The notes beneath the pieces are model-generated. The model had not been told where the DNA came from, ran no database searches, and saw only the letters and a program-made list of their open reading frames with translations. Positions 1-34,029 of a stretch of 34,029 nucleotides of DNA are shown here, piece after piece (position 1 is the stretch's first letter; every line of letters starts with the position of its first letter). This DNA comes from Nevskia sp. (GTDB taxonomy: Bacteria > Pseudomonadota > Gammaproteobacteria > Nevskiales > Nevskiaceae), in NCBI GenBank assembly GCA_031291075.1, contig JARLJS010000086.1:1-34029 (forward strand), written 5' to 3'. Both the position numbers and the translations under genes were made by a program.

Positions 1-141
1 GTACGGCACGTATGTGCCCCACCCCTTGTCCGCCGACACCTTCGTCAGTGCCGCCGTCGTCGTGGTCTTGCCGTGGTCCACGTGGCCAATCGTCCCCACG
101 TTCACATGCGGCTTCGTACGCTCAAATTTCTCTTTGGCCAT
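1..141 (-). CDS. tuf: Elongation factor Tu, N-terminal part (cut by window edge)
   Basis: Reading the minus strand from the ATG at 141 gives 47 residues beginning [20 protein letters not shown], the invariant start of bacterial EF-Tu. The G1/P-loop GHVDHGKT is present at residues 19-26. EF-Tu is the GTPase that brings aminoacyl-tRNA to the ribosome. The rest of the gene lies outside the window. One detail is odd: the P-loop is followed by TTTAAL where most EF-Tu have TLTAA(I/L). No strong Shine-Dalgarno is seen upstream. Identity is certain from the N-terminus; intactness cannot be judged. Confidence 0.94.
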
Positions 142-505
142 AGCAAGCAGTTCTCAGGTTATCGGTGTCCAGTTTCCAGAAAGCCGCGCCGGGATCGGTA
201 CGGCCGCCCAACCCAACAGCCCCGGTTTCCCTGGAAACTGATGCCTGGAAAGCCGGAAAGCCGCCCCGGGATCGCATCCTCAACAAAATTGCCTTGGAAT
301 TCAGCCATGTGCAATTTCAGTTGTCGGCATCCCATCCCCTGGCTTCTCCGCGAGCGCTGCCGAAACGGCCGGCCAGGGAGAATTTGCAGCGGGCAAGAAG
401 CGAGAGAGTAGCCAGGGCGACATTCCAAGTCAATAAAAACTCGCAGGCCGCGCCGGCGCAGGACCCCTGCCGGAGTGGCTGTGTTACGGAACGGCGCACC
501 CGCGT
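142..505. other. Intergenic stretch between tuf and the cytochrome operon
   Basis: This stretch separates divergent genes and I see no convincing coding region. The long plus frame that runs through it into the cytochrome gene lacks a ribosome site and any family signature before 606. It holds a short perfect palindrome, GTTTCC-CT-GGAAAC (225-238), and several GGAAAGCCG-like repeats around 177-265 of unknown meaning. The tuf promoter must lie in its left part. Confidence 0.5.
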
Positions 506-547
506 TGACATGAATCAATGCCCGGCCTTGATGGCCACGGGTAGTCT
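506..547 (+). promoter_or_regulatory. FNR/ANR-type box with correctly spaced -10 element
   Basis: TTGAC-ATGA-ATCAA (506-519) differs from the FNR consensus TTGAT-N4-ATCAA at one position. Its centre is 512.5. A class II FNR promoter has the box centred at -41.5, which puts the -10 hexamer at 542-547, where the sequence is TAGTCT (3 of 6 consensus bases). Transcription would start near 554, giving a leader of about 50 nt to the ATG at 606. A CRP/FNR-family regulator responding to oxygen or nitric oxide is inferred; the member cannot be named. Confidence 0.55.
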
Positions 548-605
548 CGAACGTATCGTCGGCCCCGCGACATCCGGCCACGCAAGAAAGCGAAAAGGAG
601 AGGGC

Positions 606-1991
606 ATGCGCAGAATCGGATGGATCAAGTCGACTTTGCTGGTGTCAGCCGGCATGCTCCTCTTTTGCGGCCAGGCCGGAGCCGTGCCGCTGTTCGCGCG
701 CCAGACCGGGGAAGCCTGCGAAGCCTGCCACGTCAGCTTTCCCGAGCTGACCCCCTTCGGCCGGTTGTTCAAGCTGAACGGCTACACCACCGGACAGAAC
801 CAGTGGATCCCGTTCGCGGCCATGGCCCAGGCCGGCTTCACCTGGGTCAACAAGAACCATGACGACCAGGACAACCTCATCACGCCCAAGACCGGCCGGC
901 CGGAATTCTCCGCCACCAGCGTGTTCCTCGGCGGCAAGGTGACCGACAACATCGGCGGCCTGGCGCAGTGGACCTACAACAACCTGGTGGTCAACCCGGA
1001 TGGAGTCAGCACCACCGGCCACGGCTCGGTCGACAACACCGACCTGCGCGCGGTGGGCCGCCACGTCAGCACGCAAACCATGGACGAGGACTGGATCTAC
1101 GGCGTCAGCGTGAACAACAACCCGACCGTACAGGACGTGTGGAACAGCACGCCGGCCTGGGGCTTCCCCTTCACCGGGCCGTCCAACGTGCCGGCGCCCG
1201 CCGCCAGCGCGGTGGTCAGCGGCGCCCTGGCGCAGAAGGTGGTGGGCTTCGGCGCCTACAGCTTCTGGCGCAAGAGCCTGTACACGGAATTCTCGCTGTA
1301 TCGCACCGCGGACGGCATGTTCACCTTCCTGCGAGCCGGCCAGAGCCAGCCGCCGGGGAGCGTGCCGGCGCTGCAAGGCTACAACCCCTACGCGCGCATC
1401 GCCTACAACCGCGAGTGGGGCGGCAACTCCCTGATGTTGGGCGCCTACGGCCTGATGGTGCGGATGTACCCCGACAACACCATGCAGTTCACGCCGACCG
1501 ATCGCTATACCGACCTGGCGCTGGACGCCCAGTTCCAGCACATCACCAACCCGCACACCTACACCTTCCAGGCCTCGCTGATCCGCGAGCGGCAGTCCTA
1601 CGGCGCCAGCTACCCCGCGACCCTGTCCGGCAGCCCGATCGGCGTGGGACCGACCCCGGCGAACGCGGCGGACCGCCTGCTGACCCTCAAACTGAAGGGC
1701 ACCTACTACTACCAGCGCAAGTACGGCGCCACCGTGGCGTTGTTCTCCACCACCGGCGATGCCGACCCTGGCCTGTACGGGCCCGGTTCGGTCTCCGGCA
1801 GCAACAACAGCAGCCCGAACAGCCACGGCTACATCCTGGAGCTGAACTATGTGCCGATCCAGTACGTGCGCCTGATGCTGCAATACACCGGCTACGACAA
1901 GTTCAACGGCATGCGCACCAACTACGACGGAGCCGGCCGCGACGCCACCAACAACAACACGCTGTTCCTGAACCTCTGGGTCGCCTACTGA
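606..1991 (+). CDS. Fused monoheme cytochrome c / outer-membrane porin, Cyc2-like
   Basis: 461 residues. A signal peptide (about 1-26) is followed at once by VPLFARQTGEACEACH, with the heme motif C38-x-x-C41-H42, then FPELTPFGRLFKLNGY. The rest (about 60-461) alternates polar and aromatic residues and ends NLWVAY, as expected of an outer-membrane beta-barrel with a terminal aromatic residue. A short N-terminal c-type heme domain ahead of a porin of about 400 residues, with the ARQTG...CxxCH...P-L-T-FGR-FK-GY signature, is the architecture of Cyc2, the outer-membrane Fe(II) oxidase of iron-oxidising bacteria. Related proteins also occur in bacteria not known to oxidise iron, so the substrate is inference. 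The ATG at 606 is chosen because AAAAGGAGA (594-602) precedes it and the signal peptide begins there. The gene is followed after 17 nt by a c4 cytochrome gene. Confidence 0.8.
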   Translation: MRRIGWIKSTLLVSAGMLLFCGQAGAVPLFARQTGEACEACHVSFPELTPFGRLFKLNGYTTGQNQWIPFAAMAQAGFTWVNKNHDDQDNLITPKTGRPEFSATSVFLGGKVTDNIGGLAQWTYNNLVVNPDGVSTTGHGSVDNTDLRAVGRHVSTQTMDEDWIYGVSVNNNPTVQDVWNSTPAWGFPFTGPSNVPAPAASAVVSGALAQKVVGFGAYSFWRKSLYTEFSLYRTADGMFTFLRAGQSQPPGSVPALQGYNPYARIAYNREWGGNSLMLGAYGLMVRMYPDNTMQFTPTDRYTDLALDAQFQHITNPHTYTFQASLIRERQSYGASYPATLSGSPIGVGPTPANAADRLLTLKLKGTYYYQRKYGATVALFSTTGDADPGLYGPGSVSGSNNSSPNSHGYILELNYVPIQYVRLMLQYTGYDKFNGMRTNYDGAGRDATNNNTLFLNLWVAY

Positions 1992-2008
1992 AACGGAAGG
2001 AGCGCATC

Positions 2009-2653
2009 ATGCACAGGATCGACGCACGCAACCGCCCCCTCCGCGCCGCCGCCGCCGCCGCCGCGCTGCTGCTGGCGGCAGGCTTCACTGCCGCGGCCGA
2101 CGAGGCCAAGCCGGCCGACGCCGAGGCCGCCGCCAAGCTCGCCGCCGAAGTCTGCTCCGGCTGCCACGGCCCGGCCGGCATCAGCAAGTCGCCGCTGTTC
2201 CCGCGCCTGGCCGGCCAGCAGGAAGCCTACCTGGCAGCCCAGCTCCATGCCTTCAAGGGCAAGACCCGCTCCGATCCGGAGGCGCACAACTATATGTGGG
2301 GCATGGCCACGCTGGTCAGCGACGAGATGGTCGACGCCTTCGCCCACTACTACGCCAGCCAGCAACCCGCTCCCGGCACCGCGGGGGATCCCAAGCAGGT
2401 GGAACAGGGCGGGAAGCTGTTCGAGCAGGGCATCCCCGAGCGCGGCATCGTCGCCTGCGCCAACTGCCACGGCAGCAACGCCGAGGGGCGCGGCATCTTC
2501 CCGCGCCTGGCCGGCCAGCAGTCGGCTTACGTAGTGCGCCAGCTGCAGGTGATCCAGAAGCAGTTGCGCAGCTCGCCGATCATGCACGGCATCATCAAGG
2601 ACCTGACGCCGGAAGAGATGACAGCGGTAGCGGCCTACGTGCAGTCGAAGTGA
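2009..2653 (+). CDS. Diheme cytochrome c4 (periplasmic electron carrier)
   Basis: 214 residues. A signal peptide rich in Ala/Leu (about 1-30) precedes two c-type domains with heme motifs C49-S-G-C52-H53 and C150-A-N-C153-H154. Each domain repeats FPRLAGQQ..Y and a Met-containing segment (MWGMATL; MHGIIKDLTPEEM) that supplies axial ligands, which is the typical internal duplication of cytochrome c4. It would carry electrons in the periplasm to a terminal oxidase or reductase. Start ATG has AAGGAG about 7 nt upstream and lies 17 nt after the porin-cytochrome, so the two are co-transcribed. In Acidithiobacillus ferrooxidans a c4-type cytochrome (Cyc1) is encoded beside Cyc2 and accepts its electrons; the same pairing is suggested here. 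A close paralogue lies at 25217-25867. Confidence 0.9.
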   Translation: MHRIDARNRPLRAAAAAAALLLAAGFTAAADEAKPADAEAAAKLAAEVCSGCHGPAGISKSPLFPRLAGQQEAYLAAQLHAFKGKTRSDPEAHNYMWGMATLVSDEMVDAFAHYYASQQPAPGTAGDPKQVEQGGKLFEQGIPERGIVACANCHGSNAEGRGIFPRLAGQQSAYVVRQLQVIQKQLRSSPIMHGIIKDLTPEEMTAVAAYVQSK

Positions 2654-2690
2654 TGCGGCGGCGACCCCGCACCGGCACTGCGCCCCGTCC

Positions 2691-3812
2691 TCAGGAAAGC
2701 GAAACGCCCAGCAGTCGCCCGATACCGTAGGTCACCGCCGCGGCCAGGCAGCCGAACACCGTCTGCCGCGCCGCCGAGAACGCCGGGCTGCGGCCGTTGA
2801 ACAAGGACGTGAGCACCCCCACCGCGGCCAGCGCCAGCGCGCTCAGGCCGATGCTGGCCGCGACGGCGAGGTAGTCCTTGAGCCACACGAATGGCAGCAC
2901 CGGAAAGATGGCACCGGCCGTGAACAGCGCGAACGAGGTGCCGGCGGCGCTCCAGGGGTTGCCGCCCAGCTCGGCGGGATCGATCCCCAGTTCCTCGCGC
3001 GCCAGCGTGTCCAGCGCGCTCTTCTTGTCCTGCATCAGCGTCTGGGCCACGCGCTGCGCCTCGTCCTTGGGCAATCCCTTGGCCTGGAAGATCAGCGCCA
3101 GCTCGTGCTGCTCGGCCTGCGGCGTCTGCTCCAGCTCTTCGGCCTCCTTGCCGATCTGGGCCTGGGCCAGCTCGCGCGCGTTGGTGACGGACAGCCATTC
3201 GCCCAGCGCCATGGAGCAGGCGCCCGCCAGCAGCCCGGCCAAGCCGGTCAGCAGGATCACCTTGCCGGGCGTGCCGGCGCCGGCGATGCCCATAATCAGG
3301 CAGAAGTTGGACACCAGCCCGTCGCTCGCGCCCAGCACCGCCGCGCGCAGGTTGTTGCCGGAAGCGCCGCGATGCCAGGGCTCCGCCCGCGCGATGTCGG
3401 CTCCGGCAAGCCCGCCCTGCCCCGGCTGCCCGGCCACCGCCTGCACGATCGCCGCATGGCCGCGCTCCTCGGCGGACAGCGCATGGGCATCCTGTTGCCC
3501 GGCGTACTTGTTGCGGTCGGAGAACTCGGCGGCGGCGATGGTCGGCAGTACGAAGCGTGGCCCGAAGCGCTGCGCCAGCCGCCCCAGCAGCCGCGTGCGG
3601 AAGTCGGGGACGAAAGCGGGCTGCCGCACGCCGGCGGCGTTCAGCTTGTCGCGCCAGAACTCCGCATGTTTGCTTTCCGACTGCGCCAGCTGCAGGAACA
3701 GATCCTTGCGCACCGGGTCGGATTCGGCTTCCGCCAAGGCGGTGTACAGCGCCGCCCCGTTCAGTTCGTCCCGCAGGTTGTCCTGGTAACGTTTGCTATC
3801 GGCGGCGGTCAT
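2691..3812 (-). CDS. Ferritin-like domain fused to VIT1/CCC1 iron/manganese transporter
   Basis: 373 residues from the ATG at 3812. Residues 1-150 are a rubrerythrin/ferritin-like helical domain with di-iron ligand patterns: E16, E46-x-x-H49 and a later SAEERGH. Residues about 165-373 are the VIT1/CCC1 membrane domain, with LRAAVLGASDGLVSNFCLIMG as the first helix (the D-G-L-V-S-N signature), paired central helices and a cytoplasmic helical insert. Proteins of this build (MbfA type) bind iron through the ferritin-like domain and export it across the inner membrane. SD is weak (GAGG 3 nt before the ATG); a GTG at 3839 has no better site. Iron export fits the neighbouring Cyc2-like operon, but that link is inference. 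Confidence 0.88.
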   Translation of the reverse strand: MTAADSKRYQDNLRDELNGAALYTALAEAESDPVRKDLFLQLAQSESKHAEFWRDKLNAAGVRQPAFVPDFRTRLLGRLAQRFGPRFVLPTIAAAEFSDRNKYAGQQDAHALSAEERGHAAIVQAVAGQPGQGGLAGADIARAEPWHRGASGNNLRAAVLGASDGLVSNFCLIMGIAGAGTPGKVILLTGLAGLLAGACSMALGEWLSVTNARELAQAQIGKEAEELEQTPQAEQHELALIFQAKGLPKDEAQRVAQTLMQDKKSALDTLAREELGIDPAELGGNPWSAAGTSFALFTAGAIFPVLPFVWLKDYLAVAASIGLSALALAAVGVLTSLFNGRSPAFSAARQTVFGCLAAAVTYGIGRLLGVSLS

Positions 3813-3895
3813 GGCCTCGTCCCCGGCGCCGGGTGGCACCGAGACGGACAGTAACGCAATCCGGTCCGGCAGTGTTGCCGGCGGCGAAGCCGCTA

Positions 3896-4069
3896 TCAGC
3901 CCCGGCGGCGGCGTGCAGGCGTAACCGTCACCGGGACGGGGACCAGCGCCGGGGACTGCAGGGACAGACGCAGCAGCGCCGCGGCAGAGACCACCACCGT
4001 GACGACACTGCCGATCGCCGTGACAGCCGTGTGCCGCACCGCATTGGAAACGATCGTCGAAGTATTCAT
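3896..4069 (-). CDS. Small membrane protein, 57 residues, unknown function
   Basis: Minus-strand ATG at 4069 is preceded by AGGAG about 7 nt upstream, a good ribosome site. The product has a short N-terminus with few charges, one clear hydrophobic segment (about residues 15-35, VTAIGSVVTVVVSAAALL), a proline/valine stretch and a basic C-terminus (ARRRRG). It is likely a single-pass inner-membrane peptide. It lies 83 nt upstream of the VIT1-type transporter on the same strand and may share its transcript. I recognise no family. The case rests on the ribosome site and the clean membrane segment. Confidence 0.55.
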   Translation of the reverse strand: MNTSTIVSNAVRHTAVTAIGSVVTVVVSAAALLRLSLQSPALVPVPVTVTPARRRRG

Positions 4070-4141
4070 CGCCGCACTCCTGAAAAAGGGAACCCAGTCA
4101 CGCCTGGTACGCAGTTTGGCGTCCGCACCGCGCCGGGAACA

Positions 4142-4190
4142 TTCGGAATTTCCGAAAGCGGGCTGCGGAAAATACGTAGCGACCGCTACG
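4142..4190. promoter_or_regulatory. Two palindromes upstream of the trehalose operon
   Basis: The region between the divergent 57-residue gene and otsB (4070-4266) contains a perfect 15-bp palindrome TTCGGAATTTCCGAA (4142-4156) and a perfect 16-bp palindrome CGTAGCGACCGCTACG (4175-4190), with centres about 33 bp (three helical turns) apart. Such spacing suits cooperative binding of a dimeric regulator. I cannot assign a regulator family, and no clear sigma-70 promoter is visible. Confidence 0.4.
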
Positions 4191-4266
4191 CTGCCCGTCG
4201 ACCATGGAATCCAATGGCGGCGATCGCGGTCGAACCTGTCGATATGAATCCGAGACGGATCACGAC

Positions 4267-5049
4267 ATGAGCCTGCCGCCGCCCCTGCCGACGCAAGCCG
4301 CGCTGTTCCTGGACTTCGACGGCACCCTGGTCGAACTGGCTGACCGGCCGGAAGAGGTCCGGGTGCGACCGCAACTGCGGTCCCTGCTGCGGGCGCTGGC
4401 GGTGCGCCAGTGCGGCGCGCTGGCGATCGTCAGCGGGCGGCGCCTGGCCGATGTCGACGCCGTGCTGGCGCCGCTGCTGCTGCCGGGCGCGGGCCTGCAC
4501 GGCGCCGAGTTGCGGCCCCGCGTCGACGCCGAGGCGACGATCCGGCACTGCGGCGAAATGGCCGAAGTGGCGGCCGGGCTGAGTGCCCGCTTCAACGCCG
4601 ATCCGCGCCTGCGGGTGGAGAACAAGGGCGGCGCGGTCGCGCTGCACTTCCGCGGTGCCCCGGAGCGTGCCGCCGACTGCATCGCCGCGATGCGGGAACT
4701 TGTGGCGGGCCGGGCCATCGAAATGATCGGAGGCAAACAGGTGGTCGAAGCTCGGCCGCTCGGCATCGACAAGGGGTTCGCCCTGCGGGCAATCGCGGCC
4801 GAGGCTCCGTTCCGCGGGCGGATGCCGGTGTTCGTCGGCGACGACGTTACGGACGAGGATGGCTTCGCCGCCGCTGCCGCATCCGGTGGCTACGCCATCA
4901 AGGTCGGCACCGGCCCCACCCGGGCGCACTACCGCTGCCGTGATGTGCAGCAGGTGTACGCCTGGTTGCGCGCGAGTCTGCGCGGCGCATCAGGAGCGGA
5001 GAACGGTCATGGACGGCAGCCCATCCCTGGATCTGGGAGTCATCGGTAA
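4267..5049 (+). CDS. otsB: Trehalose-6-phosphate phosphatase
   Basis: 260 residues. HAD-superfamily phosphatase: motif I is LFLDFDGTL with nucleophile D16 and acid D18, motif II is IVSGR, and the C-terminal Mg site is FVGDDVTDEDGF. EARPLGIDKG is typical of OtsB, and the length is normal. It dephosphorylates trehalose-6-phosphate to trehalose, the second step of the OtsAB pathway. ATG 4267 is chosen because homologous sequence begins only a few residues before the DFDGT motif; an in-frame ATG at 4204 would add 21 unrelated residues. The 3' end overlaps the next gene by 41 nt, so translation is probably coupled. Confidence 0.93.
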   Translation: MSLPPPLPTQAALFLDFDGTLVELADRPEEVRVRPQLRSLLRALAVRQCGALAIVSGRRLADVDAVLAPLLLPGAGLHGAELRPRVDAEATIRHCGEMAEVAAGLSARFNADPRLRVENKGGAVALHFRGAPERAADCIAAMRELVAGRAIEMIGGKQVVEARPLGIDKGFALRAIAAEAPFRGRMPVFVGDDVTDEDGFAAAAASGGYAIKVGTGPTRAHYRCRDVQQVYAWLRASLRGASGAENGHGRQPIPGSGSHR

Positions 5050-6802
5050 CTGCGCGATCGGCGCGCTGATCGATCGCAGCGCGCGTATCGTGTGGTGCGC
5101 CCTGCCGCGGTTCGACGGCGACCCTGTCTTCCACGCATTGCTCGGCGAGGGAACAGGCGGAACACACGGCGACTGGTGCGTCGAACTGGAGGGCTGTGAA
5201 CACAGCACCCAGGACTACCTCCCCAACACCGCCGTGCTGAGGACGCGGCTGCGAAGCAGCGACGGCAGCGGCCTGGAAGTCATCGATTTCTGCCCGCGTT
5301 TCTGCGCCCGCAACCGCATGTTCAGACCGCTCATGCTGGTGCGCCGCCTGCGGCCCCTGAACGGCGCCCCGCGCATCCGCATCCGGCTGCGGCCATCCTG
5401 CGGCTACGGCGAGCGCCGTCCGTTGCTGGCGCGCGGCAGCAACCACATCCGCTATGTCGACGCTGCGCTCAGCCTGCGCCTGACCACCAACGCGCCGTTG
5501 AGCTACATCCTGGACGAAACCTCGTTCCTGCTCGAAGAGCCCTTGAGCCTGCTGCTGGGAACCGACGACATGCTGCAGAGCGGCGTCGAGGAGACCGCCC
5601 GCACGTTCCAGGAGCGCACCGAGGACTACTGGCGGCAATGGGTGCGGCGGCTGGCCCTGCCGCTGGAATGGCAGGAAGCGGTGATCCGCGCCGCGGTGAC
5701 GCTCAAGCTGTGCACCTACGAGGAAACCGGGGCGATCATCGCCGCGCTCACCACCAGCGTCCCCGAAGGACCGGGCACGGTGCGCAACTGGGACTACCGC
5801 TATTGCTGGCTGCGCGACGCCTTCTTCGTGGTGCGGGCGCTCAACTCGCTGTCCGAAACCGAGACCATGGAGCACTATCTGCGCTACCTGGCGAACATCG
5901 TGCGCGACTCCCCCGACGGCCATCTGCAGCCGGTCTACGGCATCGCGCTGGAACGGCGACTGGGCGAACGGGAGGTGCCGACGCTGCCCGGTTACCGCGG
6001 CATGGCGCCGGTACGCGTCGGCAACCAGGCGTTCGAACACCTGCAGCACGACGTTTACGGCAACGTGGTGTTGGCCTCCGCCCAGGCCTACTTCGATCTG
6101 CGGCTGCAACGACCGCACCGGCACGCCGACTTCGAACGGCTGGAACGGGTCGGCGGGCGCGCCTATGAAGTTTATGCCACGCCCGACGCCAGCATGTGGG
6201 AGCTGCGCACGCGGGCCCGCGTCCACACCTCGTCGGCGCTGATGTGCTGGGCCGCCTGCGACCGCCTGGCGCGGATCGCCGCCGAGCTCGATCGACCCGA
6301 GCGCTCGCGGCTATGGCAGCAGCGCGCCGACGAGATCCGCGCAGCCATCGAGAAGCGCGCATGGAACCCGGCTCGCAATGCCTACGTCGAGAGCTTCGAC
6401 GGCAACGACGTCGAAGCGGGCCTGCTGCTGATGGCCGAGGTCGGATTTGCCGGCCGCGACGACCAGCGCTTCGCCGCCACCGTGACCGCCATCGAAGCCG
6501 GCTTGCGCAAGGATCAGCACCTGTACCGCTACGACGCGGCGGACGACTTCGGCCCACCGGTGACCGCTTTCAACGGCTGCACCTTCTGGTACATCGACGT
6601 GCTGGCGCGCCTGGGCCGCACCACCGAAGCACGCACTCTGTTCGAAGGGATGCTGGCCTGCCGCAACCACGTCGGGCTGCTGTCCGAAGACATCGACCCC
6701 CGCACCGGCGAGCTGTGGGGCAACTATCCCCAGACCTACTCCCAGGTCGGCATCATCAACGTGGCCATGCGGTTGTCGCGGCGTTGGGAGGAGAAGGTTT
6801 GA
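5009..6802 (+). CDS. GH15-family glucoamylase/trehalase-like hydrolase
   Basis: 597 residues. The protein starts SLDLGVIGNCAIGALID, the N-terminal beta-sandwich typical of bacterial GH15 proteins. The (alpha/alpha)6 catalytic domain carries RNWDYRYCWLRDAFF, GNQAFEHLQHDVYGNVV and the C-terminal LLSEDIDPRTGELWGNYPQ, which holds a conserved glutamate. Members of this family placed with otsBA hydrolyse trehalose or other alpha-glucosides, though several such proteins have no proven substrate. AGGAG lies 12 nt before the ATG at 5009. The gene overlaps otsB by 41 nt and its TGA overlaps the otsA start, so synthesis and probable turnover of trehalose are encoded as one unit. Confidence 0.9.
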   Translation: MDGSPSLDLGVIGNCAIGALIDRSARIVWCALPRFDGDPVFHALLGEGTGGTHGDWCVELEGCEHSTQDYLPNTAVLRTRLRSSDGSGLEVIDFCPRFCARNRMFRPLMLVRRLRPLNGAPRIRIRLRPSCGYGERRPLLARGSNHIRYVDAALSLRLTTNAPLSYILDETSFLLEEPLSLLLGTDDMLQSGVEETARTFQERTEDYWRQWVRRLALPLEWQEAVIRAAVTLKLCTYEETGAIIAALTTSVPEGPGTVRNWDYRYCWLRDAFFVVRALNSLSETETMEHYLRYLANIVRDSPDGHLQPVYGIALERRLGEREVPTLPGYRGMAPVRVGNQAFEHLQHDVYGNVVLASAQAYFDLRLQRPHRHADFERLERVGGRAYEVYATPDASMWELRTRARVHTSSALMCWAACDRLARIAAELDRPERSRLWQQRADEIRAAIEKRAWNPARNAYVESFDGNDVEAGLLLMAEVGFAGRDDQRFAATVTAIEAGLRKDQHLYRYDAADDFGPPVTAFNGCTFWYIDVLARLGRTTEARTLFEGMLACRNHVGLLSEDIDPRTGELWGNYPQTYSQVGIINVAMRLSRRWEEKV

Positions 6803-8208
6803 CACGGCATGGCCTGAAACGGCTGGTCGCGGTGTCCAACCGGGTCGGTCCGGTGCGTGGCGCGGCGACGGCGGGAGGCCTGGCGGTGGGACTGGTCGAG
6901 GCCCTGCGCGAATGCGGCGGCTTGTGGTTCGGCTGGAGCGGGAAGATCTGCAGGAGCACCCCGGGCGCGCCCCACCGGCAGCAGGTCGGCGGCGTGCAAC
7001 TCGTACAGGTCGACCTGGCGCGCGAGGACTACGAGCAGTACTACAACGGCTTCGCCAACCTGTGCCTGTGGCCGCTGCTGCACCTGCGCGTCGACCTGGT
7101 GCGTTACCAGCCCGGCTATTTCGACGCCTACCTGCGCGTCAACGAGCAATTCGCCCACGCCTTGCAGCCACTGCTGCATGCCGACGACACCATCTGGGTG
7201 CACGACTACCACCTGATCCCGCTGGCCACGCGGCTGCGTGAACTGGGGGTGCCGCAGCGCATCGGCTTCTTCCTGCACACGTCGTTTCCGCCGGCCGACC
7301 TGCTGGCGACGCTGCCGAACCACGAAAGGCTCATGCGCAGCCTGTTCGACTACGACCTGGTGGGTTTTCAGACCGAGCCCGACCTGCTCCGCTTCCGCGA
7401 CTACGTCGAACGCGTCGCTTGCGGCCAGGTGCGCGACGGCCGGGTCAGCGCCTTCGGCGGCAGCGTCGAAGCGGCGGCGTTCCCGATCGGCATCGATGCC
7501 CACGCCTTCGCCGCGATGGCTTCCTCCGCCGTCGGGGAGCGCGAGTACCGCCGCATGCGGGAGGCCCTGCAGGGGCGGGCATTGATCATGGGCGTGGACC
7601 GCCTGGACTACACCAAGGGCCTGCTGCGCCGCCTGTCCGCCTACGAGCTGCTGCTGGAACGGCAGCCGGAGACTCACGGCCGTATCGAATATCTGCAGAT
7701 ATCGCCGGTCAGCCGCGCGGAAATCCGGGCCTACCGCGAGTTCCACGCCGAGCTGGACCACGCGGTGGCAAGGATCAACGGCCGCTTCGCCCAGGTCGAC
7801 TGGACGCCGCTGCGCTACCTGAACCGGGCGCTGCCACGCCGCACACTGGCCGGCCTGTACCGCGCCGCGCGTGTCGGCATGGTCACGCCGATGCGCGACG
7901 GCATGAACCTGGTGGCGAAGGAGTTCGTGGCAGCCCAGGATCCCGCCGATCCCGGCGTGCTGATCCTTTCCCGCTTCGCCGGTGCCGCGCAGCAGATGAC
8001 CAGCGCGCTGCTGGTCAACCCTTACGACACCGGCGAAATGGCCGACGCGCTGCTGGCGGCCCACCATATGGGGGTGGAGGAACGGCGCAACCGCCACGCG
8101 CCGCTGATGCGCGAGCTGCTGGAGCACGACGTCAAGCGCTGGCGCGAAGACTTCCTCTCCCATCTGCTGCCTTCGGTAAATCCGTTGCAAGTCCGGAGCC
8201 GTCGGTGA
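6799..8208 (+). CDS. otsA: Alpha,alpha-trehalose-phosphate synthase (UDP-forming), GT20
   Basis: 469 residues. GT20 signatures are present in order: LVAVSNRV at the N-terminus, the GG(A) segment, [17 protein letters not shown] and [14 protein letters not shown]. It transfers glucose from UDP-glucose to glucose-6-phosphate to make trehalose-6-phosphate. The start appears to be TTG at 6799: the sequence GGGAGGAGAAGG ends just before it, the TTG overlaps the upstream TGA (TTGA), and the reading frame gives the family's usual length. No ATG is available in this frame near the N-terminus; a GTG at about 6832 would cut into the conserved VSNRV strand. The gene ends overlapping the acyltransferase start (GTGA). 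Confidence 0.93.
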
Positions 8209-9341
8209 CGTCGCAACCCACACACAGCCAGCCGGCCAATGGCGTGTTGCCGCGTATCGAGGCGCTGGATGGTTTGCGCGCAATCTCGATCCTGATCGTG
8301 CTGTTCGGCCACGGCGCCCACACCACCGGCGCCCCGCGGCTGCTGCGGCCGATGCTCAACATGGGCATCGTGGGCGTCGACCTGTTCTTCGTCATCAGCG
8401 GCTTCATCATCACGCAGCTGCTGCTGCGGGAACGTCGCGGCGGATCCATCAGCCTGGCGAGCTTCTGGCTGCGGCGGGCCCTGCGCATCCTGCCGCCGTT
8501 CGCCGCGGCCTGCGGCGGCCTGGCCCTGGCCGCGACTGCAGGCCTGATGAACTGGTCCTGGCCGTCATTTTTCGGCGCGGTGACCTTCACCAAGAACACT
8601 CCGTTGTTCGGCGGCGACTGGTTCTTCGGCCATTTCTGGAGCTTGTCGGTCGAAGAGCAGTTCTACCTGCTATGGCCGCTGCTCTTCATGCTGGCCGCGC
8701 CCCTTACCGCCAGCACGCAAGCCGTGTCCGCCGTGCTCCTGGCCAGTCCGGTGCTGGCCTGGATGTGCGCCCGCTACTGGCAGCCGCTGCAGAATGTGCT
8801 GCCTTTCATCCCCTACCTCGCGGTGGGTTGCCTGCTCTCGCTGCGGCGCTGGCGCAGCCGGACGTTCCCGCCCGACAGCAGCCGGCGCACCCGTCTGCTG
8901 CGTCTGGCGGCGGTCGTTCCCCTGGGCTTTGGCTGCGCATATCTGAAGGGCGAGCATCGATGGGTCGCCCTGACGATCCCCGCCGAAGCCGTGTTGCTGC
9001 CGCTTTGCGCGTTCATGCTGGTGGACGAATGCGTGCGGCCCGACGGCCTTCTGAAGGGATTGCTGACCGTCGCCGCTCTACGCTGGCTCGGCGCGGTGTC
9101 TTACAGCCTGTACCTCTGGCAGCAGTTGTTCCTGGGGCCGGAGGATGCCTACACCGGGCCCTGGTTCTGGAACCGCTGGCCGCAGAACCTGCTGGCCGCC
9201 CTGGCCAGTGGCGTGCTGGCTCATCTGCTGGTGGAACGTCCCTGCGTCCGGCTCAAGCAGCGTTGGACCCGATCGCGCCGGCCCGCGCCCGGCATCCGGC
9301 CGGAACCCCTGCTGCAGGATCCTGTCCGAGGGAACCTCTGA
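8205..9341 (+). CDS. Acyltransferase family 3 (OafA/YrhL-like) membrane protein
   Basis: 378 residues, about ten membrane helices. It begins RIEALDGLRAISILIVLFGH, holding the family's R-D-G-L-R-A motif and catalytic-type histidine. VDLFFVISGFIITQLLL and FWSLSVEEQFYLLWPL follow, both diagnostic of OafA-type sugar O-acyltransferases. GTG start at 8205 is inside the otsA stop (GTGA), with CGGAG upstream. These enzymes move acetyl or succinyl groups to envelope sugars. Because the gene is coupled to otsA, acylation of trehalose or a trehalose-containing glycolipid is possible, but the acceptor cannot be read from sequence. Confidence 0.88.
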   Translation: MTSQPTHSQPANGVLPRIEALDGLRAISILIVLFGHGAHTTGAPRLLRPMLNMGIVGVDLFFVISGFIITQLLLRERRGGSISLASFWLRRALRILPPFAAACGGLALAATAGLMNWSWPSFFGAVTFTKNTPLFGGDWFFGHFWSLSVEEQFYLLWPLLFMLAAPLTASTQAVSAVLLASPVLAWMCARYWQPLQNVLPFIPYLAVGCLLSLRRWRSRTFPPDSSRRTRLLRLAAVVPLGFGCAYLKGEHRWVALTIPAEAVLLPLCAFMLVDECVRPDGLLKGLLTVAALRWLGAVSYSLYLWQQLFLGPEDAYTGPWFWNRWPQNLLAALASGVLAHLLVERPCVRLKQRWTRSRRPAPGIRPEPLLQDPVRGNL

Positions 9342-9371
9342 ACCATTCCATGCCCTCCCGGGCACAAGAAA

Positions 9372-9422
9372 GCCGGATCGCGCAATAAGGCAAACCTCCG
9401 GCAAGTCGGCAGGCGATCCGGC
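9372..9422 (+). other. Perfect 10-bp stem in a possible structured 3' UTR or small RNA
   Basis: GCCGGATCGC (9372-9381) pairs perfectly with GCGATCCGGC (9413-9422), enclosing an inner CCG/CGG stem and the words GGCAAACC and GGCAAG. The structure lies between the acyltransferase stop and the terminator at 9485-9521, so a structured 3' UTR or 3'-derived small RNA of about 150 nt is possible. The GGCAAACC word recalls the class I cyclic-di-GMP riboswitch, but the rest of that aptamer is not there. Confidence 0.3.
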
Positions 9423-9484
9423 AACATCAGATGGCGTCGCAGCGTCCGATACAGGGCCGATGAAGTAGCCACACGCATCAGCGC

Positions 9485-9521
9485 AAAGCCGCGCCGGCCA
9501 TCCGCGCCGCGCGGCTTTTTT
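9485..9521 (+). terminator. Rho-independent terminator of the trehalose operon
   Basis: A 10-bp perfect stem AAAGCCGCGC (9485-9494) / GCGCGGCTTT (9509-9518) is followed by further T residues, giving a run of six T at 9516-9521. It sits about 145 nt after the acyltransferase stop and ends the otsB-to-acyltransferase transcript before the sigma-54 control region of the next operon. Confidence 0.85.
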
Positions 9522-9561
9522 CGTTTGGGCCGCCGCTGCGCGAAACCGGCAGTAGCTCGCC

Positions 9562-9711
9562 TGTCGTCTCCGCACGACAACATTCAATCCAGTGCCATCA
9601 ACGGCTTATCCCAGCGACGGGCTGACGGCGTCGCCGTTGGGCGACAGCCCCGAGCGCGATTCCACAAGGGCTCTCGCCGATTTCCCGCGTGGATGTGTCG
9701 CGGCGGCGACA
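9562..9711 (+). promoter_or_regulatory. Three GlrR-type enhancer sites (TGTC-N10-GACA) with an IHF-like site
   Basis: Three inverted motifs are spaced almost evenly: TGTC-N10-GACA (9562-9579, exact), CGTC-N10-GACA (9629-9646, one mismatch) and TGTG-N10-GACA (9694-9711, one mismatch). Their centres are 67 and 65 bp apart. TGTC-N10-GACA is the site reported for the sigma-54 activator GlrR upstream of enterobacterial glmY. An IHF-like word, CATCAACGGCTTA (9596-9608, one mismatch to WATCAANNNNTTR), lies between sites 1 and 2. The third site ends 88 bp before the -24 element. A GlrR orthologue is encoded at 19121-20452. The motif match is seen directly; binding is inferred. Confidence 0.7.
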
Positions 9712-9798
9712 GTTTCCGCTCCCGTCTTACCACCCAGCGACGCAAGCACCGCGGGCCGCGCTTTCCAAGCCGTTGAACAAGCGACAGTTCTGCACAGC

Positions 9799-9814
9799 TG
9801 GCCCCGCGCTTGCG
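9799..9814 (+). promoter_or_regulatory. Sigma-54 (RpoN) -24/-12 promoter of the exopolysaccharide operon
   Basis: TGGCCCCGCGCTTGCG matches the sigma-54 consensus TGGCAC-N5-TTGCW at TGGC, C and TTGC. The invariant GG (9800-9801) and GC (9812-9813) are separated by exactly 10 bp. Transcription would begin near 9825, about 35 nt before the GTG start at 9860. The enhancer sites at 9562-9711 and the convergent glrR-type gene fit this assignment. Confidence 0.75.
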
Positions 9815-9859
9815 CAGGTGGGGACGACACAGCGCCCGGCCAGGGAAGGAGCGGAATAC

Positions 9860-11284
9860 GTGGAATCGAGCAACGACATCGTGATCCTGACGCAGGCACG
9901 GCCGCGCTCCCCGCGGCTGGTGATCGCCGGTTGCGTGGCGCATTGCCACGCCGACTACCACGAGTTTCAGCGGTCGCAGGTGACTCCCGCGGCGTTCATC
10001 GTGAAGAGCGACGATGAGCACTATGCCGGCGGCTGCCTGCGGCAGTTGCGGCGCGATCCGGACCACGCGACGGCCCTGGCCTTCATCGACGGCGCGGCCA
10101 GCGATGCCGACCGGCACATCGGCGACGGCGCCCTGCCGGGCAGCGCGGCGCTGCTGATCGAGCGCATCGAACAGTGGCGCAGCCGCGAACGGGCCGTTCG
10201 TTCCAAAGGCGACAACCGCGGACCGGACGCCATGCTGCTCGAGTACATGTGGCTGCGGCCGGGCTACGTGCTGGAACCGCTGGCGGACTGGCAATACCTG
10301 CGGCGTTACCGCTATCCGGTGCTGGAGGCACTGGACCGCAGCGAATCCGATCCCATGACCTGGATCCACGGCCTCGACAAGCACGGCCTGATCGAGCGCG
10401 TGGCGCTGCGCGACCGCCAGCGCGAGTGCGACTTCTGCGGCAGCGCGCATCTCAACTTCGTCGACGTCTGCCCCAATTGCCGCAGCATCGACATCGACCA
10501 GCACACCGCCCTGCATTGCTTCACCTGCGGCCTGGTGGCCCCGGAGGAGCGCTACATCAAGGGCGAGCACCGCATCTGCCCCAAGTGCGGCACGCGTCTG
10601 CGGCACATCGGTTCGGACTACGACCGCCCGCTGGAAACCAACCTGTGCCTGGCCTGCGACCACGTGTTCGTGGAAGGCGAGGTGGAAGCGCGTTGCGCGG
10701 TATGCAAGCGCTCGATGCCCACCACGCGACTGCGGCTGCACAAGATCCACTCCTGGCGCCTGAGCGGCCGCGGCTGCCTCACCGCGCAGGGCGACGGCGG
10801 CCACGGGCAGACCTTGTTCGAGCCGCGCCAGTATCTTCCCTACCCGCATTTCCTGGGCAGCCTGGACTGGGCGTTGAAGCTGGCGCGCGAGGGCTCCCAC
10901 TTCGGCTTCGCCGTGGCCGGGCTGCACCTCGCCAACATGGCCGAGCTGAACCAGGCGCTTGGAGTCGGCCGCACGGCAGAGCTGCTCGACGCCTTCGCCG
11001 ACCGCCTGCGCGAGTCCCTGTCCGACGCGGACCTGGCGACGCGCGCCGATCCGGAGACCATCGTCGTGCTGCTGCCCCACGCCGACCGCAAGCGGCTGGC
11101 CGCGCTGCATCAGACGATGCGGCGGCTGGTGGCGCAGTCGGTCCAGGAAAACGCGGCCGGCCCCAGCTGGCGCATCGCCGAGCACCTGCTGACCGCGAAG
11201 AGCGCCAGGGACGAGGATTCCGCCACGCTGCTGCGGCGCCTGCGCAGCCGGCTGGCCGACAACGCGACGCAGCAGGTGGCCTGA
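9860..11284 (+). CDS. TackOD1-type zinc-ribbon protein with degenerate GGDEF domain
   Basis: 474 residues, soluble. Residues 1-110 look like a divergent receiver-type alpha/beta domain (VILTQARPRSPRLVIAG...FIVKSDDEHYAGG). Residues 120-310 form the TackOD1-like output domain with six CxxC pairs (190-193, 204-207, 220-223, 240-243, 263-266, 279-282), enough for three zinc ribbons. Residues about 332-470 resemble a GGDEF domain (FGFAVAGLHLANMAELN, DAFADRLRESL, IVVLLPHADR), but the catalytic GGDEF is ADPET (396-400) and no RxxD I-site precedes it, so it should not make cyclic-di-GMP. The GTG start at 9860 has AAGGAG 9 nt upstream and follows the sigma-54 promoter; the frame is open farther up but crosses the promoter. 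First gene of the operon. A regulatory or scaffolding role for the synthase encoded next is inference. Confidence 0.72.
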   Translation: MESSNDIVILTQARPRSPRLVIAGCVAHCHADYHEFQRSQVTPAAFIVKSDDEHYAGGCLRQLRRDPDHATALAFIDGAASDADRHIGDGALPGSAALLIERIEQWRSRERAVRSKGDNRGPDAMLLEYMWLRPGYVLEPLADWQYLRRYRYPVLEALDRSESDPMTWIHGLDKHGLIERVALRDRQRECDFCGSAHLNFVDVCPNCRSIDIDQHTALHCFTCGLVAPEERYIKGEHRICPKCGTRLRHIGSDYDRPLETNLCLACDHVFVEGEVEARCAVCKRSMPTTRLRLHKIHSWRLSGRGCLTAQGDGGHGQTLFEPRQYLPYPHFLGSLDWALKLAREGSHFGFAVAGLHLANMAELNQALGVGRTAELLDAFADRLRESLSDADLATRADPETIVVLLPHADRKRLAALHQTMRRLVAQSVQENAAGPSWRIAEHLLTAKSARDEDSATLLRRLRSRLADNATQQVA

Positions 11285-11288
11285 AGCC

Positions 11289-12623
11289 GTGCATACCGTG
11301 CTCGACAACCTGGCCGGCGGCTGGCTGGTGTTCCTCACCTTCCTCCACGGCGGCACCACCCAGCTGGCGGAGAAGTTCGCACCGTTCGTGGTGCTGCTCG
11401 AGGTGCCGCTGTACGTGCTCACCTGGATCGGCGTGATGCACTACCTGTGGCGCCGCCACACCGAGCCGCCGGCCGACGTGCCGTACTTCCCGCGCGTGAG
11501 CTGCATCTGCAACGCCTACGCCGAAGGCCGCGACGTGCAGTACTCGGTGCGCTCGCTGCTGGAGCAGATCTACCCCGGCCACATCGAGGTGATCGTGGTG
11601 CTGGACGGCGCGGTGAAGAACCGCGTCACCTACGAGGCCATCGTCGAGCTGGTGCGACAGTTCACCAGCAACCCGCGCCGCTCGGTGCGCTTCATCCCCA
11701 AGCCGCAGCGCGGCGGCCGCGTCTCCGCCACCAACACCGGCCTGCTCTACGCCACCGGCGAGATCGTCATGGCGCTGGACGCCGACACTTCGTTCGACAA
11801 CGACATGGTGGCGAACGCGATCAAGCCGTTCATCGACCCCGGCGTGGTCGGCGCCACCGGCCCGCTGCGCGTGCGCAACGCGCGCAAGTCGCTGGCGACG
11901 CGGCTGCAGGCGGTGGAATACATGCTGGCGATCTACCTCGGCAAGGTCGGCCTGGCCGAATGGAACATGATCAACAACCTGCCCGGCGCCTACATGATCT
12001 ACCGCACCTCCATCGTCCGCCACGTCGGCGGCTGGAACACCGGCACCGGCGAGGACCTCGACCTGACGCTGCGCGTCAAGCAGTACATCAGCCGCCATCC
12101 CGGGCTGCGCCTGGTGTTCGCGCCGGGGGCGATCGCCCACACCGAGGTACCGGACACCTTCCGTGGCTTCTTCGTGCAACGCCTGCGCTGGGACGGCGAC
12201 CTGTCCTACATCTACTTCCGCAAGCATTGGCACAGCTTCTCGCCGCTGATCGGCTGGAAAAACTTCCTCAGCGTCACCTGGTACGGCCTGCTGTTCCAGA
12301 TCTTCCTGCCGATCCTGCAGCTCGGCTTCTTCGCCTACCTGCTGTGGGCCAAGCCGGCGCCGTTCTTCATCGGCGTGATGCTGCTGGTCTACGCCTTCTA
12401 CGGCGTGCTGACGCTGTTCCAGTTCCTGCTGTTCGTGACGCTGCTGTCCGAGCGGCCGCGCCAGGACTTCGGCTTCATCCTGCTGGTGCCGCTGATGCCG
12501 CTGTTCATGATCAGCGCCCGCGTCTGGAGCGTGGTCGCCACCTTCCACGAATGGTTCAACCGCGCTCACCAGGACTCTCCGATGGGGCCCTGGTGGGTGA
12601 TCCGCCAGGGCGGGCCACGCTAG
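11289..12623 (+). CDS. Processive family 2 glycosyltransferase (exopolysaccharide synthase)
   Basis: 444 residues. An N-terminal membrane segment (about 32-54) precedes a cytoplasmic GT-A domain with VVLDGA, DxD (D164-A-D166), GEDLD (E255, D256) as the base region, and Q297-R-L-R-W301, the Q-x-x-R-W motif of processive synthases. Several C-terminal helices follow (about 328-420). The layout matches PgaC, Alg8 and hyaluronan-type synthases that polymerise a sugar nucleotide while moving the chain through the inner membrane. GTG start at 11289 follows the TackOD1 stop by 4 nt. With an epimerase and GlmS in the operon, an N-acetylhexosamine polymer is the best guess. No PilZ domain is fused. Confidence 0.9.
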   Translation: MHTVLDNLAGGWLVFLTFLHGGTTQLAEKFAPFVVLLEVPLYVLTWIGVMHYLWRRHTEPPADVPYFPRVSCICNAYAEGRDVQYSVRSLLEQIYPGHIEVIVVLDGAVKNRVTYEAIVELVRQFTSNPRRSVRFIPKPQRGGRVSATNTGLLYATGEIVMALDADTSFDNDMVANAIKPFIDPGVVGATGPLRVRNARKSLATRLQAVEYMLAIYLGKVGLAEWNMINNLPGAYMIYRTSIVRHVGGWNTGTGEDLDLTLRVKQYISRHPGLRLVFAPGAIAHTEVPDTFRGFFVQRLRWDGDLSYIYFRKHWHSFSPLIGWKNFLSVTWYGLLFQIFLPILQLGFFAYLLWAKPAPFFIGVMLLVYAFYGVLTLFQFLLFVTLLSERPRQDFGFILLVPLMPLFMISARVWSVVATFHEWFNRAHQDSPMGPWWVIRQGGPR

Positions 12624-12655
12624 CCCGCATTTCCTCCAACCCACGCGAGCCCGTC

Positions 12656-15052
12656 ATGAACAACCTGCAAGCGTTACGGCAGCGCATCGCACTGCCGGCC
12701 ACCATGGCCTTACTTGCCGGCACCGCCCCGGCCTGGTCCGACCCCGCTCCGCTGGCGCTGCCCGACCTGCTGACCAGCACCGACAAGGCCCTGGTCGTGC
12801 TGGAAGCCGAGGCCGAGGCCGGGGCTGCCAGGCAGGATGTGGCACGCGACCGCGCCGAGCAGGGCCTGCGCATGAGCCTGGGCGGCGGCTACGGCCTGAT
12901 CCGCAACATCGTCGACACCAACCGCGCCTTCACCTATGCCGGCGCCCAGGCCATGGCCGGCTTCAGCTATCCCATGCTCGGCGCCGCCGAGCAGGGCGAG
13001 CGCAAGGTCGACGCCGACCTCGGCAAGCAGCACGAAAAAGACATCCGCTTCCTGGCCGCGCGGCGCATGGCGGAGCTGGAGCTGGAGTCGACCTATGCAC
13101 GCTACTGGGGGGCGCAGGAAGCACTCAAGGTGGTGCGGGCTTATCTCGACAGCGAGCCGCTGGTGCTGCCCAAGCTCGAGCTGCGCGCCCAGCACAAGTT
13201 GATGCTGCAGTCCGACCTGCTCGACGCCCAGGCGGCCTACGCCCAGGCGAAGAGCGACCGCGTGCAGTTCAAGCGCACCGAGGACGACGCCCGCAACCGG
13301 CTGCAACGTCTGACCGGCCGGCAGCTCGGCGAATTCATCGCGCAGGCGGTGCAGCTGCCGTCGGCGCCCACGGTCGACACGGCGCGGCTGGTGCAGCGCC
13401 ATCCCGATATCGCCGCCCTGCGCGCCCAGCGCGACGCCCTCAAGGCCCAGCTCGACGACAGCACCTGGTACGGCCTGGAGGCCAGCCTCGACGTCAACGG
13501 CAGCGGCGTGCAGGACACCTCCCAGGGCGGACCGCTCGGCGGCGCGGCTTTCGTCGGCCTCACCTTCAAGGCCCCGGTGGGGGTGTTCAGCGCCGGCGCC
13601 GCCGAACGCAAGCGCCTGCGCTTCGAGATCGAGAACGTGGAATTGCGCATGCAGGACCGCGGCCAGGAGCTGATGGGCGAATACCAGGCGGCGCAGGAGC
13701 AGCTGGTGCAGCTGCAGCAGGAGGGCCAGCAGATGTCGCAACGGGTGCAGGCCAGCAGCGAGGGACTGCGTGAAAGCTATCTGCGCGGCGGCGCCTTCGC
13801 CGACGAAGGCGTGGACCTGCTGGCGCGACGGCTGCAGGCGTACTACAAGACCGCGCTGGAGGAAGTGGACACGCAGGCCAAGGGCTGGCAGGCCAACGTC
13901 TACCTGCGCGGCTACGCCGTCGAGCAGGCCGCGGACCATGCCGCGGTGTCGACCGAAGTACCCGGCGCGCTCGGTGCGCAACTGGCGGATCCGATCGTGC
14001 AGGTGAACCAGATGCTGGGGGGCGGCGCGCTCAATCTGCCGTCGGCGAACCCGCCGGGGCTGCCCGCCCCTGCTGCCGCCCCCGCGCTCGCACCGGCCGC
14101 TCCGTCGGCAGCGGGCTACCGCATGCAAACGGCCGTCTACAGCGCCCCGGCGACACCGGCTGCGCTGTCCGACGGCGACGACAGCGCCGCCCAGCAAGCG
14201 GCGGCAGGGCCGCGCCTGCAGTTCGCCCCGGCTCTCGGCGCGGCCGCGCCGGACCCGGCCGCCGGCGGCAACACCCCCTCCCCCCTGGCGGTGTACGTGT
14301 GGAACAGCGCGGACCTGATCGCGGCCAAAGGCGATGAGCGGCTGTGGCAGGGGCTGCGCGCCATCCCGGTCGACCGCCTGCTGCTGGGGCTCGACGCACG
14401 CCAGATCGAGGAGGCACGGACCCGGCCGCAGCAGCTGCGCGACTTCCTCGCCACCGCCTCGCAACACGGGGTGAAAGTGGAATTGCTGCTGGGCGATCCG
14501 TCCTGGATCGAACCGGCGCAGCGGCCGAAGCTGGTCGCCATCGTGCAGGGACTGCAGGGCTTCGGTTTCGCCGGGCTCAACCTCGACATCGAACCCGACC
14601 AGATCTACAAACAGATCGACCAGAAGCACTTCGACGACTGGATGGAGACGCTGCGCGCGGCGGCACGCGTCTCGCCCTGGCCGACCGGGGTGAGCATCCA
14701 CCCGCGCTATTTCCGCGACCCGCCCTACGCCAGCTGGAATATCGCGGAGCGGCTGGGCGACGGCGGCATCAACGACGTGGTGTTGATGATCTACAACTCC
14801 AATCCGCAGCGGGTGGCCGACGTCGCCAAGGCGATCGCCGCCCGTGCCCCCAGCCTGCGCTTCCGGGTCGCCCAGAGCGTCGAGCCGCAACTCGAGCCGC
14901 AGCTCAGCTACGCCGGCCGCTCGCCGCACGACTTCCAACAGTCGATGCAGCAGCTGCAGCAATTGCTGGCGCCGCAGCCGAACACCGGCGGCGTGGTGGT
15001 GCAAGCCTGGAACGACCTCCTGAGGATGGGCTATGAAAGTCAGATTCGTTAA
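12656..15052 (+). CDS. TolC-family outer-membrane protein fused to a TIM-barrel-like domain
   Basis: 798 residues, far longer than ordinary TolC proteins (about 430-490). A signal peptide (about 1-28) leads into a TolC/OEP domain (about 35-450) with long helical repeats (LESTYARYWGAQEAL; LMGEYQAAQEQLVQLQQEG). An Ala/Pro-rich linker (about 460-540) connects to a C-terminal (beta/alpha)-type domain (about 545-798): VYVWNSADLI, VDRLLLGLDARQI, HGVKVELLLGDPSW, FGFAGLNLDIEPDQ (acidic pair D644, E646), GVSIHPRYF, NDVVLMIYNSN, FRVAQSVEP. The acidic D-I-E at a strand end resembles glycoside-hydrolase TIM barrels, but I cannot place it in a GH family. A periplasmic polymer-trimming domain tied to the export channel is inferred. 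No strong SD; the end overlaps the HlyD-type gene by 20 nt. Confidence 0.82.
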   Translation: MNNLQALRQRIALPATMALLAGTAPAWSDPAPLALPDLLTSTDKALVVLEAEAEAGAARQDVARDRAEQGLRMSLGGGYGLIRNIVDTNRAFTYAGAQAMAGFSYPMLGAAEQGERKVDADLGKQHEKDIRFLAARRMAELELESTYARYWGAQEALKVVRAYLDSEPLVLPKLELRAQHKLMLQSDLLDAQAAYAQAKSDRVQFKRTEDDARNRLQRLTGRQLGEFIAQAVQLPSAPTVDTARLVQRHPDIAALRAQRDALKAQLDDSTWYGLEASLDVNGSGVQDTSQGGPLGGAAFVGLTFKAPVGVFSAGAAERKRLRFEIENVELRMQDRGQELMGEYQAAQEQLVQLQQEGQQMSQRVQASSEGLRESYLRGGAFADEGVDLLARRLQAYYKTALEEVDTQAKGWQANVYLRGYAVEQAADHAAVSTEVPGALGAQLADPIVQVNQMLGGGALNLPSANPPGLPAPAAAPALAPAAPSAAGYRMQTAVYSAPATPAALSDGDDSAAQQAAAGPRLQFAPALGAAAPDPAAGGNTPSPLAVYVWNSADLIAAKGDERLWQGLRAIPVDRLLLGLDARQIEEARTRPQQLRDFLATASQHGVKVELLLGDPSWIEPAQRPKLVAIVQGLQGFGFAGLNLDIEPDQIYKQIDQKHFDDWMETLRAAARVSPWPTGVSIHPRYFRDPPYASWNIAERLGDGGINDVVLMIYNSNPQRVADVAKAIAARAPSLRFRVAQSVEPQLEPQLSYAGRSPHDFQQSMQQLQQLLAPQPNTGGVVVQAWNDLLRMGYESQIR

Positions 15053-16196
15053 GCCGGAAGCGAGCGATCCCGAGCGTGACCGCGGCATCCGCGTGCCGTA
15101 CGCGCCGGGCAAGCGAGCGCTGGCGCGCTGGCGCTGGTACCTGATCCTGCTGGTGGTGAGCAGCCCGTTCCTGTTCTTCGCCATCAACTTCCTGTACTCC
15201 TCCGTGCTGATCCTGGCGCCGGGCTTCGTATCGCAGGAGCAGCTCACCATCCGCAGCGCCAGCCAGGGCTACGTCGACGAGGTCTACGTCAAGACCCTCG
15301 ACGCGGTGAAGGAAGGCGATCCAGTGGCACGCCTGGCCAACGAGGCGCTGACCACCCACGCCGCGCAGCTGCGCGCGGAGCTCAAGGAGCTGCAGGGCGT
15401 GGCGGCGCAGTTCCACGGCACCACCTCGGCCCCGCTATCGACCGAGAGCTTCCAGGACGAGCTGGAAACGGCGCGCCAGGAGAGAGCACGCCTGGCACAG
15501 CGCGTGAACTCCATCCAGCAACTGGTGGAACAGGGCGCCGCCACCGAAGCCGAGCTGAACACCGCGCGCAGCCAGTATGACCAGGCCTCCTCGCGGCTCG
15601 GCGAGCTGTACCGCACCATGAACATCCAGACCCAGCCGGTGCACCACGGCACCGGGATCGAGGTGCAGACCCGCATCCTGGCGATCCAGACCGAGCTGGC
15701 CAGCATCGACACGCAGGAGCAGGCCATGCTGGTGCGGGCGCCGAAGGGCGGCCGCATCGTCGACCTGGCGGTGGTCAAGGGCGACCAGCTCACCGTGGGC
15801 AGCAAGGTGGCGATGCTCGCACCTGAAGGCGGCGAGATGCATATCGACGCCTACATCCCGCCCAAGAACGCGATCTACGCCACACCCGGGCTGTACGGCA
15901 CGGTGGTGTTTCCGGATGGCAGCCGGCGCCAGGCCGTGATCGCCGACGTGCCGCAGGTGGCCACCGAAGTGCCCAAGGCGCAGAGCGCCCTGCTGGGCCA
16001 GTCCGAGATGGGCGTGCTGGTGCGCATGCAGATGCTGGATGCGGGCCAGTCCGGACAACACGCGCTGACCGACGGGCTGCCGGTGAAGGTCGAATTCGCC
16101 AACGGCTGGGACCTGCAGAGCACCCGCCGATTCGTGGTGCAGATGCAGCACTACTGGGATGACGTCTGGGACCGGTTTTTGCCAAGGAGGGCTTGA
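15033..16196 (+). CDS. HlyD-family membrane-fusion (periplasmic adaptor) protein
   Basis: 387 residues. A basic N-terminus and one membrane anchor (about 33-60) precede a lipoyl-like half (LTIRSASQGYVDEVYV, VKEGDPVARLAN). A helical hairpin with heptads follows (about 115-190: LRAELKELQ, TARQERARLAQRVNSIQQLVEQ), then the second lipoyl half (MLVRAPKGGRIVDLAVVKGDQLTVGSKVAML) and a beta-barrel domain. It should bridge the inner-membrane synthase to the TolC-type protein encoded just upstream. Alginate synthase uses a comparable HlyD-like periplasmic region in Alg44, but the PilZ domain of Alg44 is missing here. GAGG lies about 7 nt before the ATG, inside the upstream gene. Confidence 0.9.
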   Translation: MKVRFVKPEASDPERDRGIRVPYAPGKRALARWRWYLILLVVSSPFLFFAINFLYSSVLILAPGFVSQEQLTIRSASQGYVDEVYVKTLDAVKEGDPVARLANEALTTHAAQLRAELKELQGVAAQFHGTTSAPLSTESFQDELETARQERARLAQRVNSIQQLVEQGAATEAELNTARSQYDQASSRLGELYRTMNIQTQPVHHGTGIEVQTRILAIQTELASIDTQEQAMLVRAPKGGRIVDLAVVKGDQLTVGSKVAMLAPEGGEMHIDAYIPPKNAIYATPGLYGTVVFPDGSRRQAVIADVPQVATEVPKAQSALLGQSEMGVLVRMQMLDAGQSGQHALTDGLPVKVEFANGWDLQSTRRFVVQMQHYWDDVWDRFLPRRA

Positions 16197-16198
16197 CC

Positions 16199-17191
16199 AT
16201 GCGCCAATTGCACAAGGCAGGACCCGCACGCTCCCCCGTGCTGGTCGTCGGCGGCGCCGGCTTCATCGGCTCGCATACGGTGGAAGCGCTGCTGGAACAG
16301 GGCTACCGCGTCCGCGTACTGGACGACCTGTCGGCGGGGCGGCTGGACAACCTGCCGCAGCAGCATCCACGGCTGCAGATCCGCATCGGCGACGCCCGCG
16401 ACGCGGCAGTGGTGCTCAGCGCCATGCACGGCATCCGTGGCTGCATCCACCTCGCCGCCCAGGTCTCCGCCGCGCGCTCGGTCGAGCAGCCGCTGCAGTC
16501 GGCGGAGCGCAACATCCTGGGCTTCATCAACGTGATCGAGGCCGTGCGCAAGCGCGGTGTGCAGCGGCTGGTCTACGCCTCCTCCGCCGCCGTCTACGGC
16601 GACTGCCGGAACCTGCCTCTGGACGAGAACGAAACGCCGCTGCCGACCAATCCCTACGGCCTGGAAAAGCAGATCGACGAACTGTACGCCGGGCTGTACC
16701 GGCGCTTGCATGGTCTGCCCAGCCTGGGCCTGCGCTATTTCAACGTCTACGGCCCGCGCCAGGACCCCGCCTCGCCCTACTCGGGTGTGATCTCGAAATT
16801 CATCGAGCGGCTGCAGGCCGGCGAGTCGCCGCTGGTGTTCGGCGACGGCCGCCAGACGCGGGACTTCGTGCATGTGAAGGACGTGGCGCAGGCCAACGTG
16901 CTGGCCCTGGCCAGCGACTACTGCGGCGTGTGCAACGTCGCCACCGGCACCAGCGTCGATCTGCTGCAGCTGATCGAGGTGCTCAACGTCTGCATCGGCA
17001 CCAACGCCGCGCCGCTGTTCGCGCCGGCGCGTCCCGGCGACATCCGCGATTCGTGCGGCAACGGCGAGCGGCTGTGGCAGCAGCTTGGCTTCACCCCGTC
17101 CCTGGGGCTTGAACACGGCCTGGCCGACCTCGCTGCCAGCTCCACCGCCGCCGCACCGCCGGCCAGGGTCGCCGCGGCGATGCACAAGTGA
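16199..17191 (+). CDS. NAD-dependent UDP-sugar 4-epimerase (GalE/WbpP-like extended SDR)
   Basis: 330 residues. Rossmann motif GGAGFIG (18-24), HLAAQVS, catalytic S129 in YASSAAVYG, and Y153-G-L-E-K157 (YxxxK). LRYFNVYGPRQDP, GDGRQTRDFVHVKDVA and a C-terminal RPGDIRDS are typical of UDP-glucose/UDP-GlcNAc 4-epimerases. It likely makes UDP-GalNAc or UDP-Gal (or returns the reverse) for the polymer synthase. ATG 16199 is preferred to TTG 16193 because AAGGAGG (16185-16191) is correctly spaced only for the ATG. The gene begins 2 nt after the HlyD-type stop. Confidence 0.88.
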   Translation: MRQLHKAGPARSPVLVVGGAGFIGSHTVEALLEQGYRVRVLDDLSAGRLDNLPQQHPRLQIRIGDARDAAVVLSAMHGIRGCIHLAAQVSAARSVEQPLQSAERNILGFINVIEAVRKRGVQRLVYASSAAVYGDCRNLPLDENETPLPTNPYGLEKQIDELYAGLYRRLHGLPSLGLRYFNVYGPRQDPASPYSGVISKFIERLQAGESPLVFGDGRQTRDFVHVKDVAQANVLALASDYCGVCNVATGTSVDLLQLIEVLNVCIGTNAAPLFAPARPGDIRDSCGNGERLWQQLGFTPSLGLEHGLADLAASSTAAAPPARVAAAMHK

Positions 17192-17240
17192 CGCCCGGCC
17201 GCGGCCGCCTTCAATATCCCAACGACTCAGGAGAATCCTC

Positions 17241-19070
17241 ATGTGCGGATTGATCGGAGCACTATCGCGCCGCAACGTCGCCCCACTGCTGCTGGACGGC
17301 CTCAAGCGCCTGGAATACCGCGGCTACGACTCGGCTGGCCTGGCCTGCATAGACGGCGCCGGTATCAGCGTGCACCGGCGCGTCGGCAAGGTGGCGGAAC
17401 TGGAACGGCTGCTGCAGCGGCGCATGCCGGACAGTGCCATCGGCATCGGCCACACGCGCTGGGCCACTCACGGCGAGCCGGAGGAACGCAACGCCCACCC
17501 GCAGGTATCGCGCGACACCATCGCAGTGGTGCACAACGGCATCATCGAGAACTACGAGGGACTGCGCAAAATGCTCGAGGTGATGGGCTACGCGTTCAGC
17601 TCGGACACCGACACGGAAGTGGTCGCCCACCTGGTCCACTATCACTACGCCGGGCTGAGCGACCTGTTCGCCGCCGTGCGTACCGCCGTGAACCAGTTGG
17701 TGGGCGCCTACGCCATCGCGGTGATGGCGGCAGACCGTCCGGACTGCCTGGTGGTGGCGCGCCAGGGCAATCCGCTGGCCGTCGGCATCGGCGACGGAGA
17801 GCAGTTCGTCGCCTCGGACGCGGTGGCGCTGCTGCCGTTCACCGACCGCTTCGTGTTCCTCGAAGACGGCGATGTGGCGTGCCTGGCCGCCGACGGGCTG
17901 AGCGTGCTGGACGCGGACGGCCAGGCCGTGGAGCGGCCACTGCAGCAACTGGACGTCGCCGGCGCCGGCGCCGACAAGGGCCCTTACCGGCACTACATGC
18001 TCAAGGAGATCCACGAGCAGCCGGACGCGCTGGCCGACACCATCCGCGGCTGCGTAGAACACGGCATGCTGCTGCCCGCGGCCCTTGGCTTCACCGACCG
18101 CGAACTGCTGCAGCGGGTGCAGGCCGTCCACATCGTCGCCTGCGGCACCAGCCACCACGCCGGCGAAGTGGCGCGCTACTGGCTGGAATCGGTGGCGCGG
18201 CTGCCGTGCAGCGTCGACCTGGCCAGCGAGTACCGCTACCGCGACCCGGTGGTGCCGCCGGGTTGCCTGTTCGTGACGCTGTCGCAGTCGGGCGAAACCG
18301 CTGACACGCTGGCGGCCCTGCGCTACGCAGCCAAGGCCGGTTATCTCGGCACCCTCGCCATCTGCAACTGCCCGGCCAGCTCGCTGGTCCGCGAATCGGC
18401 CATGCACCTGCTGACCCGGGCCGGGCCGGAAATCGGCGTCGCCTCGACCAAGGCATTCACCACCCAGCTGCTGAGCGTCCTGCTGCTGACCCTGCTGCTG
18501 GCGCACCGCCACCGCCACGACGCGCAGGCCGGGCGCAGCCAGCTCGAGCAGCTGCGCCAGGTCAGCGCCCGGGTGGAGGACGTGCTGAACCTGAGCCGCC
18601 GCATCGAAGCCTTGGCTGTCCCCCTGGTCAACCATGCCAGCGCCCTGTTCCTCGGCCGTGGCCCGCTCTACCCGATCGCGCGGGAGGGCGCCCTCAAGCT
18701 CAAGGAAATCTCCTATATCCACGCCGAAGCCTATGCTTCAGGCGAGCTGAAGCACGGCCCGCTGGCCCTGGTCGACGACCAGATGCCGGTGATCGCCCTG
18801 GCGCCGTCCAACCTTCTGCTCGACAAGCAGCGCTCCAACCTGCGCGAGGTGCAGGCGCGCAAGGGACAGCTGTTCGTGTTCTCCGACCGCGACAGCGGCA
18901 TCGAGGCCGGTCCCGGCGTGCGGCTGGTGGAAATGCCCAAGGTGGATGCGCTGTCCGCGCCGATCGTCTACGCGGTGGCGCTCCAGCTGCTCGCCTATCA
19001 CGCCGCGGTGCTGCGCGGCTCGGACGTCGACAAGCCGCGCAACCTCGCCAAGTCGGTGACGGTGGAGTAG
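17241..19070 (+). CDS. glmS: Glutamine-fructose-6-phosphate aminotransferase (isomerising)
   Basis: 609 residues, normal family length. Cys2 directly after Met is the N-terminal glutaminase nucleophile (MCGLIGALSRRNV), followed by RLEYRGYDSAGLA and TRWATHGEPEERNAHP. Two SIS domains hold CGTSHHAGEVARYWLE, TLSQSGETADT and EIGVASTKAFTTQ, and the protein ends NLAKSVTVE as GlmS does. It makes glucosamine-6-phosphate, the entry to UDP-GlcNAc. AGGAG is 7 nt before the ATG. As last gene of the exopolysaccharide operon it probably provides precursor when the polymer is made. Whether a housekeeping glmS exists elsewhere cannot be seen. Confidence 0.95.
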   Translation: MCGLIGALSRRNVAPLLLDGLKRLEYRGYDSAGLACIDGAGISVHRRVGKVAELERLLQRRMPDSAIGIGHTRWATHGEPEERNAHPQVSRDTIAVVHNGIIENYEGLRKMLEVMGYAFSSDTDTEVVAHLVHYHYAGLSDLFAAVRTAVNQLVGAYAIAVMAADRPDCLVVARQGNPLAVGIGDGEQFVASDAVALLPFTDRFVFLEDGDVACLAADGLSVLDADGQAVERPLQQLDVAGAGADKGPYRHYMLKEIHEQPDALADTIRGCVEHGMLLPAALGFTDRELLQRVQAVHIVACGTSHHAGEVARYWLESVARLPCSVDLASEYRYRDPVVPPGCLFVTLSQSGETADTLAALRYAAKAGYLGTLAICNCPASSLVRESAMHLLTRAGPEIGVASTKAFTTQLLSVLLLTLLLAHRHRHDAQAGRSQLEQLRQVSARVEDVLNLSRRIEALAVPLVNHASALFLGRGPLYPIAREGALKLKEISYIHAEAYASGELKHGPLALVDDQMPVIALAPSNLLLDKQRSNLREVQARKGQLFVFSDRDSGIEAGPGVRLVEMPKVDALSAPIVYAVALQLLAYHAAVLRGSDVDKPRNLAKSVTVE

Positions 19071-19079
19071 CGCAGCTTC

Positions 19080-19101
19080 GAGCCGGCCCGCGGGCCGGCT
19101 C
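19080..19101. terminator. Strong hairpin between convergent glmS and glrR
   Basis: GAGCCGGCCC-GC-GGGCCGGCTC is a perfect 10-bp stem with a 2-nt centre, placed 10 nt after the glmS stop and 20 nt beyond the glrR stop. It has no T-run on either strand, so it may act as a bidirectional hairpin aided by Rho or as an mRNA 3' stabiliser. Confidence 0.5.
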
Positions 19102-19120
19102 CTGCTCCGCCCATCCGGGT

Positions 19121-20452
19121 CTAGGCGGAAGCCTTGAACTCCGCCGGGTCGATGCCGTAACGGCCCATCAGCTTGTAGAAGTCGGTGCGGTTGCGGCCGG
19201 CGAGGCGGGCGGCGCGGCTGATGTTGCCGTCCGCCAGCTCCAGGATGCGCCGCAGGTAGCCGCGGGTGAACTCCATGCGCGCCTGGTCCAGCGTCGGCAT
19301 CATCGCCGGCTCCTCGCCGAGCGAGCGTCGGACCAGCGCCGCGCCGATCACCCGCGAAGGCGACAGGGCCACGTTCTGCTCCACCACGTTGAACAGTTGC
19401 CGCACGTTGCCGGGCCACGGCGCCGCCACCAGCAGCTCCATCGCCTCCGGCGAGTAGGTCCGCCGCGGCCCGCCGTCGGCGGCAAGCTTGGCCAGCCGCG
19501 CCGCCACCAGCAGCGGGATATCCTCGCGGCGTTCCTCCAGCGAGGGCAGGCGCAGCTCGACCACATTCAGGCGATAGTACAGATCCTCGCGGAAGCGGCT
19601 GTCCGCGATGCGGGCACGCAAGTCGCAGTGGGTGGCCGACAGCACGCGCACATCCACCGCGATGGTGCGGGTATCGCCCACCGCCCGCACCTCGCGTTCC
19701 TGCAGCACGCGCAACAGCTTGACCTGCAGCTCGGGCGGCATGTCGCCGACCTCGTCGAGGAGGATGGTGCCGCCGTCGGCGGCGCGGAACAGGCCGGGGT
19801 GGTCGCTGTGTGCGCCGGTAAAGGCGCCGCGGCGATGACCGAACAGCTCCGACTCCAGCAGCTCCGCCGGCACCGCCGCGCAGTTGACCGCCACAAAGGC
19901 CTTGCCGTCCCGGCTGCTGGCGGCATGGATCGCGCGTGCCAGCAGCTCCTTGCCGGTACCGCTGGCGCCGGTGACGAGCACGCCGGACTCGGTTTTGGCC
20001 ACGCGCCGGGCGAGATCGAGCAGCTCGCGCATCTGCGGGTTGCGGGTCACGATCTCGCCACCGGCGTTGATGCAGCCGCCCTCGTCCGGCGCCGGCAGAT
20101 GACGGCGAATGCAGCCCAGCAGGCGCTCGCGGTCCACCGGCTTGACCAGGAAGTCCACCGCGCCGGCGTGGGTGGCGCGCACGGCGTCCGGGATATCACC
20201 GTGCGCGCTGAGGATCGCAACCGGCAGGTGCGGATGGCGTTCCTGGATGCGACGCAACAACTCGATGCCGTCCATGTCCGGCATGCGCAGGTCGGCCAGC
20301 ACGAAACGCGGCTCGCCCTGGTCCAGCCAGGCGAGGGCTTCGCCACCGCCGGTCGCCGCCACCACGCCGTATCCTTCCGCTTCAAGGCGCAAGGTCAGCA
20401 TGCGCAGCAGCTTGACGTCATCGTCAACCAGCAGGATATCGCCGCGCACCAT
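19121..20452 (-). CDS. glrR: Sigma-54-dependent response regulator, GlrR (QseF)-type
   Basis: 443 residues. The receiver domain (1-120) has D10/D11, phospho-acceptor D54 in [11 protein letters not shown] and K104. The AAA+ domain (about 135-370) has Walker A GASGTGKE, the sigma-54 contact loop GAFTGA (209-214), Walker [14 protein letters not shown] and R-finger region [13 protein letters not shown]. The C-terminal Fis-type helix-turn-helix reads [20 protein letters not shown] and ends [11 protein letters not shown], closely like GlrR of enterobacteria. It should activate RpoN promoters from TGTC-N10-GACA sites; three such sites precede the exopolysaccharide operon. It is the last gene of the kinase-lipoprotein-regulator operon, starting 5 nt after the lipoprotein stop. 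Confidence 0.92.
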
Positions 20453-20457
20453 GGCTG

Positions 20458-20937
20458 CTAAGGTCCCCGCTGATTGATCTGCCGCTCGATCTCGACCACC
20501 TGCGACAGCCGCCGCCGCAAGTCCTGGGTCTCGCCCAGGCACTGTGTGCTGCTGCGCAGCTCGTCCAGCCGCACGCGCGCCAGCGCCGCCACCGGTTCAG
20601 GCGGATTCTGGGCGAGCACCGCGCGCAGGCTGCGCTGCGCGGCGAGCGGATCGTAGTTGGCGTGGTCCGGCACGCTTTGCAGCAGCGCCAGCCGCAGGTT
20701 GCTGTCGGTGCCGCGCGGGGCCGCCTGCACCTGCCGCCACATCGCCTGGCGCACGCTCGCCCCGCCCTCCATGGCCTGGGCCAGGAACTGCAGGTCGTCG
20801 GCGGCGCGGACTTCGGCGGTAGGACCGGTATCGAACGGCAGCGCCGCGCACCCCGCCGTCATCGCCGCGAGCACCGCGCTAGCGGCCGCGTGGCGGATGG
20901 GGCCAAGCCAGCCTGAAACGCGCACCTGGTTCAGCAT
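20458..20937 (-). CDS. QseG-like lipoprotein of the GlrK/GlrR system
   Basis: 159 residues. The N-terminal signal ends in a lipobox-like AMTAGC, giving a lipidated cysteine at about residue 30. The remainder is helical, with a C-terminal coiled stretch (ETQDLRRRLSQVVEIERQINQR). It lies between the kinase and glrR genes, the position of qseG in enterobacteria, where QseG is an outer-membrane lipoprotein that controls the kinase GlrK. Sequence similarity to QseG is not obvious by eye; position and lipobox carry the call. GGAGGTCGAGG lies directly upstream of the ATG, and the start overlaps the kinase gene by 59 nt. Confidence 0.7.
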   Translation of the reverse strand: MLNQVRVSGWLGPIRHAAASAVLAAMTAGCAALPFDTGPTAEVRAADDLQFLAQAMEGGASVRQAMWRQVQAAPRGTDSNLRLALLQSVPDHANYDPLAAQRSLRAVLAQNPPEPVAALARVRLDELRSSTQCLGETQDLRRRLSQVVEIERQINQRGP

Positions 20938-22414
20938 CCTCGACCTCCACTGCTCCGTTGTGCGACAAAACCGTTTCCTGAACGATCGAAAGCCCGATGC
21001 CGGTGCCCCTGATCCCGGCCTCCTCCGCCTCGGTGCCACGGACGAACGGTTCGAAGATCAGCTTCTTCTGGCGATCCGGCACCCCGCGGCCGTGGTCGCG
21101 GACCGACAGCACGCAAACGCCGCCGCGGGCGGCCGCCTCGATCTCGATTGCCGTCCCGGCTGGGGCGTGCTTGATGGCATTGCTGAGCAGGTTCTCCAGC
21201 GCCAGGCGCAACTGTGCACGGTGCCCGAATAGATGCCCGGAACAGGCCCGAAGTTCCGTGGCAATGTTGCGCCGCATCAGCGCCAGCCGATGCCGCGGCA
21301 GCACCTCGTCGAGGAAGCTGTCCACATCGAACCAGTCCATCGCCGCCTGCTGGCGCACCTTGCGCCACTCGGCATAGGCCAGCAGGTTCTGGATCAGCTC
21401 CTGCAGCTCGCCCGCCGATTCCATCAGGATCGACGTCACCTCGCGCTGGCGGGGGCCGAGCCTGCCGAGCGTCTCCTCCTGCAGCAAGGCAGCACCCTCG
21501 TGCAGACTTGCCAGCGGGGTCTTGAGTTCGTGGGAAATGTTGGTCAGGAAGCGTTCCTTGTCGGCCTCCAGCTGCTTCAGCCGCACACGCAGCCAGTCGA
21601 GCTGCTCGCCCAGGCGGCGCATCTCCTCCGGAAAGCGGATCGAAGCGGCAACGCCGTAGCGCCCGTGGCCCAGAGCGACGATGGCGGCGCTGAGCTTGCG
21701 CAGCGGCCGCATCAACACCACCGAGAAGCCGCCCACCAGCAACGCGGTGAGCGGCACCACGGCGATACAGGAGATCAGCATGATGCGCCGGGCGATCACC
21801 CCGGCGGACCGCAAGCGTTCCACTTCGGCATCGGTGGAGGCGCGTCCGGCGGTCAGGATGGCCTGGGCCTGGAGGTCAATCGCCTGGATCTGCCCGGCCA
21901 GCCGCTCCAGATTCTGCGGCGGCGGGCGTTCCGCCCAAGCCTTGGCCGCCCCGGCCAGTTCGCGCTGGGCGGTGAACACGGCGTCGGCCAGCGGAGCGAG
22001 CTGCTGATCCTCGATGCCGTGCAGGGTGGCCTCGGTCCGCGCCAGACGCATGTCGACCATCTCCGCCAGAGCCGGATCCTGCAGGGCCGCGTACTGGCGC
22101 ACCGTCCGCTCCAGATCGCTGACGTTGTCGTGGAGCTGCGAGCCGAGACCGACCACCGCGAACCCTTCCCTCACCAGCCGCTCGCTGTGACGGGTCAGGC
22201 GGTCGAGCTGGGCCCCTGCCAGCAGCAGCGCCAGCAGCAGCGGACTCGCCGCCAGGATGCAGCCGCCGGCGACCAGGCCGCTCATCGTCCGCGGCTGCGC
22301 CAGACGCCGTCCCCAGCGCAGCATCCGCTGGCCAACCAGGGCAGCGGCGTCCACCATGCCGGCAACAGGTCGATTGACCGCGCCGCCAACCGGTCGGGAC
22401 AGTAGGCTTCTCAT
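20879..22414 (-). CDS. glrK: Sensor histidine kinase, GlrK (QseE)-type
   Basis: 511 residues from the ATG at 22414. First membrane helix is at about 45-68, a periplasmic helical sensor at about 70-205, second helix at about 208-235 and HAMP at about 235-285. The H-box is TNISHELKTPLASLHEG (H295), followed by N-box LLSNAIKHAP, G1 DHGRGVP, F-box FEPFVRG and G2 GTGIGLSIV. H-box and context match GlrK, which phosphorylates GlrR. No clear SD supports the start; the N-terminal 40 residues are basic and later Met codons are possible. The 3' end overlaps the lipoprotein gene. The leader (22415-22531) follows the terminator of the preceding operon, so the operon has its own promoter. Confidence 0.88.
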   Translation of the reverse strand: MRSLLSRPVGGAVNRPVAGMVDAAALVGQRMLRWGRRLAQPRTMSGLVAGGCILAASPLLLALLLAGAQLDRLTRHSERLVREGFAVVGLGSQLHDNVSDLERTVRQYAALQDPALAEMVDMRLARTEATLHGIEDQQLAPLADAVFTAQRELAGAAKAWAERPPPQNLERLAGQIQAIDLQAQAILTAGRASTDAEVERLRSAGVIARRIMLISCIAVVPLTALLVGGFSVVLMRPLRKLSAAIVALGHGRYGVAASIRFPEEMRRLGEQLDWLRVRLKQLEADKERFLTNISHELKTPLASLHEGAALLQEETLGRLGPRQREVTSILMESAGELQELIQNLLAYAEWRKVRQQAAMDWFDVDSFLDEVLPRHRLALMRRNIATELRACSGHLFGHRAQLRLALENLLSNAIKHAPAGTAIEIEAAARGGVCVLSVRDHGRGVPDRQKKLIFEPFVRGTEAEEAGIRGTGIGLSIVQETVLSHNGAVEVEDAEPGARFRLAWPHPPRGR

Positions 22415-22531
22415 AGCCGGACTTGGACAGGCAAGACCCCGCCGCGGTTCGGATTTTCGTCGGCCTGGGGCGCAGGTCGGCAGGTGTTCCCGGCGCGACA
22501 CGCAGGATCACAGACGACCGCGCTACGGCGG

Positions 22532-22558
22532 TATAAAAATCCCGCATTTTCGCGGGAT
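22532..22558 (-). terminator. Rho-independent terminator after the MipA/OmpV gene
   Basis: On the minus strand a 7-bp stem ATCCCGC / GCGGGAT with a six-base loop is followed by TTTTTATA. It lies 27 nt beyond the stop of the MipA/OmpV gene and separates the SMR-SDR-MipA transcript from the kinase operon. Confidence 0.85.
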
Positions 22559-22585
22559 AGGAACCGGACTTGCTTGGACTGCCGG

Positions 22586-23416
22586 CTAGAATTGATAGCC
22601 GAGCGCGAATCCGCCACCCGGATGCGACAGCGATCCGCGCACGGGGCTGTCCGCCGCGCTGCCGAGCAGGCGGTCGCAGGCGCCGTATCCCTCGAGGCCC
22701 CAGTGATCGTCGATACTCCAGACGAGGGTGGCGCCAAGTGCCGCGGATTCCAGGCCCGCATGCGGGCGGTACAGAGGGCCTGAGCCCGCTGACGCGGCGG
22801 CGGCATCGACACCGAAATAGCGCTGCAGATAGTTGCCATCCGCCACCGTCACCGACGGGCCGGCGAACAGCACCAGCGACTGGCTCAACGGCAAAGCCGC
22901 ATAGAGGGAGAGGTCTGCAACCCAACCATCGTAACCGCCGATGGCCCGGCGCACGTCGAAGCGGACCAGTGCCGGCGTAAACGCCTCTTCGGCGAACAGC
23001 TTCAGTTCCGGTGCGGCATGGATGCCGGGCAGGGCGTGGTTGGGACCGCGAGCGGCGGGACGGCCGAAATCGTAAGTCAGCGCCGCCCCGGTACGCATGG
23101 TGGGCGGACTCGGGAGATTGACACCAAGCCCCTCCTCGGTCGAGGCAAACCACCGATCGCGATAACGCACGTCGACCAGCGGGCCCGTCCACTCCCGGTC
23201 ACTGGACGCTCCGGCATACTCTGCCAGGCGCGCGCTGGTCAGGCCCAGGGTGGTGGTCCATGTCGGCGGCGATTGGCGGCTCAGCTGATCGAACAACACC
23301 CCGGCGGAGGACTGCCATTCGGCCAACGGCGCGGTCCCAGCCCCGTGTGCGCCAGGGATGAAGAGCAGCGCGGCGAGCATCGGCGCAAGGCAGCGCCACG
23401 GACGGGACCGCTTCAT
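22586..23416 (-). CDS. MipA/OmpV-family outer-membrane protein
   Basis: 276 residues. A signal peptide (about 1-25) precedes a beta-barrel with DVRYRDRWFASTEEGLGVNLP, the conserved segment of MipA/OmpV proteins, and a terminal GYQF with the aromatic residue needed for barrel assembly. Members include the murein scaffold protein MipA, but most have no proven role. The ATG is inside the stop of the reductase gene (ATGA), with AAGGAG farther upstream, so translation is coupled. Last gene of its operon. Confidence 0.85.
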   Translation of the reverse strand: MKRSRPWRCLAPMLAALLFIPGAHGAGTAPLAEWQSSAGVLFDQLSRQSPPTWTTTLGLTSARLAEYAGASSDREWTGPLVDVRYRDRWFASTEEGLGVNLPSPPTMRTGAALTYDFGRPAARGPNHALPGIHAAPELKLFAEEAFTPALVRFDVRRAIGGYDGWVADLSLYAALPLSQSLVLFAGPSVTVADGNYLQRYFGVDAAAASAGSGPLYRPHAGLESAALGATLVWSIDDHWGLEGYGACDRLLGSAADSPVRGSLSHPGGGFALGYQF

Positions 23417-24519
23417 TTGAAGTCGTCGAGCATCTGCTCCTTCAGGGACATGCCGGCCGTCGAGCGCATGCACACGTCGATGTAGTCGGTAAACCGCGGC
23501 GGCGGCAGGGTGCCTTCAGCGAGCAGACGTAGATTGTCGAAGACGTAGTGCAATGCCGAGAAACTGCCGTACAACGACAGGGCCCGGGCCAGCAGACGGC
23601 GATTGCCGATGCCAAGCTTTTGCTGGAACATCGGCACCAGGGCACCGATCTGGTCCTTGGAAATGCGCCGATACGTAATGGCCTCGGAGTCGACCTTCCC
23701 TGCGCGATTCATCGCCAGGTAGATATCGCGCAGCTTGCACGCGCCAGCGCGTCCGGCGGATACGTGATACAGGTTCCAGCAAAGACTCTCGCTGAGCAGC
23801 AGATGGCTGATCGCTTCAGCGCAGTAATCGACGGGAATGATGTCGACATAGTCGTCGAGATCGCACATGAAATGATCGATCTCGTGACCCATCCGGAATA
23901 CCCAGAAAATGCTGGATGAGGGCGCGCAGCCCAGCCGGCTGTGGCCGACGACGATCGACGGCCTCACCACCACCAGCGGCAGCCCGGGCAGGCGCTCGCT
24001 CATCTGGCGTTCGACCTCGGCCTTGGACGCGGTGTAGGTGACCAGGTGATGTTCGCGCGCCGGCATGTTCCAGCTCTCGCCGACGAACCGCTCCTGTCCA
24101 GGCCCGCACGCCATCGCGGTCCCGATGTGGAGGAAGCGCTGCAGGCCGCCGACCGCCGCCATCCGCTGCGCAAACGCGAAGGTGCCGTCGACATTGACCG
24201 GCCAGATCCGCGGGTGGTTGCCGAAGGAGGCGACCGCAGCACAGTTGACGACATGGGTCACCGTGTCCAGGCGGGGATCGTCGGCAAAGCCGGGCACGTC
24301 CGCGAGATCGCCCAGGATCAGCTGGCTCGCGGTCAGGAGTTCCAGCGCAGCCTCGTCCACTTCGAAACGCGCAAGCGAATGGCGCAGGCGGGTCAAGCCT
24401 TCGGCCGGTGTTTCCGCCCGGACCAGAAAGCGCAGCTGGTCTTGCAGGCCGCGTTGCAGCAAAGCCTTTACCGTGGCACCGCCGACGAAGCCGGTGGCAC
24501 CGGTGATCAGAATCTTCAT
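23413..24519 (-). CDS. Extended SDR / fatty acyl-CoA reductase-like NAD(P)-binding protein
   Basis: 368 residues. The N-terminal Rossmann motif is ITGATGFVGGATV, typical of NAD_binding_4/thioester-reductase-type SDRs, followed by the NAD-side segment THVVNCAAVASF and the active-site TYTASK (YxxxK). RPSIVVGHSRLG and a helical C-terminus with VDIIPVDYCAEAISHLL resemble fatty acyl-CoA reductase-like proteins. The substrate is unknown; lipid or polyketide thioester reduction is possible. ATG 24519 has AGAGGAT upstream. It follows the SMR gene by 13 nt and overlaps the MipA gene. Confidence 0.8.
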   Translation of the reverse strand: MKILITGATGFVGGATVKALLQRGLQDQLRFLVRAETPAEGLTRLRHSLARFEVDEAALELLTASQLILGDLADVPGFADDPRLDTVTHVVNCAAVASFGNHPRIWPVNVDGTFAFAQRMAAVGGLQRFLHIGTAMACGPGQERFVGESWNMPAREHHLVTYTASKAEVERQMSERLPGLPLVVVRPSIVVGHSRLGCAPSSSIFWVFRMGHEIDHFMCDLDDYVDIIPVDYCAEAISHLLLSESLCWNLYHVSAGRAGACKLRDIYLAMNRAGKVDSEAITYRRISKDQIGALVPMFQQKLGIGNRRLLARALSLYGSFSALHYVFDNLRLLAEGTLPPPRFTDYIDVCMRSTAGMSLKEQMLDDFK

Positions 24520-24532
24520 TCAGGTGAATCCT

Positions 24533-24850
24533 CTAGGGGAGTACGACGCTCGACTTGAGGGTGATGAGCGCAACCCCGCACACAATCAATCCGAGACCCA
24601 ACATTGCAGGCCAATCGAGCGATTGACCCCACCACCAGGCGGAAGCGAGGCAGATCAGCGCGATCCCTGCGCCCGCCCAGACGCCGTAGGCGATCCCGAC
24701 GCTCATGCGTTGCAGCACGAAGCTCAGCAGCAGCCCGGCGAAGGCATAGCAGGACAGCGACGCGAGTCCGAGCTTCCAGTGCGTCCATCCGTCACACGCT
24801 TTCAACAGCATCGTCGCGACGACTTCGCTGACGATGGCTATGGCAAGCAT
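24533..24850 (-). CDS. Small multidrug resistance (SMR/EmrE-type) transporter
   Basis: 105 residues, four membrane helices, the usual SMR length. The essential acidic residue of helix 1 is present in AIVSEVVATMLLKA. Helix 3 holds GIAYGVWAGAGI, helix 4 PAMLGLGLIVCGVALI. It would be a dimeric proton antiporter for quaternary amines or related cations. The ATG at 24850 gives a short first helix and no SD is seen. The frame stays open to an ATG at 24937 or a GTG at 24901, so the start is uncertain. First gene of the SMR-SDR-MipA operon. Confidence 0.87.
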   Translation of the reverse strand: MLAIAIVSEVVATMLLKACDGWTHWKLGLASLSCYAFAGLLLSFVLQRMSVGIAYGVWAGAGIALICLASAWWWGQSLDWPAMLGLGLIVCGVALITLKSSVVLP

Positions 24851-25216
24851 GGCAACGGGACGCGCCGGGAAACCGGTGGGCGTGTTGATCAGCGTGGCCA
24901 CGCTTGTCACAGCCGGTGACGTCCGTGCGGCGGACATCCTGAACTGCGTGACTTCGTTGGGCCGGACGGCAGTCCTTTCCGGCGGGCACGGACACGGAAT
25001 AATCTCAACTCACAACTTCCCTTCGCCTACGCTCAGCGGCGAACGCCGTTGATGCGTTATGCAAGCGCAATAGTCGGGCCAGCTTGCGGCAATTGCCCGC
25101 AAGTGGATGAGCTGACGTGTTATTTTTGAAATGCCGCCGGGATGTCGCTTTTTTGCAGCCGCGCAACAATCGCAGACCGTGCAAAGTCCGTCTACATTTC
25201 CTGCGCGCTCCGGCGT
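24851..25216. other. Intergenic stretch with one hairpin
   Basis: No convincing gene apart from a possible N-terminal extension of the SMR protein up to 24937. It contains a hairpin CTTGCGG-CAATTGC-CCGCAAG (25083-25103) and a run of T at about 25150. The promoter of the SMR operon should be here, but I cannot fix it. Confidence 0.4.
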
Positions 25217-25867
25217 CTATCTTGACTGCACGTAGACCGCCACCGCCTTGATCTCGTCGGGGCGCAGATCTTTGACCATGCCGTGTGCAGCGGATGTGCG
25301 CAACCGCCTTTGCATGACCTGGAGCTGGCGCACGATGTAGGCCGCATGCTGACCCGCAAGTCGCGGATAGGTGTCACGTCCTTCAGCGTTCGAGCCGTGA
25401 CAGCCGCTGCAGGCAACGATGCCGCGATCGGGAACATCCCGCTCGAACAATAGCCTGCCCTCTTCGACCAGCTTGGGGTCCCCAGGGATGCCCGGTGGTG
25501 GCGGCAGGCTCGCGTAGTAATGCGCAAACGCGTCGACCATGTCGTCGTTCACCAGCGTGGCCATGCCCCACATGTAATTGTTCGCTTCCGGATCGGTTCT
25601 TGACTTGCTCTTGAATGCGCGCAGCTGCGAGGCGAGGTAGATCTCCTGCTGTCCGGCGAGCCGGGGAAACATTGGCGACTTGCTCACGCCACCGCCTCCG
25701 TGACAGCCGGAACAGACCACGCCGGCGAGCTCCGCTACCGCATCCGCCTTGGTCTCTTCTGCGGCAGTCGCGACGCCGGCTGCATACAGCAGTCCCGAGG
25801 CGGCGAATATCAGAGCGGCACCGGCGCGCCCAAAGCGAGGCCCATGTCGACCGTGTGGCTTGCTCAT
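25217..25867 (-). CDS. Diheme cytochrome c4, second copy
   Basis: 216 residues. Signal peptide to about residue 36 (AGVATA), then two heme domains with C52-S-G-C55-H56 and C153-S-G-C156-H157. Most positions from the first heme onward match the c4 protein at 2009-2653, including FPRLAGQQE-YLA-QL-AFK, NYMWGMATLV and VDAFAHYYAS, so the two are paralogues. A strong ribosome site, GGAGGAGGT, precedes the ATG at 25867. It stands alone as a transcription unit with an FNR-type box about 295 nt upstream. It probably serves a different branch or oxygen regime from the copy coupled to the Cyc2-like gene. Confidence 0.9.
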   Translation of the reverse strand: MSKPHGRHGPRFGRAGAALIFAASGLLYAAGVATAAEETKADAVAELAGVVCSGCHGGGGVSKSPMFPRLAGQQEIYLASQLRAFKSKSRTDPEANNYMWGMATLVNDDMVDAFAHYYASLPPPPGIPGDPKLVEEGRLLFERDVPDRGIVACSGCHGSNAEGRDTYPRLAGQHAAYIVRQLQVMQRRLRTSAAHGMVKDLRPDEIKAVAVYVQSR

Positions 25868-26132
25868 ATTGCACCTCCTCCAGGTAACGTCTTGACCGAA
25901 ACGAAGGAGATCGACTCCTGGCGCCTGCAGAAACGGTGTTCGAACTGAGCAACGGGTCGAAAAGATGAGGGCGAAAAGGCTGACCGGGTACGATTCACAA
26001 GCCCAGGCAAGCAATGCCGGGAACAACCTTGCCGCATCAACCGGCCCCTTCTGTGCACGCTTCGGCGCATGAAAACACTTCCCCATGACTGCGGGGCCTC
26101 GCCGGCATCGTGTTCGTCGACGAGCAACTTTG

Positions 26133-26175
26133 AATGTAAGCAGACCTCCGGCAGCCGGGCATTGACGCAGGTCAA
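26133..26175 (-). promoter_or_regulatory. FNR/ANR-type box and -10 for the second cytochrome c4
   Basis: TTGAC-GCAG-GTCAA (26162-26175) is a perfectly symmetrical FNR-family box, centre 26168.5. Class II geometry on the minus strand predicts a -10 hexamer at 26139-26134; TACATT is found at 26138-26133. The transcript would have a leader of roughly 260 nt before the cytochrome ATG. The same type of box precedes the other c4 operon (506-519). Confidence 0.55.
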
Positions 26176-26185
26176 TGAACTCTTC

Positions 26186-26320
26186 AGCGCCGCCTCTGGC
26201 GGCGCTGTGCGGATCATTGTTGGGAGGTCGCTGGTTCGATTCCTTGAGAGCAGTGCCTCCGGAATCCGAATACACGAACAAACCTGATCAGGAAATGGTG
26301 CCCACCACTGGAATCGAACT
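26186..26320. repeat. 135-bp tandem repeat, copy 1, with tRNA 3'-end-like pieces
   Basis: Starts with a hairpin, CGCCGCC-TCT-GGCGGCG, then GGTCGCTGGTTCGATTCC, which looks like the variable region and T-arm of a tRNA. It ends TGGTGCCCACCACTGGAATC followed by GAAC, the reverse complement of a T-loop, acceptor strand and CCA. Thus a tRNA-like 3' half appears split and inverted within one unit, with GTTCGATTCC and GGAATCGAAC facing each other. It is not a functional tRNA. Copy 2 follows immediately. Confidence 0.8.
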
Positions 26321-26450
26321 AGCGCCGCCTCTGGCGGCGCTGTGCGGATCATTGTTGGGAGGTCGCTGGTTCGATTCCTTGAGAGCAGCCCCTCCGGAAC
26401 CCGAATACACGAACGAACCTGATCAGGAAATGGTGCCACCACTGGAATCA
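26321..26450. repeat. 135-bp tandem repeat, copy 2 (3' end eroded)
   Basis: Nearly identical to 26186-26320, one base shorter in the GTGCC(C)ACC run, with a few substitutions (AGTGCC to AGCCCC). Its 3' end reads GGAATCAAAAAC, so the inverted T-loop word is lost. Weak further similarity (TTCGGTTCCGATACACGACC) is seen near 26560. Tandem tRNA-fragment duplication is typical of island or plasmid attachment ends; no integrase is in the window. Confidence 0.75.
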
Positions 26451-26603
26451 AAAACCTACCGTAACCTACTGTTAGGGCTGGGTGATCCCAATGGGGGTCT
26501 TGTTACCTACGCACACCTCTACTCACACGCTTTTTTCCCTTGAAATGTTCCCGGGTTCGGTTCCGATACACGACCAGCGCGGTCGGTAATTCTACACCGA
26601 AAT

Positions 26604-26650
26604 CATTCGCCGATACGAGAGGGGCGGCGCCAACCGACTGTCGTCTCGCC
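26604..26650 (-). pseudogene. Remnant of an alpA-like gene (3' end)
   Basis: This stretch aligns with the coding 3' part of the AlpA-like gene at 28030-28073: CATTCG-NN-GATACGAGAGG matches outside two bases, and CCAACCGACTGTCGTCTCGCC matches CCAGCCGACGGTCGCCTCGCC at 18 of 21 positions. In the AlpA frame it reads GETTVGWRRPSRIGE then a stop, against GEATVGWPASRINEW. An extra G just upstream breaks the frame. No promoter or intact start is seen, so it is a decayed duplicate or the trace of a second element. Confidence 0.55.
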
Positions 26651-26795
26651 CGAGCCAGCGCTTGGGCGGTCCGAGGGCGTCCGAGCATGTCCAGCCTGAA
26701 CGAGTTTGAGTTCCAGTACAACCGCCGTCATCTGGAGGATGGCCCCGTACTGTGGCGGCCATCCGTGCCTCCGAAAGAAAGCGCTTTCTATATCG

Positions 26796-27662
26796 CTAAA
26801 TGGCGGCTGCTCGTTGCTTCAATTCCGCCAAGGCCCCCGCTATCTCGTTCTGGATGGATTTAGCCATCTCCACAGGGTTCTCTGCCTTACGGATCGGGCG
26901 ACCAACTACCAAGTAGTCTGAACCAGCCAAGATTGCCTCTTTCGGGGTCATGGACCGTTTATGGTCATCAGTGCTGGTCCCTTCAGGGCGAATGCCCGGT
27001 GACACGATTAGCAGATCTTTCGCCGTTGGATAGTATTGCCGCAAACGCTTCACGGATGAGCCCGATGCAATGACGCCGTCACAGCCCGAACCTATGATCT
27101 TTTCGGTCCGCTTGACAACCCAGTCGTCTAGGTCAATGGGCATCGAATCGTCAAGGTGATATACCTCTCGGATATCGCTTTGATCGTAGCTCGAAAGGTA
27201 GGTGACCTGAAGAAACTTCGGGAACTCATTGTCACCACGCCCAGCCTTTGCCGCTCGCGCCGTTGCTCCATTGCCCTGCAACGTAAAGAACTGAACCCCA
27301 TCAATCCCCATATTGCGCACTGCATTTTCAACTGTTCGCGGCGTATCGTCGATCTTTAGGTCAAGAAATACCTTCTTACGCAGGTCGGTAAGTTTTCTGA
27401 CAATACCATCCAGACCGTTCCCCATGAACAGCTGCAGGCCGACCTTGTAGAAGGTTACGGTATCTCCGAGTTCCTTCACTAACTTCATGGCCTCGTCGGC
27501 GCTGTCAAAATCCAACGCGACGATTAGGCGATCAGCAGCTGACGACGGAATAGGCATTGCTTGCGGAATGTAGTGGGAAGGAATGTCACTTACTGGGGAC
27601 GCAGCCGAGCGTGAGCCAGTCAGTTGAGTAGTATAGCTGGACTTGAGTGTGGCTGAACTCAT
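26796..27662 (-). CDS. pyrF: Orotidine 5'-phosphate decarboxylase in a mobile context
   Basis: 288 residues. The catalytic tetrad is visible: D51 (LIVALDFD), K73 (VTFYKVG), and D101-L-K103-x-x-D106 in LDLKIDDTP. A C-terminal VSPGIRP and DYLVVGRPI bind phosphate. It converts OMP to UMP. An N-terminal extension of about 40 residues, rich in Ser/Thr, precedes the core and is unusual. ATG 27662 has GGAGG 8 nt upstream; ATG 27686 lacks a ribosome site. Base composition is visibly lower in GC than the flanking chromosome. It follows a 59-residue HTH gene by 13 nt, so both form one operon with a palindromic operator. A cargo role on the element is inferred. Confidence 0.9.
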   Translation of the reverse strand: MSSATLKSSYTTQLTGSRSAASPVSDIPSHYIPQAMPIPSSAADRLIVALDFDSADEAMKLVKELGDTVTFYKVGLQLFMGNGLDGIVRKLTDLRKKVFLDLKIDDTPRTVENAVRNMGIDGVQFFTLQGNGATARAAKAGRGDNEFPKFLQVTYLSSYDQSDIREVYHLDDSMPIDLDDWVVKRTEKIIGSGCDGVIASGSSVKRLRQYYPTAKDLLIVSPGIRPEGTSTDDHKRSMTPKEAILAGSDYLVVGRPIRKAENPVEMAKSIQNEIAGALAELKQRAAAI

Positions 27663-27675
27663 TGGGGCCCTCCCG

Positions 27676-27855
27676 TTAGTCGCCATTTTTGAAGGCTGCT
27701 ACGTCCGGTTTTGCGATAGCCCATTCTTTCCTGAGCCCCTTCACGCGACGTTTTGAGGCAGGAAGTCGCTTTTCTCTGATGTAGCGACGCACCGTTTCTT
27801 GGCTGACCCCAATCTCCTTGGCCGCTTGGGAAACCGAATAATAGTCTGTAGGCAT
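27676..27855 (-). CDS. Small helix-turn-helix protein (excisionase/MerR-type fold), 59 residues
   Basis: Minus-strand ATG at 27855. The product reads YYSVSQAAKEIGVSQETVRR then YIREKRLPASKRR, a standard winged helix-turn-helix of the excisionase/HTH_17 type, with a basic wing. It ends 13 nt before pyrF. The ribosome site (GAGAGG) is very close to the ATG, so initiation may be inefficient or the transcript nearly leaderless. Its likely target is the inverted repeat overlapping the promoter just upstream (27866-27897). Autoregulation and control of pyrF are inferred; an excisionase role is an alternative. Confidence 0.75.
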   Translation of the reverse strand: MPTDYYSVSQAAKEIGVSQETVRRYIREKRLPASKRRVKGLRKEWAIAKPDVAAFKNGD

Positions 27856-27865
27856 CCTCTCAACC

Positions 27866-27920
27866 TATAGTGCTAGCCGTTAGTCCAGATCACTATATGT
27901 TGTATTCATGCAGTACGCAA
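27866..27920 (-). promoter_or_regulatory. Sigma-70 promoter with overlapping inverted-repeat operator for HTH-pyrF
   Basis: On the minus strand, TTGCGT (plus 27915-27920) and TATAGT (plus 27892-27897) are separated by exactly 17 bp. The inverted repeat TATAGTG (27866-27872) / CACTATA (27891-27897) has an 18-bp centre; one arm covers the -10 and the other lies over the early transcribed region, an arrangement suited to repression. Confidence 0.65.
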
Positions 27921-27974
27921 CCCGCGCGCATGCTGGTGTATACGACATAGTGAGCGCATAAGAGGACCGAACTA

Positions 27975-28424
27975 CTAGGTTCGGGTGTGGAGCCGTCCTC
28001 CGGCGTGGTCGTTCATCCGGCGCTGAATCCATTCGTTGATACGAGAGGCGGGCCAGCCGACGGTCGCCTCGCCGAGCCGGACCGGCGCCGGGAAGGTGCC
28101 TTTGCGGATGCGCTCGTAGATGGTGGACCGGCTCAGGCCTGTCGCGGCCCTGACCGCCGGCAGCCGCAGCAGGGAGTCGGACGGCGCCGGATCGGCCCCT
28201 ACCCGTCCGCTGCCGGACCCGCCGTTATTGGCGACGTCGGCCGGACTGGTCCGGACGACGGCGTCCGGATTGGACCCAGGGACCGGCGGCACTACGGCTG
28301 GAGGCGCGGCGGCGGCCACCGGCGGATCGAGTTGCAGGCTGAGCTGGCGGTCGGCCTCGGCCGCGTGATGCGAGCCGCGACGGCGTCGGCCGGGGCGCAG
28401 TAGTCGCTTCCAATTCTTTGCCAT
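27975..28424 (-). CDS. AlpA-like HTH regulator with long N-terminal extension
   Basis: 149 residues. The C-terminal 60 residues match AlpA/prophage regulators: LLRLPAVRAATGLSRSTIYE (helix-turn-helix), then FPAPVRLGEATVGWPASRINEWIQ. AlpA proteins are usually about 70 residues; here about 85 extra residues form a basic start (KNWKRLLRPGRRRRG) and a Pro/Ala/Gly/Ser-rich linker. AGGAG lies 8 nt before the ATG. It follows the relaxase gene by 42 nt on the same strand and may end the mobilisation operon. AlpA proteins usually activate integrase or excision genes. A stem CCGAAC-TACTAG-GTTCGG (27967-27984) spans its stop codon. Confidence 0.82.
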   Translation of the reverse strand: MAKNWKRLLRPGRRRRGSHHAAEADRQLSLQLDPPVAAAAPPAVVPPVPGSNPDAVVRTSPADVANNGGSGSGRVGADPAPSDSLLRLPAVRAATGLSRSTIYERIRKGTFPAPVRLGEATVGWPASRINEWIQRRMNDHAGGRLHTRT

Positions 28425-28466
28425 GACATCCGCTCCTGCGGCGCTCAAGGCCGCGTCGAATCCCTT

Positions 28467-31187
28467 TCAGAATCGGCCCATCGTGTGTTCCGGACCACGC
28501 GGCTGCGGCGTGTGCCGTGCGCTGGCGTCGTCCGAGGAAGTCCGCTGCGGTCCGGAACCCATGTCCGGTGCGCGCTGGCGCTGTCCAGCCACGTCCAGCG
28601 CCGCCGTCTTCTGCGACTGGCGCAGGATCGCCTCGGGCAGCGCGCTGCGGTCGTTGGTGTAGACGACGGCGGCCTGGCGCGCGCGCGTGAGGTCGGTATA
28701 GAAGCTGCGGTGGTCGGTGGTCTTGGCCTGCGCGTCCTTGTCCAGCAGCACGCGGTCCGCGCCCAGGCCCTGCGCGCTGTGGCCGGTGGCGGCGTAGCCG
28801 TGCTCGACCGGCAGCACCCGGTCGGCCTTCAGCACCTTGCGCTCGCCTTGGTCGGTCCGCAGCACCAAGGTCTCGCCGGAGATGGACTCGACCTGGCCGC
28901 GCTCGCCGTTGCGGATGCCAAGTTCCCGATCGGTGCCGGTCACCCGCAGCCGCTCACCTGGCGCCACCTCGCGCGCTTCGACGCGCCCCAGCTGGAAGCC
29001 CTTGGCGCTGAGCCGGGCCGGCGTGTAGGCAATCTCGCGCCCCGCCGCGCTGCGGGCCACGACGTGATCCGCATACACCGCCGCGATGCGGTACAGCTCG
29101 CCGCGCGCCACGCCGAGCGAGCGGTAGTCCTGCTGAAACCACACCGCATCGCCGACTGCATGGCGGTCCAGGCGCTTCTGCTCGGCCTCGGTCAGGTCCT
29201 TGCGCTGGAACACCTGGACGGACGCGGTCGGACCGTCCAGCTCGCCGCGGGCCTTGAGCGCCTCGCGGACGGCCGCGTTCAGCTCGGTGCGGGCGGCGTT
29301 GGTGCCGGTCAGGATCAGGGTGCCGTCCCGCTCCGTCCGCGGGAGTCCAGCGTAGTCCAGAGCGATCCGCTGATAGCGCTGTGCAGCGTCCGGAATCTCC
29401 CGCACGTCCAGCTTCGCCAGCGCGCGCACCGGCTGGTCCACGGATAGCCGCGCCGCCTCACGTAACTGCCCGTCGCGCTGGCGCAGAATCTCGGTCATGC
29501 GCGCCGTCTCCATGCCGTGCTGCTGGAGCTGGGTGAAGGCGCGCCCGGCGCTGACGGACTGGTATTGCCGGGTGTCGCCGACCAGCAGGACGCGGGCACC
29601 GGACTTCTCGGCACGCTCCAGCGTGGACAGCAGATTGCGGTTGCCGACCAGTCCGGCCTCGTCGACGACGAGCAAGGTGCGGTCGTTGAGCGCCGCCGGC
29701 GCCGTCCGGTCGGACAGCCAGCTCTGCAAGGTCTTGGCCTCGATGCCGGATTCGCGCAGGGCCTTGACCGCGCTGTGCGAGGGCGCCAGGCCGATGACCT
29801 GGTAGCCGCGCTCCTGCGCCAGCTCGCCGAAGGTGTGCAGCGCCGTGGTCTTGCCGCTGCCGGCGTAACCCTGGATGCCGGCAATTCGGTTATGGGTCGT
29901 GGCGGCGACTTCGACGGCCTGGGCCTGGCCCACGGTCAGGTCCCGTCCGGCCAGGTGACGCGCCACCTCGCTGTGCGACGCGATCGGCGTCACCCGCTCG
30001 CGGCCGAAGCGTTCGCCGGCGAGGATGCGGCGCTCGATGTCCAGCGCCTTGAGCGTGGTCACCTGCTGGGCGTCGCGCGACGGCAGCACCTGCCCTGCCC
30101 GCTCCCGCCGTGCCAGCTCGGCGGCGACGGCGCCGTAGCCCACATCGCCGCGCGACTCGCGCAGGGCGACCGTCAGTACGTCGCGGCGCTCGAACGCCGC
30201 TTCGCGCTCACCAAGGTGTGCCAGTGCGAATTTGACCGCTTCGCGCGCCGAGCGCTGCTCGGCCAGGTGTTCCGATTCCTGGCGCTGCGGCCCGCCGCGA
30301 TGCTGCTGCCCCCGGGCGGAGGCGCGGGGCAGCGAGGTATCCATGCCGGCGGCTTTCGCGCGGGCCTGCCATTCCCTGGTCAGCGCCGCGCGGTCGTAGT
30401 CCTGCTTGGCATTTCGCGTGGCGAGCGTGGCAGCCTTCTTCTGCTTCGGCGTCGCCGTGTCCAGCGTCAGGCCCTTGGCGGCGAGCGCGGCCTCGATGTC
30501 CCGGCCGCGGCTGCTGAACTGCTCGATCTGCTCGCAGCTGATCTGCGCCAGCTCGGGATTGCCGTGCTTGCCGGTGGTGATCTCGTAGCCCAGATCACGC
30601 GCCCCCTTTGCCAGCTCGGACAGGTAAATCTCGTACATCAGGCGCTGTTCCTTGAACATCGCCGTGTTGTCCACGCTGCGCCACTGTCCGTCCTGGCGCT
30701 GGGTCAGATTCAGCGCGACGACGTGGCTGTGCAGGTCCGGATCGCCCGCCCGGCTGGTGGTGTGCAGGAATTCCGCCATCACCGCCTTGCCGGTGACCTC
30801 GACCCGCGTCCGGCCGTGCTCGGTGACGCGCGTGGCGGTGGTTGCCTCGATGCGCTCGCGCGCGACCGCGACGGCCTTCTGGTGCACCTGCACCAGGCGG
30901 TCGTCCCCCGCCACCAGCGCCTGGATCGAAAACGACTTCGGCGCGCTGAACTCGAAGTCCGTTCCCGCCCTGCGGTCGCCGCCGCCGTGATGCAGCCGGG
31001 TCCCGTCCGGCAGCTCGCCGCGGACCAGCGCCTGGAAATCCTCCGGCCGCATCGCTCCGGACAGTCCGAGGGCTTCCGCGCCCTTGCCGTGCCATCCGGA
31101 CGGCGCGGCCGCGTCTTTGGTGTAGTAGTCATCCTTGTCGTAGTAGCGGCCGGCCTGGCCGGCGCCGATGTTCTTGGCCAAGGCCAT
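28467..31187 (-). CDS. MobF-family conjugative relaxase-helicase (TrwC/TraI-like)
   Basis: 906 residues, near the size of TrwC (966). The N-terminal relaxase domain has two catalytic tyrosine pairs (Y15, Y16 and Y21, Y22 in RYYDKDDYYTKD) and the metal-binding histidine triad H142, H153, H155 (FLHTTSR...DLHSHVVALN). Residues about 400-906 are a RecD-type helicase: Walker A GYAGSGKT near 435-445, LLVVDEAGLVGN, and C-terminal GHSAQGLGADRV and YTDLTRARQ. It should nick oriT and unwind the transferred strand. Start ATG 31187 is 3 nt after the coupling-protein stop, with weak SD, so coupled translation is likely. The C-terminus (QPRGPEHTMGRF) is low-complexity. Confidence 0.93.
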   Translation of the reverse strand: MALAKNIGAGQAGRYYDKDDYYTKDAAAPSGWHGKGAEALGLSGAMRPEDFQALVRGELPDGTRLHHGGGDRRAGTDFEFSAPKSFSIQALVAGDDRLVQVHQKAVAVARERIEATTATRVTEHGRTRVEVTGKAVMAEFLHTTSRAGDPDLHSHVVALNLTQRQDGQWRSVDNTAMFKEQRLMYEIYLSELAKGARDLGYEITTGKHGNPELAQISCEQIEQFSSRGRDIEAALAAKGLTLDTATPKQKKAATLATRNAKQDYDRAALTREWQARAKAAGMDTSLPRASARGQQHRGGPQRQESEHLAEQRSAREAVKFALAHLGEREAAFERRDVLTVALRESRGDVGYGAVAAELARRERAGQVLPSRDAQQVTTLKALDIERRILAGERFGRERVTPIASHSEVARHLAGRDLTVGQAQAVEVAATTHNRIAGIQGYAGSGKTTALHTFGELAQERGYQVIGLAPSHSAVKALRESGIEAKTLQSWLSDRTAPAALNDRTLLVVDEAGLVGNRNLLSTLERAEKSGARVLLVGDTRQYQSVSAGRAFTQLQQHGMETARMTEILRQRDGQLREAARLSVDQPVRALAKLDVREIPDAAQRYQRIALDYAGLPRTERDGTLILTGTNAARTELNAAVREALKARGELDGPTASVQVFQRKDLTEAEQKRLDRHAVGDAVWFQQDYRSLGVARGELYRIAAVYADHVVARSAAGREIAYTPARLSAKGFQLGRVEAREVAPGERLRVTGTDRELGIRNGERGQVESISGETLVLRTDQGERKVLKADRVLPVEHGYAATGHSAQGLGADRVLLDKDAQAKTTDHRSFYTDLTRARQAAVVYTNDRSALPEAILRQSQKTAALDVAGQRQRAPDMGSGPQRTSSDDASARHTPQPRGPEHTMGRF

Positions 31188-31190
31188 GGC

Positions 31191-32978
31191 TCAGGCCCCC
31201 GCCGACACGAAGGGCGGCGTCCGCTGCGGCATCAGCACCAGCGGAATGCGCACCGGATGAATCAGCATGTCCCCGGCCCGGCGCAGGAAGCCGGAGCGCT
31301 CCTTCAGCCCCTGCAGCTCGGACGCCAGGATCAGGTGCTCCAGCACGACGTCCGTGCTTTCGCCGTGCGAGCCGGTGGAGCGCGTGCCGGAATGGCCGGA
31401 CTGGCGGTTGATCTTGCGCCGCGCCAGTTCCCGCTGGCCCAGCTCCTCCTGGAAGTAGTGCGCCGTCTCGTGATCGCCGATGGCGAGGATGAGCTTGTTG
31501 GCGAGCGAGCTGAGAATGACCTGGGCTTCGTCGTAGCCGTAGGTGGCCCTCAACTGGGCAATGGTCTGCAAGCCGGCCACCATCACGCCGCCGTGCTTGC
31601 GCAGCTTGGTCGCGGCCAGGCGCATCGAGGCGACCTTGCCGAGCGAGTCCAGCTCGTCCACCACGAACCAGATGCGCCGGCTCAGGTCTTCCGGCAGGGA
31701 CAGGGCTTCGGCCACCGCCAGGCCCATCCAGGTGGCGATGAGGTATTTGAGCGAATCGAGCTGGTCGTCCCGGTACGGCAGGAACAGCCAGCCCGGCGCG
31801 CCTTGCCGCACCCAGTCGCGGATCGAGAACGCCGGATGCTGTTCGTCCGGCTCCGGCAGGTATTCCCAGCTCTGGATGTGCGGGGTGATGACGCCCAGGA
31901 TCGAATGGAACATAGCGTCATGCCGGCGCAGGCCGGCGGCGCTGGTGCCCGAAAGCATGCTCTGCAGCTCGTTGTCGTGGGCGGCGTTGATCAGGCGCAG
32001 CATCTCGCCCGCGGAGGCGCGGCCGTCCTCGTGGAGCTGCTTGAGGCTGGCCGACAGCAGCACCCGGCCGAAGCGGCGCCATTCCTCCTCGTTGGCGGTG
32101 TTGCCCGGCGGGATCACCGCCGTCGCCAGCACGTCATAGTCGAACGGCGCGCGGATTTCCGCGAACGGGCTCCAGCGCACGCTGCGGCCGTCGAAGGGAT
32201 TGAGAATCAGGTCGGTCTGCTTGCCGAAGCGCGCCAGGTAGCCGCCGTCCGGGTCCGCCACCACGGCGCGGTCGCCGCGGGCGTCGGCGGTGCGCAGCAG
32301 TTGCTGGATCGCCTGCGTTTTGCCGGCGCCGGTGCGGCCGGCGACCAGGAAGTGGTACAGCTCCGCCGCGACGGGAATGGCGACGTGGCCGAGCCGCAGG
32401 GTCGAAGGCCCAATGCCGTCCAGGCGCGTCCGCAGCAGTCGCGCGCCGAACGCGAGGCCGTAGCCGGCGGTCAGCGCCGCCGGGGCGCTGTACCGGAACG
32501 CGGCGGCCGCGAAACGATAGGCCAGCGCATAGCCGAGCAGGGACAGCAGGGCGCCCGACAGCCAGGCCACCCGCCACGGCCCGGCGAAGGCAGCCGGCAC
32601 CGCGAAATCCCGCAACCGCGCGCCGCGGCGGTGGAACTCGCCGGAGCGGTCGAAGGCCAGCCATCCGGGCAGCGCCGCGGCGGTGGTGCCGGCGGCGAGC
32701 CCGCCGAACAGGAGGCTACCGAGCAACAGGACGTAGAAACGCCGACGCCATCCGGGCATCCGATCCAGGTAGCCGACCAAGGCGGCGGCATCCGCACGGC
32801 GCCACACGCCGCGGTCCCACCGCACTTGAACCGGCTTGGGCGGCAGCGCGAACGCGCGATGGAACGTCTGGCTGACCCAGGCTTTGCGGTAGGCGGCCTG
32901 GTCGTAGGAGGCGCTGGCGTCGAAATAGACCTCGGACGCCGCGAACAGGATGATGGCGAACAGCAGCCAGGCGCGCAT
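31191..32978 (-). CDS. Type IV coupling protein (TrwB/TraD-like ATPase)
   Basis: 595 residues. N-terminal membrane helices (about 1-18, 83-105 and 135-170) anchor it. The ATPase has Walker A FLVAGRTGAGKTQAI near residue 211 and Walker B IWFVVDELDSLGK near 438, followed by RKHGGVMVAGLQTIAQL. A C-terminal QSGHSGTRSTGSHGES stretch is low-complexity. It connects the relaxosome with a type IV secretion channel and pumps DNA. It lies 7 nt after the ribbon-helix-helix gene, and the order RHH-T4CP-relaxase is that of trwABC in plasmid R388. No type IV secretion genes are in the window. Confidence 0.92.
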   Translation of the reverse strand: MRAWLLFAIILFAASEVYFDASASYDQAAYRKAWVSQTFHRAFALPPKPVQVRWDRGVWRRADAAALVGYLDRMPGWRRRFYVLLLGSLLFGGLAAGTTAAALPGWLAFDRSGEFHRRGARLRDFAVPAAFAGPWRVAWLSGALLSLLGYALAYRFAAAAFRYSAPAALTAGYGLAFGARLLRTRLDGIGPSTLRLGHVAIPVAAELYHFLVAGRTGAGKTQAIQQLLRTADARGDRAVVADPDGGYLARFGKQTDLILNPFDGRSVRWSPFAEIRAPFDYDVLATAVIPPGNTANEEEWRRFGRVLLSASLKQLHEDGRASAGEMLRLINAAHDNELQSMLSGTSAAGLRRHDAMFHSILGVITPHIQSWEYLPEPDEQHPAFSIRDWVRQGAPGWLFLPYRDDQLDSLKYLIATWMGLAVAEALSLPEDLSRRIWFVVDELDSLGKVASMRLAATKLRKHGGVMVAGLQTIAQLRATYGYDEAQVILSSLANKLILAIGDHETAHYFQEELGQRELARRKINRQSGHSGTRSTGSHGESTDVVLEHLILASELQGLKERSGFLRRAGDMLIHPVRIPLVLMPQRTPPFVSAGA

Positions 32979-32985
32979 GGCCGAT

Positions 32986-33366
32986 TCACCCGCGCAGCAG
33001 CCGCAGCAGCGAGGCGGTTTCCGACTGCGCCATGTCCCGCGCCTGCTGCGCTACGAGGCCCAGCTCGGACGAGGAGCGATTGAGGCTGGCGTTGAGCTTC
33101 TTGAGCAGGGCCTCGGAAAAGCACGCCGCGAACAGCACGCGCTCGACGATCTGTGGCGGGACGGTGCCGGAAGCTTTGGCGGGAGATTCCGCTGGCGCGG
33201 CAGGATGCCCGTTGCGGGGCAGAAGGTCTTCCAGGCTCTCCGCCAGATGACCGCGCTCGACCAGATGGGCGATCCGGTTGCTGAGATTCATGCCGCGCTC
33301 GGCTGCTTCGCGCTGGACCTGCACCCTCAAGGTGGGCGGGAGCCGTATGCTGATCTGGCTGCTCAT
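32986..33366 (-). CDS. Ribbon-helix-helix relaxosome accessory protein (TrwA-like)
   Basis: 126 residues. The N-terminus SSQISIRLPPTLRVQVQREA with MNLSNRIAHLV is a ribbon-helix-helix DNA-binding domain. A Pro/Ala-rich linker (about 50-70) and a helical C-terminal half (VERVLFAACFSEALLKKLNASLN) probably form a tetramerisation domain. Position directly upstream of the coupling protein and relaxase matches TrwA, which binds oriT and represses the trw operon. GAGGG lies 7 nt before the ATG. The operon is transcribed divergently from an XRE repressor gene. Confidence 0.8.
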   Translation of the reverse strand: MSSQISIRLPPTLRVQVQREAAERGMNLSNRIAHLVERGHLAESLEDLLPRNGHPAAPAESPAKASGTVPPQIVERVLFAACFSEALLKKLNASLNRSSSELGLVAQQARDMAQSETASLLRLLRG

Positions 33367-33374
33367 GGCGAACC

Positions 33375-33419
33375 CTCACAGTCCGTTGTGAGAACACTGC
33401 ATTTCGTGTAAAATACACG
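33375..33419. promoter_or_regulatory. Divergent promoter region with two inverted repeats
   Basis: The 75-bp gap between the TrwA-like gene and the XRE gene holds CTCACA-N6-TGTGAG (33375-33392) and CGTGTA-AAA-TACACG (33405-33419). For the XRE gene TTGTGA (33386-33391) and TAAAAT (33409-33414) are separated by 17 bp, a good sigma-70 promoter whose -10 lies in the second palindrome. Probable operators for the XRE protein and/or the TrwA-like protein. In R388 oriT lies at the trwA end of trwABC, so this gap could also be part of oriT; no nic site is recognised. Confidence 0.6.
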
Positions 33420-33441
33420 TTGTAGATGGTTATAGGAAATA

Positions 33442-33882
33442 ATGTGTAGTATGTCAACCCCTGACCTGAATGTGCAGATCGGCGAGCGCCTGAAGGCGGT
33501 GCGCGAACGGGAGCGCCTGTCGCAGACCGAGTTCGGCGAGCGCCTGGGCGTGGTGCTGCGCACCTATGCCAGCTACGAGCGGGGCGAGCGCAGCCTGTCG
33601 GTGGAAGTGCTCAAGGCGCTGTACGACGAGTTCCGGGTCGATCCGATCTGGCTGCTGTCCGGCCTTGGGCCAAATTTGGGCCAGGGGGCGGCGAGCCGGC
33701 AACAACTCGATTTGCTGGTCGAGATCATCGTCCGGGTGGAGCGGCGCCTGGTGCAGTCGCGGCGGACGCTGCCGCCGGAGAAGAAGGCGCGGCTGATCGC
33801 GCTGCTGTACCAGTATTTCCAGGCCAAGGCCGGGGTTGAGGACGACTACGTGGAGCAGGCTTTGGCATTCACTGCCTTGTAA
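33442..33882 (+). CDS. XRE-family HTH transcriptional repressor
   Basis: 146 residues. Helix-turn-helix of the Cro/C1 type: RLKAVRERERLSQTEFGERLGVVLRTYASYERGER, then a helical C-terminal half (VEIIVRVERRLVQSRRTLPPEKKARLIALLYQYF) likely for dimerisation. ATG 33442 is preferred because AGGA is about 6 nt upstream; ATG 33451 would leave 14 nt. Divergent from the mobilisation operon with palindromes in between, so it probably controls itself and that operon. Its stop overlaps the start of an IS630 remnant (TAATG). Confidence 0.87.
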   Translation: MCSMSTPDLNVQIGERLKAVRERERLSQTEFGERLGVVLRTYASYERGERSLSVEVLKALYDEFRVDPIWLLSGLGPNLGQGAASRQQLDLLVEIIVRVERRLVQSRRTLPPEKKARLIALLYQYFQAKAGVEDDYVEQALAFTAL

Positions 33883-34029
33883 TGGCCCCCAACTACGGTA
33901 CGCACAAGACGCCGGCGGTGCGGTCCTGGTTTGCGCGGCATCCGCGCTTCCAGCCGCATTTCACCCCCACTTCGGCATCGTGGATCAACCAGGTCGAGCG
34001 CTGGTTTGCCGACCTCACCCAGAAGCAGA
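33882..34029 (+). pseudogene. IS630-family transposase, 5'-truncated fragment (runs off window)
   Basis: From the ATG overlapping the XRE stop, the frame reads NYGTHKTPAVRSWFARHPRF, then FTPTSASWINQVERWFADLT, the C-terminal catalytic part of IS630-family DDE transposases. The second catalytic aspartate, which normally precedes NYGTHK, is replaced by Pro, and everything upstream is missing, so the 5' part has been deleted at or near the repressor's stop codon. The right end lies outside the window. Non-functional as seen. Confidence 0.88.

Follow-up and report, generated by a model that had tools for sequence, protein, structure and literature searches.

The stretch 9562-9813 is very probably a GlrR-activated, sigma-54-dependent promoter of a polymer operon that carries its own GlmS gene, with both GlrR binding and RpoN dependence predicted from the DNA. 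It lies in what we call the window, i.e., the whole stretch of 34,029 nucleotides that was analyzed, which is contig C256 of a 5.65-Mb genome in 302 contigs. A sigma-54 enhancer promoter under GlrR is of a known kind, and the variant proposed here is that GlrR acts directly, without small RNAs, on a polymer operon that includes a GlmS gene of its own. The GlrR work in the papers cited below concerns enterobacteria, where GlmY, a small RNA, is its best characterized target. GlrR control of a polymer operon had been put forward in an original prediction made from the sequence of the window, and the clustering of the elements, their conservation and their E. coli-like geometry argue for it. The features are listed in Table 1.

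Table 1. Features of the predicted promoter region, the operon and the regulator genes in the window
Feature	Position	Strand	Description
Terminator-like hairpin with T run	9502-9521	+	parts the enhancer sites from the upstream trehalose/acyltransferase genes; hairpin at 9502-9514; 1 found, shuffle mean 0.7
GlrR-type site 1	9562-9579	.	TGTCGTCTCCGCACGACA, exact TGTC-N10-GACA; begins 237 bp upstream of the -24 element
GlrR-type site 2	9629-9646	.	CGTCGCCGTTGGGCGACA, 1 mismatch; begins 170 bp upstream of the -24 element
GlrR-type site 3	9694-9711	.	TGTGTCGCGGCGGCGACA, 1 mismatch, degenerate; begins 105 bp upstream of the -24 element
Weak IHF-like stretch	9766-9778	-	2 mismatches; between site 3 and the promoter
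Putative sigma-54 -24/-12 promoter	9799-9813	+	TGGCCCCGCGCTTGC, exact TGGC-N7-TTGC
Gene A	9860-11284	+	TackOD1 domain (PF18551, 202 bits) and GGDEF domain (PF00990, 40 bits), degenerate from reading
Gene B	11289-12623	+	family-2 glycosyltransferase, PgaC/NodC-like, far under the PgaC/NodC cut-offs
Gene C	12656-15052	+	outer-membrane efflux (TolC-like) protein, C-terminal TIM-barrel domain with LDIEP
Gene D	15033-16196	+	HlyD-type periplasmic adaptor
Gene E	16193-17191	+	NAD-dependent sugar epimerase, GalE/TviC-like, under the GalE/TviC cut-offs
Gene S	17241-19070	+	second GlmS, glutamine--fructose-6-phosphate aminotransferase; TIGR01135 789.7 bits, cut-off 418
glrR	19121-20452	-	sigma-54 response regulator
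Small lipoprotein-like protein, qseG position	20458-20937	-	no family match; weak match to QseG (E 0.01)
Histidine kinase, glrK position	20879-22351	-	start uncertain; ORF is 20879-22501

The three TGTC-N10-GACA sites, spaced 67 and 65 bp apart, and the TGGC-N7-TTGC element were all found exactly where the original prediction had placed them. The sites fit the consensus sequences given for GlrR/QseF, TGTCN10GACA (PMC8745638) and TGTN12ACA with three sites (PMC6075780). Of the window sites, site 3 is the weakest, and its counterpart in the nearest relative L029 is weak as well (2 mismatches); in the window it can also be read as TGTC-N8-GACA at 9696-9711, a better palindrome with the wrong spacing. 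Ahead of the glmY gene of E. coli MG1655, which served as a control, three exact sites begin 203, 170 and 107 bp upstream of TGGCACAGTTACTGC; two of the three positions in the window (-237/-170/-105) are within 2 bp of these. Counts of single elements are unremarkable in this GC-rich DNA: one-mismatch TGTC-N10-GACA sites occur 13 times across the window versus 9.4 expected (at least 13 in 18 of 100 shuffles), and one-mismatch -24/-12 matches 62 times versus 49.6 expected (as high in 4 of 100 shuffles), four being exact. It is the clustering that stands out, since just one exact -24/-12 element in the window is preceded by three sites at a distance of 40-300 bp, an arrangement absent from all 300 dinucleotide shuffles (both strands), and a looser cluster test on the 450 bp 5' of gene A was passed by 2 of 3000 shuffles. 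The -24/-12 element has the GG-N10-GC spacing. As its -12 C is at 9813, transcription is expected to start at 9825, which would leave a leader of 35 nt with GGAAGGAG before the GTG start at 9860. No sigma-70-like promoter was found in 9300-9900. IHF is given for GlrR/QseF promoters in PMC6075780 and PMC8745638, and at the offset of the IHF-like stretch in the window similar stretches with 1-2 mismatches exist in L031, L032 and L082, with none up to 2 mismatches in L029 and L030.

Adjoining genes from A to S overlap or are at most 50 bases apart, and the operon is predicted to be transcribed as one unit, A-B-C-D-E-GlmS. The most telling of these genes is the second GlmS gene, which was absent from the original prediction; given GlmS and the epimerase, the operon product is likely an amino-sugar polymer. 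We rejected an identity with the PNAG (pga/ica) operon, as gene B scored 113 bits against the PgaC/IcaA synthase model (cut-off 422) and no PgaB-type deacetylase was among the matches of the six operon proteins. No exosortase was among these matches either. The C-terminal domain of the gene C product is predicted to fold as a TIM barrel (pLDDT 92.5), with D117 and E119 of its LDIEP motif invariant. Because its fold matches in the PDB are mixed, comprising a xylanase inhibitor, pyruvate carboxylase, MTHF reductase, a GH18 chitinase and xylanases (TMq about 0.47-0.60 among the 50 matches listed), the term glycosidase rests on LDIEP and context; a sequence search of the PDB gave no match up to E 1. 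The barrel, fused here to a TolC-like protein (14237-15049 in the window), could be aligned across 18 sequences that range from Nevskiaceae to Desulfurella. Upstream of the operon, at 4264-9341, the window contains trehalose-phosphatase, GH15, trehalose-phosphate synthase and acyltransferase genes, and trehalose genes are also found within the fetched stretches of L030, L032 and L082.

The protein encoded at 19121-20452, named GlrR in the original prediction, is supported as a GlrR-type regulator by several sequence comparisons. It is 53.9% identical to E. coli GlrR and the best of the eight matches of the latter in the window's genome at E ≤ 1e-60 (472 bits; the next scores 340). It possesses receiver and sigma-54 AAA+ domains closest to those of GlrR, and its top model is PRK15115 at 548 bits, under the curated cut-off of 763, with a PEP-CTERM regulator model at 341 bits. 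Its C-terminal helix, which we take to be the recognition helix from its place at the C-terminus, is near-identical to AARMAGRNRTEFYKL of E. coli, and the pattern RNRT[DEN]FYKL was found by pattern search in 26 of 30 GlrR loci (the window's own included) and in E. coli. The neighboring kinase shares 27% identity with GlrK, while the QseG-like protein, without a family match, resembles QseG weakly (E 0.01 over 37 residues); the gene order kinase-QseG-like-GlrR is that of the GlrK-QseG-GlrR system. RpoN was present in all eight genomes tested. The window's genome has two RpoN matches (G000:C94:1031-2506 and G000:C11:1982-3379).

Gene A was searched for in 100 genomes including that of the window, and 23 had a match, namely, the window's genome, five with full-length homologs (53-70% identity) and 17 with weak matches to a part of the protein (the TackOD1 part in G026, the GGDEF part in 16). 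The operon has six Nevskiaceae carriers: the window, G007, G011, G039, G023 and G042. The motifs are conserved in these relatives, and the lack of conservation that the original prediction named as grounds for its refutation was not observed: in all six an exact TGGC-N7-TTGC is located 48-88 bp upstream of the start codon of gene A (inferred from the alignment in G042 and G023), and GlrR-type sites begin 104-105 and 170-184 bp above this element (the proximal site of G007 having 2 mismatches). When the 450-bp upstream stretch of each carrier was shuffled 3000 times, 2, 0, 0, 0, 1 and 0 shuffles passed. In the other five carriers the kinase, QseG-like and GlrR genes precede gene A and diverge from it, unlike in the window, where the group is downstream and convergent. 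This group adjoins gene A directly in L032 (Solimonas fluminis HR-BB) and L082, and is parted from it by an EF-hand gene in L031, by trehalose genes in L030 and by 1.45 kb in L029. The complete set from A to GlmS is found in the window, L029, L031 and L032; G042 has GlmS at the expected position, with the epimerase stretch outside what was read, and the G011 contig stops within gene B.

A search with the operon core returned 23 loci, and the closest operon relatives among named contigs were Nevskia, Nevskiaceae and Solimonas, so that the window's genome is taken to be that of a gammaproteobacterium of the Nevskiaceae type. Nineteen of the 23 loci are distant copies of the core, in Nitrosomonas and others. 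Beside these copies, several of which are on short contigs, the site scan gave no site pairs accompanied by a -24/-12 element, and there was no match to GlmS and none to the epimerase except one of 27% identity in L047, which makes the promoter, gene E and gene S look like a Nevskiaceae arrangement. Four of the distant loci (L038, L039, L042 and L049) have NtrC-type regulators of 42-44% identity.

Promoters of the same architecture were sought in 25 sequences with a GlrR gene, which are related loci whose counts are not independent, and the scan gave 24 sites in 18 of them, versus 1 site in 1 of the reversed sequences. We took two of the 24 as background, at 11893 in the window (within gene B) and at 17820 in L100 (overlapping a kinase match). 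Seven sequences did not pass (L029, L086, L088, L089, L090, L094 and L095), of which L029, L088 and L095 pass a looser scan. The strict proximal pattern matched at 58 places in 100 genomes including that of the window, versus 22 for the reversed pattern, and is thus enriched yet noisy alone; it has no match in the window's genome (G000), as the degenerate site 3 makes it miss the window promoter. The middle-site pattern gave 22 matches versus 4 in 12 genomes, two of them in the window's genome, at the operon promoter and at C59:26525 (viewed at the start of the locus only).

The genes behind these promoters suggest that direct structural targets of GlrR-type promoters are common in the order. 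Alginate-type operons have such a promoter beside the regulator in G038, G027, G055, G035 and G021. In G050 and G032 the first gene behind one is algD-like; the regulator of G050 is on another contig, and no GlrR was found in G032 at E ≤ 1e-120. In seven genomes of the family (L083, L084, L085, L087, L091, L173 and L174), GlrR-type sites and a -24/-12 element are directly upstream of the alginate-type or algD-like genes. Selected proteins of the alginate-type operons belong to the ManC/AlgA, phosphomannomutase, nucleotide-sugar dehydrogenase, family-2 glycosyltransferase and PilZ-HlyD families, and the AlgK match is under its cut-off; Alg8 and Alg44 are presumptive labels. Genes for BON, CsbD, glycine-zipper and other small envelope proteins follow GlrR-type promoters in L092, L093, L095 (weaker), L096, L097 and L099. 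We also examined 17 loci 3' of glrR from other families of this order, family f6 supplying 12 of them. The promoter is present in 12 of the 17 and is followed by a small EF-hand protein in seven by translation (L180, L182 and L184-L188; Pfam was run on three of the seven) and in an eighth, L183, whose DNA reads as EF-hand by eye. No clear ORF is behind the promoter in the other four (L181, L189, L190 and L191), with L190 and L191 being the same places as L098 and L101. A GlmY-like small RNA behind GlrR-type promoters, which L098 and L101 had suggested, was dropped for the loci of the EF-hand set and may still hold for the four without a clear ORF. The EF-hand proteins of L180 and L182-L188 are small and secreted, and a GlrR-type promoter in L031 near 9363 (- strand) likewise leads to one; the kinase-regulator genes come next in the same direction, which suggests autoregulation. 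The original prediction of a polymer operon rather than a small RNA as the target stood as to the polymer operon, and understated the rest, as structural targets are common and in E. coli, too, GlrR activates a protein-coding gene, rpoE (PMC6075780).

Two GlmS genes were found in all five carriers whose contig covers the operon end (that of G011 is cut) and in G026, and one in each of five non-carriers tested. A branch supported at 100/99 sets the five carriers' operon GlmS proteins apart from the housekeeping GlmS; the G026 copy is on a long branch and its placement is unsure. In G026 a GlmS gene is behind a -24/-12 element and adjoins the regulator genes, the sites also suit a divergent unit with a gene-A-like protein, and a proximal site at the usual distance from the GlmS promoter was not found. 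We rejected GlrR control of the housekeeping glmS, since none of 12 such loci has a GlrR-type promoter within the ≤1.5 kb fetched on each side, though one may lie further upstream. GlmY (RF00128) was found in none of 10 genomes at E ≤ 1, all six carriers included, the E. coli control being positive, and the window has no Rfam match at the gathering score. A RapZ-type protein is present in all eight genomes tested, and that of the window's genome, encoded near rpoN, shares 127 identical residues with E. coli RapZ (284 residues). It keeps Asp182, His190, Thr248, Gly249, His252 and Arg253, of which we take the last five to be the sugar pocket, and, unlike E. coli RapZ, has no basic end at its C-terminus. 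RapZ of E. coli stimulates GlrK/GlrR when free of GlcN6P, its pocket is widely conserved and its RNA-binding tail enterobacterial, and control of a two-component system has been guessed as its first role (PMC7073468).

We propose that GlrR is phosphorylated by the neighboring kinase, and that its phosphorylated form would bind about 170 and 105 bp ahead of the -24 element, as well as at a third site 237 bp ahead of it. DNA bending, perhaps by IHF, would carry GlrR to the RpoN-polymerase, where ATP hydrolysis would open the promoter for transcription from near 9825 through A-B-C-D-E-GlmS. The operon would then make and export an amino-sugar polymer by means of the glycosyltransferase, the HlyD adaptor and the TolC-like protein with its glycosidase-like barrel, the second GlmS supplying glucosamine-6-phosphate and the epimerase a sugar isomer. 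By this arrangement the regulator known from E. coli probably acts directly to increase both the supply of sugar and the amount of polymer made. Weighing against the GlrR reading are the degenerate site 3, the seven further activators encoded in the genome, the convergent downstream place of the regulator genes in the window, the weak likeness to QseG, the seven GlrR loci that did not pass the scan, the promoter of G032, where no GlrR was found at E ≤ 1e-120, and the absence of sites from the scan of the distant core copies.

Three other explanations need to be weighed against this one. One attributes the sites to chance in GC-rich DNA and the transcription of the operon to some other promoter. 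It draws on the abundance of one-mismatch sites in the window (13 versus 9.4 expected), but is hardly credible given the absence of the cluster from all 300 shuffles, the equal spacing in six of six carriers and the 24 sites versus 1 in the reversed-sequence control. It is also improbable, if somewhat less so, that the promoter is a sigma-54 promoter whose main regulator is another NtrC-type activator, with GlrR binding weakly or not at all. The genome does encode seven further sigma-54 activators matching E. coli GlrR at E ≤ 1e-60, the window has no glrR upstream of the promoter, and G032 has a GlrR-type promoter with no GlrR match at E ≤ 1e-120; against this, the sites fit the GlrR/QseF consensus (PMC8745638, PMC6075780) with two E. 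coli positions within 2 bp, 18 of the 25 GlrR-bearing sequences have similar sites, and in the other five carriers it is the GlrR genes that are found upstream and divergent.

A GlrR-activated promoter still leaves the signal to be explained, and here we incline slightly to the explanation that GlrR answers general envelope or surface stress, with GlmS serving polymer supply only and no GlcN6P feedback. The targets in relatives (alginate-type, EF-hand, BON and CsbD) are without a known glucosamine link, as this would have it, but RapZ is present with the residues that we presume to form the sugar pocket, and a GlmS gene adjoins GlrR-type sites in G026 too, in a different arrangement. More doubtful, though possible, is a GlcN6P loop free of small RNAs, in which RapZ would sense low GlcN6P and stimulate the GlrK-type kinase, and phosphorylated GlrR would activate the operon, whose GlmS would restore GlcN6P. 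If true, this loop would be the direct circuit guessed as RapZ's original role in PMC7073468, with GlmY/GlmZ coming later in enterobacteria.

In near-same geometry, the GlrR site is found ahead of structural genes across several families of another order. One of the operons would again have GlmS as its output, reached without an RNA. Whether direct GlmS control or the small RNA came first, and what RapZ does outside enterobacteria, can now be tested. In addition, the promoter signature would allow GlrR regulons, including alginate-type and other polymer operons, to be predicted in unstudied bacteria.

Sigma-54 has already been linked to exopolysaccharides in general in PMC3162934, a table of which gives QseF-like activators another role; a GlrR/QseF regulator directly driving a polymer operon was not found by title or abstract in a literature search outside which most subscription papers fell. 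The closest known system is E. coli glmY with GlrR, which has the same three TGTC-N10-GACA sites, two of them near -170 and -105, and a sigma-54 promoter, and whose GlrR-GlmY-GlmZ route also has GlmS as its end point. The window promoter differs in preceding a polymer operon with its own glmS, so that its output would be direct. The GlrK-QseG-GlrR system of E. coli likewise has a near-identical GlrR recognition helix and a kinase and a small lipoprotein-like gene beside glrR, but the window kinase is only 27% identical and the QseG-like protein barely similar. The mxdABCD operon of Shewanella presumably has a later HlyD-type gene. Its c-di-GMP-linked first gene and membrane glycosyltransferase second gene also recall our operon, a likeness by description and not by sequence, but it is regulated by ArcS/ArcA and BarA/UvrY (PMC3691769). 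The PEP-CTERM floc former described in PMC9850573 is similar in that pepA is an RpoN-dependent, exopolysaccharide-linked gene for which a two-component pair, PrsK/PrsR, is suggested, and differs in that the window regulator appears to be GlrR-type and no exosortase is among the operon matches. AlgB of Pseudomonas, named in PMC3162934, is an NtrC-type regulator tied to alginate, whereas the alginate-type operons of the window's relatives have GlrR-type sites and a -24/-12 promoter. Finally, at rpoE P2 of E. coli, GlrR and sigma-54 also act on a protein-coding gene, but the target there is a sigma factor gene (PMC6075780), whereas the predicted target in the window is a polymer operon.
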